Below are positions 1 to 64,000 of a stretch of 64,000 bases of DNA, one piece after another. Each line of letters opens with the position of its first letter. Within the stretch, counting starts at the first letter, position 1. This DNA comes from Kordiimonas laminariae (lineage in GTDB: Bacteria; Pseudomonadota; Alphaproteobacteria; Sphingomonadales; Kordiimonadaceae), in NCBI RefSeq assembly GCF_023008165.1, contig NZ_JAKQZA010000004.1, forward strand, positions 1 through 64,000. Direction: 5' to 3'. A program made the position numbers and the translations under genes. The notes beneath the pieces are model-generated. The model did no database searches, was not told where the DNA came from, and saw only the letters and a program-made list of their open reading frames with translations.

Positions 1-135
1 GTAATGCCTGGTGATAACGTGAACCTGAAGGTTGAGCTTATCGCACCAATCGCGATGGACGAAGGTCTTCGTTTTGCTATCCGCGAAGGTGGCCGCACTG
101 TAGGCGCCGGCGTTGTAGCTGAAATCATCGAATAA
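1..135 (+). CDS. tuf: Elongation factor Tu, C-terminal end (partial)
   Basis: Only the last 44 codons lie in the window. They read [20 protein letters not shown] and end VVAEIIE, which is the C-terminal beta-barrel (domain 3) of EF-Tu, the GTPase that delivers aminoacyl-tRNA to the ribosome. The gene enters from the left edge in frame from base 1. Its place directly before rpsJ fits the usual rpsL-rpsG-fusA-tuf-rpsJ order, so the str-operon copy of tuf is expected; the upstream genes are not visible. A hairpin followed by a T-run lies between it and rpsJ. Confidence 0.93.
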
Positions 136-144
136 TTGAATTAC

Positions 145-182
145 GGCCCCGCTCACTGAGTTGGGTTGGGGCCCTCTTTTTT
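145..182 (+). terminator. Terminator or attenuator between tuf and rpsJ
   Basis: GGCCCC at 145-150 pairs with GGGGCC at 168-173, and the smaller inverted repeat CTCA/TGAG (152-160) sits in the loop. A T-rich tract follows (177-182). It has the form of a Rho-independent terminator, but rpsJ starts only 13 bases later with no obvious promoter between, so partial read-through (attenuation) is the likelier role. Confidence 0.55.
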
Positions 183-195
183 AAGGTAAAGATCA

Positions 196-510
196 ATGGA
201 AGCGCAAAATATTCGCATCCGCCTGAAGGCATTTGACCACCGTGTGCTTGACCAAGCCACTGGTGAAATTGCTAATACGGCAAAGCGTACTGGCGCATTG
301 GTTCGCGGTCCTATCCCGATGCCAACAAAGATCGAAAAGTTCACAGTTCTTCGTGGTCCACACGTGAACAAGAAGTCTCGTGAGCAATTCGAAATGCGTA
401 CACACAAACGCTTGCTCGACATCATTGACCCAACTCCGCAGACAGTTGATGCTCTTATGAAGCTAGACCTTGCTGCTGGTGTTGATGTTGAAATCAAACT
501 GCAAGGATAA
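196..510 (+). CDS. rpsJ: 30S ribosomal protein S10 (uS10, NusE)
   Basis: The 104-residue protein opens with [11 protein letters not shown] and carries the [15 protein letters not shown] loop and the THKRLLDI segment typical of S10. It sits in the 30S head, and the same protein acts as NusE by pairing with NusB in antitermination complexes. Length matches the family (about 102-105). An AAGG about nine bases upstream supports the ATG at 196. It is the first gene of the S10 operon and lies 5 bases before rplC. Confidence 0.98.
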
Positions 511-515
511 TCACC

Positions 516-1265
516 ATGCGTACAGGTTTGATTGCAAAGAAACTAGGTATGACACGCATCTTCAATGATGCCGGTCATCACGTGCCAGTAACAGTTCTAC
601 AGCTTGAAGGCTGTCAGGTTGTTGCTCAGCGCACAAATGAAAAAGACGGTTACACAGCTCTTCAACTAGGTGCTGGTACTCGTAAAGTTAAAAACGTGAC
701 CAAAGCTCAGCGCGGCCACTTTGCTAAAGCACAAGTAGAACCTAAAGCGAAAATCGCTGAGTTCCGTGTAAGCGAAGAAGCTCTTGTTGAGGTTGGTGCT
801 GAAATCACAGCAGACCACTTTGTTACTGGCCAGCGCGTTGACGTTGTTGGTACATCAAAGGGTAAAGGTTTTGCTGGTGCGATGAAGCGTCACAACTTTG
901 GTGGTCTACGTGCTTCGCACGGTGTATCCATCTCTCACCGTTCACACGGTTCCACAGGTCAATGTCAAGACCCTGGTCGTGTATTTAAAGGTAAGAAGAT
1001 GGCTGGTCACATGGGTGATCACCGTACGACTGTACAAAGCCTTGAAATCGTTGAAACACGCGTTGAAGAAGGCCTAATCCTCGTTAAAGGCGGTCTACCA
1101 GGTTCTAAAGAGAGCTGGGTACTCGTTTCTGACGCTGTGAAGAAGGCTGCACCGGAAGGCCTGCCGATGCCGGCTGCATTCCGTATGCCTGCTAAAGCTG
1201 AAGAAGCTGCACCTGCTGCAGAAGCTCCAGTTGAAGCTGACGCTGCAGAAGCTACTGAGGAATAA
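516..1265 (+). CDS. rplC: 50S ribosomal protein L3 (uL3)
   Basis: L3 is one of the first proteins to bind 23S rRNA, and its long loop reaches toward the peptidyl transferase centre. The family signature appears as [20 protein letters not shown] around residues 143-166, after an N-terminus [16 protein letters not shown]. The protein has 249 residues, longer than the E. coli form (209), because of an Ala/Glu-rich acidic tail at the C-terminus, a common alphaproteobacterial extension. AAGGA at 503-507 is a suitable ribosome binding site. Confidence 0.98.
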
Positions 1266-1270
1266 GCGAC

Positions 1271-1891
1271 ATGAAAACGAATGTCCTTACTCTTGATGCC
1301 AAAAAAGCTGGCGACATCACTCTAGATGACGCTATCTTTGGCCTAGAAGCACGTGCAGACATCCTGCACCGTGTTGTAAACTGGCAGCTTGCTAAGCGCC
1401 GTGCTGGTACTCACGCTGTACAATTCCGCAGCGACGTATCTCGCACAGGTACTCGTCTTGGTCGCCAAAAAGGTGGCGGTACAGCCCGTCACGGTTCTCG
1501 TCGTTCTAACATCTTCGTTGGTGGTGGTCGTGCATTCGGTCCTATCCCACGTGATCACGGTTTCGACCTGCCTAAAAAAGTACGTAAGCTTGGTCTTAAG
1601 ACTGCGCTTTCTGCAAAGCAGGCTGAAGGTAAGCTGATCGTTGTTGATGCTGCTGAACTGAAAGAAGGCAAAACTAAAGAGCTAAAAGCTAAGCTAGAGA
1701 AGCTTGGTCTTGCTAACGCTCTGTTTGTCGACGGTGCTGAAGTGAATGAAAACTTCAAGCGCGCAGTAAGCAACATCCCGAACGTTGATGTTCTACCAAC
1801 TCAAGGTGCGAACGTGTACGACATTATCCGTCGTGACACACTTGTTCTCACTAAAGAGGCGGTTGCTAAGCTCGAGGAGAGGCTCAAATGA
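1271..1891 (+). CDS. rplD: 50S ribosomal protein L4 (uL4)
   Basis: L4 lines the narrow part of the nascent-peptide tunnel; in E. coli it also represses the S10 operon. The protein has 206 residues, normal for the family. The recognisable middle part is [20 protein letters not shown], the basic loop that enters the tunnel wall. It follows rplC by 5 bases, and its stop codon overlaps the start of rplW in an ATGA arrangement, so the two are likely translationally coupled. I saw no L4-responsive leader upstream of rpsJ. Confidence 0.98.
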
Positions 1892-2181
1892 CCAGTGCGA
1901 AGCATTATGATGTCATCAAAAGCCCAGTGATCACTGAGAAAGCAACACTAGGTGCTGAGTTCAACCAAGTAACTTTCAAAGTTGCGATCGATGCTACTAA
2001 GCCAGCTATTAAAGCTGCTGTTGAAGCACTGTTCGACGTGAAAGTGAAAAAAGTCAATACGCTACGCCAAGAAGGCAAAGTGAAACGTTTCCGTGGTGTA
2101 CAAGGCAAGCGCGCCGAGTACAAAAAGGCAATGGTTACTTTGGTTGAAGGTCACAGCATTGACGTGACGACAGGAGTGTAA
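1888..2181 (+). CDS. rplW: 50S ribosomal protein L23 (uL23)
   Basis: L23 sits at the exit of the peptide tunnel and is the docking point for trigger factor and SRP. The 97 residues include [14 protein letters not shown] at the start and [20 protein letters not shown] in the middle, both family hallmarks. The ATG overlaps the rplD stop by four bases. The stop codon is followed 4 bases later by rplB, in keeping with the compact S10 operon. Confidence 0.98.
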
Positions 2182-2185
2182 TCCA

Positions 2186-3022
2186 ATGGCACTCAAGCAG
2201 TATAAACCAAATACTCCAGGTCAGCGTGGCCTCGTTCTTGTAGACCGTGAAGGTCTTCACAAGGGCAAGCCTGTAAAAGCGCTTACTGAAGGTTTGACAA
2301 AATCTGGTGGTCGTAACAACAAAGGTCGCATCACAGCTCGTCGCCGTGGTGGTGGTCACAAGCGTACATACCGTATGATTGATTTCAAGCGTACGAAATG
2401 GGATGTACCAGCGACTGTAGAACGCCTTGAATACGATCCAAACCGTACAGCGTTCATCGCTCTCATCAAGTATGAAGATGGTGAACTAGCGTACATCCTT
2501 GCTCCACAGCGTCTTGCTCCAGGCGATACTGTTATCGCTGGTGAGAAGGTTGACGTGAAGCCTGGTAACGTAATGCCTCTTGCTAACATGCCTGTTGGTA
2601 CAATCATCCACAATGTTGAGATGAAAAAAGGCAAGGGTGGTCAGATCGCTCGTTCAGCTGGTGCATATGCCCAGCTTATCGGTCGTGACCGTGGTTACGC
2701 TCAGCTTCGTCTATCTTCCGGTGAAGTTCGTGTGGTTCGTTCTGAGTGTGTAGCTACAGTTGGTGCTGTATCTAACCCAGACAACCAGAACATTAAGCTC
2801 GCTAAAGCGGGTCGGAATCGTTGGCTTGGTCGCCGTCCATCTGTTCGTGGTGTTGCCATGAACCCGGTGGATCACCCACATGGTGGTGGTGAAGGCCGTA
2901 CTTCAGGTGGTCGTCACCCAGTGACACCTTGGGGTAAACCAACAAAAGGTAAGCGTACACGCTCTAATAAAGCGACTGACAAGCTTATCATCCGCACGCG
3001 CCACGAGCGCAAGAAACGCTAA
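2186..3022 (+). CDS. rplB: 50S ribosomal protein L2 (uL2)
   Basis: L2 is among the most conserved 50S proteins; it binds 23S rRNA next to the peptidyl transferase centre and forms an intersubunit bridge. The 278-residue protein ends with the signature [15 protein letters not shown] near residues 222-236, which contains the conserved histidine, followed by the basic tail. The length is exactly as expected. The start at 2186 follows the GGAGTG of the rplW end. Confidence 0.99.
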
Positions 3023-3035
3023 GGAGTCCTGTAAT

Positions 3036-3317
3036 ATGGCACGCTCTGTATGGAAAGGCCCTTTCGTTGACATGCACCTTCTCAAGAAGGTGGAAGCGGC
3101 TCATGAAAGTGGCAAAGCAAACCTAACAATCCAGACTTGGTCACGCCGGTCTACGATTCTACCAAACTTTGTAGGTATTACTTTCAATACTTACAATGGT
3201 CAGAAGTTCATCCCTGTTTATGTATCAGAAGATATGGTTGGTCATAAGCTTGGTGAATTCGCGCCGACTCGTACTTACTACGGTCACGCGGCTGACAAAA
3301 AAGCGAAGAGGAAGTAA
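3036..3317 (+). CDS. rpsS: 30S ribosomal protein S19 (uS19)
   Basis: S19 lies in the 30S head, next to S13, close to the A- and P-site tRNAs. The 93-residue protein starts [18 protein letters not shown] and has the conserved [17 protein letters not shown] stretch. A near-ideal AAGGAG (3021-3026) overlaps the rplB stop and lies nine bases before the ATG. The next gene, rplV, begins two bases after the stop. Confidence 0.98.
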
Positions 3318-3319
3318 CA

Positions 3320-3700
3320 GTGGGTAAGCAATCTGCACCACGCCGTGTGGCGGATAACGAAGCAGTCGCTACAGCTACTATGCTTCGTGGCTCGCCGCAG
3401 AAACTAAACCTAGTTGCGGCGACTATTCGTGGTATGAAAGTGGAAAAAGCTCTTACTTCACTGAGCTTTAACCGTCGTCGTTCTGCGATTGATGTTAAAA
3501 AAGTTCTGCAGTCTGCAATTGCAAACGCAGAAAATAACCACAACCTGGATGTTGATAACCTGATTGTTGCTGAAGCAACTGTGGGTAAAGCACTGACGAT
3601 GAAACGTTTCCGTGCTCGTGCTCGTGGCCGCGCTGCAAAAATCGTTAAGCCATTCAGCCGTCTGCGCATTGTCGTGCGCGAAGTTGAGGAGACAGTATAA
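3320..3700 (+). CDS. rplV: 30S-proximal 50S protein L22 (uL22)
   Basis: L22 spans the wall of the nascent-peptide tunnel; its beta-hairpin forms the constriction with L4 and is a known site of macrolide-resistance changes. The 126 residues include [15 protein letters not shown] and the hairpin region [19 protein letters not shown]. The start codon is GTG (3320), preceded by GAGGAAG. The last base of its stop codon is the first base of the rpsC ATG. Confidence 0.97.
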
Positions 3701-4395
3701 TGGGTCAGAAAGTAAGTCCCGTTGGTCTGCGCCTGGGTGTTAACCGCACCTGGGACTCACGTTGGTATGCTGAGGGTGAAGAGTACGGCTCAATGCTGCA
3801 CGAAGACCTCAAAATCCGCGAGTTCGTGTTTAAAGAACTATCGCAGGCTGGTATTTCAAAGGTCGTTATCGAACGTCCAGCGAAAAAATGTCGCGTAACT
3901 ATCTACTCGGCTCGTCCGGGTGTGATCATCGGTAAAAAAGGCGCTGATATTGAGAAGCTTCGCAAACGTGTTGCAAACTTCACAACTTCAGAAGTTAGCC
4001 TGAATATCGTTGAAGTTCGCAAGCCAGAGATCGATGCTCAGCTTATCGCTGACAATATTGCACAACAGCTAGAGCGCCGTGTTGCGTTCCGCCGTGCAAT
4101 GAAACGCTCTGTTCAAAGTGCAATGCGTCTTGGCGCTGGTGGTATTCGTATCAACTGTGCTGGTCGTCTTGGTGGTGCGGAAATCGCGCGTACTGAATGG
4201 TACCGTGAAGGCCGTGTGCCACTACACACACTTCGTGCAGACATCGATTATGGTACGTCTGAAGCTCTTACTGCATACGGTATTCTCGGTATGAAAGTAT
4301 GGGTGTTCAAAGGCGAAATCATGGAACACGACCCGATGGCTCACGAGCGCCGTGCAAACGAAGCTCAAAGTCAAGGAGGCCCGTCCCGCCGTTAG
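3700..4395 (+). CDS. rpsC: 30S ribosomal protein S3 (uS3)
   Basis: S3 forms part of the mRNA entry tunnel and the ribosomal helicase site. Visible are the N-terminal [20 protein letters not shown], the type II KH domain with its [15 protein letters not shown] loop near residues 71-85, and the C-terminal domain [20 protein letters not shown]. The length, 231 residues, is normal. Its start overlaps the rplV stop (TAATG), indicating tight translational coupling. Confidence 0.98.
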
Positions 4396-4426
4396 GCTGG
4401 GACGGCTAGAGTAGGAGCGACACACT

Positions 4427-4837
4427 ATGTTGCAACCGAAGCGTACTAAGTTCCGCAAGGCCCACAAAGGCCGCATCCACGGCAATGCCAAGGGTGGAAC
4501 AACACTTAACTTTGGTCAGTTTGGTCTGAAAGCTACAGACCCTGGCCGTGTATCTGCTCGTCAGATCGAGGCAGCTCGTCGTGCCATGAACCGTCACATG
4601 AAGCGTTCTGGTAAGGTATGGATCCGCATTTTCCCGGATACACCTGTAACTGCGAAACCTGCTGAAGTTCGTATGGGTAAAGGTAAAGGTTCCGTTGATC
4701 GTTGGGTATGTAAAGTCAAGCCTGGCCGTATCATGTTTGAGATCGACGGTGTATCAGAAGAACTGGCCCGTGGTGCGTTCGAACGTGCAGCTGCAAAGCT
4801 GTCCGTTGGTACACGTATCGTGGAACGGATGAACTAG
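4427..4837 (+). CDS. rplP: 50S ribosomal protein L16 (uL16)
   Basis: L16 organises the A-site side of the 50S central protuberance and contacts aminoacyl-tRNA. The 136-residue sequence starts [19 protein letters not shown] and contains [20 protein letters not shown], both diagnostic. A GTAGGAG just upstream serves as ribosome binding site. There is a 31-base gap after rpsC, larger than elsewhere in the operon but without an obvious promoter. Confidence 0.98.
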
Positions 4838-4856
4838 AGTTTTACGGAGAAAAGTG

Positions 4857-5048
4857 ATGAAAGCGTCAGAGCTTCGTTCAAAGTCGAAAGACGAGCTCCG
4901 TGAAGAGCTTGTAAGCCTAAAGAAAGAGCAGTTTAACCTGCGCTTTCAGGCTGCTTCCGGCCAATTAGAAAATACTGCTCGTGTTCGTCAGATCCGCCGC
5001 GATGTTGCGCGGATCCAGACGATCCTCGGTGAGCAGGCAGAGGCGTAA
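4857..5048 (+). CDS. rpmC: 50S ribosomal protein L29 (uL29)
   Basis: L29 is a small two-helix protein beside the tunnel exit that helps to position trigger factor. The 63 residues [20 protein letters not shown] onwards form the expected helical hairpin. A GTG three bases upstream (4854) is in frame, but GGAG at 4846-4849 is better spaced (seven bases) from the ATG at 4857, so that start is chosen. rpsQ follows 11 bases after the stop. Confidence 0.95.
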
Positions 5049-5059
5049 GGAGTTAATCA

Positions 5060-5296
5060 ATGCCAAAGCGTATTCTGCAAGGTGTAGTGGTAAGCAACAA
5101 AGGTGATAAAACTGTTGTTGTGAATGTTGAACGTCGTGTGAAGCATCCTTTGCTTGACAAAATTATTAAACGTTCTAAGAAGTACCACGCTCATGATGAG
5201 AGCAACCAAATTCAGGTTGGGGATGTAGTCCGTATTCAGGAATGTCGTCCTCTTTCTAAACTGAAGACTTGGCAAGTAGTTGGCGGTGAGGCGTAA
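5060..5296 (+). CDS. rpsQ: 30S ribosomal protein S17 (uS17)
   Basis: S17 is a primary 16S rRNA binder with an OB-fold. The 78 residues contain [22 protein letters not shown] and [25 protein letters not shown] in the expected order, split here only by the conserved lysine-rich loop. In E. coli this gene ends the S10 operon. Here the stop codon TAA (5294-5296) lies in the loop of a perfect 9-bp hairpin that extends into the 48-base gap before rplN. Confidence 0.97.
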
Positions 5297-5305
5297 GCCT
5301 CACCG
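5284..5305 (+). other. Perfect hairpin carrying the rpsQ stop codon in its loop
   Basis: CGGTGAGGC at 5284-5292 is fully complementary to GCCTCACCG at 5297-5305, with a GTAA tetraloop (5293-5296) whose last three bases are the rpsQ stop. The downstream bases TTCTACTGTTTG are only moderately T-rich, so this is a weak terminator at best. It may be an RNA processing or stability element at the S10/spc junction. Confidence 0.6.
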
Positions 5306-5344
5306 TTCTACTGTTTGTCGTTGAATTAATATAAGGGGTAACCC

Positions 5345-5713
5345 ATGATTCAGATGCAAACTAACCTCGATGTGGCCGACAACTCCGGGGCCAAGAGGGT
5401 ACAGTGCATTAAGGTCCTTGGCGGATCTAAACGTAAGACTGCTGGAGTAGGCGACATTATTGTTGTCTCAGTCAAAGAGGCGATCCCTCGGGGTCGTGTT
5501 AAGAAGGGTGACGTGCATCGTGCCGTTATCGTTCGCACTGCAAAAGAAGTTCGTCGTAACGATGGTACTACTATTCGTTTCGACAACAATGCCGCTGTTC
5601 TAGTGAACAAAAACCATGAGCCAATCGGTACACGTATCTTTGGCCCTGTTGTTCGTGAGCTGCGTGCTAAGAAACACATGAAGATCATCTCGCTTGCACC
5701 GGAGGTGTTATAA
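5345..5713 (+). CDS. rplN: 50S ribosomal protein L14 (uL14)
   Basis: L14 lies at the subunit interface and is the binding site for the silencing factor RsfS. The 122-residue protein begins [18 protein letters not shown] and contains [20 protein letters not shown], which identify it without doubt. It is the first gene of what is the spc operon in E. coli. An AAGGGGT about ten bases upstream is the ribosome binding site. The stop overlaps the rplX ATG by one base. Confidence 0.98.
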
Positions 5714-6030
5714 TGGCCGCTAAGCTTAGAAAAGGTGATAAGGTCGTTGTGATTGCTGGTAAAGATAAAGGCAAGCGCGGCGAAATCACATCTGTAATGC
5801 CTGCTGAAGGTCGTGCGACTGTACAGGGTGTAAACCTTGTAAAGCGTCACAAGCGTCCAACTCAGGTGAGTGCTGGTGGAATCGAGACTAAAGAAGCTCC
5901 GATTCAGCTGTCTAACCTCATGATTGAGGACCCAAAAGACGGTGCACCAACACGCGTTGGTTTCAAAGTATCCAAAGACGGTAGCAAGGTTCGCGTTGCT
6001 AAAAAGTCTGGGGAGGTGATCGATGGCTAA
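5713..6030 (+). CDS. rplX: 50S ribosomal protein L24 (uL24)
   Basis: L24 is an assembly-initiating 23S rRNA binder with a KOW motif, seen here as [20 protein letters not shown] near the N-terminus. The protein has 105 residues, as usual. It is coupled at both ends: its ATG shares a base with the rplN stop (TAATG), and its last eight bases overlap the start of rplE. Confidence 0.98.
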
Positions 6031-6577
6031 TACTGTTCAGCCACGTCTACGCACTCGCTATGACGAGACAATCCGTGCATCTCTAGTTGAGAAGTTCGGT
6101 TATAAAAACCCTATGCAAGTACCTAAGCTTGAGAAAATTGTTCTCAACATGGGTGTTGGCGAAGCTGTTAATGACAAGAAGAAGGTCGCAAAAGCTGCTG
6201 AAGAGCTAGAAGCTATTGCTGGTCAGAAGCCTGTTATTACGAAGGCTCGTAAATCTATCGCTGGCTTTAAGCTGCGCGAAGGTATGCCAATCGGTACTAA
6301 AGTAACTCTACGCGGTGAGCGTATGTACGAGTTTCTTGACCGTCTGGTAACTATTGCTATGCCACGTATTCGTGACTTCCAGGGCGTTAACCCTAAGTCT
6401 TTCGATGGTCGCGGTAACTACGCAATGGGCCTAAAAGAGCAGCTCGTGTTCCCTGAAATTGACTACGACAAAGTAGATCAAGTTCGCGGAATGGACATTA
6501 TCATTTGTACGACGGCTACGACTGACGCAGAAGCACTTGAGCTTCTAAGCGGCTTCGATATGCCGTTTAAGAAATAA
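6023..6577 (+). CDS. rplE: 50S ribosomal protein L5 (uL5)
   Basis: L5 binds 5S rRNA and the P-site tRNA from the central protuberance. The 184 residues include [20 protein letters not shown] and [20 protein letters not shown], both strongly conserved, followed by [17 protein letters not shown]. The start overlaps rplX by eight bases. The next gene, rpsN, follows after a gap holding a near-perfect Shine-Dalgarno sequence. Confidence 0.98.
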
Positions 6578-6600
6578 CGGTCGCCAAGGAGGGTTTTGAT

Positions 6601-6906
6601 ATGGCTAAGAAAAGTGCCATTAACAAGAACGCACGGCGTGAGAAGACTGTAGCAAAGTTTGCTGACAAGCGCGCTGCTCTGAAAGCACAGGTTTATGATA
6701 AGAGCCTGTCTGATGACGAACGCTGGTTAGCTGCTCTACAGCTCGCTGCACTGCCACGTAACGGCGCCAAGACACGCCTTCGCAATCGTTGTGAAGTGAC
6801 TGGTCGTCCGCGCGGTTATTATCGTAAATTTAAGATGTCTCGTATCGCGCTTCGTGAGCTCGGCTCCGCAGCGAAGATTCCTGGCATCGTTAAGTCAAGC
6901 TGGTAA
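6601..6906 (+). CDS. rpsN: 30S ribosomal protein S14 (uS14), zinc-free type
   Basis: S14 sits in the 30S head with S3 and S10. The 101-residue length and the absence of the paired CxxC motifs place it in the long, zinc-independent class found in most proteobacteria. The C-terminal signature is [19 protein letters not shown]. The preceding AAGGAGGG (6586-6593), seven bases before the ATG, is one of the strongest ribosome binding sites in the window. Confidence 0.98.
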
Positions 6907-6918
6907 GGGGATAAGCTC

Positions 6919-7317
6919 ATGTCGATGACAGATCCGATCGGCGATATGCTGACCCGTATCCGCAACGGTTTACAAGCTCGTAAAACTGTTGTTGCTACAC
7001 CTGCTTCAAAAACACGTCAGCGTATTCTAGATGTGTTGGAGCGTGAAGGTTACATTCGTGGTTACTCTCGTACAGAACTCGAGAATAACAAAGCTGAGTT
7101 AGCTATTGAGCTAAAATACAATGAAGGCGAGCCTGTGATTCGCACACTTAACCGTGTGTCTAAGCCTGGTCGTCGTGTGTATAGCTCTGTAAATGACTTG
7201 CCACGTGTTCATAACGGTCTTGGTATTTCTATCGTTTCCACACCGAAAGGTGTTCTCTCTGACGCTGAAGCGCGCGAGAACAATGTGGGCGGTGAAATTC
7301 TCTGCACCATTTTCTAA
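6919..7317 (+). CDS. rpsH: 30S ribosomal protein S8 (uS8)
   Basis: S8 binds the central domain of 16S rRNA and, in E. coli, represses the spc operon by binding the rplE leader. The 132-residue protein starts [17 protein letters not shown] and ends with the conserved [11 protein letters not shown]. The ATG at 6919 is preferred to the in-frame ATG at 6925 because MSMTDPIGD is the usual form in this class and AAGGGGAT is suitably placed upstream. Confidence 0.97.
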
Positions 7318-7332
7318 GGAAGGGAAGATTTA

Positions 7333-7866
7333 ATGTCCCGTATCGGTAAAAAGCCCGTAGCTATTCCAGCTGGCGTAACCGTTTCCTTGAACGGTGCTGA
7401 GCTAACAGCTAAAGGCCCTAAGGGTGAACTAGCAATGACATTCGTTCCTGAAGTTACTGTAGCTCAGGAAGAAAATACGATTGCTATCACTCCGGCTAAC
7501 GACACAAAGCGTGCCCGCTCTATGTGGGGTATGCAGCGCACACTGGTTTCCAACATCTTTGAAGGTGTTACCAATGGTTTCAGCAAGAAGCTTGAAATCA
7601 ACGGTGTAGGTTACCGTGCTCAAATGAAAGGCAGCTCACTGAATTTGCAGTTGGGTTTCAGCCACGATATCGACTTCCCAGTACCTGCAGGCATCAAAAT
7701 TGAGACGCCTGACCAGACTACAGTCGTTATCTCCGGCATCGACAAACAACAAGTCGGTGAAACAGCAGCCAAAATTCGCGAGTACCGCAAGCCAGAGCCA
7801 TACAAAGGCAAGGGTGTTAAGTACGCAGGCGAATATATCTTCCGCAAGGAAGGTAAGAAGAAGTAA
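7333..7866 (+). CDS. rplF: 50S ribosomal protein L6 (uL6)
   Basis: L6 has two similar domains and lies near the factor-binding region of the 50S subunit. The 177 residues start [19 protein letters not shown] and end with the signature [20 protein letters not shown]. Length is standard. It lies 15 bases after rpsH behind AAGGAAGGGA, and the gene is in the usual spc order before rplR. Confidence 0.98.
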
Positions 7867-7878
7867 TGGGTGGCTTGA

Positions 7879-8229
7879 ATGTCTAACATTAGTCTTTTTG
7901 AAAAGCGCCGTCAGCGTAACCGTACACAACTTCGTAAGAAGAGTGCGGGCAGACCACGCCTTTCAGTCCACCGGACAAACCAACATATCTATGCTCAGAT
8001 TATTGATGACGTGAAGGGCGCTACTGTAGCTGCTGCTTCTACTCTTGAAAAAGATCTGAAGGATGCAGGTTCTAACAAAGAAGCTGCTACTAAAGTTGGT
8101 AAACTGATTGCCGAGCGAGCCAAAGCTGCGGGTGTAGAAACAGTAGTGTTTGATCGTGGTGGTTTCTTGTACCACGGTCGTGTAAAAGCACTTGCTGAAG
8201 CTGCGCGCGACAATGGCTTGGCATTCTAG
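7879..8229 (+). CDS. rplR: 50S ribosomal protein L18 (uL18)
   Basis: L18 carries 5S rRNA into the central protuberance together with L5. The 116 residues include [20 protein letters not shown] and, at the C-terminus, [20 protein letters not shown], the family signature. Length is slightly short of the common 117-120 but complete. It starts 12 bases after rplF and is followed by rpsE. Confidence 0.97.
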
Positions 8230-8256
8230 GCTTAGATAATAGGAAAAGGATGTCCA

Positions 8257-8829
8257 ATGGCACGCCCAGAACGCAATCGTGAAGAGAGCGAACTAGTTGA
8301 AAAGCTTGTCCACATTAACCGTGTGGCTAAAGTTGTAAAAGGTGGTCGTCGTTTTGGTTTCGCAGCACTTGTTGTTGTTGGTGACCAGCGTGGCCGCGTA
8401 GGTTTCGGTAAAGGTAAAGCAAAGGAAGTTCCTGAAGCTATCCGTAAAGCTACCGAAGCTGCTAAGAAAACAATGATCCGTGTACCACTTCGTGAAGGCC
8501 GTACACTGCACCACGACATTAAGGGCCGTCATGGCGCTGGTCGTGTGTTGCTACGTACTGCGGTTCAAGGTACTGGTATCATCGCAGGTGGTCCAATGCG
8601 TGCAGTGTTTGAAGCACTTGGCGTACAAGACGTTGTTACGAAATCACAGGGTTCTTCAAACCCATACAACATGATCCGTGCTACGTTTAACGCTCTGTCC
8701 CTTCAGAACTCTCCACGTCAGATCGCTGCTAAACGCGGTAAGAAGGTAGCTGACATCGTTGCACGTCGCGGTGATGTTAAAGTTGCTGCTGCTAACGAAG
8801 CTTCTGAAGAAGCTGCTACAGCGGAGTAA
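8257..8829 (+). CDS. rpsE: 30S ribosomal protein S5 (uS5)
   Basis: S5 stabilises the mRNA path and affects decoding fidelity. The double-stranded-RNA-binding motif appears as [20 protein letters not shown], and the C-terminal domain contains [20 protein letters not shown]. At 190 residues it is longer than E. coli S5 (167) because of an Ala/Glu-rich tail, as for L3 in this window. It lies 27 bases after rplR with AAAAGGA upstream. Confidence 0.98.
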
Positions 8830-8835
8830 TGACCA

Positions 8836-9030
8836 ATGGCTGCTAAGAAGAAACAAACTGTAACGGTAACGCAGATCGCTAGCCCGATCCGCCGCCATAA
8901 AGATCAGCGTGAAACGCTGATCGGCTTGGGCCTTAACAAATTGAACAGAACGCGTGAGCTGGAAGATACACCAGCAGTTCGCGGCATGATCCACAAAGTG
9001 CGCCACATGGTGCGCGTTGAAGATCAATAA
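8836..9030 (+). CDS. rpmD: 50S ribosomal protein L30 (uL30)
   Basis: L30 is a small alpha/beta protein of the 50S subunit. The 64 residues include [20 protein letters not shown] and [20 protein letters not shown], both matching the family, with the normal length of about 60. It starts six bases after rpsE and is followed by rplO after 23 bases. Confidence 0.97.
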
Positions 9031-9053
9031 GCGAGCGTTTTGGAGATAATATC

Positions 9054-9509
9054 ATGAAACTCAACGAAATTCGTGACAATGACGGTGCTCGCAAACTGCG
9101 CACGCGTGTAGGTCGCGGTATCGGTTCCGGCAAAGGTAAAACTGCCGGTTCTGGTCACAAAGGTCAGAAAGCACGCTCAGGCGTAGCTATCAATGGCTTT
9201 GAAGGTGGTCAAATGCCGATTTACCGTCGTCTTCCAAAGCGCGGTTTCACAAGCATGAACAAGAAAGACTTCCAGGTTCTTAACCTTGGTCGCCTACAGA
9301 AGGCTATCGATGCTAAGAAAGTGGATGCTGGTAAAGCAATCACTATCGAAACTCTAGTTGAAGCTGGTGTTGTTGGTAAGGTTGTTGACGGCGTACGTCT
9401 TCTTGCTAAAGGTGAACTTACTGCAAAAGTTGACATCACAGTAACAGGCGCTTCTAAAGGTGCTATTGAAGCTGTGGAAAAAGCTGGTGGTAAAGTTACT
9501 GTTGCTTAA
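9054..9509 (+). CDS. rplO: 50S ribosomal protein L15 (uL15)
   Basis: L15 is a late-assembling protein deep in the 50S subunit. The N-terminus [20 protein letters not shown] and the glycine-rich [20 protein letters not shown] extension are diagnostic. It has 151 residues, within the family range. TGGAGA about nine bases before the ATG is the ribosome binding site. It is followed by secY after 57 bases without a visible terminator. Confidence 0.98.
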
Positions 9510-9566
9510 GGCACGATAAAAGAACGATAAGCCGAGATAGAGATTAAGGGGCTGGAGTAAGCGTAT

Positions 9567-10898
9567 ATGGCATCCGCTGCAGAACAATTGGCGTCCAATT
9601 TGAGTTTGTCTTCCTTCGGTAAAGCCGAAGAATTGAAGAAGCGTATTTGGTTCGCCCTAGGTGCACTTATTGTGTACCGCTTGTGTACTTATATTCCATT
9701 ACCAGGCATTGACCCGGTAGCATTGAGAAACATGTTTGCAGATTTGGGAGGTAATTTCCTCGATGTAGTGAACACTTTCTCTGGTGGTGCACTTCAGCGG
9801 ATGTCTATCGTGACACTCGGGATTATTCCTTATATCTCGGCTTCCATCATCATGCAGCTGCTCACAACCATGAATTCCACGCTAGCGCAGTGGAAAAAAG
9901 AGGGTGAGCAAGGCCGCAAGAAAATTAACCAGATGACACGCTACGGTACTGTAGCTCTGACAATCGTTCAGGGCTGGGGTGTAGCAACTGGTTTGCAAGG
10001 GCAGGCAGGTGTTGTAATCGACCCAGGTTTGTTCTTCGTGTTAACAACAGTTATCACGCTTGTGGGCGGTACTATGTTCCTTATGTGGCTTGGTGAGCAG
10101 ATCACTCAGCGCGGTATTGGTAATGGTATTTCCCTTATTATTTTCGCAGGTATTGTTGCAGAGCTTCCGGGTACACTCGCTCAGGCGTTCACTCTAAGTC
10201 GCAACGGCCAGCTGGATGTTGCTGTTTTGCTTGCCATGCTTATTGGTGCAGCGGCTCTTATCTGGTTTATTGTATTCTTTGAACGCGCTCAGCGCCGTGT
10301 GGTAATTCAATACCCGAAAAGGCAGCAGGGTAACCGCGTTCACCAAGGTGACAAGAGCCACCTACCGCTTAAACTTAACGTAGCGGGTGTGATTCCTCCG
10401 ATCTTTGCTAGCTCACTTCTGTTGATGCCGCTTACAGTAGCCGGTATGTACCAGACAGGTGGCCCAGAGTGGATTACAACAGTAACAGCGCTGCTTGGCC
10501 CAGGTAAGCCAGTATATATCGCGCTGTACATCGCTCTTATCGTATTCTTCTGCTTCTTCTACACAGCTATTCAGTTTAACCCTGAAGAAACTGCAGATAA
10601 CCTGAAGAAGCATGGTGGTTTTGTGCCGGGTATTCGCCCTGGTAAGAGAACTGCTGAGTATCTGGATTATGTGCTTACTCGTCTGACTGTGATTGGCTCT
10701 GCTTATATTGCAACAGTATGTGCTATTCCTGAGTTTCTTATTGGACAGGCTAACGTTCCATTCTACTTAGGTGGTACAAGCTTGCTCATCGTTGTGAATG
10801 TGACTATGGATACTGTATCTCAGATTCAGTCACACCTGATGGCACAGCAATATGAGAGTCTCTTGAAAAAATCGCGTCTTAAGGGAGGTCGCCGGTGA
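9567..10898 (+). CDS. secY: Protein translocase subunit SecY
   Basis: SecY is the channel-forming subunit of the SecYEG translocon in the inner membrane. The 443 residues give ten predicted membrane segments. Conserved blocks include YIPLPGID near the first helix, FSGGALQRMSIVTLGIIPYI, the plug and lateral-gate regions, and the cytosolic loop PEETADNLKKHGGFVPGIRP. GGGGCTGGAG precedes the ATG. The stop codon overlaps the GTG start of adk by three bases, the standard secY-adk arrangement in this class. Confidence 0.99.
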   Translation: MASAAEQLASNLSLSSFGKAEELKKRIWFALGALIVYRLCTYIPLPGIDPVALRNMFADLGGNFLDVVNTFSGGALQRMSIVTLGIIPYISASIIMQLLTTMNSTLAQWKKEGEQGRKKINQMTRYGTVALTIVQGWGVATGLQGQAGVVIDPGLFFVLTTVITLVGGTMFLMWLGEQITQRGIGNGISLIIFAGIVAELPGTLAQAFTLSRNGQLDVAVLLAMLIGAAALIWFIVFFERAQRRVVIQYPKRQQGNRVHQGDKSHLPLKLNVAGVIPPIFASSLLLMPLTVAGMYQTGGPEWITTVTALLGPGKPVYIALYIALIVFFCFFYTAIQFNPEETADNLKKHGGFVPGIRPGKRTAEYLDYVLTRLTVIGSAYIATVCAIPEFLIGQANVPFYLGGTSLLIVVNVTMDTVSQIQSHLMAQQYESLLKKSRLKGGRR

Positions 10899-11542
10899 TA
10901 ATTATTCTGTTTGGTCCTCCGGGCGCAGGTAAAGGTACACAGGCACAACGTATCGAGAAGGCACAAGGCCTAGTTCAACTATCTACTGGTGATATGCTGC
11001 GCGCAGCAGTAGCAGCCGGTACTGAGATGGGCAAAGCCGCAAAAGCTAAAATGGACGCAGGTCAATTGGTTTCAGACGAAATCGTAATCGGTATTATCCG
11101 CGACCGCATTCAAGAAGCAGATTGTAAAAATGGTTTCATCCTTGATGGTTTCCCGCGCACAGTAGCGCAAGCGGAGGCTTTGGATGAAATGCTTACAGCG
11201 CAGAGCTTGAAGCTGGATGCTGTTGTTGAAATGAAAGTAGACGACGAAGCGCTGGTTGACAGAATCGCAGGCCGCTATACATGCGCCGGCTGTAACGAAG
11301 GATATCACGATACAAACCTGAAGCCGAAGGTTGAAGGTGTGTGTGATCAGTGTGGATCTACAGAGTTCAAGCGTCGTCCAGATGATAACGCAGAGACAGT
11401 AGGGAAGCGTCTGAAAGAATATTACGCACAGACGGCGCCGGTATTGCCGTACTATGCGGAAAAAGGAATTTTGCAGCAAGTTAATGGCATGGCTGCCATT
11501 GATGAGGTAACTGCAGAAATTGCTGCGGTTTTGGCCGCATAA
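10895..11542 (+). CDS. adk: Adenylate kinase
   Basis: The enzyme interconverts ATP + AMP with two ADP in the cytosol. The P-loop GPPGAGKGT is at residues 7-15, and the LID region contains four cysteines (C130, C133, C150, C153), so this is the zinc-binding long form. DGFPRT follows the AMP-binding part. It has 215 residues. The start is GTG at 10895, overlapping the secY stop, with AAGGGAGG ideally placed. It closes the spc part; a fresh promoter lies between it and rpsM. Confidence 0.98.
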   Translation: MIIILFGPPGAGKGTQAQRIEKAQGLVQLSTGDMLRAAVAAGTEMGKAAKAKMDAGQLVSDEIVIGIIRDRIQEADCKNGFILDGFPRTVAQAEALDEMLTAQSLKLDAVVEMKVDDEALVDRIAGRYTCAGCNEGYHDTNLKPKVEGVCDQCGSTEFKRRPDDNAETVGKRLKEYYAQTAPVLPYYAEKGILQQVNGMAAIDEVTAEIAAVLAA

Positions 11543-11561
11543 AAAAACTGTCATAAGGCGG

Positions 11562-11589
11562 TTGACGAATTGGGGTTTATTCATATAAT
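11562..11589 (+). promoter_or_regulatory. Sigma-70 type promoter for rpsM (alpha operon)
   Basis: TTGACG at 11562-11567 and a perfect TATAAT at 11584-11589 are separated by 16 bases. It lies in the 115-base gap between adk and rpsM, and transcription would start near 11596, giving a leader of about 60 bases. It is the best-matching promoter I found in the ribosomal region. Confidence 0.8.
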
Positions 11590-11657
11590 CCCCGGCTTCA
11601 ACGCGTCTTGTGGCGAATTGTCGTATGACGTGAATAATTTGATTAGGAGATATGGTC

Positions 11658-12026
11658 GTGGCGCGTATTGCTGGCGTTAACATTCCGACCAATAAGCGTG
11701 TAGAAATCGCTTTGACATACATTCACGGTATTGGCTCTACAACAGCCAAGGGAATCTGCGAAACGCTGAATTTCCCACGTGAACGTCGGGTAAACGAACT
11801 AACAGATGCTGAAGTAATTCAGATCCGTGAAATGATTGACCGTGAACACACAGTTGAGGGTGACCTTCGCCGTGAAGTAGCGATGAACATTAAGCGTTTG
11901 ATGGACCTCAAAACATACCGTGGTCTTCGTCACCGTAATAAACTGCCTGTACGTGGTCAGCGTACATCGACAAATGCTCGTACTCGTAAGGGTAAAGCAG
12001 TTGCGATTGCAGGTAAGAAGAAATAA
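11658..12026 (+). CDS. rpsM: 30S ribosomal protein S13 (uS13)
   Basis: S13 contacts the P-site tRNA and bridges to the 50S subunit. The helix-two-turn-helix body and the basic tail [20 protein letters not shown] are seen. An in-frame ATG lies at 11652, but the GTG at 11658 gives the canonical [10 protein letters not shown] start and the standard length of 122 residues, and AGGAG (11645-11649) is eight bases before it against only two for the ATG. It is the first gene of the alpha operon. Confidence 0.96.
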
Positions 12027-12072
12027 TTAGGAACAAGCTGTTTAGGGCTTCCGTAAATAAAGGTCTGATGAG

Positions 12073-12462
12073 ATGGCAAAAGATGCTGGACGTGTTAAGC
12101 GTCGTGAGAAGAAAAACATCGCGAATGGTGTTGCTCACGTAAACGCTTCATTCAACAACACAATGATTACTATCACAGATGTACAGGGCAATGGTATTTC
12201 CTGGTCGTCTGCTGGTATGATGGGTTTCCGTGGCTCCCGTAAGTCTACTCCATATGCTGCACAGGTTGCTGCTGAGGACGCAGGTAAAAAAGCACTAGAG
12301 CACGGTATGAAAAACCTCGAAGTGGAAGTAAAAGGCCCAGGCGCTGGTCGCGAGTCCGCTCTGCGCGCGCTTCAAGCTATTGGATTTACAATTACATCAA
12401 TTCGTGATGTAACTCCAATTCCACACAATGGTTGTCGTCCACCAAAACGTCGTCGCGTATAA
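12073..12462 (+). CDS. rpsK: 30S ribosomal protein S11 (uS11)
   Basis: S11 lies on the platform near the E site and the anti-Shine-Dalgarno helix. The 129 residues contain [20 protein letters not shown] and the terminal [14 protein letters not shown], both hallmarks. The gap after rpsM is 46 bases, and no rpmJ or rpsD lies in the cluster, as usual in alphaproteobacteria. rpoA follows after 96 bases. Confidence 0.98.
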
Positions 12463-12558
12463 CGCGGCGACCGTACTGGTTGTTACTTGTAGAGTATTGG
12501 CGCGATCCTTTGGCGCTAAATTATTGTTTAAAGCGTCATTAAGAATGAGGGTTACAAC

Positions 12559-13575
12559 GTGATCCAGAAAAACTGGCAAGAGCTAATTAAACCAAATGGC
12601 CTGACTATTACTCCAGGTGCTGATCCACTTCGTAAAGCTAAGCTCGTAGTAGAGCCGCTTGAGCGTGGTTACGGCATGACACTGGGTAACGGTCTACGTC
12701 GTGTTCTGCTTTCTTCCCTACAAGGTGGTGCTGTAACAAGCATTCACATTGAGGGTGTTCTGCACGAGTTTTCTTCTGTACCTGGTGTACGTGAAGACGT
12801 GACAGACATGGTTCTAAACATCAAACAGCTTCCTGTTCGCGTAACAAGCGACGGCACTAAGCGTCTGAGCCTAACAGCTTCAGGCCCTGGTGAAGTTAAA
12901 GCTTCTGCTATCCAAGAAGTTGCTGATGTTGAAATTCTTGATAAGGACCTTGTTCTTTGTCACCTTGATGAAGGTGCGACACTGAACATGGAACTGACTG
13001 TAGCTTCAGGTAAAGGCTATGTAGCAGCTGAGCGTAACCGCCCAGAAGATGCTCCAATCGGTCTTATCCCTGTAGATGCACTCTACAGCCCTGTTAAGAA
13101 AGTAAGCTACAAAGTTGAAGCTACTCGTGAAGGTCAGGTTCTTGACTACGACAAGCTTACAATGGAAATCGAAACCGACGGTACAGTAACTCCTGAAGAT
13201 GCAGTAGCTTTCGCTGCTCGCATTCTTCAAGATCAGCTTTCTGTATTCGTGAACTTCGATGAGCCAGAAGAAGCTGCTAAGCCTGAAGAAGATGAAGAGC
13301 CAGCGTTCAACCGCCAGCTTCTTCGTAAGGTTGACGAGCTTGAGCTTTCTGTTCGTTCTGCAAACTGCCTGAAAAACGATAACATCGTTTACATTGGTGA
13401 CCTTGTGCAGAAAACAGAAGCTGAAATGCTTCGTACGCCGAACTTCGGTCGTAAGTCACTTAACGAGATTAAAGAAGTTCTTTCTTCCATGGGCTTACGC
13501 CTTGGTATGGAACTTCCAGCTTGGCCACCAGAGAATATCGAAGAGTTGGCTAAGAAACTCGAGCAAGATTACTAA
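12559..13575 (+). CDS. rpoA: RNA polymerase alpha subunit
   Basis: The alpha subunit dimerises to start assembly of RNA polymerase, and its C-terminal domain contacts UP elements and activators. The N-terminal domain includes [20 protein letters not shown]; an acidic linker ([12 protein letters not shown]) joins it to the C-terminal domain with [20 protein letters not shown]. It has 338 residues, normal. The start codon is GTG at 12559, which gives the typical [12 protein letters not shown]. Two terminator-like hairpins follow before rplQ. Confidence 0.98.
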
Positions 13576-13587
13576 GGTTATCATGAG

Positions 13588-13608
13588 CGGTTCCACGGAG
13601 CCGTTTTT
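13588..13608 (+). terminator. Terminator-like hairpin 1 after rpoA
   Basis: CGGTTC (13588-13593) pairs with GAGCCG (13598-13603) with one G-U pair and a CACG loop, then five T. It lies 13 bases after the rpoA stop. Confidence 0.55.
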
Positions 13609-13630
13609 GTACCTTACTAAGCCGGATGAA

Positions 13631-13655
13631 AGCGTGGTGAATTCACCTCGCTTTT
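13631..13655 (+). terminator. Terminator-like hairpin 2 between rpoA and rplQ
   Basis: AGCG-T-GGTG (13631-13639) pairs with CACC-T-CGCT (13644-13652) around an AATT loop, with one T-T mismatch, followed by TTTTG. Together with the hairpin at 13588 it suggests reduced read-through into rplQ or an rplQ-specific control. Confidence 0.5.
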
Positions 13656-13750
13656 GTTCAATTTAAAACCTCCCCGAATTTGTTAGGGGACACCTACCGG
13701 TACTACACGGAAATTCGTGCAAGGCCGGATAGGCAAACGGAGTAAGAAAT

Positions 13751-14209
13751 ATGCGCCATAATAAATCAGGCCGTAAGCTGAATAGAACTGCTAGCCACCG
13801 TAAGGCTATGTTCCAAAACCTTGCACAGGCTCTTCTTAAGCACGAGCAGATTGTAACAACTCTGCCAAAAGCTAAAGACCTTGCACCAATCGTTGAGAAG
13901 TACATCACTCTTGGTAAAAAAGGTGGCCTTGCTAACCGTCGTCTTGCTGTTGCACGCCTGCAAAACGAAGAGCTAGTTGGCAAAGTATTCGCTGAGCTTG
14001 CTGAGCGCTACAAAGATCGCACAGGTGGTTACACTCGCGTTCTTAAAGCTGGTTACCGTCACGGTGATAACGCGCCAATGGCTGTTATTGAGCTAGTTGA
14101 CCGTAACGAAGACGCTAAAGGCCAAGACAGCCACAAATTTGGTAGCATTGAAGCAGATCTTTCTGCGAAAGCTAACAAAGGCGTGCCAGTTGAAGCTGAC
14201 GCTGAATAA
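13751..14209 (+). CDS. rplQ: 50S ribosomal protein L17 (bL17)
   Basis: L17 binds near the tunnel exit of the 50S subunit. The N-terminus [20 protein letters not shown] is diagnostic, and the body ends with [20 protein letters not shown]. At 152 residues it is longer than the 127-residue E. coli protein through a C-terminal extension seen in other alphaproteobacteria. An ACGGAGTAAG precedes the ATG. It is the last gene of the ribosomal cluster; a strong terminator follows. Confidence 0.97.
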
Positions 14210-14233
14210 TTTTTTCCATATTTTTGGAAACGG

Positions 14234-14264
14234 AAAAGGGCGGTCTTTTGATCGCCCTTTTTTT
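14234..14264 (+). terminator. Rho-independent terminator after rplQ
   Basis: A 12-bp stem (14234-14245 with 14250-14261, one G-U pair, GC-rich core GGGCGGTC/GATCGCCC) with a TTTT loop runs into seven or more T. It ends the ribosomal transcription unit and also lies just beyond the stop of the convergent gene on the minus strand. Confidence 0.92.
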
Positions 14265-14265
14265 G

Positions 14266-15048
14266 TTACTGTTCTATTGGTAAGCCCAAGCGCACTTTAT
14301 ACCGCCGGATTTTCCCGAAGGTTTCTTCCATTTTAAGTGTCTGTCTGGTTTCTTTATCAATCCAGAATTTCGCTACACCTCTACCGCCATAATCAATTTC
14401 CAGAATCCATGCCGGAAGTGGATTACCGTTCATGCCCTTTAAGGTTTCCTCACCTGTTACAGAATAAATATATTCCTGTGGCGGGGTCTTGGATCCTGGG
14501 TGATAGAAATTCATGTGGAAGTTCTTCCCAGCTTCAAGCGGTAAGAGACCAAACGTTTCCATATCCAGTTCCCAGTTCAGGGTTTCTGGCTTGCTTTCTA
14601 TGCTAAAAGAAGCCTGGGTATTGCCTGTTATATTGGTGTCACCTTTCGTGAGATTAGGCTCAAACGTGAAGGCTGATACTGCTTGGTCTGCACCGTGAAT
14701 TGTTTTGTGAAAAACCGGGCTGAAATCCTTCACGCGGTTCAGTGAATATATCACACGGTTGGACCGATCCTGTGTGGAATGCCAGTCCTGCCTTATTTCA
14801 ACAAGTGTTTCCCCGTCTTTTTCAATAATATTTGTTGTGCGGTTCCAAAGCTCCATCCCCAGTATTTTGCCAGTGGATGTGTCTCGCATATAAACCAGAT
14901 ATTGATTAGTTCCGGTGCGATAGTTTTCAGCTTTCAGATTTTGAAACTGAAAGGTTTCTTTCTTTGTTGCGGATGCAGCAGAAAAAGAAAGTGAGCTTGC
15001 TAGCATTATGGATAGCGTTGCTGTTGTAATCGTTTGTTTTAAAGACAT
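14266..15048 (-). CDS. Secreted protein of unknown function, DUF3108-like
   Basis: The 260-residue product starts with a clear Sec signal peptide (MSLKQTITTATLSIMLASSL, cleavage probably after ASA near residue 27). The rest is predicted beta-rich and soluble, with no cysteines or membrane segments. The C-terminal part (GRGVAKFWIDKETRQTLKME) resembles the end of DUF3108-type periplasmic proteins, but the match is by eye and weak. It is convergent with rplQ and divergent from the protease gene at 15303, and interrupts the expected rplQ-htrA order. AAGGGGGAATT before the ATG is a good ribosome binding site. Confidence 0.75.
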   Translation of the reverse strand: MSLKQTITTATLSIMLASSLSFSAASATKKETFQFQNLKAENYRTGTNQYLVYMRDTSTGKILGMELWNRTTNIIEKDGETLVEIRQDWHSTQDRSNRVIYSLNRVKDFSPVFHKTIHGADQAVSAFTFEPNLTKGDTNITGNTQASFSIESKPETLNWELDMETFGLLPLEAGKNFHMNFYHPGSKTPPQEYIYSVTGEETLKGMNGNPLPAWILEIDYGGRGVAKFWIDKETRQTLKMEETFGKIRRYKVRLGLPIEQ

Positions 15049-15302
15049 TAATTCCCCCTTGGTTTGTAGTAATGGACTTTACGTGGCGCAATAATGTGCA
15101 TATTCGAAGCTTTTGCGTCAGCGTGTTCAGTTCGTGCGATTAATTGAGGTCACAGTGGCACCACAATTGATGCATAATGATGTTTGAAATAGCTAATTGG
15201 GCCTTTGCAAAGGAAAGCCATTGTCATTGCAAGGCTATCTGGCTTAGAAAATAGGTTCGGTCTTTTAGAAGGCTTATGACTAGTTTGGAGAGTGAGAATT
15301 TC

Positions 15303-16760
15303 ATGAGACGTTTAAGCAGGAAAATTTTCTTGTGTGGTGCCTTGGTTGCTTCTGCATTTGCTGGTGCTTCAGCACAATATGAAAATGCGGACCGGCAGGT
15401 GCCGTCTTCAAACGCACAGGTGCAGCTTTCATATGCACCTATCGTGAAGGATACAGCCCCAGCTGTAGTGAATATTTATACAACGAAAGTGGTGCGGGCC
15501 AGACGATCAGCAATGTTTGATGATCCGCTCTTTAAGCGCTTCTTCGGTGATCAATTCAGTTTTGGTGGTAGTCCTAAAGACAGAATTCAGGGGTCACTTG
15601 GTTCAGGGGTTATTGTACGCCCCAACGGTGTGATTGTTACGAACCACCATGTGATCGAAGGTGCAGATGAAATTCGCGTAGTACTTTCTGATAGGCGAGA
15701 GTTTGCAGCTGATGTTGTTTTGGCTGATCCGAAAACAGACTTAGCGATCCTGCAAATTAATGCCCGCGAAGAACGTTTGCCGACACTAACGCTAGCAGAT
15801 TCTGATAATGTACTGGTTGGTGACCTTGTCCTTGCTATTGGTAATCCTTTTGGTGTGGGGCAAACCGTAACCAGCGGTATTGTTTCTGCAACAGCACGTA
15901 CTCAACAAGGTATCTCTGATTTTGGTTTCTTTATTCAAACAGATGCTGCGGTAAACCCGGGTAACTCTGGCGGTGCGCTTGTTGGGATGCAGGGCCAGTT
16001 GCTTGGCATCAATACAGCGATTTACAGCCGTACAGGTGCGTCAAATGGCATTGGTTTTGCCGTACCTGCCAATATGGTGAACTCAGTGCTTCGCGCGGCT
16101 TTAAACGAAGGACAGCTTGCACGTCCGTGGCTCGGTATTCGCGGGCAGAGTGTAACTAATGAGTTAGCGTCAGGCCTTGGCCTTGATCGCGCAGGTGGTG
16201 TTTTGGTTGATGAAGTATATCCGGGTAGCCCTGCAGCACTCGCTGATGTTCAGATTGGTGATGTGATCATGGCTGTAGACGGTAAAGAGGTTATTGATGA
16301 GCCTGGGCTTAACTTCCGTGTTGCAACAATGGAAAATGGTGCTGATGTGCCTCTAGCCGTACTCTCCGAAGGTTTTATTCAGGAAAAAACACTTACACTC
16401 TCACTGCCGCCTGAGCCAGTAGAGCGCAATCTTACTAAACTGGATGGGCGTCATCCGTTCCAAGGGGTGACTGTGGCTAACCTTTCTCCACGCTTTAATG
16501 AGGAAATTCAGGTTGATCCATTCCTTGAAGGTGTGGTGGTGCTTAGGGTTGAGCGCAGAACAGCAGCTGGCCGTTACCAGTTCGTAGCACCTGGCGATAT
16601 TATTCTCGGTGTAAACGGCAATACGGTTGAACGTGTTGAAGACCTTGCATCACTGGATGAAAATGCGGAGCGTTTTGTCTATCAAGTTCAGCGCCGCGGC
16701 CGCGTACGTGAATGTGTGATCGTACCAAACCGCTCCTACCGCTGTCGTGATATTCGGTAA
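15303..16760 (+). CDS. degP: Periplasmic serine endoprotease of the HtrA/DegP family
   Basis: Do-type proteases degrade misfolded periplasmic proteins. The protein has a signal peptide (MRRLSRKIFLCGALVASAFA), a trypsin-like domain with the triad His (in VTNHHVIEG, about residue 116), Asp (DPKTDLAIL, about 146) and Ser (NPGNSGGALVG, about 222), then two PDZ-like domains, the first starting near PWLGIRGQSV. The start at 15303 is chosen because it puts the basic n-region of the signal peptide at the N-terminus; an in-frame ATG at 15276 would add nine residues. rarA follows within six bases. DegP and DegQ cannot be separated by sequence alone. Confidence 0.94.
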   Translation: MRRLSRKIFLCGALVASAFAGASAQYENADRQVPSSNAQVQLSYAPIVKDTAPAVVNIYTTKVVRARRSAMFDDPLFKRFFGDQFSFGGSPKDRIQGSLGSGVIVRPNGVIVTNHHVIEGADEIRVVLSDRREFAADVVLADPKTDLAILQINAREERLPTLTLADSDNVLVGDLVLAIGNPFGVGQTVTSGIVSATARTQQGISDFGFFIQTDAAVNPGNSGGALVGMQGQLLGINTAIYSRTGASNGIGFAVPANMVNSVLRAALNEGQLARPWLGIRGQSVTNELASGLGLDRAGGVLVDEVYPGSPAALADVQIGDVIMAVDGKEVIDEPGLNFRVATMENGADVPLAVLSEGFIQEKTLTLSLPPEPVERNLTKLDGRHPFQGVTVANLSPRFNEEIQVDPFLEGVVVLRVERRTAAGRYQFVAPGDIILGVNGNTVERVEDLASLDENAERFVYQVQRRGRVRECVIVPNRSYRCRDIR

Positions 16761-16765
16761 AGTTG

Positions 16766-18094
16766 GTGAGTGATCTTTTTGAACAACCAAACGTAATGGA
16801 CGCTGCCTCAGGGCCGCGTCCTCTTGCTGATAGGCTCAGGCCAAAAGATATCTCTGAAGTCGTCGGGCAGGAACATTTGCTGGGCGAGGGCGGTTCTCTT
16901 GCACGGATGGTGGCAAGTGGACGTATCAGCTCGCTCATTTTGTGGGGACCTCCGGGAACTGGGAAAACAACGATTGCCCGACTGCTAGCTAATCATGCTG
17001 AGCTGGCTTTTGAACAGATATCAGCCATTTTTTCTGGGGTTGCTGATCTCAAGAAGGTTTTTGAAGCAGCAAAGATGCGCCGTATGTCAGGGCGTGGAAC
17101 GCTTCTGTTTGTGGATGAAATCCACCGATTTAATCGGTCGCAGCAAGACGGTTTCCTCCCATATGTGGAAGACGGCACCATTACATTGATTGGCGCTACC
17201 ACTGAAAATCCATCCTTTGAGATAAACAGTGCACTTCTTTCCCGAATGCAGGTGTTGGTGCTTAACAGGCATGATGACAGCATGCTGGAAGAGTTGCTCT
17301 CACGTGCGGAAGATGAAGTGGGCAAACTACTGCCTGTTGATGAACAAGCCCGAGAAAGCCTTAAAGCGATGGCTGATGGGGATGGTCGGTTTCTGCTGAA
17401 CTGTGTTGAAACTGTTTTTGATTTGGCCGGGGAGGATGTTCTTTCAACAGAGGATATTGGCAGGCTTCTTCAGAAACGTGCACCATCTTATGATAAAGAT
17501 CGTGACGGCCACTATAACCTTATATCAGCATTCCATAAATCCATGCGTGGTTCGGATGTAGATGGTGCGCTTTACTGGATGGCTCGCATGCTGACAGCGG
17601 GAGAAGACCCGCTTTATATCATTCGCCGCCTAGTACGTATCGCCAGCGAAGATATTGGTATGGCAGACCCTGAAGCTATCCATCAAGCATTGGCCGCGAA
17701 AGATGCTTATGAATTTCTAGGCAGCCCGGAAGGAGAGGGGCAAATTGCACAGGCTGTCATCTATTTGGCGTCTGCTCCTAAATCTAATGCAGCATATCTG
17801 GCTGAGAAAGCTTCCAAGGCTGTGGCTAAACAAACGGGTAGTCTTATGCCGCCAGCTCATATTCTCAACGCGCCAACTAAAATGATGGCTGAGATGGGAT
17901 ATGGTGCTGGCTATATCTATGATCATGACGTGGAAGGTGGTATCTCGGGGCAGAATTTCTTCCCGGAAGATATGGAACGACAGACTTTTTACAGTCCTGT
18001 AGAGCGGGGATTTGAACGCGATATCCAAAAACGCATGACGTACTTCGCCAAGGTTCGTGAAGAACATGCCGCAAAGCTTAAGAAAAACAAATAG
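16766..18094 (+). CDS. rarA: Replication-associated recombination ATPase RarA (MgsA)
   Basis: RarA is a clamp-loader-like AAA+ ATPase acting at stalled replication forks. The 442-residue protein has the N-terminal RPKDISEVVGQEHLLG, Walker A GPPGTGKTT, Walker B FVDEIHRFN and the sensor ATTENPSFEINSALLSRMQV, followed by the tetramerisation and C-terminal helical domains (GSDVDGALYWMARML). The GTG at 16766 gives MSDLFEQP; a TTG directly before it is also possible. It lies six bases after the protease gene and its end overlaps the DUF429 gene, suggesting one transcript. Confidence 0.96.
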   Translation: MSDLFEQPNVMDAASGPRPLADRLRPKDISEVVGQEHLLGEGGSLARMVASGRISSLILWGPPGTGKTTIARLLANHAELAFEQISAIFSGVADLKKVFEAAKMRRMSGRGTLLFVDEIHRFNRSQQDGFLPYVEDGTITLIGATTENPSFEINSALLSRMQVLVLNRHDDSMLEELLSRAEDEVGKLLPVDEQARESLKAMADGDGRFLLNCVETVFDLAGEDVLSTEDIGRLLQKRAPSYDKDRDGHYNLISAFHKSMRGSDVDGALYWMARMLTAGEDPLYIIRRLVRIASEDIGMADPEAIHQALAAKDAYEFLGSPEGEGQIAQAVIYLASAPKSNAAYLAEKASKAVAKQTGSLMPPAHILNAPTKMMAEMGYGAGYIYDHDVEGGISGQNFFPEDMERQTFYSPVERGFERDIQKRMTYFAKVREEHAAKLKKNK

Positions 18095-18959
18095 TTTTAC
18101 ACATTTCATTGGCATTGATTGGTCTGGCGCAAAAGGGAAGCGCCATAAAGGAATAGCTATAGCTATCTGCGAAGCCGGAGATAGTGCTCCTGCCATTGTT
18201 GCCCCGCCATCTGGTGAAAGATACTGGAACCGCACGGAAGTTACAGACTGGATCAAGGCAGGGAGTGGTTTACCTGCTGAGGCGAAGATACTTATTGGCA
18301 TTGATGCTGCCTTTGGCGTGCCGTTTGATGATGAAAATGCGTATTTCCCTGGTAGGGAATTCCCTGAAACAGTTCCAGAACTTTGGCAAGAAATAGCGAA
18401 TTGCTGTGTAGAGGACGTTGACCTGTTTTCTGGTGCGTTCGTTGAGGAATACAGCGAATATTTTCAGCAGCATGGTGGGCGAAAAGGTAAATGTTATAGC
18501 CGTAGGATGCGCAGAACGGAAAGTATCTGTATCGAAACTGGTGCGGGGCCATGTGAAAGTGTTTTCAACCTTATAGGAGCCAGCCAGGTCGGGAAGTCTG
18601 CACTTTCTACGATGCATATGCTTCATTTGCTGCAAGAATGCTCTGACATCGCGGTATGGCCCTTTGATGAACCAAACACAGCGCGAATATGTCTTGTGGA
18701 AATCTATGCCGCTCTTTTTGCAAAGCTAGGTGGCCACAAAGGGAAAATGCGATCATCTACAGAACTTAATATAGCGCTACAGGGCTTGAATTCTAAAGCT
18801 TACCAAGGTGAATTGCCCAAGAAGATAGATGATGTCACTGATGCACTAGTAACATCTGCGGGGTTAAGAGATATCGCGAATTCAAAGCAGTATTGGCAGC
18901 CGGCTGATCTTGTTCCAAAGATAAGAAAAACCGAAGGTTGGATTTTTGGTATCAAGTAG
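18066..18959 (+). CDS. DUF429 family protein
   Basis: The roughly 297-residue product carries the DUF429 hallmark FIGIDWSGAKG near residue 16 and a second acidic motif LIGIDAAFGVPFDD near residue 76, a pattern of spaced Asp residues reminiscent of RNase H-like folds. No biochemical role is established for the family to my knowledge. The ATG at 18066 overlaps the end of rarA by 29 bases; a GTG at 18057 is an alternative. The overlap suggests coupled expression with rarA, so a link to nucleic acid metabolism is conceivable but is inference. Confidence 0.78.
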   Translation: MPQSLRKTNSFTHFIGIDWSGAKGKRHKGIAIAICEAGDSAPAIVAPPSGERYWNRTEVTDWIKAGSGLPAEAKILIGIDAAFGVPFDDENAYFPGREFPETVPELWQEIANCCVEDVDLFSGAFVEEYSEYFQQHGGRKGKCYSRRMRRTESICIETGAGPCESVFNLIGASQVGKSALSTMHMLHLLQECSDIAVWPFDEPNTARICLVEIYAALFAKLGGHKGKMRSSTELNIALQGLNSKAYQGELPKKIDDVTDALVTSAGLRDIANSKQYWQPADLVPKIRKTEGWIFGIK

Positions 18960-19140
18960 AAGTTTAACAACTAATGTTTGTATATAGCAATTGGTTTATT
19001 TGTAGATAATCGTTTTACCATTTGTTCAGTTTTTGGTTATATATTTTAAAGTGCGTACTGCCTTGGGGAAGGTAGGTAAGGGGGAATAGGGCACACAACC
19101 TTCGCGTGTGTTGGTGTGATGCTCTAGGTGAGGAAACCGT

Positions 19141-19689
19141 ATGACCGAAGACTTTCGCTGGGGCGAACATTGTGCCTCTTTGTGTAATGCTCCTCTAAAG
19201 CTGTTGAAGCGTGAGGATCTTGATCCAAGGCACCCTGCTATCGAGTTTGATAATTACTGGAGCAATTTGAAGGGTGGAGAAATCCCTGCAAAAGAAGATT
19301 TCTCACCTGTCCATGTGAAAACAGTACTTAAATGGATGATGTTGTTCGAACGTCAGATGAAAGATTCAGAAGATCTATATAAATTATACCTTCAAGGTAC
19401 CTCCGCCGCAGAATTAACGAACGGTTCGCTTCAAGGACAGTATCTCCATGAATTCACTAACGCTGATTGCTATAATTCCCGTCGAGACCTGATGAGATAC
19501 GTACTCAAGGAAGGAAAACCCGGGTTTGCAACAGCGCATACAGCGCCTTTGAAAACAGACAGTGAATATTCAACTGATGTAACTGTTGGTATGTTTCCTT
19601 TTAGGAATATTGAAGGGGAGTGCCAAGTTTTTGTTGTACCCGCACCAGTATCAGAAAAAATTCGTGGCTGGTTGAACGCTTCTTGGTAA
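19141..19689 (+). CDS. PAS_5-type sensory domain protein
   Basis: The 182-residue soluble protein resembles the stand-alone PAS-like proteins (PAS_5 type) common in alphaproteobacteria: a helical lead (HPAIEFDNYWSNLKGGEIPA), then LYKLYLQGTSAAELTNGSLQG, a helix with SRRDLMRYVLKEGKP, and a closing beta-sheet VTVGMFPFRNIEG. There is no output domain, so it may bind a small molecule or a partner protein. GTGAGGAAACC precedes the ATG. It has a relative at 31572 in this window. It is flanked by 180 and 116 bases and seems monocistronic. Confidence 0.7.
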   Translation: MTEDFRWGEHCASLCNAPLKLLKREDLDPRHPAIEFDNYWSNLKGGEIPAKEDFSPVHVKTVLKWMMLFERQMKDSEDLYKLYLQGTSAAELTNGSLQGQYLHEFTNADCYNSRRDLMRYVLKEGKPGFATAHTAPLKTDSEYSTDVTVGMFPFRNIEGECQVFVVPAPVSEKIRGWLNASW

Positions 19690-19805
19690 CTAAAATGCTG
19701 AAATATCCAGTTTTTATTCAATAAAACGCAAGCCTTCCAAATTCTCATTGTTTCCTCTATGGTGCGCGGCAAAGATGAATAGTTTGGGAACGAAGAAGCA
19801 CTCAT

Positions 19806-20183
19806 ATGAATATGCTGATTGCGATAGCCCTTGGGGGCGCAACTGGGGCGTTGTTACGTCATTTTGTTGCTGTCAGCATTATGCGGGTGCTCGGTTCAGG
19901 TTTTCCATACGGCACCTTCTCCGTGAATATGATTGGCAGCCTTATTATGGGTGTTCTAATCACGGGATTTGCCATGAAGTTTGAGGCCTCGCAGGAACTG
20001 CGTGGTTTTCTTACAGTCGGGCTTTTAGGTAGCTTTACAACATTCTCCACATTTTCGCTTGAAGCAGCTTTAATGATCGAGCGCGGAGATTGGCAAGGCG
20101 CTGGGCTGTATACCTTTGGTTCCCTTATTATTGGTGTATTAAGTTTATTTGCAGGCATGTGGCTTGGTAAGGTTTTATTATGA
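19806..20183 (+). CDS. crcB: Fluoride channel CrcB/Fluc
   Basis: CrcB forms dual-topology dimeric channels that expel fluoride through the inner membrane. The 125 residues give four membrane helices and the family motifs GGATGALLRHFV near the start, the asparagine-containing PYGTFSVNMIGS, and GLLGSFTTFSTFSLEA with the conserved phenylalanine/threonine track. A slightly later ATG (19812) is possible. Its stop overlaps the start of the pseudouridine synthase gene by four bases (ATGA). I saw no fluoride riboswitch upstream. Confidence 0.96.
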   Translation: MNMLIAIALGGATGALLRHFVAVSIMRVLGSGFPYGTFSVNMIGSLIMGVLITGFAMKFEASQELRGFLTVGLLGSFTTFSTFSLEAALMIERGDWQGAGLYTFGSLIIGVLSLFAGMWLGKVLL

Positions 20184-21154
20184 GTGGCGTTCAGAACATT
20201 AAAGTTGAAAAAGATGATGAAGGCGTTCGCATAGATCGCTGGTTTAAACGCCACTATCCTCATGTTGGGTTTGGTCAGCTCCAGAAGATTATGCGCAAAG
20301 GCGAAGTCCGTCTTGATGGTAAGCGTGTGAAAGGCAGCGAACGGGTTGCAGAAGGGCAGATGATTCGCGTTCCACCGCTTGGTGATGTGCCAAAACAGGA
20401 ACCCAGAGCACCGAAGTTACGTATGAGCGAGGCTGATATTGAAGAGCTTCAAAGCCTGGTTATTTACAAAGATGATGATGTTCTCGCGATTAATAAGCCT
20501 GCTGGCCTGCCAACACAGGGCGGTACAGGGCAGGTGAAGCATCTTGATGCCATGTTGGATTTCCTGAAATTTGGCTCTAAACACAGACCGCGTCTTGTTC
20601 ACAGGCTAGATAAAGATACTTCTGGCGTGCTTCTGCTAGGCCGTTCAGCTAATGCGGCTGGCGCGCTTGCTGCGGCATTTCAGACAAAAGAAACAGATAA
20701 ACGCTATTTTGCCCTTGTGCGAGGTGTTCCAAAAGTACCGGATGGGCGCATCATTCTGAAAATGGAGAAAGCACCTATCAAGGGTAATGAGCGCATGGTG
20801 GTAACACCAGACGGCAAGAAATCTATTTCAGATTATGCTGTAGTTGATCGGGCCGCACAGGAAGCGGCCTGGCTTGCTCTTAAGCCACATACAGGGCGTA
20901 CGCATCAGCTACGTCTGCACTGTGCTGAACTAGGGCACCCTATCATCGGTGATGGCAAGTATGGTGGCCCGGAAGCCTTCCTTTCAGGAAGCATTTCCAG
21001 GAAGATGCACCTGCATAGTCGATTCATTACTTTCCCACATCCAGATGGCGGCAATGTAACAATTACCGCCCCATTACCAGAGCATATGCAAGCTAGTTTT
21101 GATATGCTTGGCTTTGATATTGAGGACTATGACGACAGTATTCTTGATGAGTAA
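20180..21154 (+). CDS. rluC: RluA-family 23S rRNA pseudouridine synthase (RluC-like)
   Basis: The enzyme isomerises uridine to pseudouridine in 23S rRNA. The 324 residues start with an S4 RNA-binding domain (DRWFKRHYPHVGFGQLQKIM...), then the catalytic domain with HRLDKDTSGVLLLGRSA, where Asp144 is the catalytic residue, and the late motif HTGRTHQLRLHCAELGHPI. RluC is favoured because of the S4 domain and the usual crcB-rluC pairing in alphaproteobacteria. The start overlaps crcB by four bases. The sugar-modification block begins 8 bases after the stop. Confidence 0.94.
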   Translation: MSGVQNIKVEKDDEGVRIDRWFKRHYPHVGFGQLQKIMRKGEVRLDGKRVKGSERVAEGQMIRVPPLGDVPKQEPRAPKLRMSEADIEELQSLVIYKDDDVLAINKPAGLPTQGGTGQVKHLDAMLDFLKFGSKHRPRLVHRLDKDTSGVLLLGRSANAAGALAAAFQTKETDKRYFALVRGVPKVPDGRIILKMEKAPIKGNERMVVTPDGKKSISDYAVVDRAAQEAAWLALKPHTGRTHQLRLHCAELGHPIIGDGKYGGPEAFLSGSISRKMHLHSRFITFPHPDGGNVTITAPLPEHMQASFDMLGFDIEDYDDSILDE

Positions 21155-21162
21155 AGTGTGAG

Positions 21163-21714
21163 ATGGAAAAGTCTGTAAATGTCGGAGTGCCGGAGGGCGT
21201 AATACTCACACCTCTCAAGCCTATTACCGATTGCCGAGGAACTCTTTGCGAAGCTTTCCGTTTAGACCGTGTTCCTGAAAAGAAATTCGTGCAATGGAAT
21301 TTAGTTAGATCCAATGTTGGTACCTTGCGCGGAGTGCATGTACATAAAAACCGGGCGGATTATCTAGTTGTTATTGAAGGTGAAATGCTGTTGGGGCTCT
21401 ATGATATGCGCCGTAATTCGCCAACTTTTCAGCAGAGCACAATTGTCAGTATTACACCAGAAACTCATAAAGCAGCTTATATTCCAACGGGTGTAGCACA
21501 CGGTTTCTATTTCACTCAGCCAAGTCTCACGATGTATGGCCTAACGGAATACTGGAGTATGGCAGATGAAATGGGTTGTCATCCTTTCGATGCTGATTTG
21601 AAATTAAACTGGCCAGATACAGGAAGTGTACAGCTGTCTGATAGAGATCAAGCTGCGGGCACGCTTGCGGTAATGCAAGCTGAATATGATGAGTGGGTAA
21701 ATACGCATGGCTGA
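21163..21714 (+). CDS. RmlC-like sugar epimerase-family cupin, first copy
   Basis: The 183-residue protein is built like dTDP-4-dehydrorhamnose 3,5-epimerase: DCRGTLCEAFR, then TLRGVHVHKNRADYLVVIEG with the conserved catalytic histidine (His59), DMRRNSPTF, and YIPTGVAHGF. The lysine that follows the histidine in true RmlC enzymes appears to be Tyr67 here, so the reaction may differ or it may be only an isomerase-like or sugar-binding cupin. It is the first of a tight block with an oxidoreductase, a second cupin and a glycosyltransferase; its stop overlaps the next gene by eight bases. Confidence 0.82.
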   Translation: MEKSVNVGVPEGVILTPLKPITDCRGTLCEAFRLDRVPEKKFVQWNLVRSNVGTLRGVHVHKNRADYLVVIEGEMLLGLYDMRRNSPTFQQSTIVSITPETHKAAYIPTGVAHGFYFTQPSLTMYGLTEYWSMADEMGCHPFDADLKLNWPDTGSVQLSDRDQAAGTLAVMQAEYDEWVNTHG

Positions 21715-22627
21715 TGCTGTAAAAATTGGACTTATTGGTTGCGGTCGCTGGGGGAAAAATATTCTTCGAGACCTTTTGCTGCTTGGTTGTGATGTGCACG
21801 TTGCAGAACATAGAGAAGAGAATAGGGCATTAGCGCTTGAAGCCGGAGCTTCTTCTGTTTGTTACGACCAATCAGAACTGCCAAATGAAATGGATGGTTA
21901 TGTCATTGCTGTCCCCACGGCTAGGCACTACGAAACCTTGTTGACGCTAGAAAATGGTGTTGCTCCAATATTTATTGAAAAACCGATGGTGCCGAGTTTA
22001 GAGCAGGCTGAAGATATTGCTCAGAGAATGGGGGATCGTGTTTTTGTAATGCATAAGTGGCGGTATCACCCTGGTATTGAAAAAATTGCAGAACTTAGAG
22101 CTACTGGGAAATATGGAGCACTAAAAAACCTTCTTACAAGAAGGCTTCAGTGGAAGCATCCTCACAAAGATGTGGATGCATTTTGGATTTTGACGCCACA
22201 TGATGTTTCCATAGCGATGCACATATTAGGGCATTTACCGGAAGTGAAGGCAGTTCAGACTGTAACGCATGGCAATGATGTTCATGCGATGACAGCTTTT
22301 TTAGGTACTTCTCCCAGTGTCGAAATCAGTATTTCTGACGTTTACCCGAAGATGGAAAGACTTATTTCTGCTAGATTTGAGAAAGCTGTTGTTTCCTTAA
22401 ATGATTCACACGATGCTTTTCTTGAGGTTCGACATATAGATAAGAATGGAAAGCCTCTTGATCAGCTTTCAACAATAGAGATTTCTGATGAATTTCCTTT
22501 GATCAGGGAATTGAGGACGTTTGTTGAATATATCAAAGGCGGGGCTAAACCATTTAGTAGTGTGGCTGATGAAATAATGGTTATGCAGACTTTACAAGCA
22601 TTACGTTTAGCTGCATTTGAAGAGTAG
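21707..22627 (+). CDS. Gfo/Idh/MocA-family oxidoreductase
   Basis: This NAD(P)-dependent sugar dehydrogenase family has a Rossmann fold, seen as KIGLIGCGRWGKNILRDLLL at residues 6-25, and the cofactor/substrate EKP motif in IFIEKPMVPS. The C-terminal half would form the open beta-sheet substrate domain. It has 306 residues, at the short end of the family. Placed between two RmlC-like cupins and a glycosyltransferase, it probably acts on a nucleotide sugar for a cell-surface glycan. It overlaps the preceding gene by eight bases. Confidence 0.88.
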   Translation: MADAVKIGLIGCGRWGKNILRDLLLLGCDVHVAEHREENRALALEAGASSVCYDQSELPNEMDGYVIAVPTARHYETLLTLENGVAPIFIEKPMVPSLEQAEDIAQRMGDRVFVMHKWRYHPGIEKIAELRATGKYGALKNLLTRRLQWKHPHKDVDAFWILTPHDVSIAMHILGHLPEVKAVQTVTHGNDVHAMTAFLGTSPSVEISISDVYPKMERLISARFEKAVVSLNDSHDAFLEVRHIDKNGKPLDQLSTIEISDEFPLIRELRTFVEYIKGGAKPFSSVADEIMVMQTLQALRLAAFEE

Positions 22628-22691
22628 ATTTTTGGGTGTTTTTAATAGCCATAGCTAATATTAAGTTAGAGTAAGTTAAGGTCTGTGCTGT

Positions 22692-23225
22692 ATGACTGAT
22701 ATGAGTAGTTTGCCCGATGGTGTAATCATATTTGAAAATCAGAGATTTTCTGATGAACGGGGATGGTTACACGCGGGATATCAAGCCTCGGAGTGCCGGA
22801 CTGAATTTCAACAGCTAACTATTTCTGAGAGTAAAGCTAACACCTTACGAGGTATGCATGTTCATTATATGCGTCATGATTATGTGATGGCTGTTACTGG
22901 CGAACTTATTCTTGGTTTGGTCGATATGCGCCCAGAATCTAAGACATTCCGACATAATTGTTGTTTTTCTTTGATACCGGAAAATGCTCAAACAATATAT
23001 ATTCCACCGGGGGTGGGGCATGGGTTTGCTTTTCGTGTAGATACCCTCTACCTCACTGGGTTAAGTGTGCCGTGGAGCCCTGAGGATGAGTTCCTGTTTA
23101 GATATGACGATCCAGCGCTCGAATTCGATTGGAGCGTGAAAGAACTTATCTTGTCGGAAAAAGATAAGAATGCTGGTCGGTTTGATGATGCTGTAGATCA
23201 GTATTTAAATGCCATTCGTGATTGA
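22692..23225 (+). CDS. RmlC-like sugar epimerase-family cupin, second copy
   Basis: The 177-residue protein shares its plan with the cupin at 21163: DERGWLHAGYQ, TLRGMHVHYMRHDYVMAVTG with the family histidine at residue 56, DMRPESKTFRHN and YIPPGVGHGF. As in the first copy a tyrosine (Tyr64) stands where RmlC has its catalytic lysine. The two are clearly related but far from identical, so they are diverged paralogs, maybe acting on successive or alternative substrates. A 64-base AT-rich gap separates it from the oxidoreductase gene. Confidence 0.8.
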   Translation: MTDMSSLPDGVIIFENQRFSDERGWLHAGYQASECRTEFQQLTISESKANTLRGMHVHYMRHDYVMAVTGELILGLVDMRPESKTFRHNCCFSLIPENAQTIYIPPGVGHGFAFRVDTLYLTGLSVPWSPEDEFLFRYDDPALEFDWSVKELILSEKDKNAGRFDDAVDQYLNAIRD

Positions 23226-23240
23226 TTCGGAGTAAACGCT

Positions 23241-24122
23241 TTGCCTTTATTTTCGGTGGTAATACCCACATATACGAATTGTGAAACAATTGTTTGGGCT
23301 ATTAGAAGTGTTCAGGAGCAATCGGTACAAGATTTTGAAATACTTGTGGTTGGTGATGGAGCACCCCAAAAAACTTCTGATATAATGGCAAAGGAATGTG
23401 CGAAAGATAAACGCATAACATTCTTTGAAAACTCAAAAGGGGAAGGAAATGGGGAGAAGCATAGGCATGCCGCACTTAAGGCTGCCACAGGGAAGTATGT
23501 AGCCTATCTCGGGGATGATGACTTATGGCATAAAAGTCATCTTGAAACGTTGGTGCCATATCTTCAGGAGTTTGATTTTTTGAATACGGTACATCTATGT
23601 GTGTATCCAGACCAAAAATTGATCGCTTTTCAGGGTGATTTAAGTGATGTAGCAACACGTCGTGCGATGATGAAAAATAAGTATAACTTCTTTGGACCTA
23701 CCACCGTTGCTCATAGAATGGATTCATACAATAGATTGCCAACAGGGTGGTCGCCTAAACCCAAAGGCATGTGGTCTGATTTACATATGTGGCGTCAGTG
23801 GTTTGCTCAAAAGGATATGCGCTTTAAAACTGTTCCAGAATTTACCTCTATTCATTTGGACTCCAGTGCTCGTGGCACTCCAACAAAAGAGCGCGCTCTT
23901 GAATCCCTAAAATGGCTTGAAAAACTGAGAAATGATGATGCATTTCAGGCAGTAAGAGCAGAGGCCATAGAAAGTTTGCTTTTAGATACGAATAAGAGGC
24001 GTTACGCGGCTTTTTATTTTCGTGATCAACTATCAAAAATGGGCGCTATGGCTGCGAATGGCCAAGAAGTATCAATTCAAGCTAACAACCGTATTATAAA
24101 ATTGAGGCCCGCACATGACTAA
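23241..24122 (+). CDS. Family 2 (GT-A) glycosyltransferase
   Basis: The product starts FSVVIPTYTNCETIVWAIRS and carries DFEILVVGDGA and YLGDDDLWH, where GDDD (residues 91-94) is the metal/nucleotide-sugar DxD motif of GT2 enzymes. It has 293 residues and no membrane segment, so it acts in the cytosol on a lipid- or protein-linked acceptor. The start is TTG at 23241, eight bases after GGAG; no ATG fits. It ends the sugar block, and its last eight bases overlap the HAD phosphatase gene. Confidence 0.88.
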   Translation: MPLFSVVIPTYTNCETIVWAIRSVQEQSVQDFEILVVGDGAPQKTSDIMAKECAKDKRITFFENSKGEGNGEKHRHAALKAATGKYVAYLGDDDLWHKSHLETLVPYLQEFDFLNTVHLCVYPDQKLIAFQGDLSDVATRRAMMKNKYNFFGPTTVAHRMDSYNRLPTGWSPKPKGMWSDLHMWRQWFAQKDMRFKTVPEFTSIHLDSSARGTPTKERALESLKWLEKLRNDDAFQAVRAEAIESLLLDTNKRRYAAFYFRDQLSKMGAMAANGQEVSIQANNRIIKLRPAHD

Positions 24123-24792
24123 GTTCAACAAACTTGTTATTTTTGATTGTGATGGCACACTCGTTGACAGTCAGCATATGATTATTGGTTCAATGCATGA
24201 CACGTTTGATAAGGCGGGTTTTGAGCGACGAACTGATCAAGAGGTTCGCGCCATCGTAGGCCTAAGCCTATATGAAGCGATAGCTAGTTTATTGCCTAAT
24301 GAAAGAGCAGATGTTCACGCCGCAATGACGAATGATTATAAACAGATATTTTATGATCGCCGTACCCGGCAGGGCGTAGGACCGGACCCTCTTTATGATG
24401 GAACTCGTGAGGCTCTGGTTGCTTTGAATGATGCGGGTTACTTGCTTGGTGTTGCTACTGGCAATAGCCGTAGAGGATTGGATAGAGTTCTCGTTGAACA
24501 TGATTTGACAGATTTTTTCGTAACACTACAAACCGCAGATGGGCATCCTTCAAAGCCACACCCTTCGATGATTTTAACGGCACTTGCTGAAGCAGGTTCA
24601 AGCCCTGATAACGCCGTGATGATAGGTGATACGAGTTATGATATTATGATGTCTGTGAAAGCTGGCACAGCGCCTATTGGTGTAAATTGGGGATATCATA
24701 GTGAAGATATTTTAGCGGAAGTAGGCGCGAAACATATTGCTTCTCATTATGATCAGGTACCCGCTTTGGTGCAGGCAGCTATAGGTGATTGA
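24115..24792 (+). CDS. HAD-superfamily phosphatase, phosphoglycolate-phosphatase-like
   Basis: HAD motif I is VIFDCDGTLVDS with the nucleophile Asp near residue 11, motif II lies in LLGVATGNSRRG, and motifs III/IV in HPSKPHPSMI and AVMIGDTSYDIMM. The cap is the helical C1 type of the beta-phosphoglucomutase/Gph group. It has 225 residues. A HAD gene of this sort normally follows rluC directly in alphaproteobacteria; here it overlaps the glycosyltransferase by eight bases. The substrate cannot be told from sequence. Confidence 0.88.
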   Translation: MTKFNKLVIFDCDGTLVDSQHMIIGSMHDTFDKAGFERRTDQEVRAIVGLSLYEAIASLLPNERADVHAAMTNDYKQIFYDRRTRQGVGPDPLYDGTREALVALNDAGYLLGVATGNSRRGLDRVLVEHDLTDFFVTLQTADGHPSKPHPSMILTALAEAGSSPDNAVMIGDTSYDIMMSVKAGTAPIGVNWGYHSEDILAEVGAKHIASHYDQVPALVQAAIGD

Positions 24793-24793
24793 T

Positions 24794-25231
24794 ATGAGTG
24801 AAATTAAAGATGAAGTGAATGCGGAAGCATCAAAGCCCAAAGTTGTTTTTTTGGTGGCTGCGGCGGTGTTTGCGCTAGTGGCTGCATTTGCTTATTTGAA
24901 CGAAGAAGAGATTATCGAAGCCAGCGGTGCTACAGGCTTTGCGCTTTTGCTGATGTTATCTGTTCTTGTTTCCCTGTGTCTTGTTTTATGTTACCGCATG
25001 CCGCGTCTTGGAAATCGGTTGCTTGGATATGATGTTGTCATCACCAAGCCTGATGAAAAAGGCAAGGCGGATATGCAATATTCCGGCGGGTTTAAAATGG
25101 ATGGCGGTGCAGATTTAAAGCGCCAGAACAGCCGTAGGAAAGAGGCTAGGTATTCTCGCAAAAAATATGCAGAGGTAACCCGTCAAATGCAGGAAGAAAA
25201 ACAAGCTCAAGATGAGCAGGGTACTGAGTGA
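24794..25231 (+). CDS. Small membrane protein with charged tail
   Basis: About 145 residues with two predicted membrane helices (roughly residues 17-35 and 46-66) followed by a cytosolic tail rich in Lys, Arg, Glu and Gln (QNSRRKEARYSRKKYAEVTR). A GTG at 24785 is in frame, but the ATG at 24794 has AGGTGA six bases before it. It lies between the HAD gene and atp12, where a small hypothetical gene is often found in this class; I do not recognise its function. Its stop is directly followed by the next ATG. Confidence 0.7.
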   Translation: MSEIKDEVNAEASKPKVVFLVAAAVFALVAAFAYLNEEEIIEASGATGFALLLMLSVLVSLCLVLCYRMPRLGNRLLGYDVVITKPDEKGKADMQYSGGFKMDGGADLKRQNSRRKEARYSRKKYAEVTRQMQEEKQAQDEQGTE

Positions 25232-25930
25232 ATGAGAGTTTTCTATAAAGATGTAACCGTTGAGGCCATGGACGGTGGTTTTGGTGTCGCGCTGGATGGT
25301 CGCATTATTAAAACACCGGGCAAAGATACGCTTGTTATGCCAACGGCGGCTTTGGCAGAGGCTGTTGCAGAAGAATGGCGCGCGCAAAGTGATGATGTTG
25401 ATACCGCAACGATGCCTATCACTAAGCTTGCAAACACGGCGCTGGACCGGGTAGCAAAACGGATGGATGATGTCGCAGCCGAAATCGCTAATTTTGGTGG
25501 TACCGACCTTCTCTGTTACCGAGCCGATGAACCGGAAGAACTTATTAAGCGTCAGAATGAGATATGGAACCCCTATCTTGCATGGGCCAAGGGTGCACTA
25601 CACGCAGATTTGAAGACAACAGACGGCATCATGCCTGTAGCGCAGGATGAAACTGCAATGAATCAACTTACGGCGCAGGTAATTGCTTGCGATCCCTTTG
25701 AGTTGACGGCGCTGCATGAATTTACTAATGGCTTTGGCTCTCTAGTGCTCGCGCTTGCTTATATGCAAGGCTACAAGCCCTTTGAAGAACTATGGGCCGC
25801 TAGCCTTCTTGACCTTACCTATCAGGAAGAACGGTGGGGGCTTGATTACGAAGTTGAAGACAAACGTAAAGAAAAACTCGCTGATTTAGAAGCAACATGC
25901 AGGTTTTTGAAACTAGTTCGGGATAACTAG
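25232..25930 (+). CDS. ATP12-family F1-ATPase assembly chaperone
   Basis: ATP12 in mitochondria and its alphaproteobacterial homologs bind the F1 alpha subunit during assembly. The 232-residue protein contains [20 protein letters not shown], the EEWRAQ segment, [14 protein letters not shown] and [16 protein letters not shown], all in the family order, and ends with a predicted helical region. The ATG begins immediately after the previous stop codon. Presence of this gene is a good marker of an alphaproteobacterium. Confidence 0.93.
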
Positions 25931-25975
25931 GCTGGCAAAAGCAGGCTAATCCATATACATATGATTTGATTTTCA

Positions 25976-25989
25976 GGGGCTACGGCCCC
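25976..25989 (+). other. Short GC hairpin in the pccB leader
   Basis: GGGGC (25976-25980) and GCCCC (25985-25989) pair around TACG. There is no T-run after it, so it is not a typical terminator; it lies about 50 bases before the pccB start in a 107-base gap after atp12. Confidence 0.35.
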
Positions 25990-26037
25990 GTGCGCCGCCC
26001 CAAATCTGGCGCAAAGGGAGAAGGGACTAAATATAAA

Positions 26038-27570
26038 ATGAAAGAAATCCTGGAAAGGCTCGAAGAAAAACGTAATCAGGCTCGCCTTGGCGGTGGTCAG
26101 AAACGTATCGATGCCCAGCACGGTCGCGGCAAACTTACTGCACGTGAACGTATTGATCTTTTGCTCGATGAAGATAGCTTCGAAGAATATGATATGTTTG
26201 TAGAGCACCGCTGTGCGGATTTTGGTATGGAAGATACCAAATTTGCAGGTGACGGTGTTGTAACGGGTTCAGGCACAATCAACGGCCGTTTGGTTTATGT
26301 ATATAGCCAGGACTTTACCGTATTCGGTGGTTCACTTTCTGAAACACATGCACAGAAAATCATTAAAGTTATGGATATGGCCATGAAGGTGGGGGCGCCG
26401 GTTATTGGTCTTAATGATAGTGGTGGCGCTCGTATTCAGGAAGGTGTGGCAGCCCTTGGTGGTTATGCGGATGTATTCCAGAAGAACATTCTGGCTTCTG
26501 GTGTTGTGCCGCAGATTTCTATGATCATGGGCCCATGTGCTGGTGGTGCTGTATACAGCCCGGCGATGACAGATTTCATCTTTATGGTTGAAGATACGTC
26601 TTACATGTTTGTAACAGGCCCAGATGTAGTAAAAACTGTAACAAACGAAGTGGTTACACAGGAAGAGCTTGGTGGTGCTTCTACGCACACAACCAAATCT
26701 GGTGTTGCTGATAAAGCCTTCTCAAATGATGTAGAAGCCCTTGCGCAACTTCGCCGTTTTATGGATTTCTTGCCGCTCAATAACCGTGAGCCAGCGCCTG
26801 TTCGCCCAACGTTTGATAAGCCGGACCGTATTGAGGATTCCCTTGATAGCGTGATCCCATCAAACCCGAACAAGCCATATGACATGCATGAAGTGATCAC
26901 CAAAATGGTGGACGAGGGTGATTTCTTTGAAATTCAGCCTAATCATGCAGGCAATATCATCGTTGGCATGGCACGTATGGATGGCCAGACAGTAGGTATT
27001 GTTGCTAATCAGCCAATGGTTCTTGCGGGCTGTCTGGATATTGATAGTTCGAAGAAAGCTGCGCGTTTTGTTCGCTTCTGTGATTGTTTTAATATTCCAA
27101 TCGTTACTCTTGTTGATGTTCCAGGCTTCTTGCCGGGTACTGCGCAGGAATATGGTGGTATCATTAAGCATGGTGCGAAGCTTCTGTTTGCATACGGTGA
27201 AGCAACTGTTCCGAAAATTACGATTATTACCCGCAAAGCATATGGCGGTGCATATGATGTGATGGCGTCCAAGCATTTGCGTGGTGATCTGAACTATGCA
27301 TGGCCAAAAGCGGAAATTGCTGTAATGGGTGCGAAAGGCGCTGTGGAAATCCTATACCGCAAGGAAAAGGATGAACCTGAGAAAATCGCTGAACGCACAA
27401 AAGAGTATGAAGACCTGTTTGCTAATCCGTTCGTAGCGGCGCAGCGCGGCTTCATTGATGAAGTGATTATGCCGCACAGCACACGTAAGCGTGTGATCAC
27501 AGGCCTCCGTAAGCTTGCAAACAAGCATTTGGAGAACCCGTGGAAGAAGCACGATAATATTCCGCTTTAG
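26038..27570 (+). CDS. pccB: Acyl-CoA carboxylase carboxyltransferase (propionyl-CoA carboxylase beta)
   Basis: The subunit transfers the carboxyl group from biotin to propionyl-CoA (or a related acyl-CoA). The 510-residue protein starts [20 protein letters not shown] and has the two crotonase-like halves with [36 protein letters not shown] and [20 protein letters not shown]. The in-frame extension upstream to 25966 lacks family similarity; AAGGGAGAAGGG fits the ATG at 26038. A GGGGC/GCCCC hairpin (25976-25989) lies in the leader. The partner subunit lies at 28075, beyond two tiny genes. PCC is favoured over methylcrotonyl-CoA carboxylase, whose beta chain differs. Confidence 0.92.
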
Positions 27571-27590
27571 GGTGTTGCGAAGGTCTCAAA

Positions 27591-27821
27591 ATGAAAATTA
27601 CCAAACGGGCGATATATGGATTGATGGGTGCTGGTCTAGTGGTCGGCGCCACCTTTGTATTGTACCGTTTTGGTGCAGAAAGCACAGGAAATGGTTGGTT
27701 CTTTTTAAAGGATACTTTGCCATTCATCGTGATTTTTTCATTTGGGGTCATGTTGCTGTGTATGACATTGCCGAAAAAATGGGTTGCGAAGCTCCTTAAG
27801 GTCGTTGGTGAAGGAACTTAA
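27591..27821 (+). CDS. Small two-helix membrane protein inside the carboxylase operon
   Basis: 76 residues with two predicted membrane helices (about 7-25 and 38-60), a basic N-terminus MKITKRAIYG and basic C-terminus. The ATG follows the pccB stop by 20 bases, and AAGGTCT stands before it. I do not recognise a family. Its position between the two carboxylase subunit genes, and only two bases before the next small gene, suggests co-transcription. Confidence 0.65.
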   Translation: MKITKRAIYGLMGAGLVVGATFVLYRFGAESTGNGWFFLKDTLPFIVIFSFGVMLLCMTLPKKWVAKLLKVVGEGT

Positions 27822-27823
27822 GG

Positions 27824-28057
27824 ATGGCTAGACCTCTCCCAAAAGATTTAGAAACTACCATTAAGGGCACTGCTTCAAAGGCGGAGAGCCGCTCAAGCTT
27901 TACGCTTGGCATGATGCTTGGTGGTGCTTTCGGTTTTGGGCTTGGTGCAGCGGTATTTGGTGCAATCGGTGGTAGTCTGTTCTTTGGAATGGGCGCTGCT
28001 TCGGTTCTGGTTTTATGGTTCCTCGCCTGGAGGCGCGGAAATAAAAAGAATTCATAA
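27824..28057 (+). CDS. Small glycine-rich membrane protein inside the carboxylase operon
   Basis: 77 residues. After a polar N-terminus (MARPLPKDLETTIKGTASKA) come two glycine-rich membrane helices with GxxxG spacing (LGGAFGFGLGAAVFGAIGG), then a basic end WRRGNKKNS. Glycine-zipper helices pack tightly, so it may oligomerise or pair with the membrane protein encoded two bases upstream. The SD AAGGA overlaps the preceding stop. Function unknown; pccA starts 17 bases later. Confidence 0.65.
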   Translation: MARPLPKDLETTIKGTASKAESRSSFTLGMMLGGAFGFGLGAAVFGAIGGSLFFGMGAASVLVLWFLAWRRGNKKNS

Positions 28058-28074
28058 GGAAAAAGGGTCCCATC

Positions 28075-30060
28075 ATGTTCAAGAAGATCCTAATTGCAAA
28101 CAGGGGTGAAATCGCTTGTCGGGTTATGAAAACCGCGAAAGCGATGGGTATTAAAACTGTTGCTGTTTATTCAGATGCAGATGAAGATGCACTGCATGTA
28201 GAAATGGCTGATGAAGCTGTTCATATCGGCCCAGCTGCGGCCGCTGAAAGTTATTTGATTGCGGATAAAATTCTTCAAGCTGCCAAAGATACAGGCGCGG
28301 AAGCGATCCATCCTGGTTATGGTTTCCTTTCTGAACGTGCAAGCTTCGTGGAAGCTGTTCAGGCTGCAGGCCTTACATTCATTGGTCCTGATCCAAAAGC
28401 TATTGAAGCAATGGGTGATAAGATCACATCGAAGAAACTGGCCGCGGAGGCTGGCGTTTCCACGGTACCAGGCCACATGGGGATTATCGCCGACGCTGAT
28501 GAAGCGGTAAAAATCTCTGCTGAAATCGGTTACCCTGTGATGCTCAAGGCATCCGCAGGCGGTGGCGGTAAAGGTATGCGTATCGCCTGGAATGATGAAG
28601 AAGCTCGTGAAGGCTATATCTCTGCACAGAATGAAGCGCGCACAAGCTTCGCTGATGACCGAGTGTTTATTGAGAAGTTCGTTGAAGAGCCACGCCACAT
28701 TGAAATTCAGGTGTTGGGTGATAAGCACGGTAACGTTATTTATCTTGGTGAGCGTGAATGTTCCATTCAGCGCCGTCACCAGAAGGTAATTGAAGAAGCA
28801 CCAAGCCCATTCCTTGATGAAGCTACCCGTAAAGCAATGGGTGAAGAATCTGTGGCACTTGCGAAAGCGGTTGATTACCACAGCGCAGGTACGGTTGAAT
28901 TTATCGTTGATAAAAATAAGAACTTCTACTTCCTGGAAATGAATACACGTTTGCAGGTGGAACACCCTGTAACAGAGCACATCACCGGTGTTGATCTTGT
29001 TGAACAGATGCTCCGTGTAGCAAATGGTGAAAAGCTTTCCATGACGCAAGATGATGTGAAGCTTAAAGGCTGGTCTATGGAGACCCGCGTTTATGCGGAA
29101 GATCCGTTCCGAGGTTTCCTGCCATCTATTGGCCGCCTAACACGTTACCTGCCACCAGAAGCGTCTGACACAGTGCGTGTGGATACTGGCGTTTATGAAG
29201 GTGCTGAAATTTCCATGTTCTATGACCCGATGATCGCGAAGCTGATCACAACAGGTGAAACACGGGAAGAGGCAATTGCAGCGCAGCGTACAGCGCTTGA
29301 TGAATATTATATCCGTGGTATTGCACATAATATTCCGTTTCTTTCTGCTCTTATGGCGCACCCGAAGTTCCAAGCTGGTGATATGACAACCAACTTTATT
29401 GCTGAGGAATATCCCGACGGCTTTGAAGGTGGTGCACTTGCTCCTGAAGTGAGGGAAGCAATGATTGTTGCCGCAACTTTCATCAATGCTGTTGAACGCT
29501 CACGTGCATCGCAGATTGAAGGACAGATTGCAGAGCCTCGTTCTCCGCAGGAAAAAGCTTGGATTGTGTCTATTGAGGGGGAAGATGTTCAAACAACTAT
29601 CATCCCAATCGAAGACCATGCTGAAGTTGGCATTGGCACAAAACGTATTGCTATTACTAGCAACTGGGTACCAGGCCAGCCGGTGTTCCACGCAAAGATT
29701 GGTGACCGTGAATTTGCCATGGAAATTGACCGCGAGCCACTAGGGTGGACGTTGACATGCGATGGTGTTGCGGAAAATATCCGTGTTCAAACAGAACGCG
29801 CTGCGGCCCTGCATGCATTGATGCCAGAAAAAGTAGCGCCTGATACTTCCAAGTTCCTTCTATGTCCGATGCCAGGGCTTATCGTTTCTGTCTCTGCTCA
29901 AGAAGGCGATGAGGTTAAAGCAGGGCAGGCACTAGCTGTTGTGGAAGCGATGAAGATGGAAAACATCCTCCGGGCAGAAAAAGATGCGACTGTGAAATCG
30001 GTGAAAGCCAAAGCTGGTGACAGCTTGGCAGTCGATGAAGTAATCATCGAATTTGAATAA
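28075..30060 (+). CDS. pccA: Biotin-carboxylase/biotin-carrier subunit (propionyl-CoA carboxylase alpha)
   Basis: The alpha subunit carboxylates its own biotin with ATP and bicarbonate and hands the group to the beta subunit. The 661 residues hold an N-terminal biotin carboxylase (FKKILIANRGEIACRVMKTA; ATP loop KASAGGGGKGMRI; EMNTRLQVEHPVTE), a linker domain typical of PCC, and the biotinyl domain with VEAMKMEN, biotin expected on Lys627. GGAAAAAGGG precedes the ATG. A near-perfect terminator follows. No epimerase or methylmalonyl-CoA mutase gene lies in the window. Confidence 0.94.
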   Translation: MFKKILIANRGEIACRVMKTAKAMGIKTVAVYSDADEDALHVEMADEAVHIGPAAAAESYLIADKILQAAKDTGAEAIHPGYGFLSERASFVEAVQAAGLTFIGPDPKAIEAMGDKITSKKLAAEAGVSTVPGHMGIIADADEAVKISAEIGYPVMLKASAGGGGKGMRIAWNDEEAREGYISAQNEARTSFADDRVFIEKFVEEPRHIEIQVLGDKHGNVIYLGERECSIQRRHQKVIEEAPSPFLDEATRKAMGEESVALAKAVDYHSAGTVEFIVDKNKNFYFLEMNTRLQVEHPVTEHITGVDLVEQMLRVANGEKLSMTQDDVKLKGWSMETRVYAEDPFRGFLPSIGRLTRYLPPEASDTVRVDTGVYEGAEISMFYDPMIAKLITTGETREEAIAAQRTALDEYYIRGIAHNIPFLSALMAHPKFQAGDMTTNFIAEEYPDGFEGGALAPEVREAMIVAATFINAVERSRASQIEGQIAEPRSPQEKAWIVSIEGEDVQTTIIPIEDHAEVGIGTKRIAITSNWVPGQPVFHAKIGDREFAMEIDREPLGWTLTCDGVAENIRVQTERAAALHALMPEKVAPDTSKFLLCPMPGLIVSVSAQEGDEVKAGQALAVVEAMKMENILRAEKDATVKSVKAKAGDSLAVDEVIIEFE

Positions 30061-30068
30061 AAAACACT

Positions 30069-30096
30069 GAGGCAGCTTCGGCTGCCTCTTTTGTTT
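30069..30096 (+). terminator. Rho-independent terminator after pccA
   Basis: GAGGCAGC (30069-30076) pairs perfectly with GCTGCCTC (30081-30088) around a stable TTCG tetraloop, followed by TTTTGTTT. It ends the carboxylase operon 8 bases after the stop codon. Confidence 0.93.
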
Positions 30097-30108
30097 CGGG
30101 GAGTAAGT

Positions 30109-31269
30109 ATGTCTGTCGAGTTCGAAAAGGCCCAAGAACTGCTGGGTAAGTTGATTGCTTTTGATACCACAAGCAGGAACTCCAACCTTGAACTGATCCA
30201 TTTTATCGAAGGCTATTTGGGAGAGAAGGGTATCCCATCTGTGCTTGTACATAATGATGAAGGATCAAAAGCTAATATTATAGCCACTATTGGACCTAAC
30301 ACTGCTGGGGGGGTTGTGCTTTCGGGGCATACCGATGTAGTGCCTGTTGATGATCAGGATTGGGATACTGACCCATTTGTGATGACAGAACATGCTGGTA
30401 AGCTTTTCGGTCGTGGTACTTCTGATATGAAGGGCTTTATTGCTGTTTGTTTGGCTTATGCAGAAAAGTTCAAAACCGCAAATCTCGTAAAGCCCGTACA
30501 TTTCGCTTTTTCATATGATGAAGAAGTTGGGTGCCTTGGTATTCAAGCCATGTTGCCGGTGCTGAAAGAGCATGTAGCCCAACCTCGTTTGGTCGTTGTA
30601 GGGGAGCCCACTTCTATGGCTGTAGCTAATGCCCATAAAGGCCAGCATGTGTCTCGCACCAAAGTACATGGCAGAGAGGCGCATTCCAGCAGAGCCGAAG
30701 ATGGGGTAAATGCTGTGATGGTCGCTGCTGACCTGATCAAGTTCATTGAAGGTATGGCTGAAACAGCCAGGAATAACGGCCATAAAGACGATATGTTTGA
30801 CCCGCCTTATACCAGTTTTAATGTGGGGCCGATAGCTGGCGGTAGTGCTTTTAATATTATCCCTAATTACTGCGAGTTTGATTGGGAGTTTCGTGCAGTA
30901 CCTGCCGATAATGGAAAAGAGCATTTGGCGAAGTATGAAGCTTATATCCACGATGTTGTTAATCCTAAAATATCAGCCAAGTTTCCAGAATGTTATGCAG
31001 AGACTTCTGTATGGGCGTATCTACCACCTCTGAAAGCTTATCCGGGCGATGATGCGGAAACACTTGCCTTAGCGCTTGCTGAAAAGAACGCGACCACTGT
31101 GCTTGCATTCGGTACTGAAGGCGGGCATTTCCAAAGTATTGAATTCCCTGCTGTTGTCTGCGGGCCGGGTGATATTGCCCAAGCCCATAAACCTAATGAG
31201 TTTATAGAAAAATCGCAGCTTGAGGCATGTGGGCGTTTTATGGAACGTTTGATTGAGGCCTTGAAATAA
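30109..31269 (+). CDS. argE: M20-family deacylase, acetylornithine deacetylase-like
   Basis: M20 metallopeptidases hydrolyse amide bonds with a two-zinc centre; the ArgE branch removes acetyl from N-acetylornithine. The 386-residue protein has the first metal motif LSGHTDVVPVDDQDW, the linker Asp in GRGTSDMKGF, the catalytic pair SYDEEVGCLG, the dimerisation domain and the late histidine in DIAQAHKPNEF. The ATG at 30109 has GGGGAG before it; the upstream ATG (30091) has none. Substrate is not certain, since dipeptidases share the fold. acyP starts at the base after its stop. Confidence 0.86.
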   Translation: MSVEFEKAQELLGKLIAFDTTSRNSNLELIHFIEGYLGEKGIPSVLVHNDEGSKANIIATIGPNTAGGVVLSGHTDVVPVDDQDWDTDPFVMTEHAGKLFGRGTSDMKGFIAVCLAYAEKFKTANLVKPVHFAFSYDEEVGCLGIQAMLPVLKEHVAQPRLVVVGEPTSMAVANAHKGQHVSRTKVHGREAHSSRAEDGVNAVMVAADLIKFIEGMAETARNNGHKDDMFDPPYTSFNVGPIAGGSAFNIIPNYCEFDWEFRAVPADNGKEHLAKYEAYIHDVVNPKISAKFPECYAETSVWAYLPPLKAYPGDDAETLALALAEKNATTVLAFGTEGGHFQSIEFPAVVCGPGDIAQAHKPNEFIEKSQLEACGRFMERLIEALK

Positions 31270-31554
31270 ATGACAGATCGCGTTGCCGTAAAAGTTTCCA
31301 TTACAGGTAAAGTACAAGGTGTGGGTTACAGGGCATGGTGTGCTGCCGAGGCTGAAAAGCTTGACCTGCATGGTTTTGTACGTAACCGTATAGATGGTAG
31401 CGTAGAGGCTCTGTTTGTTGGGCCACAGTTGCACATAGATGCGATATTGAAGGCTTGTGATGAGGGGCCCGTTTATGCTGCCGTTGAGAGTGTAACTGTG
31501 CAGGAAGCTAAGGGACTGGTGCCTCCCAAGTTTCAGGTTAAGCCGACTGTATGA
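31270..31554 (+). CDS. acyP: Acylphosphatase
   Basis: Acylphosphatases hydrolyse carboxyl-phosphate bonds. The 94-residue protein has the signature GKVQGVGYR, with catalytic Arg21, followed by GFVRNRIDGSVEALFVG with catalytic Asn39. The length is that of the family. Its ATG follows the stop of the deacylase gene without a gap, so both are probably translated together. A PAS-like gene follows 17 bases after the stop. Confidence 0.95.
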   Translation: MTDRVAVKVSITGKVQGVGYRAWCAAEAEKLDLHGFVRNRIDGSVEALFVGPQLHIDAILKACDEGPVYAAVESVTVQEAKGLVPPKFQVKPTV

Positions 31555-31571
31555 ATAAAAAGGGGTAGGGC

Positions 31572-32033
31572 ATGAGCGAATATACGGATCTAATAAAACA
31601 AATACCGCTTGATCCTCGGCCTGATCTCCCAATTTTCTCTAATATACTTGAGTTATATTACTCAAAGCGCGGCTCTAAAACTCTCCCCGGTTGGTCTGAT
31701 TTCATCATTACAGATTTTATTGGTTGGCACGCAAATATGGCACTGTCTGAAAAAGAGGGAGGGGATTTCCGTTTTCGTATTTTTGGAACCGGATTTGCTG
31801 ATTTATTTGGATCAGACTTCACAGGAAAACGTCTTTGTGAATCAATGGCTGCGGGGCACACCGAAGCCTGTAAAGCGCACTTTGTTAATCTCGTACAGGA
31901 AAAGCATATTGGTTGGGTAAAGGGCAATTTACCGATCGAAGGGCGTGATTTTTTGCCCTTTGAAGTGATAGATTTACCCCTGCAAGATGATAATGGCGAA
32001 GTGACCAAGTTCTTGCATTTTATCGGTGTATGA
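31572..32033 (+). CDS. PAS_5-type sensory domain protein, second copy
   Basis: 153 residues, no signal peptide or output domain. The pattern is that of stand-alone PAS-like proteins of alphaproteobacteria: an N-terminal helix (LPIFSNILELYYSKRG), FRFRIFGTGFADLFGSDFTG as the PAS core start, a helix, and FEVIDLPLQDDNGEVTKFLH as the closing sheet. It is related in plan to the protein at 19141. GGGGTAGGGC precedes the ATG. It ends three bases before the convergent lipoprotein gene. Confidence 0.72.
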   Translation: MSEYTDLIKQIPLDPRPDLPIFSNILELYYSKRGSKTLPGWSDFIITDFIGWHANMALSEKEGGDFRFRIFGTGFADLFGSDFTGKRLCESMAAGHTEACKAHFVNLVQEKHIGWVKGNLPIEGRDFLPFEVIDLPLQDDNGEVTKFLHFIGV

Positions 32034-32036
32034 TTA

Positions 32037-32474
32037 CTAGGCACTATCGGCCTGATTGGCGTTAAAACCTTCTGAAGCTTGGAAGTTATAGCCTAGCAGT
32101 TTCAGTTTTCCTTCAACGCTTTTAAACGTAAATGTTTCATGGCCTAAGCCATTGATGAATTTAGTTTCGAACGTAACAACGACAATGGTACCTTCTCGTG
32201 CCATTGATTTCCAATTAAAGCCTGTGCGGTTTCCTGAAATTCTCTCACCGGTTAGGTTTCTTATGTCGCTAACATTTTTATTGAAGGTCTCGATACCTAT
32301 GTCGGCCTTGAGTTCAGGATGTACCATATCGTCATATATGGCAGAAAAAGAACGTGCGTTATAGAGAGCCTGAAAGTCTTCTATGAGGGGTTTAACTTCT
32401 TCTAGTCTTTCTGTTACACCGCAGCCAGTAATAACAAAAACAAATAAGAAAAGACTAGCTCTAAGAAAGTGCAT
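32037..32474 (-). CDS. Lipoprotein, small NTF2-like domain (DUF4019/DUF3887-like)
   Basis: The 145-residue product has a lipoprotein signal: MHFLRASLFLFVFVITGC with the lipobox ITGC, so it is probably anchored by lipid at the cysteine near residue 18. The rest resembles small NTF2-like domains (ALYNARSFSAIYDDMVHPEL, FETKFINGLGHETFTF). The ATG at 32474 is preferred over a TTG further upstream because GGGGGA lies eight bases before it. That ribosome binding site also forms the 3' arm of a terminator-like hairpin downstream of lipB. Function unknown. Confidence 0.72.
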   Translation of the reverse strand: MHFLRASLFLFVFVITGCGVTERLEEVKPLIEDFQALYNARSFSAIYDDMVHPELKADIGIETFNKNVSDIRNLTGERISGNRTGFNWKSMAREGTIVVVTFETKFINGLGHETFTFKSVEGKLKLLGYNFQASEGFNANQADSA

Positions 32475-32507
32475 AAAAAAAATCCCCCACAAAATATGCG
32501 AGGGATT
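32475..32507 (-). terminator. Terminator-like hairpin after lipB, overlapping the lipoprotein ribosome binding site
   Basis: On the minus strand AATCCC (32507-32502) can pair with GGGATT (32486-32481), followed by a run of T (32482-32475). The 3' arm contains the GGGGGA that should recruit ribosomes to the lipoprotein start at 32474. It can therefore end lipB transcripts or mask translation. Confidence 0.5.
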
Positions 32508-32535
32508 GTAGTCAGCTAAGTTTTAGAAAGCTATC

Positions 32536-33306
32536 TTAAACCTGAAAAACTGGGTGGCTTTTTGCTATATCTTCCGCTTCAGGTTGTGGTGCATCAGTTG
32601 GCATAGCCTCATAAGGTAGCGAATTACCTTTTGGACGTTCTTCAACCGTCTCCATTTTCATAGGTTGGGTCTCGAGCCCAAAGATTTCATCAAAGATTTC
32701 TTTAATCACAACATCGAAATCATCCATGGTGATAGGCAGGCCTAAATCAGCCATGCTGGTAACGCCGTGTTCTGAAATGCCACACGGAACAATACCTTGG
32801 AAATGGCTGAGGTCGGGCTCGATGTTTACAGCAATGCCGTGATATGTCACCCAGCGCTTAACTCGCACGCCGATAGCGCCGATCTTATCTTCTTTACCAG
32901 CGCCGCGTTCTACCCAAACGCCAACGCGGCCATCACGGCGTTCGGCTGTTACGCCGAATTTTGCGAGGGACTGGATCATCACTTCTTCGAGACTGTAAAC
33001 AAATTTGCGAACGTCACGTCCACGTTTTGTAAGGTCTAGAAGGAAGTAAACGACACGCTGCCCAGGGCCGTGGTATGTATATTCGCCGCCTCTGCCGGCA
33101 TCATAAACAGGGAAGCGGTCAGGATCGATCAAATCAGAAGGATCAGCGCTGGTGCCCGCTGTGTAAAGCGGTGGGTGCTCCAGAAGCCACACCATCTCTG
33201 GCGCTTCGCCCGCACGAATCGCTTTCACACGCTCTTCCATTTCTTCCAGAGCTTGCGGGTATTCAATTAGTTCGTCACTAATACGCCATTCAAGTGTGTG
33301 CGGCAT
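32536..33306 (-). CDS. lipB: Octanoyl-[acyl carrier protein] protein N-octanoyltransferase
   Basis: LipB moves octanoate from acyl carrier protein to lipoyl domains, the first step of lipoate assembly. The 256 residues contain [20 protein letters not shown], Lys141 in [12 protein letters not shown] and the catalytic Cys175 in [15 protein letters not shown]. The C-terminus has an extra polar tail of about 40 residues after the usual end. The gene lies between the lipoprotein (same strand) and the divergent FliN-like gene. Confidence 0.96.
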
Positions 33307-33462
33307 GTTCTATACTCCTGTAACCAGCAAGCGCTTAATACTGCTTTTGTAATATAAAGCCAAGATATAAGCGCATGTGGAAGATTCTTGAAGTGAAGCA
33401 AGCTTTTAGTTAATTGTTTAATAACGGCTCCTGTGCAACATTGCAGGAGAAAAGAGGTATTT

Positions 33463-33705
33463 ATGAATCATCATGCTGCAAATCGAGTCTCGGTAGATAT
33501 CACGGTGGTGCTTGGGCGCACCCACATGCCTATTCGTCAACTCCTTAAAATGGGCCGTGGCGCAGTGATTGATCTAGACGCAAAGCATGAAGATGAGTGT
33601 TGGATTTATGCGAATGGTGAACTTATCGCACGTGGTGAGATTATCATTGTTGGTGAACGCATTGGGGTGACCGTTACCCGTATGATGAGCGAATTGCAGA
33701 TTTAA
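33463..33705 (+). CDS. Orphan FliN-like (SpoA/C-ring) protein
   Basis: 80 residues that resemble the C-terminal SpoA domain of the flagellar switch protein FliN: VSVDITVVLGRTHMPIRQLL, KMGRGAVIDLDAKHEDECWI, YANGELIARGEIIIVGERIG. This is the whole protein, which matches the minimal C-ring domain. The ATG at 33463 is favoured by GAGG five bases before. No other flagellar gene is in the window, so either it serves a flagellum encoded elsewhere or it has another role. A palindrome lies just after its stop. Confidence 0.82.
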   Translation: MNHHAANRVSVDITVVLGRTHMPIRQLLKMGRGAVIDLDAKHEDECWIYANGELIARGEIIIVGERIGVTVTRMMSELQI

Positions 33706-33726
33706 GCTTCCTATTTCCAGTTGTTT

Positions 33727-33745
33727 GAAAAATGTAACATTTTTC
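33727..33745. promoter_or_regulatory. AT-rich 19-bp palindrome upstream of the tRNA promoter
   Basis: GAAAAATGT and ACATTTTTC form a perfect inverted repeat around one central A. It ends two bases before the -35 box of the tRNA-Leu promoter, so it could be an UP-like element, an operator, or a weak terminator of the FliN-like gene. Confidence 0.4.
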
Positions 33746-33747
33746 TC

Positions 33748-33776
33748 TTGCCAGTTTCGATCTCACTTGTTAGATA
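33748..33776 (+). promoter_or_regulatory. Promoter of tRNA-Leu
   Basis: TTGCCA (33748-33753) and TAGATA (33771-33776) are 17 bases apart. The expected start near 33783 would give a 5' leader of about seven bases before the mature tRNA, as usual for tRNA genes. Confidence 0.65.
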
Positions 33777-33789
33777 AGCGCCGCGTTCC

Positions 33790-33878
33790 GCGGCCGTGGC
33801 GGAATTGGTAGACGCGCAGCGTTGAGGTCGCTGTGGGATTAAGTTCCCGTGGAAGTTCGAGTCTTCTCGGCCGCACCA
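33790..33878 (+). tRNA. tRNA-Leu (anticodon GAG), CCA encoded
   Basis: The acceptor arm GCGGCCG (33790-33796) pairs fully with CGGCCGC (33868-33874), then A and the encoded CCA (33876-33878). The anticodon stem CAGCG/CGCTG (33817-33821, 33829-33833) presents TTGAGGT with the anticodon GAG at 33824-33826, which reads CUC and CUU. A long variable arm (TGGGA/TTCCC) and the TTCGAGT T-loop confirm a class II leucine tRNA. Confidence 0.97.
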
Positions 33879-33900
33879 TTTATCTCTCGAGATAAATTGA

Positions 33901-33940
33901 AAAAAGAGCAATCACTTCATGTGGTTGCTCTTTTTTGTTT
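33901..33940 (+). terminator. Bidirectional terminator between tRNA-Leu and the outer-membrane protein gene
   Basis: GAGCAATCAC (33906-33915) pairs with GTGGTTGCTC (33921-33930, one G-U pair) around TTCAT; six T follow on the plus strand, and the A-run before the stem gives a T-run on the minus strand. It can serve both the tRNA and the convergent gene ending at 33956. Confidence 0.88.
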
Positions 33941-33955
33941 GGTTATTGCTACAGC

Positions 33956-34699
33956 CTAAAAAGATTTTGCGATGAACAGCCGGAAGTCGACATCGGATGT
34001 CGCATCGGTTAATCCGAATAAGGTACTTGCCTCCATTGACCAGCCATCACCTAGCTTTGCCGAAACCGCAGGCCCAACCGAATGGTTTTGATTTCTGAAG
34101 TCAGGGAAGTCCGCTGTTGAACCGTAGGTGTTAAAGGATTGAACCTGTAGGTTATAAATGGAGTTTACCTGATACCGAAGGCTAGAGCGTGTTTGAAGGA
34201 AAATGCCGTTGTTACGGTTGTCCCCAAATTGTAGTTGAGCCAAAACCAGAGCTCGCGCTGTCCATTTCTCGGAAAGAGGAATATCGCTTGTCCAGTTGAA
34301 ACTCACTAGATTCGGACGGTCATCACCTAATAGTAAATCCACACGAAAAGCGGAATCGAAACCGTTGTCTTCACGGTTTAGAAATTGGTACTGGGCTTCA
34401 AACTGAACAAGGTCGAAATCGAAGTCACTGTTAAGAGTATCAGCGCCTTGGATAACTGCTCTAAGCCTCAAATTATCTGTAACAGTTTGCTGATAGTGAA
34501 AACGGCTTACTACACGTGATGGCCTGCCATCTGATTCCGGGGCAACTGCAACACGAAGCTCAGCGGCTTTACTGTCAGGTGTTACTTTGGGCCCGAATAC
34601 ACCGCCAACATTCTGAGCGGAAACTGGATCAGACATAGTCAAGAGGGCTAAGCTGATGAGTAATGTCGTGGTTATACGGAAGGAATGGAAAGCTAACAT
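33956..34699 (-). CDS. Probable outer-membrane beta-barrel protein
   Basis: 247 residues with a signal peptide (MLAFHSFRITTTLLISLALL, cleavage probably after VSA near residue 28). The mature part alternates aromatic/hydrophobic with polar residues (SRFHYQQTVTDNLRLRAVIQ, TARALVLAQLQFGDN, SLRYQVNSIYNLQVQSFNTY) and ends in phenylalanine (IAKSF), the signal for BAM-dependent insertion. Eight to ten strands are likely. The family is not recognised. A hairpin in its leader lies just before the ribosome binding site AGCAGGA. Confidence 0.75.
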   Translation of the reverse strand: MLAFHSFRITTTLLISLALLTMSDPVSAQNVGGVFGPKVTPDSKAAELRVAVAPESDGRPSRVVSRFHYQQTVTDNLRLRAVIQGADTLNSDFDFDLVQFEAQYQFLNREDNGFDSAFRVDLLLGDDRPNLVSFNWTSDIPLSEKWTARALVLAQLQFGDNRNNGIFLQTRSSLRYQVNSIYNLQVQSFNTYGSTADFPDFRNQNHSVGPAVSAKLGDGWSMEASTLFGLTDATSDVDFRLFIAKSF

Positions 34700-35053
34700 A
34701 AAATCCTGCTGCTCAGCTAACCGGAAAGGTTAAGCTGCTTTCTTATCTTTTACGGCTTAATGCCGCTGTTGAGTACGATTGTAGGTAAGCTACTTAATAG
34801 GAATTTCGATAGAAACACATAAACTTCCCTAATGCGTTTACAGCCTATTGAAACAGCGTTGCTGCCGTTGCCATAGCATCGTTTTTTCAGTTATGGAACA
34901 GGTATCAGGATAATTTGATTAGATTGGTTGGAAGGCCTCAAGAGGGCGGTCAGTTTGCTTGCCAGGTATTGGTTCTTCGCATGATTTAGTTGCCGCTAGA
35001 ACAGGCACGGAAAAGAGCAACCCTCTCATGTAGCTGCTCTTCTTTTATTGATT
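34700..35053. other. 354-base intergenic region
   Basis: Between two minus-strand genes. It contains the leader of the outer-membrane protein gene, with an inverted repeat CAGCT-AACC / GGTT-A-AGCTG at 34714-34737, and near its right end a degenerate copy of the terminator hairpin at 33901 (35012-35045, arms AGAGCA/TGCTCT only). I see no open frame or RNA gene that I can support in the rest. Confidence 0.5.
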
Positions 35054-35647
35054 TTAATTTGTTTCTGTAGCTGTTCTGGTTTGCGATACCTTGTATGCAA
35101 ACACGAGTGGCCAGAGATAGTTGATAGAACCAAAGATGCGCTGTGTAAGACCTTGATATCCCTCAGGGTCAAACCCGTTCAGCGCCAACCAGAGATAAAG
35201 CATGGCTGACAAGCTAACAAAAACTGTAATACCGTGCAGTTTGTTTCTTATCTCACTATCTTGAATATCGAGTAAGCATAGAGCTGGGGCAAGAATACTG
35301 AAAATACCAATGATATAAAGCCCATGCATGGGCCCCCCCATTGGCCAAATGCCATTTGCGATCATGGAAATACCAAATATGATCCAACACAGACTACCAG
35401 CGGAAAAAGCGCGCTGAGAAAATTTCCAAACACCTATACCAAACAAAATAAGAGCTGCGCCTGATGATAACGCTGCAATATTGGCAATAAAATGCGCTGT
35501 ATTATCCTGCAGTGTCATTACACTTACATGCGAGGAAATGGGGTTATAATCCACAGCAAAAAAGCCTGCGATGGTAGACAAGATAAGCCAAGCGGGCAGT
35601 GGAATGTATCCTGCCTTGACCAGCTGGTTTGTTGTCGAAGTGTTCAT
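35054..35647 (-). CDS. DUF998-type integral membrane protein
   Basis: 197 residues with six or seven predicted membrane helices, starting with YIPLPAWLILSTIAGFFAVD. The motif NPISSHVSVM early, then ANGIWPMGGPMHGLYIIGIF, fits the DUF998 family, whose function is unknown. No catalytic or ligand motif stands out. It is on the same strand as the thiolase gene upstream (35756) but 108 bases away, with a small palindrome TAGATGTGATCTA (35712-35724) between. Confidence 0.72.
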   Translation of the reverse strand: MNTSTTNQLVKAGYIPLPAWLILSTIAGFFAVDYNPISSHVSVMTLQDNTAHFIANIAALSSGAALILFGIGVWKFSQRAFSAGSLCWIIFGISMIANGIWPMGGPMHGLYIIGIFSILAPALCLLDIQDSEIRNKLHGITVFVSLSAMLYLWLALNGFDPEGYQGLTQRIFGSINYLWPLVFAYKVSQTRTATETN

Positions 35648-35755
35648 ATAGCCTCCCCATTCAGCCTGTTATAGCTGCAGGCTGTTTCCCTTAATAAACT
35701 AAAGATGAGACTAGATGTGATCTAATGGTTTGTGAAGCACTCTTTTAGCGTGTGA

Positions 35756-36988
35756 TCATATACCAACGACAAAAGAAACATTAGTGGTGCCAGAACCGCC
35801 AACATTATAAGTGGCAAATGTGGTGGCACCGCCAATTTGCATATCACCAGCTTGGCCACTTGTTTGCTTGTAGGCATCAAGCAACATGCGAACGCCCGTT
35901 GCACCTACTGGATGGCCAAGGCCAATAAGGCCGCCAGATGGATTCATAGGAAGCGTTCCTGCACGCTCTAATTTGCCTTCTTCAATAGCTTTCCAAGCCT
36001 CACCGGGGGCTGTAATACCAAAATGCTCAATCGCCATATATTCGGTAATGGTAAAACAGTCGTGGGTTTCAATGCCGTCTAGCGCGTCATGACCTGAAAT
36101 GCCAGCTCGCTTGTATGCGTCCGTAATGGCTTTTCTAGTCCATGGTAGAATGTGCCCATCTGATCCCTTGGAAGCAGCAAATTTTGTCGCAAGCTCCATT
36201 GGTGCGGTGGTGTGGCCCCAGCCTTTTAGGCGAGGTATGGCTTCTAACGGAATGCCTCGTTTATTCGCATAGTCTTGTGCTTTGTTTTCTGTCGCTAAAA
36301 ATACAACAGCAGCACCGTCTGTCACTTGTCCGCAGTCATGGCGTCTCATCCATCCTTCCACCACTGGGTTGGCATTGTCATCGGTTAAGAAACTCTCTTC
36401 TGTGAAGCTCCAGTTACGACTTTGGGCATTGGGGTTTTGTTTCCCATTATCGAAATTCTTTTTTGCAATGGCGGCTAAGTGTTCGCGTTTCAGGCCATAT
36501 CTTTCTTCATATGTTTCTGCGAGGTCGGAGAACAGGGATGGCCACACATAGGTACGTCCGTCAGTTTCCTTGCCGGCCCACGCGGCAGTGCCCAAGTGAT
36601 TTGCAGCAATATTGCCGGGTACATTTCGCATAAGTTCCACACCAAGCACGCAGGCAAGATCATATCGGCCTGCCTCCAGATCAGCCATAGCGGCCAATGT
36701 GGCCAGTGAGCCTGAGGCACAAGCTCCTTCATGTCGAGATGTTGGAAGGCCTGCAAAGTCAGCATGAATATGGCCCATAAAGCCGCCGAGCAGGCCTTGG
36801 CTGGCGAACAATTCACCAACAAAGTTACCAACATGAATGACTTCTACATCTTTTGCATCCAAGGCTGTTTTCTCAAGCCCAGTGAGAACACAGTTTTGCA
36901 TTAATTCAAAAATACCGAAGCCCTCGCGCGCCCAATTTCTTGAAAAATCAGTCATTTCCCCGCCGAGGATAAAGATGTCTTTAGCCAT
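35756..36988 (-). CDS. SCP-x-type thiolase (acetyl-CoA acetyltransferase family)
   Basis: The 410-residue protein belongs to the sterol-carrier-protein-x branch of thiolases, which cleave 3-oxoacyl-CoA, often with branched or sterol-derived chains. Visible are the nucleophile in RHEGACASGS (Cys90), the SCP-x hallmark HDCFTITEY and the histidine motif GLIGLGHPVGATGVR. It is transcribed divergently from the carotenoid-oxygenase-like gene. Its promoter (TTGACA, 18 bases, TATTGT) overlaps a 26-bp element shared with the second thiolase promoter. Confidence 0.9.
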   Translation of the reverse strand: MAKDIFILGGEMTDFSRNWAREGFGIFELMQNCVLTGLEKTALDAKDVEVIHVGNFVGELFASQGLLGGFMGHIHADFAGLPTSRHEGACASGSLATLAAMADLEAGRYDLACVLGVELMRNVPGNIAANHLGTAAWAGKETDGRTYVWPSLFSDLAETYEERYGLKREHLAAIAKKNFDNGKQNPNAQSRNWSFTEESFLTDDNANPVVEGWMRRHDCGQVTDGAAVVFLATENKAQDYANKRGIPLEAIPRLKGWGHTTAPMELATKFAASKGSDGHILPWTRKAITDAYKRAGISGHDALDGIETHDCFTITEYMAIEHFGITAPGEAWKAIEEGKLERAGTLPMNPSGGLIGLGHPVGATGVRMLLDAYKQTSGQAGDMQIGGATTFATYNVGGSGTTNVSFVVGI

Positions 36989-37007
36989 AATTCATGCTTT
37001 CTGTTGA

Positions 37008-37033
37008 AAGTTACTTGCATAACAATACTTACT
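37008..37033. promoter_or_regulatory. Shared 26-bp operator-like element, copy 1
   Basis: The element contains the 16-base core CATAACAATACTTACT at its right side and an AAGT-T-ACTT inverted repeat at its left. It differs at only 2 of 26 positions from the element at 40637-40662. It lies in the gap between the divergent thiolase and carotenoid-oxygenase-like genes, 20 bases before the thiolase start. Likely a binding site for the HxlR-type regulator at 40764. Confidence 0.72.
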
Positions 37034-37051
37034 GGTTCATACATTTGTCAA
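37022..37051 (-). promoter_or_regulatory. Promoter of the SCP-x-type thiolase gene
   Basis: On the minus strand a perfect TTGACA (37051-37046) is followed after 18 bases by TATTGT (37027-37022). The -10 lies inside the shared 26-bp element, so a bound repressor would block it. Exactly the same arrangement is seen at 40651-40680. Confidence 0.7.
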
Positions 37052-37081
37052 TTATCCTTTAATGATGAGGGGAGGAAACAC

Positions 37082-38548
37082 ATGGCAGTGGAACTTGTTA
37101 AAGAGTATGAAAGCTCGATCAAAGAGAATGATCACCCATATATGAATGGGCCATGGGCGCCTGTGCATAAGGAATATAACATCACCGATATGGAAGTGAT
37201 TGGGGAAATTCCGGCAGATATTGATGGTGTTTATCTTCGTAATTCTGAAAACCCTGTGCATCAGCCACTAGGTCGTTATCATCCATTTGATGCCGACGGC
37301 ATGCTCCATATGATGAGCTTTAAAGATGGCAAAGCAGAATACCGTAACCGCTTCATCCAAACCCGTGGTTTTAGGGCCGAACAGGAAGCTGGTGAAAGTC
37401 TTTGGGCTGGATGGACAGCATATCCGGTGAAATCCAAACGTATTGGTGAATGCGCGCAAGACGGGCTAAAAGATGCATCCTCAACTGATGTGGTGGTACA
37501 TGCGGGCAAGGTGATGACAACTCATTTTCAGTGTGGTGAAGGTTACAGGCTTGATCCATACACGCTTGATCAGCTTGGTATTGAAAGCTGGACACCGATT
37601 GAAGGAATTTCAGCGCACACTAAGGTGGATGAAAACACTGGCGAGATGATGTTCTTCAACTATGGAAAATATCCGCCATATCTGCACTATGGTGTTGTGG
37701 GCGCTGATAATAAGCTGAAGCATTATATCCCTGTGGAAATTAATCGCCCAAGCTTGCCGCATGATATGGCCTTCTCCGAAAATTATTCGATCCTCAATGA
37801 TTTCCCGATGGCCTGGATACCTGAAATGATTGAACAGGATATTTTCATGCCGCGCTATGAGGCGGATAAGCCTTCTCGTTTTGGTATTCTGCCACGTTAC
37901 GGTAATCCAGAAGACGTTAAGTGGTTTGAGGCAAAGCCAACATATGTTCTTCACTGGCTTAATGCATACGAGGAAGGTGATGAGATCATCCTCGATGGCT
38001 ATTTCCAGGGCAACCCAATGCCTGAACCACTGAAGGACCAACCAAAGCGCTATGCAATGATGATGGCACTTGTTGATCTTAATTCCTTGCAGGCGCGCCT
38101 TCACCGTTGGCGCTTTAACCTGAAAACAGGTGAGACAATCGAAGAAGATCTCGATGATGAAGTCCTTGAATTCGGTATGTTCAACCAGAAATATGCCGGT
38201 AAGAAGTATCGCTATGCATATAGCGCCAAACCAAAGAAGGGGATGTTCCTCTTTGAAGGGCTTGTAAAGCATGATCTTGAAACGGGCGAGAAGCAAACCT
38301 GCATGTTTGGTGAAGAACGCTATGGCAGTGAAGCACCATTTGTGCCGCGCATTGGTTCCAAATCAGAAGATGATGGCTATCTGGTTTCTTTCATCACAGA
38401 TATGAAAGAGAACCGCTCTGAATGCGTGCTAATTGATGCGCAGAATATTGAAGCAGGGCCTGTATGCCGGATTATTCTTCCGCACCATATTTCAAGTGGT
38501 ACACATGCTACATGGGCGAACGGGGAAGATATCCGCGCAGCGGAGTAA
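37082..38548 (+). CDS. Carotenoid-cleavage-oxygenase family protein
   Basis: The 488-residue product belongs to the RPE65/carotenoid oxygenase/lignostilbene dioxygenase family of iron(II) beta-propellers. Matching blocks are GVYLRNSENPVHQPLGRYHP, FDADGMLHMMSF, ISAHTKVDENTGEMMFFNYG, LPHDMAFSENYSILNDFPM, LHWLNAYEEGDEIILDGYFQ and the end SSGTHATW; each holds one of the expected iron-binding histidines. The upstream in-frame extension to 37004 lacks similarity, and GAGGGGAGG stands eight bases before the ATG at 37082. No signal peptide, so cytosolic. Substrate unknown: apocarotenoid or stilbene-like compounds. Confidence 0.9.
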   Translation: MAVELVKEYESSIKENDHPYMNGPWAPVHKEYNITDMEVIGEIPADIDGVYLRNSENPVHQPLGRYHPFDADGMLHMMSFKDGKAEYRNRFIQTRGFRAEQEAGESLWAGWTAYPVKSKRIGECAQDGLKDASSTDVVVHAGKVMTTHFQCGEGYRLDPYTLDQLGIESWTPIEGISAHTKVDENTGEMMFFNYGKYPPYLHYGVVGADNKLKHYIPVEINRPSLPHDMAFSENYSILNDFPMAWIPEMIEQDIFMPRYEADKPSRFGILPRYGNPEDVKWFEAKPTYVLHWLNAYEEGDEIILDGYFQGNPMPEPLKDQPKRYAMMMALVDLNSLQARLHRWRFNLKTGETIEEDLDDEVLEFGMFNQKYAGKKYRYAYSAKPKKGMFLFEGLVKHDLETGEKQTCMFGEERYGSEAPFVPRIGSKSEDDGYLVSFITDMKENRSECVLIDAQNIEAGPVCRIILPHHISSGTHATWANGEDIRAAE

Positions 38549-38564
38549 TTTTCTCTGAGCTAAT

Positions 38565-38602
38565 AAAAAAGGCTGGGGCAGTTTCCTGCTCCAGCCTTTT
38601 TT
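38565..38602 (+). terminator. Bidirectional terminator between convergent genes
   Basis: GGCTGGGGCA (38571-38580) pairs with TGCTCCAGCC (38587-38596, one G-U pair), flanked by six A on the left and six T on the right. It can end both the carotenoid-oxygenase-like gene and the convergent DUF1295 gene. Confidence 0.92.
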
Positions 38603-38618
38603 GTATCTGTAATATCCG

Positions 38619-39419
38619 TTAAGCGCTCTTACGCGGTGGCATTGGAATGAAGCCACTTGTTGAAGCTTTGTAGGCTTCATACTCGGGATATTTCTTCGAC
38701 ATATGGCGCTCAGTTAAGGCTTTGCCGCTTACTTTCACAAGGAAGAAGGTCATCACCAGCGGGCTGAATACGGTGTAGATGCCGTACGGAGAAGAGAGCG
38801 CGATGATGGTCAGGCCAATCCATACCATTGCGTCGCCGAAATAGTTTGGATGACGTGTCCATGACCACAAGCCTTGTGTCATTAGTTTGCCTTGGTTTTC
38901 AGGGTCTTTTTTGAAAGTTGTAAGCTGGTGGTCTCCAACTGCTTCGAAGAAAATGCCGATAAACCAAATTGTAGTGCCGATATAACCGAACATTGTAATT
39001 TCATTGCCTTCAAGGCCAAGCATGCCGAATTGAGCAGGGAAGGAAATCAGCCACGACAGAACACACTGCATGCCGAAAACAAACCAGAGGCTTTTAATAA
39101 TGAATGGCCCGTCGCCACCGGCTTGCTGGCGCATTCTCACATAGCGGTAATCTTCACCGTGAGGCAGGTTTCGTTTACCAAGATACAGGCCCAATCTTAA
39201 AGCCCAAATGCTCACCAGCGTTACCAACAGTAGCTGCATGGGATGACCATTTGAATGGTTTACGTAAGTAACAACACCGGGTAGTGCACAGGCTGGGCCC
39301 CAAAGAATATCTACGATGCTGGCATCTTTTTTAAAAATACTGATGACCCAGAATGCCAGAAAAACTAGGGCTGAAATGCCGAGGCTTTCAAGCGCGATTG
39401 ATGTAAGCTGATCTGACAT
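38619..39419 (-). CDS. DUF1295 family membrane protein (steroid 5-alpha-reductase-like)
   Basis: 266 residues with about seven membrane helices. The C-terminal part has the family core: GLWSWTRHPNYFGDAMVWIG, with the NADPH/substrate-binding RHPNYFG, and GKALTERHMSKKYPEYEAYK. Such proteins resemble steroid 5-alpha-reductases and isoprenylcysteine methyltransferases and probably reduce or methylate lipid substrates. The ATG at 39419 lies one base after the thiolase stop (39421) with AAAGGA inside the end of that gene, so both form one operon. Confidence 0.85.
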   Translation of the reverse strand: MSDQLTSIALESLGISALVFLAFWVISIFKKDASIVDILWGPACALPGVVTYVNHSNGHPMQLLLVTLVSIWALRLGLYLGKRNLPHGEDYRYVRMRQQAGGDGPFIIKSLWFVFGMQCVLSWLISFPAQFGMLGLEGNEITMFGYIGTTIWFIGIFFEAVGDHQLTTFKKDPENQGKLMTQGLWSWTRHPNYFGDAMVWIGLTIIALSSPYGIYTVFSPLVMTFFLVKVSGKALTERHMSKKYPEYEAYKASTSGFIPMPPRKSA

Positions 39420-39420
39420 T

Positions 39421-40611
39421 TTAAATCCTTTCAATAATCATGGCCGAGCCTAAGCCAGCTGCGCCCGAAATAGCAACCATGCCCATAGTTTTGTCTTGGC
39501 GTTCGAGCTCATCGAGTAGTGTACAGAGGAGGATGCCTCCTGTTGCCCCCATAGGATGCCCCAGAGCAATAGCGCCGCCATTTACGTTTAATTTATCTCT
39601 GCTAATCCCAAGTTCCTGCATAAAGAGAAGGCATACCGCTGCATACGCTTCATTAAACTCAAACAGATCAATATCGTTGGCTGACATGTCAGCTTTTTTC
39701 AGGCAATCCTTTGCAGCTTCAATGCCACCGGTGAGAGAAAGAAGAGGATCGCCGCTTAGGTTGGAAACTGCTTTAATCTGGGCGCGAGGTTTAAGTCCGG
39801 CAGCTTCTCCCGCATCAGCAGAACCAAGCAGGATTAAGGAAGCAGCATCAGCGAGAGCAGGCGCTGACCCTACATGATGAATGTGGTTTACTTCATCATA
39901 TTCCGGGTATGTATGCAGGAATGTTTTATCTGCGGTTGATGAGTTCATGATATCTACGAGGCTATCAAAGCTCGCCAGTTTTTCAGTGGTGGTGTTGGGC
40001 CTTGCCGTTTCATCACGAGCAAAATGACCATCATCAGTGCTTATAGATATGATTGAACGCTCAAAACGGTTTTCCGTTTCAGCGATGCCTGCGCGTTTTT
40101 GAGATTCCTCGGCGTAGGTATCGGCTTCATCGCGTGTAATACCTGTTTTTGTTGCTACAAAATCAGCCGCTGACCAGAGCGGAGAAAAGGAGCAGGCTTG
40201 CATAGTTGCTGGATCACTGTAGTAGGGCCCCGCGTCGGAAAAAGGCGCAACCCGGGACATGCTTTCAACACCACCTGCAAGCAATAACTTATCTAAAGTT
40301 GGCGCTTTGAGAGCTGCTATCTGGCACGCATCAAGGCCGGAACAGCAAAAATTATTTACTGTCAGCGCAGCGACGTCAGACGGGAGATTTGAGGAAAGAG
40401 CTAAGGCTCGGGCAATATTCCCGCCTTGTTCGCCAGTTTGCGTGACACAGCCCAGGATAAGGTCTGATATCTGTAGTTTATCTGTATGTCTCGTTTTGAG
40501 TGCATCAAGTAAAGTTTGCCCTAATTCTATGGGCTTGGTTTTTGTCAGGGCGCCACCGGGTTTTACAGCACCGCGCCCAGTTCGGACACCATCATAAATA
40601 TACGCATTCAC
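39421..40611 (-). CDS. Thiolase-family acyltransferase with an altered C-terminal active-site cysteine
   Basis: The 396-residue protein has the FadA/PhaA layout: nucleophile Cys89 in [31 protein letters not shown] with the conserved Asn, and [15 protein letters not shown] with the His. The final CxG motif, which supplies the second catalytic cysteine in ordinary thiolases, reads AISGAAGLG, without cysteine. The fold is intact, so the change may alter the reaction (for example acyl transfer or condensation rather than cleavage) or reflect a subgroup I do not know. It heads the operon with the DUF1295 gene. Confidence 0.86.
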
Positions 40612-40636
40612 TTAAATCTGCTCCCCTCAGTATTTT

Positions 40637-40662
40637 AAGTAACTTTCATAACAATACTTACT
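40637..40662. promoter_or_regulatory. Shared 26-bp operator-like element, copy 2
   Basis: Second copy of the element at 37008-37033, with the same 16-base core CATAACAATACTTACT and an AAGT-A-ACTT inverted repeat, 24 of 26 bases identical and in the same orientation. It lies between the second thiolase (26 bases before its start) and the regulator gene (101 bases before its start). Confidence 0.72.
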
Positions 40663-40680
40663 ATTCTCGTTAGAAGTCAA
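40651..40680 (-). promoter_or_regulatory. Promoter of the second thiolase operon
   Basis: TTGACT (40680-40675 on the minus strand), an 18-base spacer and TATTGT (40656-40651). The -10 lies within the shared element, in the same arrangement as at 37022-37051, including the six spacer bases next to the -10. Confidence 0.7.
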
Positions 40681-40763
40681 ATAGAACTGTGCCCGACGTG
40701 GACAAGGGCCCTTTTATCCATTAACAGATAAGGGAGAAGATGACTCTATGAGCCAGATATTTA

Positions 40764-41696
40764 ATGAGCAAAACCAAGCAAGAAACCACTGGTGCTATTG
40801 AACGTGCGATTGATGCTCTATGCGATACGCCCACCTTACTTTTGCTCGAAGGAGCTTGGCTTGGTGTAAAACGGTTCGATGAATTTCAGCAAAAAACTGG
40901 CCTTATGAAAGCCATGGTCAGCAGCCGCCTTAAAAAGATGGTTGAGATTGGTGTGCTTTATAAATCAGCCTACTGTGAAAAGCCGCCAAGATATGAGTAT
41001 TTATTCACTGAGATGGGGCTTGATCTATTTCCTGTCGCAATGATGATGTTGGACTGGGAACAGACATGGTCTGATCAAGAAGGGCGCATTCAAGTATCCC
41101 TTTCCCATAGCACTTGCGAGGCAGGAAATGTAAAGCCCGTTTGTAGCTGTGCCGAATGTAATACTGAGGTTCGTATTCAGGATGTGGAGCATATCATTCA
41201 TGCAGAAAGTGGTGCAGCTATCGGCGGTTACAGTAAACGGCGCAGGCAGGCGGGACTGGATAGAAAATCTACCGTTCTTTTTGATGAAATATCAGAAATA
41301 TTTGGAGATCGTTGGCTCAGTCTCTTGATCCGTGCGGCATTCTTAGGAAGTAAACGATATGATACCTTCCTTGAAATGACGGGTATTTCTTCGAACATAT
41401 TGGTGAGCCGGCTTAACCTTGGTATTGAAAAAGGTTTGTTTGTAAAACGGGCATACCAGAGCAATCCAAAGCGTTTTGAATATCTGTTGACTGAGAAAAC
41501 ATATGCTCTCTACCCTATATTGCTTTTTCTTGTGAAATGGGGGGATCGCTGGTTTGGGGAAAGTGCTAAAAATTCTGTGGAACTTGTTCACAAAACATGT
41601 TCAGAAAAGCTAGCGCCCCAAATTTCCTGTAGCCATTGCGGTAAAGAGATGACAGTTTTTAATACCAGTTTTAAAGTGGCGGAACCCGAGAGTTAA
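40764..41696 (+). CDS. Tandem HxlR-type transcriptional regulator
   Basis: The 310-residue protein consists of two similar HxlR winged-helix halves. Half one (about 8-145) has LLLEGAWLGVKRFDEFQQKT and MVSSRLKKMVEIGVLYKS; half two (about 168-305) has GDRWLSLLIRAAFLGSKRYD and SNILVSRLNLGIEKGLFVKR. Each ends with a cysteine cluster after H-x-TC (CSCAEC; CSHCG), which could bind a metal or react with an electrophile. Ordinary HxlR proteins are single-domain dimers of 100-130 residues, so this is a built-in pseudo-dimer. It is divergent from the thiolase operon and probably controls it. Confidence 0.88.
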   Translation: MSKTKQETTGAIERAIDALCDTPTLLLLEGAWLGVKRFDEFQQKTGLMKAMVSSRLKKMVEIGVLYKSAYCEKPPRYEYLFTEMGLDLFPVAMMMLDWEQTWSDQEGRIQVSLSHSTCEAGNVKPVCSCAECNTEVRIQDVEHIIHAESGAAIGGYSKRRRQAGLDRKSTVLFDEISEIFGDRWLSLLIRAAFLGSKRYDTFLEMTGISSNILVSRLNLGIEKGLFVKRAYQSNPKRFEYLLTEKTYALYPILLFLVKWGDRWFGESAKNSVELVHKTCSEKLAPQISCSHCGKEMTVFNTSFKVAEPES

Positions 41697-41881
41697 TCAT
41701 GTATTATTGTTTCTGTTCTAAGTTTTAGAAGGAACAAGAAATTAGTTTATTTGATGTAAAAGTTTACAGTTGCAAACGTTGGGGCGACCCAATAAGAGAT
41801 TTGCAATACACGGCGGTTTATCTTTTCCGCGCATGCAGAGCTTTATAATTTAGATTTAGTATCTTTTGAGGGAGGGCAGAC

Positions 41882-43309
41882 ATGGTTCTTGAAGAACAGA
41901 CACCAGAAATTAAAGACCCTCAAAATAATGATGCCGAAGCCCAGCACCATGAAGTGCAAACTGATGTGCATATGGATAGGGATTTTGTTCAAACCCTTCA
42001 ATATGCTCTCAGAAAAGATGATGAAACCAAGATTCTGGAGCTTTTAGAAGAAGTTCATGCAGCTGATGTAGCTGATATTCTGGAGGTTTTATCGTCTGGT
42101 CAGCGTACAAAGCTTATTGCCCTTATCGGTGCTAATTTCCCTGCTGAGGTACTTTCAGAGATTGAAGGTGAAGCACAGGATGATCTCTACGAGCAGCTCC
42201 CCAATGAACAAATTGCGGAAGCGGTTACCGAGATGGAAACCGATGATGCGGTTTACGTTCTCGAAGAGCTGGATGAAGAAGACCGTGCTGAAGTTCTTGA
42301 GCAGCTTCCCACTGATGACCGGGTCGCGATTGAAGAAAGCCTAAGCTACCCCGAGGATTCTGCTGGTCGTCTGATGCAGCGAGACCTGTTCGCGATCCCT
42401 GAGTTTTGGACAGTTGGGCAAACCATTGATTACCTGCGCTCCGATAGCGAAGATATCCCTGATGATTTCTATGATGTTTTCATTGTTGATCCAATGCATA
42501 AGCCGATTGGTTCACTGCCGCTTTCTCGTATATTGCGTACAGCACGTGAAACAGCAATCGCGGATATCATGCGCCGGGACATCTTTAAGATTGATGCGGT
42601 AGCCGATCAGGAAGAAGTAGCATATCAGTTCAGTAAATATCATCTTATCTCTGCAAGCGTTGTGGATGATGCCGGGCGGCTTGTTGGTGTGATCACTGTG
42701 GATGATGTTGTTGACGTAATTGGTGAAGAAGCTGAGGAAGATATTCTTGCTCTCGGTGGTGTAAGAGACGAATCTGGCCTTAATGAAAGCTTTATAGAGA
42801 TCACTCGTGGTCGATTTACCTGGCTGTTTGTAAATTTGCTGACCGCAATCCTTGCTTCTGCTGTGATCGGTATGTTTGAAGCTACGATTGAACAGATGGT
42901 GGCACTGGCAGTGCTCATGCCAATAGTAGCATCTATGGGCGGTAATGCAGGCACACAGACTATGACTGTATCCGTGCGCGCGATTGCCACCAAGGAACTT
43001 TCCTCATCAAATGCACTGCGGGTGCTGGTTCGGGAGTTTACAGCTGCAGGTGTGAACGGAACAGTGCTTGCCATAGTTTCTGGTTTGGTAGCGTGGTTTT
43101 GGTTTGATAGCTTGATGCTTGGCGGTGTATTTGCTGCAGCTATGATTTTCAATATGGTGGTTGCAGGGCTTTGCGGGCTTTTAATCCCGATGGGGCTCTA
43201 TAAAATGGAGATTGATCCAGCAATTTCATCAAGCGTTTTTGTAACGACAATTACGGATGTTGTTGGTTTCTTTGCATTTTTGGGAATGGCAGCTCTCTTC
43301 CTGCTGTAG
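41882..43309 (+). CDS. mgtE: Magnesium transporter MgtE
   Basis: MgtE is a Mg2+-gated channel of the inner membrane. The 475-residue protein has an acidic N-domain (QYALRKDDETKILELLEEVH), the superhelical part with ETDDAVYVLEELDEEDRAEV, two CBS domains (the second starting near DIFKIDAVADQEEVAYQF) and five C-terminal membrane helices with MPIVASMGGNAGTQTMTVSV, the ion-path motif. GAGGGAGGGCAG precedes the ATG. The following response regulator begins 21 bases after its stop. No Mg2+ riboswitch was recognised upstream. Confidence 0.96.
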   Translation: MVLEEQTPEIKDPQNNDAEAQHHEVQTDVHMDRDFVQTLQYALRKDDETKILELLEEVHAADVADILEVLSSGQRTKLIALIGANFPAEVLSEIEGEAQDDLYEQLPNEQIAEAVTEMETDDAVYVLEELDEEDRAEVLEQLPTDDRVAIEESLSYPEDSAGRLMQRDLFAIPEFWTVGQTIDYLRSDSEDIPDDFYDVFIVDPMHKPIGSLPLSRILRTARETAIADIMRRDIFKIDAVADQEEVAYQFSKYHLISASVVDDAGRLVGVITVDDVVDVIGEEAEEDILALGGVRDESGLNESFIEITRGRFTWLFVNLLTAILASAVIGMFEATIEQMVALAVLMPIVASMGGNAGTQTMTVSVRAIATKELSSSNALRVLVREFTAAGVNGTVLAIVSGLVAWFWFDSLMLGGVFAAAMIFNMVVAGLCGLLIPMGLYKMEIDPAISSSVFVTTITDVVGFFAFLGMAALFLL

Positions 43310-43330
43310 AGCGCTGGTTAGGACACATAC

Positions 43331-44125
43331 GTGAACAAGGGCACCGTTTTACTGGTTGATGATGAACTGATTGTTTTGCAGTTGCAGGCAGCAGCTGTGC
43401 GCCATTTTGGTTTTGAAGCCATTATGGCAGATACAGCAGAAGAAGGACTGCATCTGGCTGGGAAACACAACCCATCTTTGATTATCAGTGATGTCCAAAT
43501 GCCCGGTGAGGGTGGTTTTGATTTCGTAAATGGCCTAAGGCGGCGCGGCATTAAAACCATGCCTGTTATGTATCTTACTGGCTACGATGACATTATTACT
43601 GTGCGTGATGGGCTGAAAGCCGGCGGGGATGATTTTATTATCAAAGGCGGCCCTGTTGAAAACCTCCGCAAGCGCATTGCCTTCTGGATGACAAGTGGGT
43701 TTGTTGGCTTGCCAGATGAACTAAGAAGGCGTGCAATTGACGCTGTGTCTCTAGATAACTGTGAGGGATTTTCCGGTATAGAGAACTATTTTGCCGGTGA
43801 TGATTTCCTTGTAGAACGGGCTACATCTCAAATGAGAGAAGAGGTGAGTTCACTGCCTGAAAATTATGGTTTCCGGATGATCGAACGTGTGTTTTTCATG
43901 GCGCGTCTTTCTCACATTGTTATCACCCAGTGTAGCGGATTTGGGGACCTTGTTCGTTTCCCTGAAGCGCTGGACCGTATTACAAGAATGCTTGATATGC
44001 CTTGGTCTAAGGATATGTCAGCCCTGTATAGTGAGTATGAATACTGGACGCAGGATATTCGGTTTGTAAAAGCTGGCGCTGAACCGCTTAAACCGTTTCA
44101 GGATTATCAGTGGCCTAATATCTGA
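43331..44125 (+). CDS. Response regulator with an unrecognised C-terminal domain
   Basis: Residues 1-125 form a CheY-like receiver: VLLVDDE with the acidic pair, phosphoacceptor Asp54 in LIISDVQMPG, Thr83 and Lys105. The remaining about 140 residues (starting GLPDELRRRAIDAVSLDNCE, with MIERVFFMARLSHIVITQCS) are helical and match no output domain that I know; there is no helix-turn-helix, GGDEF, HD or kinase motif. The start is GTG at 43331. It follows mgtE closely and may be co-transcribed. No histidine kinase is adjacent. Confidence 0.82.
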   Translation: MNKGTVLLVDDELIVLQLQAAAVRHFGFEAIMADTAEEGLHLAGKHNPSLIISDVQMPGEGGFDFVNGLRRRGIKTMPVMYLTGYDDIITVRDGLKAGGDDFIIKGGPVENLRKRIAFWMTSGFVGLPDELRRRAIDAVSLDNCEGFSGIENYFAGDDFLVERATSQMREEVSSLPENYGFRMIERVFFMARLSHIVITQCSGFGDLVRFPEALDRITRMLDMPWSKDMSALYSEYEYWTQDIRFVKAGAEPLKPFQDYQWPNI

Positions 44126-44251
44126 ATTCTGTTCGCCGAACTGCTATACCATCTCAGCTCAAAAATATTCCCTTTTGAAATCAAATCTTTAAAGCATATG
44201 TTGTGGCAATATATGCATAAGATCAGGTTAGCTATATTTCAGGGGGATATT

Positions 44252-45832
44252 TTGAATAATTTAATGAAGACAGTAGCCATAGGGGCTGTGATGGCTTTTT
44301 CTTTCGCTGTAGAGGCAGAAGAAAAAGTGGATTTGGATATTGTTTCTAAAATCCGGACAGAAGGCTTCGCAAATTCACAAGTTGAGAGCATCCTTCAACA
44401 TTTGACCGATGATATTGGGCCGCGCCTTACTGGCACGCCAGCAATGTTGGAGGCTAACAATTGGACCAAAGAAAAGCTGGAGGAATGGGGTTTAAAGAAC
44501 GCTAAGCTCGAAGGGTTTGAATTTGGTCCAGGCTGGACAATGGAAGGCGTTCAGGTGTTTATGACTGAGCCGCGTAAAACTCAGCTTTATGCCATGCCTA
44601 TCAGCTGGCATCCGGGTACAGAGGGTGTGCTGGAAGCCGATGTGATATATGCGCCTATCCGTTCCAAGAAGGATTTTGAAAAATATAAAGGCAAGCTTGA
44701 AGGCAAGCTGGTAATGGTGGACCGGGTTCGTGATCAACGTGAACCAACCAATAAAGTATTCCGGCGACATGATAAAAAAGGTCTTGCTAAAATACAGAAG
44801 TTTGACACTGACATTGGCGGTAATGAGATTGATGGCTGGGTAAGCTATAAAAGCTTTTTCTATGAATTAGGTATGTTCCTGGAAGCAGAAGGCGCTGCGG
44901 GAATTATTCGTCGTTCACCGCGCACAGGTATGCTTATTGAAGCATCTGGCTACCGTCACCTTGAAGGGTTAACGGCAAAAATCCCGGGCGTTCGTTTAGC
45001 TGCGGAACATTATGCCCGTGCCGTTCGTCTTCTGGGTGAAGGAGAAGAAGTGAAAATGAGCCTTGATGTGGATGCAACTTTTCACACAGGCGATATGAAT
45101 AGCTATTCCACTATTGCTGAAATCCCGGGGAAGGGTAGAAAGCCTGAGGTTGTTTTAGCTGGGGCACACCTTGATAGCTGGTTTGTCGGTGATGGTGCGG
45201 TGGATAACGGTGCAGGTGTTGCTGTTGTAATGGAAGCTGTTCGTATCCTGAAAGCTATTGGTGTTGAACCAAAACGCACTATCCGTGTAGGCCTTTGGGG
45301 CGGCGAAGAGCAGGGGTATTATGGTTCTCAGCAATATGTGATGGATCATTTGGCTTCACGCCCGGAAAATACGGCTGAGCGTCTGAAATATATGGCGCCA
45401 TATGAAAAACACTACCGCCAGTTCCCGATTAGCAAGAAGCCGGAGTTTGATAAATTTTCAGCTTATTTCAATCTGGATAATGGTTCGGGTAAAATACGTG
45501 GTGTGTATGCGGAAGGTAACTCAGCAGCGGCTTCCGTTTTCAAGAAATGGTTGAAACCATTCCATGATCTAGGTGCTAATACAGTAACGTTAAATTCAAC
45601 AGGCGGCACAGATCATGAAGTGTTTGATGATATTGGCTTGCCAGGCTTTCAGTTTATTCAGGATCCATTAGATTATGGCTCGAGGCTTCATCACAGCCAG
45701 CTTGATGTGTTTGACCACGCTTATATAGAAGATCTGAAGCAAGCATCAGTAATTATGGCGAGTTTTCTATACAACGCCGCTATGCGTGATGAAAAAATGC
45801 CGCGCAAGCCGATGCCGCACGCAGAGAAATAG
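44252..45832 (+). CDS. Secreted M28-family metallopeptidase
   Basis: The 526-residue protein has a signal peptide (MKTVAIGAVMAFSFAVEAEE), a PA-like inserted domain in the first half, and an M28 zinc aminopeptidase domain: LAGAHLDSWFVGDGAVDNGA (His and Asp ligands), LWGGEEQGYYGS (Glu-Glu) and LHHSQLDVFDH. It probably removes amino acids or dipeptides from peptides in the periplasm. The TTG at 44252 is chosen because AGGGGGAT lies five bases before; the ATG at 44264 is the alternative. Convergent with panC. Confidence 0.88.
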   Translation: MNNLMKTVAIGAVMAFSFAVEAEEKVDLDIVSKIRTEGFANSQVESILQHLTDDIGPRLTGTPAMLEANNWTKEKLEEWGLKNAKLEGFEFGPGWTMEGVQVFMTEPRKTQLYAMPISWHPGTEGVLEADVIYAPIRSKKDFEKYKGKLEGKLVMVDRVRDQREPTNKVFRRHDKKGLAKIQKFDTDIGGNEIDGWVSYKSFFYELGMFLEAEGAAGIIRRSPRTGMLIEASGYRHLEGLTAKIPGVRLAAEHYARAVRLLGEGEEVKMSLDVDATFHTGDMNSYSTIAEIPGKGRKPEVVLAGAHLDSWFVGDGAVDNGAGVAVVMEAVRILKAIGVEPKRTIRVGLWGGEEQGYYGSQQYVMDHLASRPENTAERLKYMAPYEKHYRQFPISKKPEFDKFSAYFNLDNGSGKIRGVYAEGNSAAASVFKKWLKPFHDLGANTVTLNSTGGTDHEVFDDIGLPGFQFIQDPLDYGSRLHHSQLDVFDHAYIEDLKQASVIMASFLYNAAMRDEKMPRKPMPHAEK

Positions 45833-45848
45833 AATTGTGGAAAGAGCT

Positions 45849-45870
45849 TTAAGGCGCTAAGGCGCCTTAA
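45849..45870. other. Palindrome at the end of panC
   Basis: TTAAGGCG (45849-45856) and CGCCTTAA (45863-45870) form a perfect 8-bp inverted repeat that spans the panC stop codon between two convergent genes. No T-run follows on either strand, so a terminator role is uncertain. Confidence 0.4.
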
Positions 45871-46714
45871 TCGCCATATTATCCAGAAGCCGGATGTCAC
45901 CCAGCCGCGCAACAGAAACCACTCTGGCTTCTTCGGTAATTTCATGAATTTCATGCAGTGTATCTTTGTGAACAATTGATACGTAATCTACAGCAGTGAA
46001 CCCGGCTTTAAGTAAGGCATCAGAAGCCTCACCTTCCAAGACTCGTAAATCCTCGCCAGCTTCTGCCTTAGAAACGAGTTCTTTCAGTATCACATTGAAA
46101 GTGCCAGCAATCCTGCGTTCTTTTTCGCTTAGGTAAGCGTTGCGGGATGAAGCCGCCAAACCATCACTTTCCCTAATAAGCTTGCCACCAAGAATTTGAA
46201 CAGGAATATCCAGATCACGTGTGAACTGCCGTATAACAGCCAACTGCTGATAATCTTTTTCCCCGAAGATTGCTACATCCGGTTGGCACTGCATAAAAAG
46301 TTTTGAAACGATTGTCGCAACACCATCAAAGTGACCAATTCGGTTGGCTCCCTCTAGGATCTCACTAAGACCATCAAGAGTAACGCGTGTTGTGTGCCCA
46401 TCTGGGTACATCTCTTCAACGGAAGGAGCGAACACAATGCTTGCCGGGGTGGCTGCTAATTTTTCGCGGTCAGCTGCTTCTTGTCTAGGGTATTGATCTA
46501 AATCTTCATGCGCGCCAAACTGAGTTGGGTTTACGAAGATGGAGACGACAATGCGGTCAGAATGTTCTGCAATAGCGTTTACCAATGAAAGGTGGCCATG
46601 ATGGAGGGCTCCCATAGTGGGAACAAGGCCTACGCGTAGGCCTTCTTTTTTCCATTCAGTAACCAAGCTGCGGATTTCACTAATGGTGCGCACAACAGGT
46701 GTCATTTTAGGCAT
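45857..46714 (-). CDS. panC: Pantothenate synthetase
   Basis: PanC joins pantoate and beta-alanine with ATP to make pantothenate. The 285-residue protein has the nucleotidyltransferase motif PTMGALHHGHLSLV with the HxGH pair, FVNPTQFGAHEDLDQYPRQE, GEKDYQQLAVIRQFTRDLDI and the KMSKS-like SSRNAYLSEKE. Length is standard. On the minus strand its start lies nine bases after the glucosaminidase-like gene. Confidence 0.97.
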   Translation of the reverse strand: MPKMTPVVRTISEIRSLVTEWKKEGLRVGLVPTMGALHHGHLSLVNAIAEHSDRIVVSIFVNPTQFGAHEDLDQYPRQEAADREKLAATPASIVFAPSVEEMYPDGHTTRVTLDGLSEILEGANRIGHFDGVATIVSKLFMQCQPDVAIFGEKDYQQLAVIRQFTRDLDIPVQILGGKLIRESDGLAASSRNAYLSEKERRIAGTFNVILKELVSKAEAGEDLRVLEGEASDALLKAGFTAVDYVSIVHKDTLHEIHEITEEARVVSVARLGDIRLLDNMAIKAP

Positions 46715-46723
46715 TTTAAGCTC

Positions 46724-47665
46724 TTATGAAGTAGAATTGGTGGCGAGAGCTGCGTTATCCAGCCCACCTAATTCATTGTAATTAATGATAGAAAGAAGAT
46801 CATTTACATAATCCGTCCCGCGCTCTGAATATTCAAGAAGAGCAGGGGCAAGCGCAGCACCAGTAAGGATAAGAGAGTGTTCCCTGAGTTCAGCGCGTCG
46901 GCGACGCAGTTCTGCATAACTGGCATGCCTGTTTAAGTTGGTCATATAACTGCTTACACTATCCAGCAGGTAATTAAACTTTTTGATGCGGTGGGTTTTA
47001 CCTTCTTCTCTGGCACCGGGTACGCAGCCATCATCGTTTTGGTCCCATGTCCACTGCCCGAAAAGAGCATTGCATTGCTGTGCGAACTTACTTGTACCCC
47101 AACCCGTTTCGATAGCAGCTTGAGCGATTGCGAGAGAAACCGGCACAACATCAATTTTGTAGAGAAGTGCATCAATCGATTGAACGGAAGGCATTTTATC
47201 AAGCTTTACGCGGTATTTTTTTGCTGTTTTTGCCAGCCAGTCATTTTCAGCACCGCTAAGATCATTTTTTTGCTCAATCTTATCTCTAAGCGTGAGAAGG
47301 CGACCTCTGTCCGCGATGATAAGCTCATTAGATCGGAGGATGATCGGCAACATGGCTGACATGAATAGCCGTTTTTTCTCATTCGCATTTGGAATGTTGG
47401 GCAGAATATCAGGAAGGCGCGTAAGGTATACGCGTGGTACATCTTCCATTTCATGCATATCTTTATCCAACAACTGAGAGAGCTTCGCAGTAAGCTCAGC
47501 CTTACCTTTTGGCGGATATTGGTGTGCCAGATAGTTTGGTTTATCTGGGACAAAAGCATCTTCTCTGGATACACTAAGCATGTGTCTCGCAATGCCGATT
47601 GGGATAAGGGCCAATAGCGCTGCAAAGAGCAAATATGCCATAAATATACGCAGTTTATTGCGCAC
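46724..47665 (-). CDS. Bax-like protein with a glucosaminidase domain
   Basis: 313 residues. An N-terminal membrane anchor (FMAYLLFAALLALIPIGIA) is followed by a periplasmic domain like E. coli Bax and the FlgJ-type N-acetylglucosaminidases: SLAIAQAAIETGWGTSKFAQ holds the catalytic glutamate, followed by CNALFGQWTW and KFNYLLDSVSSYMTNLNRH. It likely cuts peptidoglycan glycan strands. It is divergent from mipZ, which fits a cell-wall/division neighbourhood, and lies upstream of panC on the same strand. Confidence 0.87.
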   Translation of the reverse strand: MRNKLRIFMAYLLFAALLALIPIGIARHMLSVSREDAFVPDKPNYLAHQYPPKGKAELTAKLSQLLDKDMHEMEDVPRVYLTRLPDILPNIPNANEKKRLFMSAMLPIILRSNELIIADRGRLLTLRDKIEQKNDLSGAENDWLAKTAKKYRVKLDKMPSVQSIDALLYKIDVVPVSLAIAQAAIETGWGTSKFAQQCNALFGQWTWDQNDDGCVPGAREEGKTHRIKKFNYLLDSVSSYMTNLNRHASYAELRRRRAELREHSLILTGAALAPALLEYSERGTDYVNDLLSIINYNELGGLDNAALATNSTS

Positions 47666-47811
47666 GATCAGTGTATCTCCCTTACTATTTTTTCTATATA
47701 ATGATCATATAGAATATAGCATTTGGCAAAATTATGGATGCACAACTATTAAAGCATCGTTACAAGTGATGTTTTGCACCATTTTAGTTCTGTGTAAAGG
47801 GAGGAGGCTTC

Positions 47812-48675
47812 ATGCCCGATAGTGCGGCTCAAAATCAAGGTCCGGTAAACGGCAGGCCATATCTTATTGTTCTTGGTAATGAAAAGGGTGGTTCTGGTAA
47901 GTCTACAACGGCAATGCACGTTGTTATCGCCTTGCTGCGTGATGGATACCGGGTTGGTACAATTGATCTTGATGCGCGGCAAAAAAGCCTAACTCGCTAT
48001 ATCGAAAACCGACAGGCTTTTTGTAAAGAAACCGGACATACGTTGCCGATGCCGGAAGTTCGAGTGATTCCTCGATCTGAACATCGTTCTTCGGATGCGG
48101 CGGAAGCTGACGAAAAAGAACGATTTGAAGCTGCTTATATTGAGCTTGCGGATAAAGTGGATGTACTTGTTATCGATTGCCCAGGAAGTGATACATATCT
48201 GTCTCGTCTCGCGCATACCGCTGCTGATACACTTGTAACGCCTGTAAATGATAGTTTTGTTGATCTTGATTTACTTGCTCGTGTGGACCCGGATACCCAC
48301 AAAGTGATTGGACCAAGCCTTTATGCTGAAATGGTATGGAAAGCGCGTCAGCGCCGTTCTATGGCTGATGGTGGTCAGATTGATTGGATTGTACTTAGAA
48401 ACCGTGTTGGGTCACTACATGCGAAAAACAAAGAGCGCGTTGAAGGTGTTTTAAGCGAGCTAACTAAACGGATTGGTATTCGTTATATTCCGGGATTAGG
48501 TGAACGTGTGATTTACCGTGAGTTATTCCTGAAAGGCTTAACGCTGATGGACCTTAAGGATACAGGCGGTGTTGATGGGAAGGGGCTTTCAATGTCTCAT
48601 GTTGCTGCTCGTCAGGAAGTCCGGAACCTGATTGATGGTTTGGCGCTTTCTTTCCGTGAAAATGCAGTTTCATGA
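47812..48675 (+). CDS. mipZ: Division-plane positioning ATPase MipZ
   Basis: MipZ forms a gradient from the poles and keeps FtsZ at mid-cell. The 287-residue ParA-like protein has the deviant Walker A motif NEKGGSGKSTTAMHV (about residues 23-37), the switch region IDLDARQKSLTRYIENR characteristic of MipZ, Walker B VLVIDCPGSD, and DWIVLRNRVGSLHAKNKERV. AAAGGGAGGAGG precedes the ATG. The gene overlaps the following J-domain gene by four bases. Confidence 0.95.
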   Translation: MPDSAAQNQGPVNGRPYLIVLGNEKGGSGKSTTAMHVVIALLRDGYRVGTIDLDARQKSLTRYIENRQAFCKETGHTLPMPEVRVIPRSEHRSSDAAEADEKERFEAAYIELADKVDVLVIDCPGSDTYLSRLAHTAADTLVTPVNDSFVDLDLLARVDPDTHKVIGPSLYAEMVWKARQRRSMADGGQIDWIVLRNRVGSLHAKNKERVEGVLSELTKRIGIRYIPGLGERVIYRELFLKGLTLMDLKDTGGVDGKGLSMSHVAARQEVRNLIDGLALSFRENAVS

Positions 48676-49121
48676 TTGCTTATCTCGGCATAGGTATCTT
48701 GCTCGCGGGCGCTCTTATGGTACTCTTGAATTGGTGGGCGAATACAGATGTGAAAACTGCTAAATCAGCGGTCCTTTGGGGGATTCTCCTTGTTTGTGGT
48801 TTGCTGGCTTTGCTTCTTATCGCTTCGGGTAAGGGCATTGCAGCCATTTTCCCCGTCGGGCTTGCGCTTTGGAAAAGCCTCCCTGTATTGAAGGGGCTAT
48901 TAGGTGGTGGCCGAGGTCCAGATGGTGAGACGCAAGGAAACAGGCAGTCCAGCCTCACTATCAAAGAAGCCTATGATATCTTAGGGCTAAAACCCGGTGC
49001 AACTGATGAAGAGATACTGGCAGCTTACCGTAAGCTGATGGCCAAATGCCATCCGGATACAGGTGGGAATGATTGGATGGCTTCAAAACTCAATGAAGCA
49101 AAAGATATTTTGTTAAAATAA
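48672..49121 (+). CDS. Membrane-anchored J-domain protein
   Basis: 149 residues. Two membrane helices (about 2-19 and 33-66) are followed by a short linker and a C-terminal J-domain: SLTIKEAYDILGLKPGATDE, then AYRKLMAKCHPDTGG with the HPD motif that stimulates Hsp70, resembling mitochondrial Tim14/Pam18 and bacterial DjlC-like proteins. It would recruit DnaK to the membrane. Its ATG overlaps the mipZ stop by four bases (ATGA), so the two are translated together; a link with division is inference. Confidence 0.88.
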   Translation: MIAYLGIGILLAGALMVLLNWWANTDVKTAKSAVLWGILLVCGLLALLLIASGKGIAAIFPVGLALWKSLPVLKGLLGGGRGPDGETQGNRQSSLTIKEAYDILGLKPGATDEEILAAYRKLMAKCHPDTGGNDWMASKLNEAKDILLK

Positions 49122-49219
49122 ACGTGAAACTTTTTCTTTTAAGCTGCACTTAACAATCCAAACTATATAGTAGTACCATATTGTTTATTAGTGTTTGATT
49201 TGGCTTTGTTGGAAAAGTT

Positions 49220-49954
49220 TTGTTCAAATATTTTGTCATCTTTATAGGTGTAATTGCCACTGTCACCGTCACCGCAGTTAATGCTGAGGATCAGCCTGTC
49301 AGAATAGGCCTGCTGAGCAATGTACCACCTTATGTTCAAAGTAATCCAACCCGAGGGCTGGAGCCTGATCTCATTCGTGCGGTCTATGGGTACTTAAATA
49401 AGGATGTGAAGCTTCAGCATATTCCTATTCTCCGCATGGACTATATGCTCGAGGAAGGCAAAACGGACGGTATCGCGATATACAGGTCTGGCAAAGTTGC
49501 TTGTTTTGAAAGCGATATCTTTAATTTATGGCATGATGGCCTTTTGATACATCCGGATATGAAAGGCCGTGTAAATGGTTTGGATGACCTTGCAGACCTT
49601 TCTGTAGGTAGCTTCCCTAACGTGGATATTGTGTTGCCAGATGTAGCTCCCAAGTTACCAATTAACTCAGCTACATACGTAACATTACATGATAGTCGGC
49701 TCGTTTATGATATGTTCAAAAGTGGCCGGCTGGATGCTTATGTTGGGGATTATTGGGTTCTTGAAAGTATCCACAAAAATCAACTGAAAAAGCCTGAATT
49801 GAAACCCTTTCATCTTGTAAAAACTTTTACGCCTACGGAGCGTAGAGTGTGCTTTGGTAATATGCAAAATAGAGATGAATTCAATAAAGGACTTAGGGCT
49901 ATTAAGCGCTCCAAAGAATATGATGCCATCCAATTGAAATATAAACCTGAATAA
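49220..49954 (+). CDS. Periplasmic solute-binding protein, orphan (SBP_bac_3-like)
   Basis: 244 residues with a signal peptide (MFKYFVIFIGVIATVTVTAV, cleavage after VNA near residue 22). The body follows the type II periplasmic binding fold: VRIGLLSNVPPYVQ at the start, GLEPDLIRAVYGYLN, and DMFKSGRLDAYVGDYWVLES. The start codon is TTG (49220) with GGAAAAG before it. No permease or ATPase gene is near, so it could feed a transporter or a signalling system encoded elsewhere. Ligand unknown. Confidence 0.78.
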   Translation: MFKYFVIFIGVIATVTVTAVNAEDQPVRIGLLSNVPPYVQSNPTRGLEPDLIRAVYGYLNKDVKLQHIPILRMDYMLEEGKTDGIAIYRSGKVACFESDIFNLWHDGLLIHPDMKGRVNGLDDLADLSVGSFPNVDIVLPDVAPKLPINSATYVTLHDSRLVYDMFKSGRLDAYVGDYWVLESIHKNQLKKPELKPFHLVKTFTPTERRVCFGNMQNRDEFNKGLRAIKRSKEYDAIQLKYKPE

Positions 49955-50038
49955 TTAAGCCTATCTGCTTAATTCAGGCGTTGATTTTTTCTGTCAGCCC
50001 TGACAATTTGGGCTATTAATTTAATTATTGAGGCTATC

Positions 50039-51418
50039 ATGACCGCACATACTTTTCATTCAACTGTTCTTCGTGAATATGATATTCGTGGTATTGTTGG
50101 AGAAACCATCAGTACGGCTGATGCAAATGCCCTTGGTAAGGCATACGGTACGCAGGTTAAGCGTGAAGGCGGTAAAACAGTTTGTGTTGGTTTTGACGGT
50201 CGTATTTCTTCGCCAGATCTTTCAAATGCGCTTATCGAAGGGATCGCCAGTACAGGCGTGAATGTTCTAAATGTTGGCCTTGGTGGTACACCAATGCTTT
50301 ACTATTCCGTATTTGAACTGGATACAGATGGCGGCATTATGGTGACAGGTTCCCATAACCCGCCAAATTATAATGGTTTTAAAATTATGAAGGGCAAGAA
50401 GCCTTGCTTTGGTGAGGCTATTCAAAGCCTTGGTCAAACCGCTGCTGCTGGTGACTTTGAAACAGGTAGTGGGTCGATTGAAGAAGTTGATATTTTTGAC
50501 CGTTACATCGACCGCCTGATGCGCGATGTAGATATGCAAGATTTCAAAATTGCCTGGGACCCTGCGAATGGTTCAGCAGGTCCTGCTGTCGAGGCACTCG
50601 TAAAACGCTTGCCGGGTGAGCATATTGTTATCAATGCTGAAGTAGACGGTACATTCCCTAATCACCATGCGGACCCTACCGTGGAAAAGAATTTGCAGCA
50701 GTTGAAAGATGTTGTTGCTGCTGAGGGTTGTGATATGGGCCTTTCCTTTGATGGTGACGGTGACCGCATTGGTGCTGTAGATAGCCAGGGGCGCGTTGTA
50801 TGGGGTGATCAGATGCTCGCTGTAATGGCTGGTGATCTGCTTAAAGAAATTCCTGGTGCACCAATCATTGCTGATGTTAAAGCTAGCCAAGCACTGTTTG
50901 ACCGTATCGCAGAACTTGGTGGTGAACCTGTCATGTGGAAAACAGGGCATTCGCTGATTAAATCGAAAATGGTAGAGCTTGAAGCGCCGCTTGCTGGTGA
51001 AATGTCAGGTCATATTTTTTATAAGCATAAATTCTATGGTCACGATGATGCCATATACGCTGGCATTCGTTTTCTGAATGCGGTTTCAAAGCAGGGCGGT
51101 GATCTAGATGCCCTTAAGGATGGTTTGCCTGCCGCCATTAATACACCTGAACTTCGTTTCGACTGTGATGAAACTCGTAAATTTGAAGTGGTAAAAGAAG
51201 TGAAAGCACGGCTTGAAGAAGCTGGTGCTAATATGTCTACAGTGGATGGTGTACGCGTGCAGACTGAAGACGGTTGGTGGCTCTTGAGGGCTTCTAATAC
51301 ACAAGCCGTTCTTGTGGCTCGCTGTGAAGCATTATCAGAAGAAGGGCTAGAGCGTTTGAAGGTTGCCCTTGTGGCTGCTCTTAAGGCTTCTGGTGTAGCT
51401 GCGCCAGCAGACCTGTAG
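50039..51418 (+). CDS. Phosphomannomutase/phosphoglucomutase
   Basis: The 459-residue enzyme moves phosphate between positions 6 and 1 of mannose or glucose, feeding surface polysaccharide and LPS precursors. The phosphoserine loop is MVTGSHNPPNYNG with Ser105, the metal loop is FDGDGDRIGA, the sugar-binding loop GEMSGHIFYKHKFYGHDDA, and the phosphate-binding end RASNTQAVLVARCEA. It is of the AlgC/ManB kind with dual specificity. The gene stands alone, with the clpS leader downstream. Confidence 0.94.
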   Translation: MTAHTFHSTVLREYDIRGIVGETISTADANALGKAYGTQVKREGGKTVCVGFDGRISSPDLSNALIEGIASTGVNVLNVGLGGTPMLYYSVFELDTDGGIMVTGSHNPPNYNGFKIMKGKKPCFGEAIQSLGQTAAAGDFETGSGSIEEVDIFDRYIDRLMRDVDMQDFKIAWDPANGSAGPAVEALVKRLPGEHIVINAEVDGTFPNHHADPTVEKNLQQLKDVVAAEGCDMGLSFDGDGDRIGAVDSQGRVVWGDQMLAVMAGDLLKEIPGAPIIADVKASQALFDRIAELGGEPVMWKTGHSLIKSKMVELEAPLAGEMSGHIFYKHKFYGHDDAIYAGIRFLNAVSKQGGDLDALKDGLPAAINTPELRFDCDETRKFEVVKEVKARLEEAGANMSTVDGVRVQTEDGWWLLRASNTQAVLVARCEALSEEGLERLKVALVAALKASGVAAPADL

Positions 51419-51443
51419 AAAAAAATCAGAATTCACGACATGT

Positions 51444-51487
51444 TTACCCTTTTAATGGACACTTTAAGCGTTACATTAAAAGGGTAA
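51444..51487. promoter_or_regulatory. 13-bp perfect inverted repeat in front of clpS
   Basis: TTACCCTTTTAAT (51444-51456) is fully complementary to ATTAAAAGGGTAA (51475-51487), with an 18-base loop. It ends eight bases before the clpS ribosome binding site GGAGG (51495-51499). It has no T-run, so it looks like an operator or an mRNA leader hairpin rather than a terminator of the preceding gene. Three TTAA occur at 12-base spacing within it (51452, 51464, 51476). Confidence 0.65.
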
Positions 51488-51506
51488 CAGTTTCGGAGGA
51501 CGGTTC

Positions 51507-51842
51507 TTGTCTGATAAGGATAAAGATCAAGGAAATAATGAAAATGGCTCAGGCACTGGCCTGCTGACCAAGCCAGAAACGAAAACCAAAAAGCCATCAA
51601 TGTATAAAGTTATTTTGTTGAATGATGATTATACGCCGATGGAATTTGTTGTGCATATCTTGCAGCGTTTTTTCCGTATGACCATGGAGCAGGCAACAGA
51701 CGTTATGTTGCAGGTTCATCAGAAAGGTGTCGGAATTTGTGGTATATTCACCTATGAGATTGCTGAAACCAAGGTAAACCAGGTTCTCGCGTTTGCAAAA
51801 CAGCATGAACACCCTTTGCAGTGTACGCTGGAAAAGGAATAG
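51507..51842 (+). CDS. clpS: ATP-dependent Clp protease adaptor ClpS
   Basis: ClpS binds N-degron substrates and hands them to ClpA. After a polar, variable N-terminus the core begins [20 protein letters not shown], with the conserved DDYTPMEFV that shapes the N-end pocket, then [20 protein letters not shown] and ALQ-like ending [10 protein letters not shown]. It has 111 residues. The start is TTG at 51507, seven bases after GGAGG; no ATG is available. clpA follows after 56 bases. Confidence 0.97.
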
Positions 51843-51898
51843 CTATTCGCTCGCAAAATCACTGCGAATAGATTTATGACCGACTAAGGATTTTTATA

Positions 51899-54268
51899 GT
51901 GCCAAGTTTTTCACCACATCTGGAAGATACGCTCCATAGAGCGCTTAAAGAAGCTAATGATCGCAAGCATGAATATGCAACGCTTGAGCATCTTCTTTAT
52001 TCTCTTCTTGATGATCCAGATGCAGTGGCAGTGTTGAGAGCATGCGGTGTAGATATCGATACACTGCGCGAACAGTTAATTGATTACCTTGATGAGGAAA
52101 TGAATAGCCTGAAGGTAGAAACTGACGGGCTTGAAGCGACACCAACAGCTGGTTTCCAGCGTGTTGTGCAGCGTGCGCTTCTTCATGTTCAATCTTCCGG
52201 CCGGGAAGAGATGACAGGGGCCAACCTTTTGGTGGCGCTTTTCTCTGAACGTGAAAGCTATGCCGTTTTCTTCCTCCAAAGTCAGGATATGACACGGCTT
52301 GATGCTGTGAGCTATATCTCGCACGGCATCGCAAAAGTACCAGGCTTTGATGAAGAACGTTCCCCTAATGGCGTGGATGATGATATTGAAAATGTTGCGT
52401 CAGAAGCCGCTGATGCAGGTGAAGCTGCTCAGAAAAAACAGCAAGAAACAGCGCTTGGTGCTTACTGCGTAAACCTGAATGAAAAAGCTAAAGATGGTAA
52501 GATCGACCCGCTGATCGGTCGTGGGCCGGAGCTAGAGCGTGCTGTGCAAATTCTCTGCCGCCGTTCGAAGAACAACCCATTGCTTGTTGGTGATCCAGGC
52601 GTTGGTAAGACAGCAATCGCTGAAGGCCTTGCTCGCCGTATTGTAGAGGGTGAGGTACCCGGTGTTCTTGATAATGCTGTTATTTTTGCACTCGATATGG
52701 GGGCGCTGCTTGCAGGTACTCGCTACCGCGGTGATTTTGAGGAGCGTCTGAAATCTGTGGTGAAGGAACTGGAAGCCAAGGAAGGCGCGGTTCTGTTTAT
52801 TGATGAAATTCATACCGTGATTGGTGCAGGTGCCACATCAGGTGGTGCAATGGATGCTTCAAATCTGCTTAAGCCCGCGTTGGCGAATGGCAGTATTCGC
52901 TGTATGGGTTCTACGACCTACAAAGAGTTCCGTAGTCATTTTGAAAAAGACCGAGCTTTGTTACGTCGTTTCCAGAAGATTGATGTGAATGAGCCGTCTG
53001 TTGATGATGCGATTAAAATTCTTAAAGGTTTGAAGCCTTACTATGAAGAACATCACAGTGTTCGTTATACGGCGGACGCTATAAAAACAGCGGTGGAACT
53101 TGCAGACCGTTATATCTCTGATCGCAAGCTGCCCGATAAGGCGATTGATGTAATTGATGAAACGGGTGCTGCTCAGATGTTGTTGCCGCCGTCACGCCGG
53201 AAGAAAACTATTGGTGTGAAGGATGTTGAAGCAGTTATTGCAACAATTGCTCGCATTCCGCCGAAATCGGTATCACGAGATGAAAGCCGTGTGATGCAAA
53301 CGCTTGAGAAAGATCTAAAGCGCGTTGTGTTTGGCCAGAATAGTGCAATTGAAGCACTTTCCGCAGCTATTAAGCTTTCTCGTGCAGGCCTGCGAGAACC
53401 GAATAAACCAATTGGCTCTTATTTATTCAGCGGCCCAACAGGTGTCGGTAAAACAGAAGTTGCTCGCCAGCTTGCAAGCCTGCTTGGTGTGGAATTACAC
53501 CGCTTTGATATGTCTGAATATATGGAGCGGCATTCCGTTTCGCGCCTTATTGGCGCGCCTCCAGGCTATGTTGGATTTGACCAAGGTGGTTTGTTGACTG
53601 ATGCCGTAGACCAACATCCGCACTGTGTGCTTTTGTTGGATGAGATTGAAAAAGCGCATCCTGATCTCTTTAATGTGCTCTTGCAGGTTATGGATAACGG
53701 AACGCTTACTGATCATAACGGTAAGAAGATTGATTTCCGTAATGTTATCATCATCATGACCACAAATGCCGGTGCCCGTGAACTCAGTAAGAATAGCATT
53801 GGTTTTGGCCGTGATACGGACGATACGGCAAGTGATGAAGCTATTAAACAGACATTCAGCCCTGAATTCCGTAACCGTTTGGATAGTGTCGTACCGTTTG
53901 GCTTCTTACCACCAGAAGTGGTTGCTCGTGTTGTAGAGAAGTTTGTACTTCAACTTGAAATTCAACTCGCTGACCGCAATGTGGAGCTTTCTCTTACAGA
54001 AGAAGCGAAAAACTGGTTGGCGGAAAAAGGTTACGACAAGCTCTATGGTGCTCGTCCGCTTTCCCGCATTATTCAGGACAATATCAAGAAACCGCTCGCC
54101 GATGAACTGCTGTTTGGTAAGCTTGCAAAGGGTGGCGAAGTGGTTGTGAAGCTGAAAGATGATGAACTAACGTTTGAAATCATCCCACATGTGACGGCTG
54201 CACAGAAGAATACTACTGGCCCGTCAGCGGGCGGCAAGGAAGAGCGCACACCTGAGCCGGTAAAATAA
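51899..54268 (+). CDS. clpA: ATP-dependent Clp protease ATP-binding subunit ClpA
   Basis: ClpA unfolds substrates and threads them into ClpP. The 789-residue protein has the N-domain (MPSFSPHLEDTLHRALKEAN), two AAA+ modules with Walker A motifs GDPGVGKTA and GPTGVGKTE, Walker B FIDEIHTVIGAG and LLDEIEKAH, and the ClpP-binding loop region after IGFGRDTDD-like sequence. The start is GTG at 51899. Together with clpS it forms the N-end-rule module; clpP is not in the window. Confidence 0.97.
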   Translation: MPSFSPHLEDTLHRALKEANDRKHEYATLEHLLYSLLDDPDAVAVLRACGVDIDTLREQLIDYLDEEMNSLKVETDGLEATPTAGFQRVVQRALLHVQSSGREEMTGANLLVALFSERESYAVFFLQSQDMTRLDAVSYISHGIAKVPGFDEERSPNGVDDDIENVASEAADAGEAAQKKQQETALGAYCVNLNEKAKDGKIDPLIGRGPELERAVQILCRRSKNNPLLVGDPGVGKTAIAEGLARRIVEGEVPGVLDNAVIFALDMGALLAGTRYRGDFEERLKSVVKELEAKEGAVLFIDEIHTVIGAGATSGGAMDASNLLKPALANGSIRCMGSTTYKEFRSHFEKDRALLRRFQKIDVNEPSVDDAIKILKGLKPYYEEHHSVRYTADAIKTAVELADRYISDRKLPDKAIDVIDETGAAQMLLPPSRRKKTIGVKDVEAVIATIARIPPKSVSRDESRVMQTLEKDLKRVVFGQNSAIEALSAAIKLSRAGLREPNKPIGSYLFSGPTGVGKTEVARQLASLLGVELHRFDMSEYMERHSVSRLIGAPPGYVGFDQGGLLTDAVDQHPHCVLLLDEIEKAHPDLFNVLLQVMDNGTLTDHNGKKIDFRNVIIIMTTNAGARELSKNSIGFGRDTDDTASDEAIKQTFSPEFRNRLDSVVPFGFLPPEVVARVVEKFVLQLEIQLADRNVELSLTEEAKNWLAEKGYDKLYGARPLSRIIQDNIKKPLADELLFGKLAKGGEVVVKLKDDELTFEIIPHVTAAQKNTTGPSAGGKEERTPEPVK

Positions 54269-54271
54269 TCC

Positions 54272-54802
54272 ATGATTATTGAAACTGAACGTTTAATTCT
54301 GCGTCGATGGACGCAGGATGATAAAAAGCCGTTTGCTGCGATGAATGCAGACCCTGAAGTGATGCGCTTTTTCCCAAGTACGGTAGGTGAAGAGCAATCG
54401 AACGCTGCTGTTGACCGAGCTATTCAACACCAAAAAGATTATAGTTTTTGCTTTTGGGTTGCTGAGTTGAAAGCCGACGGTCAGTTTGCAGGTTTTATCG
54501 GCTTACAGCACGTTCCAGATGCCTTGGAATGCGCGCCAGCAGTGGAAATTGGTTGGCGACTTGCCCGCAGCACTTGGGGCCAGGGATTAGCACCTGAAGG
54601 AGCCCGTGCCGCGCTTCGTTACGGATTTAATGTTCTTAAGCTCGACGAAATTGTCTCTCTAGCACCAAAGCTCAATAAACCATCACTTCGTGTGATGGAG
54701 AAAATTGGTATGAAAACAGATGCAGTAGATGATTTTGAACATCCTCTTCTCGCGGAAGATAGCCCTTTAAGGCCTTGCGCTTTATATAGAATTAAGCGCT
54801 AA
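54272..54802 (+). CDS. GNAT-family N-acetyltransferase (RimJ/RimL type)
   Basis: 176 residues with the RimJ/RimL-like opening ETERLILRRWTQDDKKPFAA, the acetyl-CoA-binding region EIGWRLARSTWGQGLAPEGA with the Q/RxxGxA-type loop, and the closing NKPSLRVMEKIGM. Such enzymes acetylate N-terminal or small-molecule amines; the substrate is unknown. It starts three bases after clpA, so it is probably co-transcribed. Its stop overlaps the convergent gene by four bases. Confidence 0.87.
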   Translation: MIIETERLILRRWTQDDKKPFAAMNADPEVMRFFPSTVGEEQSNAAVDRAIQHQKDYSFCFWVAELKADGQFAGFIGLQHVPDALECAPAVEIGWRLARSTWGQGLAPEGARAALRYGFNVLKLDEIVSLAPKLNKPSLRVMEKIGMKTDAVDDFEHPLLAEDSPLRPCALYRIKR

Positions 54803-55944
54803 CCCTTTTTGAAAGGGGTGTGTTTTGAAAGAATTTTTGCTTCAAACGCAACCTGATGTTTTTCTTGTCTCAGGAAATTTGCAACGGCGTCTCTGAAGCC
54901 TTCATTGACAATCCAGTGGGCACTGTATGTTGTTGTAGGAACATATCCTCTTGCAAGCTTATGTTCGCCTTGCGCGCCAGCTTCGACGGTTTTAAGGCCA
55001 TGTTTGACGGCATAGTCTATTGCCTGATAGTAGCAGGCCTCAAAGTGAAGGCAGGGGTGATCTTCTATGCAGCCCCAATAACGACCATAAAGAGTTCCAC
55101 CGCCAATCAGATTTAAGGCACCTGCAATAGGGTTTCCATCTCGTTCACATAGGAATAAAACAATGCTTCCGGGCATGGTTTTACCGATAGTTTGGAAGAA
55201 TTCCTTGTTAAGATAAGGTTGGCCCCACTTTCGAGCGCCTGTATCCAGGTAAAATTCAAAAAAAGCATCCCAATGTGCGTCCGTGATATCGGCCCCCTGA
55301 AGCCAACGAATAGTGATGCCATTCTCAGTGGCTGTTCGTCTTTCTTTACGGATTTGTTTTCTTTTTCTTGATGATAGATCTTGTAAGAAGTCATCAAAGG
55401 TATCGTAGCCATCATTTTGCCAATGGAACTGTTGAGTGTGCCGTACAAGAAAGCCATTTTCTTCAGCGAGTTTGGCTTCAGTATCTTCTATGAAGGTTAA
55501 ATGGCTTGATGAAATACTTAACTTTTCCGCCGCCGCTGCAACACCAAGAAGAAGTTGAGATTTGATATGGGTATCATTGTCTTTAGCAAGCAGCCGAGGG
55601 CCGGTAACTGGAGTGAAAGGAATACTGGATTGAAGCTTTGGGTAATATGAACCGCCTGCATTTTCGTAAGCGTTTGCCCAGGCATGGTCGAAAACATATT
55701 CGCCGTACGAATGTGATTTCACATATAGCGGTACTGCTCCCACTAGAATGCTGTCTTCATCCCTCAGGCACATGTGATAGGGCTGCCACCCTGTTTCAGC
55801 GGCCACCGAACCGGATGTTTCCAGAGCTGCGAGAAAAGCGTGGTTTACAAATGGATTACTACCCGCGAGTGTGTTCCAATCACGCGCGGGTATTTCGTTA
55901 ATATCAGGAATAAGCTCTAGCTTAAGCTCAGTAGCTTTCACCAC
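54799..55944 (-). CDS. FemAB-like GNAT protein (DUF482, peptidoglycan-related)
   Basis: 381 residues matching the DUF482/FemAB-related family: early IPARDWNTLAGSNPFVNHAFLA split by a short gap in the pattern, LSSRKRKQIRKERRTA, YLDTGARKWGQPYLNKEFF, HFEACYYQAIDYAVKHGL and the end ARGYVPTTTYSAHWI. Members resemble enzymes that transfer amino acids to peptidoglycan precursors, but the reaction is not known. It is the last gene of a leftward operon with a GDPD and a RidA gene (gaps of eight or nine bases). Confidence 0.86.
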   Translation of the reverse strand: MVKATELKLELIPDINEIPARDWNTLAGSNPFVNHAFLAALETSGSVAAETGWQPYHMCLRDEDSILVGAVPLYVKSHSYGEYVFDHAWANAYENAGGSYYPKLQSSIPFTPVTGPRLLAKDNDTHIKSQLLLGVAAAAEKLSISSSHLTFIEDTEAKLAEENGFLVRHTQQFHWQNDGYDTFDDFLQDLSSRKRKQIRKERRTATENGITIRWLQGADITDAHWDAFFEFYLDTGARKWGQPYLNKEFFQTIGKTMPGSIVLFLCERDGNPIAGALNLIGGGTLYGRYWGCIEDHPCLHFEACYYQAIDYAVKHGLKTVEAGAQGEHKLARGYVPTTTYSAHWIVNEGFRDAVANFLRQEKHQVAFEAKILSKHTPFKKG

Positions 55945-55953
55945 TTCAGAACC

Positions 55954-56709
55954 TTATGATTGATCACCAATAACAGCAGGAGCTTCAAAAATTAAGGCAT
56001 CTGCATGCTCGCGTCCAACTTTTTCCTGCATATCTGTTCTTACGGTCCATGTTAGCAGTGGTTTGCCTGTTTTTCTCCAGCGCTCGCAGGCGCTGTTAGG
56101 CATAAGATTAATATCGCAGGCGATAAAGTCAGGTTTGGTTTTCCTGAGGACAAATGGCCACATTAGGCGGGCTTTCCAGTTTAGAAGCATTTCTCTGCCA
56201 ACCACCAAACCACGAGCATATTTAGGCATATACTGCCTGAACCACCGCACGATGCGAGGATCAAAGCTCATAACAGCGACTGGGCCAGCATAGCCTTCAA
56301 AGCAGTGGCGTACACCAGCGCATACTTTTTGAATATCATCGTGTTCAGGCGATTTGATCTCAATAAAAATTGGGACACGACCATCAACCAGATCAAGCAC
56401 ATCGGCAAGGCTTGGCATCGGTAGCCCCGTGTTGCCGACTGTATATTTTTTCAGTTGCTGGAAACCCCACTGATCAACAGAGCCTTTACCTTCTGTCAAA
56501 CGTTCCAAGGTGGCGTCATGAAAAACCACTACGATATTGTCAACGGTGGCTCTGACATCTATTTCAACTGCGTATCCTGCTTCAACAGCGGCCTGAACCG
56601 CTGCCAAAGAGTTTTCTTCTCGTTCACTCCCCGTGGTAAACAAACCACGGTGGGCAATATCGAGATCGGTTATCCAAGGAAAACTTCGCTTAGGAGCTTT
56701 TGCTGCCAT
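55954..56709 (-). CDS. Glycerophosphodiester phosphodiesterase
   Basis: The enzyme hydrolyses glycerophosphodiesters to glycerol-3-phosphate and an alcohol. The 251-residue TIM-barrel protein has the signature LDIAHRGLFTTG with the catalytic HR, EENSLAAVQAAVEAGYAVEI with the metal-binding Glu, and VVFHDATLERLTEGKG with the second His. It has no signal peptide, so it is the cytosolic UgpQ-like type. It sits eight bases after the RidA-type gene. Confidence 0.93.
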   Translation of the reverse strand: MAAKAPKRSFPWITDLDIAHRGLFTTGSEREENSLAAVQAAVEAGYAVEIDVRATVDNIVVVFHDATLERLTEGKGSVDQWGFQQLKKYTVGNTGLPMPSLADVLDLVDGRVPIFIEIKSPEHDDIQKVCAGVRHCFEGYAGPVAVMSFDPRIVRWFRQYMPKYARGLVVGREMLLNWKARLMWPFVLRKTKPDFIACDINLMPNSACERWRKTGKPLLTWTVRTDMQEKVGREHADALIFEAPAVIGDQS

Positions 56710-56717
56710 AAATCCTG

Positions 56718-57179
56718 CTATTCAATTTCAACAAGTGCATCAATTTCTACTGGAACATTCAGGGGCAGGGCGTTTGTGCCAACCGCTGAACGGCTATGAC
56801 GACCCTTATCACCAAATACTGCTACCATTAGATCACTGGCTGCATTGATTACTTTTGGCTGATTGCCAAAACCGTCAACGCAGTTCACGAAACCCCCAAG
56901 TTTAACAATACGCTTAACACGGTTTAGATCACCGTTCGTGGCTGCCTTCAGTTGTGCAATAATGTTCAGGCCACATAGTTTTGCGGCCGCACAGGCATCT
57001 TCTTCTGAAACTGTATCACCCACTTTTCCTTCAAAAGCGAGTTTACCGTCCTGCATTGGTATTTGGCCTGAAACACTTACCAGGTTACCCGTAACAATAA
57101 ATGGTAAGTAATTTGCTACCGGAGCCACAGGCGTTGGAATATCAATACCAAGTTCTTTTAGATTTGCTTCAACACTCAT
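56718..57179 (-). CDS. RidA/YjgF-family protein
   Basis: RidA proteins deaminate reactive enamines/imines that leak from pyridoxal-phosphate enzymes. The 153-residue protein has LPFIVTGNLVSVSGQIPMQD, CGLNIIAQLKAATNGDLNRV and VGTNALPLNVPVEIDALVEI, typical of the longer YjgF-like subgroup; the arginine of canonical RidA is not evident at the usual place (VGTNALP), so activity is uncertain. The start at 57179 has GGAGTTGG before it; the longer upstream frame lacks similarity. It heads the RidA-GDPD-FemAB-like operon. Confidence 0.9.
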   Translation of the reverse strand: MSVEANLKELGIDIPTPVAPVANYLPFIVTGNLVSVSGQIPMQDGKLAFEGKVGDTVSEEDACAAAKLCGLNIIAQLKAATNGDLNRVKRIVKLGGFVNCVDGFGNQPKVINAASDLMVAVFGDKGRHSRSAVGTNALPLNVPVEIDALVEIE

Positions 57180-57310
57180 GATCCAACTCCAAAACAGATC
57201 GATTAATAATTTGGTAACTATATTAGATATTGCCGTACAAATGTCTACAGACAATAAAAAAGGAGCTTCAAACAGAAGCTCCTTTTGTGTGAACTGATGA
57301 GGTTAATCTT

Positions 57311-58015
57311 TTATGCCGTGCGCAGGTGTTTCCCGCGGCGAGTTTGTTTGTCGTTATACATCGCCATATCAGCTGCTTCGATAAGTTCTGCAGGATCAGT
57401 GGCGCCATTGAATGGTTGAATGCCAAGGGAGCATTTTGCCGGGATTTTTGTATCGGCGAATTCGATGGTGAGTTCATTTACGGCGCGCTGGATGGCACGA
57501 AGTCGCTTGCGGCCTTGATCTTCCGAACAGCGCGTTAGAATGATTGCGAATTCATCACCTGAAATTCTGGCTACAATATCTACGGGGCGAATAAGTTTTG
57601 TCAGTAATTTAGCCACGCGGCGTAGCAGCAGGTCACCTGCGCTGTGACCATATTCGTCGTTGATGGCTTTGAAACCGTCGAGATCAATAAACCCGAGAAC
57701 ACCTGATTCACTATGGCGTGCAGCTGATGAGAGCGCACGACCAAGTGCAGCGCGAAGGCCTCTGCGGTTCGGAATGCCAGTTAGTTCATCGGTTACAGAA
57801 AGCTGTTCTAGATAATTGATACGGCTTTCCTGTTCTGCCATGCGCTGTTCAGCGGTAGCCGCATAACTTAGAACTTCCGTAATCAATTGCCAGCCATCGC
57901 TATCAAACTTAACGTTTGCGTTGGCAGCATTTTTCATAAGTTTGCCAGCAAGCGTGCTGATATAAGGGTTAATTTCAGCGCGTTCTGACAGTTTTTCTTT
58001 TGATTGTTCAATCAC
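57311..58015 (-). CDS. GGDEF-domain diguanylate cyclase, soluble
   Basis: 234 residues. A helical N-terminal part (about 1-65, AEINPYISTLAGKLMKNAAN) leads by a coiled segment (EQRMAEQESRINYLEQLSVT) into a GGDEF domain: DELTGIPNRRGLRAALGRAL, FIDLDGFKAINDEYGHSAGD and SGDEFAIIL. The SGDEF form of the active site is found in active cyclases, and an RPVD inhibitory site lies five residues before it. It would make cyclic di-GMP. It lies 80 bases downstream of dinB on the same strand. Confidence 0.9.
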   Translation of the reverse strand: MIEQSKEKLSERAEINPYISTLAGKLMKNAANANVKFDSDGWQLITEVLSYAATAEQRMAEQESRINYLEQLSVTDELTGIPNRRGLRAALGRALSSAARHSESGVLGFIDLDGFKAINDEYGHSAGDLLLRRVAKLLTKLIRPVDIVARISGDEFAIILTRCSEDQGRKRLRAIQRAVNELTIEFADTKIPAKCSLGIQPFNGATDPAELIEAADMAMYNDKQTRRGKHLRTA

Positions 58016-58095
58016 ACTAACCTCCTCACGGTTCTACACGCTTTTTTATAAGCAAGTGTTATGCCACAGGTGGTGCAGTTTAGTGCCTTGATTAA

Positions 58096-59412
58096 TCAGG
58101 GTTTTTTGGTGTCTTTTTTCTGCTGGGAAGATGTTGCCGATTGAAAGTTACGCCCTTTGGAAATTGCTGCCGTGCCAAATTTCCCTTTAAGCTTATCCAT
58201 TGCTCGTTCAGCGTTGGTTCGCTTGGTGCGTTCCGGTTCAATCAAATCTGGTTGATCTGCTTCGATCAGAGGGCGGAAATGACTCATTCCGATACCAATA
58301 AGCCGGTATGGAGTTCCGTCAATTAAAGGCTTTAAAAGGCTTTGGCTCACTTCAAAGATGGTTCCAGCCATTTGAGTGGGGGCGTCTAAGGTGCGGGAGC
58401 GCGTGATAATGCGGTGCATGCTGGTTTTCAGCTTGAGTGTAACGGTTGAGCCCGCCAGTTCTTTCCGTTTCAGATCACTTGATACTGTTTCACTAATATC
58501 CCAGAGTTTTTCTTCAAGGGAAGGGTAATCCGCCAGATCTCTGCTGAGTGTGCGTTCGGCAGATACACTTTTAGCACCGCTTTGTGGCTGAACTTTTCGG
58601 TTATCAATGCCGCGCGATAGATTATAGAGCCGCATCCCCGTTTCGCCGTACCGACGGGCAAGAGAGCTTTGGCTCTGCTCTTGTAATTGGCAAATGTGGG
58701 TGAAACCATCTTTGGCTAAGTTTTTAGCTGACTGCTTTCCAATACCGTAGATCGCGGTTATCGGTAGCTTTCCGAGAAGTTCTTCTTTTTCACTATCCCC
58801 TATAACAGTAAAACCGCGAGGTTTATCCATATCAGATGCTAGTTTGGCGAGGAATTTATTTGGAGCAAGTCCTACTGAAACTGTAATCCCGATTTCTTTT
58901 TCAACTTCGTTGGCAAACTTGGCGAGAAGCACGGCCGGTTTTGCCCCGTGTAGTTTTTCAGTGCCTGTAAGATCAAGGAATGCTTCATCAATGGAAAGTG
59001 GTTCAACAAGCGGTGTAAGTTCTTTCATTTTCTCACGAATTTGCCTGCCTACCTCGCCGTAACGTTTCATTCGTGGGCTTACAAAAAGTGCATCTGGGCA
59101 TAATTTTTTAGCTTTGTAGATTGGCATAGCGGAGCGAACGCCAGACATACGGGCAATATAGCATGCTGTTGAAACTACACCCCGGTTTGAACTGCCGCCA
59201 ATGATAAGGGGTTTGGTCGCATATTCAGGGTTATCGCGTTTTTCGACAGACGCATAAAATGCATCACAATCAATATGAGCTATACTGAGATCCAGTAATT
59301 CTGCATGTGAAATGATACGAGTTTTCTTACAGGCAGGGCAATGCCCTTTGCCTTCAAAAGTATGAAGGCAACTACGACATAAACTGAAAATGGTTTCTTC
59401 AGAATCAGTCAT
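58096..59412 (-). CDS. dinB: DNA polymerase IV with an N-terminal zinc-ribbon-like extension
   Basis: Y-family polymerase for translesion synthesis. The 438-residue protein starts with CRSC and CPAC pairs, a probable zinc ribbon, before the palm motifs IAHIDCDAFYASVEKRDNP and PLSIDEAFLDLTG with the catalytic acids, the HhH region ITAIYGIGKQSAKNLAKDGF and the little-finger domain. An in-frame ATG at 59457 would add 15 residues that overlap the kinase gene; the ATG at 59412 directly follows that gene's stop. The C-terminus is basic and lacks an obvious QxxLxLF clamp motif. Confidence 0.94.
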   Translation of the reverse strand: MTDSEETIFSLCRSCLHTFEGKGHCPACKKTRIISHAELLDLSIAHIDCDAFYASVEKRDNPEYATKPLIIGGSSNRGVVSTACYIARMSGVRSAMPIYKAKKLCPDALFVSPRMKRYGEVGRQIREKMKELTPLVEPLSIDEAFLDLTGTEKLHGAKPAVLLAKFANEVEKEIGITVSVGLAPNKFLAKLASDMDKPRGFTVIGDSEKEELLGKLPITAIYGIGKQSAKNLAKDGFTHICQLQEQSQSSLARRYGETGMRLYNLSRGIDNRKVQPQSGAKSVSAERTLSRDLADYPSLEEKLWDISETVSSDLKRKELAGSTVTLKLKTSMHRIITRSRTLDAPTQMAGTIFEVSQSLLKPLIDGTPYRLIGIGMSHFRPLIEADQPDLIEPERTKRTNAERAMDKLKGKFGTAAISKGRNFQSATSSQQKKDTKKP

Positions 59413-59416
59413 AAGG

Positions 59417-60286
59417 TTAAAGTCTGGCAGCGCCGCGAATACCGCTTGAGCAACCATGTTTAGCTTGAATAAACTGCGTGTTACATGCGTTTGGCATAAT
59501 ATAATTAGTGATGCGTTTCGGCAATTTCTGATAGATTTGCTTTATATTTGATAGACCACCACCAAACACAATCACTTCGGGATCAAGCGTATTAATTACT
59601 GTACCAAGAGAGGCTGCAAGCTGTTCAATAAACAGATCGATCGTTGCTTGAGCTTCTGGCGTTTGCATATTTGCTATTTCTTCCGCGCTGATATGTTTGC
59701 CTGTTTCAGTTTCAAAGCTTTGGCTGATACCGGGGCCTGAAACCCAGTTTTCGATGCAGTTTATTCTGCCGCAATAGCAGTTTCTGTCAGTAGTAACCTG
59801 GTAGGGAAGGGGATTATGGCCCCATTCACCCGTAAGAGCATTTGGACCTGTTATCAGGTTGTTGTGCGCTACATAGCCAGCACCTACGCCGGTGCCTAGA
59901 ATGGCACCGAAAACGGTTGCTGCACCTGCTGCTGCGCCGTCAGTTGCCTCAGATAAAGTCAGGCAATCAGCATCATTGGCCATTTTTATGCTTCGTTTCA
60001 GGCCTTGCTCGATATCAGTTTTCAGGTTCTTTCCATTCAGGCACGTTGAATTGCAGTTTTGCATAACACCTGTGAATGGAGAAATTGAACCGGGGGTACA
60101 AATACCAACACTTTCAGCCGCTCCTTCAAGGGCTTCCAGTTCGTTGATAAGCTGAACCACCGTGTGAACTGTTTCGTGGTATAGGCCTTGAGGAGTGGTT
60201 TTCCGAATTCGTTTTGTCTCATTTCCATTGGCATATAAGCCAACAGCTTCAACCTTAGTACCACCTAGATCTATACCAATCTTCAT
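59417..60286 (-). CDS. ROK-family sugar kinase (fructokinase/N-acetylglucosamine kinase-like)
   Basis: The 289-residue protein starts with the ATP-binding KIGIDLGGTKVEAVGLY, has the catalytic Asp in KMANDADCLTLSEAT, ALTGEWGHNPLP and the zinc motif CYCGRINCIE typical of ROK kinases, and the second phosphate loop VFGGGLSNI. The CxCGxxxCxE motif and length are those of Mak-type fructokinases. The gap to the HAD gene upstream is one base, and dinB begins four bases after its stop, so these genes are likely one transcript. Confidence 0.92.
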   Translation of the reverse strand: MKIGIDLGGTKVEAVGLYANGNETKRIRKTTPQGLYHETVHTVVQLINELEALEGAAESVGICTPGSISPFTGVMQNCNSTCLNGKNLKTDIEQGLKRSIKMANDADCLTLSEATDGAAAGAATVFGAILGTGVGAGYVAHNNLITGPNALTGEWGHNPLPYQVTTDRNCYCGRINCIENWVSGPGISQSFETETGKHISAEEIANMQTPEAQATIDLFIEQLAASLGTVINTLDPEVIVFGGGLSNIKQIYQKLPKRITNYIMPNACNTQFIQAKHGCSSGIRGAARL

Positions 60287-60287
60287 A

Positions 60288-60920
60288 TCATGCCTTTAGC
60301 AGGTCTTTTAAATAATGTGTTAGCTCCGGCCACGTATCAATACGCGCATGGCTATATTCAGTTTGTGGGATCATAGCACGAAGACGCTTATCCGCCACAA
60401 AATGCACCCTGTGGGTGTCAGGACTTAGTTCCGCCACCGATGCATGCTGCGGCGGGAGGTCATCAACAAATACCGTGCGGCCAGATGTAAAATCCGTAAA
60501 ACGTTTTACCGCAGCGCCTTTATCACCCTTGTTTGAGATTACTGGGCAGTGAATACCTTGTTCTCGAAGGCTGTTTTCACGTCGCTCGCGACAATGTGAA
60601 GGTACGTTTGTAAGCACTGCTACCTGAAAATGTTCTGAAAGCTCCGCAATAGCGTCTACGGCACCATCTACCACCGGTACATGATCAACGCATTCATCAA
60701 AGAAACTGCCGATTAGCTTTTTTACCTGAAGAGGGTCTGCGAGCTTATTTGTGGCTTTGTGGTAAACGTTCCCGGATATTTGAAAACTGGTGAGCCGAAG
60801 TTCAAAGCCATGGTTAAGCATGTGGCCTTCAAGTGTTTCTACAAATTTCAGGAGAACTTCATCTGCATCCAGCAGCAGGATGGGGTGCTCTGAGTTTAAG
60901 GTTTGTAGAAGCGTTTCCAT
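60288..60920 (-). CDS. HAD-superfamily hydrolase
   Basis: 210 residues. Motif I reads ILLLDADEVLLKF, with the nucleophile Asp and DxD-like acid; motif II is VAVLTNVPSHCRERRE; Lys in GDKGAAVKRF; motif IV is TVFVDDLPPQH. It is predicted to be a phosphatase of unknown substrate, perhaps acting with the ROK sugar kinase encoded one base downstream. It lies three bases after the DUF3572 gene. Confidence 0.83.
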   Translation of the reverse strand: METLLQTLNSEHPILLLDADEVLLKFVETLEGHMLNHGFELRLTSFQISGNVYHKATNKLADPLQVKKLIGSFFDECVDHVPVVDGAVDAIAELSEHFQVAVLTNVPSHCRERRENSLREQGIHCPVISNKGDKGAAVKRFTDFTSGRTVFVDDLPPQHASVAELSPDTHRVHFVADKRLRAMIPQTEYSHARIDTWPELTHYLKDLLKA

Positions 60921-60923
60921 ATA

Positions 60924-61199
60924 TCACCATTCTTGGCCTACGCCGCCGCCAAGGGCGCGCCAGGCATGTACAATATTCTCTGGTTTTTCACCGGTTTCTT
61001 CAGCAAATGAAATTAGATCAGGCTCGTTTGAAATCAAAAAATCAAGAATACTGGCTTGAAAATCCACTTCAGCGAGATTGGCACGTATCTCATCTGGTGA
61101 AAGACCACTCAGTGCCAAGAATCTATCTCTGAGCGTGTCATCACCTACAATAAATCCAATTGCCTTAAAGGCGATTTCTGATGCAAAATCGGGTGACAT
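60924..61199 (-). CDS. DUF3572 family protein
   Basis: 91 residues, all helical by appearance: AFKAIGFIVGDDTLRDRFLA, LSGLSPDEIRANLAEVDFQA, and the end WRALGGGVGQEW. This matches the small DUF3572 family, restricted to alphaproteobacteria and typically found divergent from divK, as here. Function unknown. It heads a leftward string of genes that runs through dinB. Confidence 0.88.
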   Translation of the reverse strand: MSPDFASEIAFKAIGFIVGDDTLRDRFLALSGLSPDEIRANLAEVDFQASILDFLISNEPDLISFAEETGEKPENIVHAWRALGGGVGQEW

Positions 61200-61263
61200 G
61201 AGAGAAAACCTGCTTGATGTTGGTGTATTCCGTAATAATTAGAGATAGATAATCGATTTATTT

Positions 61264-61308
61264 AGGGAGTGTTAACATTAAAATGCAAAAAACAGTATTT
61301 AACACCCT
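61264..61308. promoter_or_regulatory. Imperfect inverted repeat upstream of divK
   Basis: AGGG-AG-TGTTAA (61264-61275) mirrors TTAACA-CCCT (61299-61308), a 10-bp repeat with a two-base bulge and a 23-base spacer. It lies in the divergent gap between the DUF3572 gene and divK, upstream of a possible promoter. Confidence 0.45.
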
Positions 61309-61316
61309 AGTCGGGC

Positions 61317-61346
61317 TTGTGTTTTCCACTAAACCACGACTATTAT
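61317..61346 (+). promoter_or_regulatory. Possible promoter of divK-pleD
   Basis: TTGTGT (61317-61322) and TATTAT (61341-61346) are separated by 18 bases, 47 bases before the divK ATG. The match is fair, not strong. Confidence 0.4.
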
Positions 61347-61392
61347 TTAAATTATAGTATTACTAGCACCTTACGAAGGGCCAGAAATCGCG

Positions 61393-61758
61393 ATGGGAAA
61401 AAAGATCCTGATAGTTGAAGACAACGAACTGAATATGAAGTTGTTCTGCGACCTTCTTGAAGCACATGAATATGAAACTATTCAGACAAGAGATGGTATG
61501 GCTGCGCTTGAACTAGCGCGTGAACATGAGCCTGATCTGATTTTAATGGACATTCAGTTACCAGAGGTTTCTGGATTGGAAGTTACCAAATGGCTGAAAG
61601 AGGATGAAGACCTGCGTAAGATTCCTGTTGTAGCTGTTACAGCCTTCGCTATGAAGGGTGATGAAGAGAAAATTCGCGAAGGCGGCTGTGAAGCTTATAT
61701 CGCGAAGCCAATTTCAGTTGGCCACTTTTTGGAAACAGTAAAGCAGTTCGCAGGGTAA
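61393..61758 (+). CDS. divK: Single-domain response regulator DivK
   Basis: DivK is a phosphorylated switch that, in Caulobacter, controls the kinases PleC, DivJ and CckA and so the CtrA pathway. The 121-residue receiver has [20 protein letters not shown], phosphoacceptor Asp53 in [13 protein letters not shown], the Thr in [10 protein letters not shown] and Lys in [10 protein letters not shown]. It is followed after six bases by pleD, the standard divK-pleD pair, and is preceded by the divergent DUF3572 gene. Confidence 0.96.
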
Positions 61759-61764
61759 TCCTCC

Positions 61765-63138
61765 ATGACAGCACGGGTGCTGGTGGTTGACGATGTTCCA
61801 CCAAATGTAAAGCTTTTAGAAGCGAAACTCACGAGTGAGTATTTTGACGTACTCACCGCATTCAGTGGCCCTGAAGCGCTGGATGTAATTGGGCGCGAGC
61901 ACCCGGATATTATTCTTCTCGATGTTATGATGCCTGGTATGGACGGCTTTGAAGTATGTCGCCGTATTAAAACAGATCCAAGCACAGCTCATATCCCTGT
62001 TGTTATGGTAACAGCACTTGATCAGCCTTCTGATCGTGTTGCGGGTCTTGAAGCAGGCGCTGATGATTTTCTTACCAAGCCTGTACAGGATTTAGCGCTT
62101 TTTGCACGTGTTCGCTCTCTCGTCCGGCTTAAAGTTATGATGGATGAACTCCGCAACCGGGAAGCAACTGGTGCGAATATGGGCTGGGAAAACGAAGAAG
62201 ATGCTCCGCTTGATTTCGAAGTACCAACGGACGGCAATATCCTGATCGTTGATGAGCAAGAACGTGTAATGGAACGCATCGCACGTGCTCTCGAAGGGGT
62301 TGGTGAGTTGACGTTCATCGCTGGCGGTGATGATGCCGCTGAACGTGCTCGTGAAAAGAATTTTGACCTGATTATTGTATCTCTCACTATGCGCAATACA
62401 GATGGCTTGCGTGTATGTTCTAAACTCAGGTCTTTTGAAGAAACACGCCATGTGCCGATTCTGGTAATGGTGGATGACGGCAATACCAAGTTGCTGGTTC
62501 GTGCACTTGAAATGGGTGTGAACGACTATGTGGTGCGTCCGGTTGATCGTCTTGAGTTTCTTGCGCGGGTCAAAACTCAGTTGAAACGCAAACGCTATGC
62601 AGACAAACTTTGGGAAAACTTCCATTTATCCATGCAGCTTGCGACAACAGATGCGGTGACAGGGCTTTATAACCGTCATTATCTTACAAGCCACATGGAT
62701 ACCCGTCTTGCAGCTGCTCACAGCAGCGGTAAGCAGCTTTCAGTGCTTATGATGGATATTGATCACTTTAAAAAGGTGAACGATACCTATGGGCACGCTG
62801 TTGGGGATATTGTTCTCAAAGAATTTGCAAACCGTATCGCGAAAAATATCCGTGGTGTTGATCTGGCAGCACGTTATGGCGGTGAGGAATTTGTTGTGAT
62901 GATGCCTGAAACACCAACAGATTGGGCCTATATGATTGGTGATCGCCTTCGTCAGGAAGTGTGTGATAACCCATTTGAGGTTGGCTTGGCTGAAGGTCCT
63001 ATCAATATTTCTGTATCCATTGGTGTGGCATCAAATAAAGAAGGGCAGTCACCATCCCAGCTTCTGGAAGAAGCGGATAAAGCTCTTTACGCAGCGAAGG
63101 AAGCTGGCCGTAACCGTGTAATTATTGCAGGCGCATAA
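61765..63138 (+). CDS. pleD: Response-regulator diguanylate cyclase PleD
   Basis: PleD makes cyclic di-GMP on phosphorylation and guides polar development. The 457-residue protein has receiver 1 (RVLVVDDVPPNVKLLEAKL, Asp53 in ILLDVMMPGMDG), a degenerate receiver 2 (starting NILIVDEQERVMERIARALE, lacking the phosphoacceptor pattern), and a GGDEF domain with TDAVTGLYNRHYLTSHMDTR, DIDHFKKVNDTYGHAVGD and GGEEF. The RGVD inhibitory site lies five residues before GGEEF. This domain order is diagnostic for PleD. Confidence 0.96.
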   Translation: MTARVLVVDDVPPNVKLLEAKLTSEYFDVLTAFSGPEALDVIGREHPDIILLDVMMPGMDGFEVCRRIKTDPSTAHIPVVMVTALDQPSDRVAGLEAGADDFLTKPVQDLALFARVRSLVRLKVMMDELRNREATGANMGWENEEDAPLDFEVPTDGNILIVDEQERVMERIARALEGVGELTFIAGGDDAAERAREKNFDLIIVSLTMRNTDGLRVCSKLRSFEETRHVPILVMVDDGNTKLLVRALEMGVNDYVVRPVDRLEFLARVKTQLKRKRYADKLWENFHLSMQLATTDAVTGLYNRHYLTSHMDTRLAAAHSSGKQLSVLMMDIDHFKKVNDTYGHAVGDIVLKEFANRIAKNIRGVDLAARYGGEEFVVMMPETPTDWAYMIGDRLRQEVCDNPFEVGLAEGPINISVSIGVASNKEGQSPSQLLEEADKALYAAKEAGRNRVIIAGA

Positions 63139-63149
63139 TAGGAAAAGCC

Positions 63150-63488
63150 TTGAATAATGAAGCAGCTGAAAAGCTATTATTTTGGATGGTTTTTGTCCTG
63201 CCCACTTTAATGGTGTTCACAGCACTTCCAATGATTTTAGAGATCGTACCTCCTAATGGCGCGATTGGTGTTCGTACCGCGGTTTCACTCTCTTCTGAAG
63301 AAGCGTGGTACGCTATAAATTTTCGCGCAGGTGTTGCGATAGCTATTAGTTCAGTACTTTCAATTATACTCAGTCTTGGTTTGATGAAATATTTGAACAA
63401 GACGAAAACTCAAAAAAGCCTCTATGCTCTCGTTAGTTTTGGTATCTTGTTTATGATAAGCCTCTCTGTTGAGGATCAAGCGTATTAA
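63150..63488 (+). CDS. SdpI/YhfL-like small membrane protein
   Basis: 112 residues with three predicted membrane helices (about 8-30, 57-80, 90-106). Between helices one and two lies PNGAIGVRTAVSLSSEEAWY followed by INFRAG, resembling the SdpI/YhfL family motif (GxRT...W...N). Those proteins include the immunity protein SdpI, but most have no known role. The start is TTG at 63150, with AGGAAAAG before it, 11 bases after the pleD stop, so it is probably in the same transcript. Confidence 0.72.
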   Translation: MNNEAAEKLLFWMVFVLPTLMVFTALPMILEIVPPNGAIGVRTAVSLSSEEAWYAINFRAGVAIAISSVLSIILSLGLMKYLNKTKTQKSLYALVSFGILFMISLSVEDQAY

Positions 63489-63506
63489 GTTTTAAAGTTT
63501 AGTTTC

Positions 63507-64000
63507 CTATCTTTCAGGCATGCCTGTTTCTATAGGTAGTCTTTGATCTTGTGACCATTCATTCCAAGACCCAAAATATGTAGCAATATTCTTGAAACCC
63601 GCTTGCTTCAGCGCAACATAGGTATTTGAGGTGCGGGACCCCTTAAAGCAATATAACCAAATAGGTTTTGAAAAATCTATTCCAGCATTAAGACATTCTG
63701 CTCTTACTTCATTTGGGGACTTTATTGAACCATCTGGTTTCATCATTCGATACCATTCAAGCCACTTTGCGCCTGGTATACGGCCTTTTCTGGGGGAAAA
63801 GTCCTTCCCGTATGGTGAACTGCTTTCACCAATCCATTCATCGACATCCCTTACATCAAGAAGTGTTACCATATTTTGATTGAGTGATGAAAGTACATCA
63901 TATTTGTCCACGATAAGGCTTTTGCCAGCTTCAGATAATTCGAAATTTGCGGGTGTAATTTTTGTGATAAATTCTGTCACCGAGTATCCATTGGAAACCC
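63507..64000 (-). CDS. Rhodanese-type sulfurtransferase, C-terminal part (partial)
   Basis: The frame is open to the right edge, so the gene is truncated. A GTG at 63980 could be a start, but the codons before it (VSNGYS) continue the frame, and the layout is that of the second domain of a two-domain sulfurtransferase. It has TLLDVRDVDEWIGES, KGRIPGAKWLEWYRMM and the active-site loop LYCFKGSRTSN, where the cysteine carries the persulfide. Such enzymes transfer sulfur from thiosulfate or 3-mercaptopyruvate. Confidence 0.88.
   Translation of the reverse strand, partial: VSNGYSVTEFITKITPANFELSEAGKSLIVDKYDVLSSLNQNMVTLLDVRDVDEWIGESSSPYGKDFSPRKGRIPGAKWLEWYRMMKPDGSIKSPNEVRAECLNAGIDFSKPIWLYCFKGSRTSNTYVALKQAGFKNIATYFGSWNEWSQDQRLPIETGMPER

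Follow-up and report, generated by a model that had tools for sequence, protein, structure and literature searches.

A 26-bp element shared by two divergent promoter regions of a thiolase and RPE65-type oxygenase block, and its probable reader, a tandem HxlR regulator

INTRODUCTION

Proteins of the HxlR family bind DNA as winged-helix dimers (PMC7835342), and the solved HxlR-type chains retrieved by our sequence search have the size of a single domain (107 to 168 aa). The regulator considered here has the PF01638 domain of this HxlR/DUF24 group (HxlR, YodB, and HypR of Bacillus subtilis; PA1607 and PA1374) in both of its halves, but it differs in that two domains, one of an N type and one of a C type, are fused in its chain, with an HxxC...CxxC extension after each. 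Our literature search, whose reach excluded most subscription journals, found no paper on a regulator of this type.

Mce3R of Mycobacterium tuberculosis (PMC11667970) is described as a double-TetR repressor with two fused, nonidentical DNA-binding halves, a 25-bp nonpalindromic site, lipid-metabolism genes, and autoregulation, with operator and structure established experimentally. Mce3R is alike in outline to the model that we propose for the tandem HxlR. The likeness is one of analogy only, as the TetR fold belongs to an unrelated family and a Pfam scan of the tandem HxlR (E ≤ 0.001) returned no TetR domain. SarS-type proteins of Staphylococcus have two winged helices per chain. Unlike those of the tandem regulator, their domains are not HxlR, and the SarS-type structure 1p4x stood at rank 40 in our fold search, with a very poor superposition (TM, 0.21 to 0.25; rmsd, 16.5).

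RESULTS

Two near-identical elements in one gene block. The window (the whole 64,000-nucleotide stretch analyzed) contains a block of five genes, and both divergent intergenic regions of this block hold a 26-bp element (Table 1). Read directly from the sequence, the elements are AAGTTACTTGCATAACAATACTTACT (element 1) and AAGTAACTTTCATAACAATACTTACT (element 2), which agree at 24 of 26 bases in a common orientation, as the initial annotation had stated. Its description of the gene neighbors also holds. Two of the genes encode thiolases, one a member of the RPE65/carotenoid-oxygenase family, and one a protein of 310 aa that has two HxlR domains and is the sole regulator among the five.

Table 1. 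Features of the five-gene block and its two candidate operators
Feature	Position	Strand	Remarks
Thiolase A (Thiolase_C_1; NF004936/PRK06289)	35756..36988	-	620.9 bits (cutoff, 375)
Element 1 (candidate operator 1)	37008..37033	+	between thiolase A (leftward) and RPE65-type oxygenase (rightward)
Putative thiolase A promoter, TTGACA-18-TATTGT	37022..37051	-	consensus 10/12; -10 inside element 1
RPE65/carotenoid-cleavage-type oxygenase	37082..38548	+	PF03055, E 6e-123, 411.7 bits versus 27
DUF1295 protein (steroid-reductase-like), thiolase B operon gene 2	38619..39419	-	PF06966, E 1e-73
Thiolase B (acetyl-CoA C-acyltransferase subfamily)	39421..40611	-	TIGR01930, 311.8 bits (cutoff, 240.55)
Element 2 (candidate operator 2)	40637..40662	+	between thiolase B-DUF1295 operon (leftward) and tandem HxlR gene (rightward)
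Putative thiolase B promoter, TTGACT-18-TATTGT	40651..40680	-	consensus 9/12; -10 inside element 2
Tandem HxlR regulator, 310 aa	40764..41696	+	PF01638, two stretches

With up to three mismatches allowed, a search of the window returned exactly two matches, the two elements themselves (dinucleotide shuffles, 0), and both strands of the 3.65-Mb genome again yielded only these two (reversed-pattern control, 0). The genome-wide search thus gave no other convincing site and no scatter over many unrelated loci. A looser pattern, at up to three mismatches, matched the genome 16 times against 44 for the reversed control and added nothing to the two elements; its matches with two mismatches include one on C20, within a 660-aa open frame (which looks like a type II secretion secretin), and others on C24 and C25. 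In an Rfam scan of positions 30000 to 48000, a tRNA at 33790 was the sole match, with no known RNA element at the two sites.

Compared in register, the intergenic regions agree outside the element at only 5 of 19 and 16 of 48 positions, which is near chance and in keeping with the earlier remark that the rest of this DNA does not match. We reject the idea that one promoter was recently duplicated to give both sites, because their flanks mismatch each other and because, in two diverged relatives (L034 and L035), each site is conserved separately amid diverging flanks.

Conservation of the element and its core. In L034 and L035, the elements are identical at 21 to 25 of 26 positions and the flanks at only 30 to 48%. 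Against L033, L034, and L035, element 1 matches at 26/26, 25/26, and 21/26 positions inside and at 62/67, 26/67, and 29/67 outside; the values for element 2 are 26/26, 21/26, and 21/26 inside and 118/126, 38/126, and 61/126 outside. Loci outside the family likewise keep the element next to these genes. This conservation, together with the restriction to two sites in the genome, supports the dedicated regulon of divergent promoters that had been proposed for the locus.

A nearly full-length tandem HxlR homologue was found in 13 of 29 Kordiimonadaceae genomes (its own included), and an RPE65 homologue lies within the same 19 kb as the tandem HxlR in 12 of the 13 other family loci. Homologues of the RPE65-type oxygenase, thiolase A, the DUF1295 protein, and thiolase B were present in 12, 11, 9, and 4 of 13 family loci, respectively. 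A search of the family at up to two mismatches gave 14 matches against 13 for the reversed-pattern control, the real matches being distinguished by location alone. As the element adjoins a single-domain HxlR in L063, the tandem form may not be required for such a site.

The conserved core, TnACTTGCATAAnnAnACTnA, is about 21 bp long. By column permutation, neither dyad symmetry (P = 0.07) nor a direct repeat (P = 0.25) was significant; we call the site asymmetric in the sense that symmetry was looked for and not found, which is not proof. The proposed key palindrome AAGT-N-ACTT did not hold up, since its first three bases carry only 0.1 to 0.4 bit. An inverted repeat, TAGTA...TACTA, fits some gammaproteobacterial sites and was rejected for the set as a whole.

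The tandem HxlR protein and the oxygenase. The regulator scores 104.9 bits against PF01638 in two stretches (gathering threshold, 20.8 bits) and falls below the NCBIfam cutoffs for RrpB (45.1 versus 175 bits) and RrpA (34.2 versus 185 bits). Its AlphaFold2 model (pLDDT, 89.9; pTM, 0.88) has the winged-helix fold, the best Foldseek matches being PA1607 and PA1374, followed by YodB and HypR. The window protein and the 59 other rows that we compared carry two domains where HxlR/DUF24 proteins are usually single-domain chains that act as homodimers; the 60 rows represent 57 distinct genes, three of which were entered twice. We treat the protein as a variant architecture of the HxlR domain family, to which it does belong.

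Computation distinguishes two domain types. The N and C domains cluster separately (57 of 60 each), albeit with weak support (0.44 and 0.53) and with three proteins outside the split, and one recognition-helix position is R or K in all 60 N domains but P, T, or S in 59 of the 60 C domains. In the alignments, the extensions that follow the two domains carry H115, C118, C129, and C132 and of H276, C279, C289, and C292, a pattern suggestive of zinc binding.

The RPE65-type oxygenase scored below the NCBIfam equivalog cutoffs for carotenoid-cleaving (246 of 675 bits), lignostilbene (229 of 800 bits), and NOV2 (198 of 650 bits) enzymes. Alignment with LsdA, inspected by eye, speaks against a phenolic (lignostilbene) substrate: the Tyr and Lys at what we take to be the phenol-binding positions (numbering assumed) are not kept.

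The element at RPE65 loci outside the family. Of 80 RPE65 loci, 45 have a two-domain HxlR in the flanks that we retrieved, and none has a single-domain HxlR there. For an independent test, a matrix trained solely on Kordiimonadaceae sites was applied to 77 named RPE65 loci outside that family, many of which derive from related genera and cannot be counted as independent of one another. It found the element upstream of the RPE65 homologue in 19 of the 77, against a mean of 0.14 for column-permuted matrices. At ≥12 bits and ≤200 bp upstream, these were 13 of 42 loci with the tandem regulator and 6 of 35 others (averages over 200 column-permuted matrices, 0.075 and 0.065); the corresponding numbers were 14 and 7 at ≥8 bits and 8 and 1 at ≥16 bits. 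Three loci (L073, L074, and L090) repeat L034, L036, and L041 of the same family. They were dropped from the counts made with this matrix, from those of site orientation and position, and from the promoter offsets and were retained in the count of 45 of 80 and in the 60 domain rows.

Predicted promoters. Both thiolase genes had been assigned the same minus-strand promoter geometry. The two TTGAC(A/T)-18-TATTGT matches are indeed present here, but the 18-bp spacing is not conserved in relatives. At thiolase A, the spacer between TTGAC and the TATTGT inside the element is 17 bp in L034 and 16 bp in L035; at thiolase B, the best match in L034 uses a different -10 hexamer, and that in L035 lies outside the element. 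Sigma-70-like matches in the 7-kb region were not above shuffles (13 versus a mean of 11.2; SD, 3.4). In another group, the promoter is on the element's own strand and stops just short of it; for L041 to L043, L102, L104, and L113, the best forward promoter match stops one base ahead of the element. A refined matrix took its training sites from the loci to which it was applied, which makes counts by it circular. Among its 161 sites, 10 have a TTGAC that begins exactly 30 bases ahead of the element on the element's own strand (mean per offset, 0.47), and 20 have one on the opposite strand, 16 to 22 bases before the element. Blocking of the -10 by the regulator is plausible, as several genomes have predicted promoters that overlap the element.

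DISCUSSION

We consider it probable that the adjacent tandem HxlR uses the two elements as its operators, acting as a covalent pseudo-dimer that represses divergent promoters. Two diverged winged-helix domains, each with its own Cys/His knuckle, would be held in one chain, and their two unlike recognition helices would read the asymmetric core as a single unit. Bound directly to its site, the regulator would cover the -10 or the transcription start and so repress thiolase A and the RPE65-type oxygenase at element 1 and the thiolase B-DUF1295 operon and its own gene at element 2. Release would come from an inducer, either a substrate or a product of the putative degradation pathway under this switch.

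The same operators could instead serve activation by the tandem HxlR. HxlR of B. subtilis activates hxlAB, and the solved entries of HxlR itself name a transcriptional activator. The overlap of the element with predicted -10 or start regions, as seen in the TTGAC offsets, nevertheless fits occlusion better than it fits activation from an upstream position, and the sites are not fixed in orientation (38 point toward RPE65 and 20 away from it), which also speaks against activation and makes it unlikely in our view.

We give somewhat less weight still to a transcription factor encoded elsewhere, with the tandem HxlR a mere neighbor of the sites it reads. With the refined matrix, a noncoding site appears in 11 of the 35 RPE65 loci that have no tandem regulator nearby; there, the regulator may be encoded past the flank, or the site may be read by another protein. 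In 11 of the 45 tandem loci, the matrix finds no such site. The block itself holds no second regulator, however, and 24 of the 161 sites precede the tandem HxlR gene. Across 396 genomes of the order, a strict pattern matched at 10 sites, spread over 7 genomes (reversed control, 0), and all seven have the tandem regulator, which occurs in 52 of the 396 at E ≤ 1e-30. Five of these seven genomes had helped define the pattern, for which reason a hypergeometric value of 4.7e-7 was set aside; in the other two (G048 and G105, outside the family), the site lies within a tandem-HxlR/RPE65 cluster. The adjacent tandem HxlR is the most likely reader. A role for the element as core promoter or alternative-sigma motif rather than operator, as the -10-like hexamer TATTGT within it might suggest, is very improbable given its two orientations relative to the same gene, the forward promoters that end one base before it, and its restriction to two places in the genome.

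If the tandem HxlR does read these sites, a widespread type of regulator gains an operator open to testing and a delimited set of genes. We propose, much more tentatively, that a single old duplication gave rise to a one-chain HxlR pseudo-dimer whose halves specialized to different half-sites, escaping the palindrome constraint of homodimers, and that it has since accompanied, as a dedicated repressor, an uncharacterized oxygenase-thiolase degradation pathway in Alpha-, Gamma-, and some Betaproteobacteria. Were the model of unlike half-sites true, another fold besides that of the double-TetR Mce3R would pair fused halves with a nonpalindromic operator. The cluster also becomes a searchable regulon, in which site-bearing genes can be proposed as pathway members; one such gene, in G001, encodes a DUF1295 protein about 0.68 Mb away from the cluster and bears the element with one mismatch.

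Two elements in the window and genome

The two 26-bp elements run in the same orientation and are identical at 24 of 26 positions, as the initial annotation had it, and the intergenic regions outside them are indeed unlike each other (5 of 19 and 16 of 48 positions agree in register). Across the window and the whole 3,647,539-base genome, the shared pattern occurs at ≤3 mismatches only at these two elements. A looser pattern (≤3 mismatches) gave 16 matches in this genome, versus 44 for the reversed control, with both elements at 0 mismatches and no other match below 2. Because everything else lies at ≥2 mismatches and is less numerous than in the control, the genome holds two convincing sites.

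Genes and elements in the window
Feature	Position	Strand	Location
DUF998 protein	35054-35647	minus	next after thiolase A, same strand
Thiolase A	35756-36988	minus	one side of element 1
Element 1	37008-37033		
RPE65-type oxygenase	37082-38548	plus	other side of element 1
Thiolase B-DUF1295	40611 to 38619	minus	one side of element 2
Element 2	40637-40662		
Tandem HxlR regulator (310 aa, two HxlR domains)	40764-41696	plus	other side of element 2

Conservation in Kordiimonadaceae

A nearly full-length homologue of the tandem HxlR was found in 13 of 29 family genomes (its own included), at 14 loci in total. Near the regulator in the 13 other loci (L033 to L045), homologues were present for RPE65 (12/13), thiolase A (11/13), DUF1295 (9/13), and thiolase B (4/13). 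The closest locus, L033, is ∼97% identical and adds little; the informative ones are L034 (54%) and L035 (43%). In these two, respectively, element 1 is identical at 25/26 and 21/26 positions and the remaining intergenic positions at 26/67 and 29/67; for element 2, the values are 21/26 in both and 38/126 and 61/126. The expectation of conservation was thus borne out, as the element is kept beside the same genes while its surroundings diverge. The DUF998 protein, matched in L033 only among the 13 loci, may be part of the thiolase A operon.

Related elements occur in more distant family loci, 5′ of RPE65 or other genes. L040 to L042 gave no match at ≤8 mismatches except one distant 8-mismatch match in L041, and their elements were aligned by eye on a common AGTAACT. 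L035 has two overlapping copies 5′ of RPE65. Overlapping pairs offset by exactly 18 bases (L035, 14031/14049; L091, 3421/3439; L095, 7973/7991) may reflect two regulator molecules side by side. L037 and L156 carry at least four elements each, in larger clusters with a TonB receptor, a nitronate-monooxygenase-like gene, and a DsbA-like protein.

Specificity of the element

In the 29 family genomes, GTNACTTNCATAANNATACTNAC at ≤2 mismatches gave 14 matches in 7 genomes, and the reversed control gave 13. The counts alone are no different from the control, but the locations differ: tandem-HxlR loci account for 11 of the 14. Of the other three, one is inside a coding frame, one in an intergenic region of G003, and one in G001 (L062/L157, 2.638 Mb) 5′ of a DUF1295-like gene; the G001 cluster, about 0.68 Mb away, is itself without DUF1295. 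This DUF1295-like gene is divergent from one resembling a haloalkane dehalogenase-type alpha/beta hydrolase. The G003 element (L063, 1501-1523; two mismatches) separates an enoyl-CoA hydratase-like gene from a single-domain HxlR, which clusters with the C halves of the tandem proteins; this one-domain relative possibly reads a similar site.

A strict pattern (≤1 mismatch) had 10 matches in 7 of 396 order genomes (control, 0). The tandem regulator was detected at E ≤ 1e-30 in 52 of the 396, including all seven. Five of the seven had helped define the pattern; in the other two, G048 and G105, the match lies within the tandem-HxlR/RPE65 cluster. The strict site is absent from 45 of the 52 regulator genomes; the pattern describes the site in close relatives of the window. 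One in-frame stop interrupts the regulator frame in 3 of 53 listed matches (L169 = G369, G148, and G358).

Comparison across Proteobacteria

Among the best 80 named loci in an RPE65 alignment (Alpha-, Beta-, and Gammaproteobacteria), 45 encode a two-domain HxlR protein and none a single-domain one. By tblastn, these 80 contain thiolase A-like (47), thiolase B-like (31), TonB receptor (27), AMP-ligase (20), and nitronate-monooxygenase-like (19) genes. A matrix trained on 21 Kordiimonadaceae sites was tested on the 80 loci minus 3 Kordiimonadales loci. At ≥12 bits and ≤200 bp upstream of RPE65, it matched 13 of 42 loci with a nearby tandem regulator and 6 of 35 without, loci that are not independent because many come from related genera. 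In the same test, 200 column-permuted matrices averaged 0.075 and 0.065 matches (maxima, 2 and 1). The 19 matched loci are alpha- and gammaproteobacterial, with no betaproteobacterial locus among them. A refined matrix, circular in being trained on the loci it counts, placed a noncoding site (≥13 bits) in 34 of 45 loci with the regulator nearby and 11 of 35 without it nearby. The number of sites at ≥16 bits was 161; of these, 135 are upstream of a match to one of the 19 query proteins, at a distance of no more than 260 bp, and 2 fall inside such a match.

Form of the site and position on promoters

The consensus of 66 nonredundant sites is nagTaACTTGCATAAnnAgACTnAct. AAGT-N-ACTT, initially pointed out in the element, is present in some sites only; the strong part is ACTTGCATAA plus a second ACT. 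Under column permutation, neither dyad symmetry (best P = 0.07) nor a direct repeat (P = 0.25) was significant.

In the window, TTGAC(A/T)-18-TATTGT places the predicted −10 inside the element. The proposed identical promoter geometry was not upheld: in L034 and L035 the predicted thiolase A −10 is inside the element, with spacers of 17 and 16 rather than 18, and neither locus preserves this arrangement at the thiolase B promoter. In five loci of the family (L040 to L044) and five others (L102, L104, L111, L113, and L151), a TTGAC on the element's own strand begins exactly 30 bases ahead of it, against a mean of 0.47 per offset over the 161 sites; here the element would cover the transcription start. 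This TTGAC falls within the best-scoring forward promoter in six of the nine loci scored among these ten. TTGAC also occurs at offsets −2 and −11 (six sites each), where it is made of the element's own letters. Of the 35 TTGAC on the opposite strand, 20 are 16 to 22 bases ahead of the element, a count that includes near-duplicate loci. The geometries differ and the outcome is the same: the element overlaps the predicted core promoter.

The regulator and its putative pathway

Across the 60 rows compared, which represent 57 distinct genes, HxxC...CxxC is present in both halves of the regulator in 97 to 100%. At one position of the recognition helix, N halves have R or K (60/60) and C halves have P, T, or S (59/60), with an adjoining Asn in 49/60 C halves. 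A FastTree tree separates 57/60 N and 57/60 C halves (support, 0.44 and 0.53; exceptions, L045, L093, and L132). AlphaFold2 predicted the structure with a pLDDT of 89.9 and a pTM of 0.88 from 43 sequences, that of the window protein plus those of 42 of the 46 tandem proteins from named loci. The solved folds closest to it belong to single-domain HxlR proteins, and a search by sequence found no solved tandem HxlR.

The simplest account is that a one-chain pseudo-dimer would occupy an asymmetric operator and act there as a repressor. The closest worked-out parallel, as PMC11667970 describes it, is Mce3R, a double-TetR protein with a 25-bp nonpalindromic site. No paper on a natural protein of this kind came up when the literature was searched for regulators with tandem, double, or two HxlR domains and for HxlR together with carotenoid oxygenase or lignostilbene; among the two-HxlR papers, one describes an engineered formaldehyde sensor and two are, by title, a comment and a review.

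The RPE65-type oxygenase is below all three NCBIfam equivalog cutoffs listed for it. Its best score is with a carotenoid 9,10-dioxygenase (231 bits), that with LsdA being lower (172 bits). Together with the oxygenase and thiolases, the genes for an AMP-ligase, an aldehyde dehydrogenase, and a TonB receptor seen in other clusters suggest a putative pathway in which an unsaturated hydrophobic compound would be taken up, cleaved, and degraded in a CoA-dependent manner.
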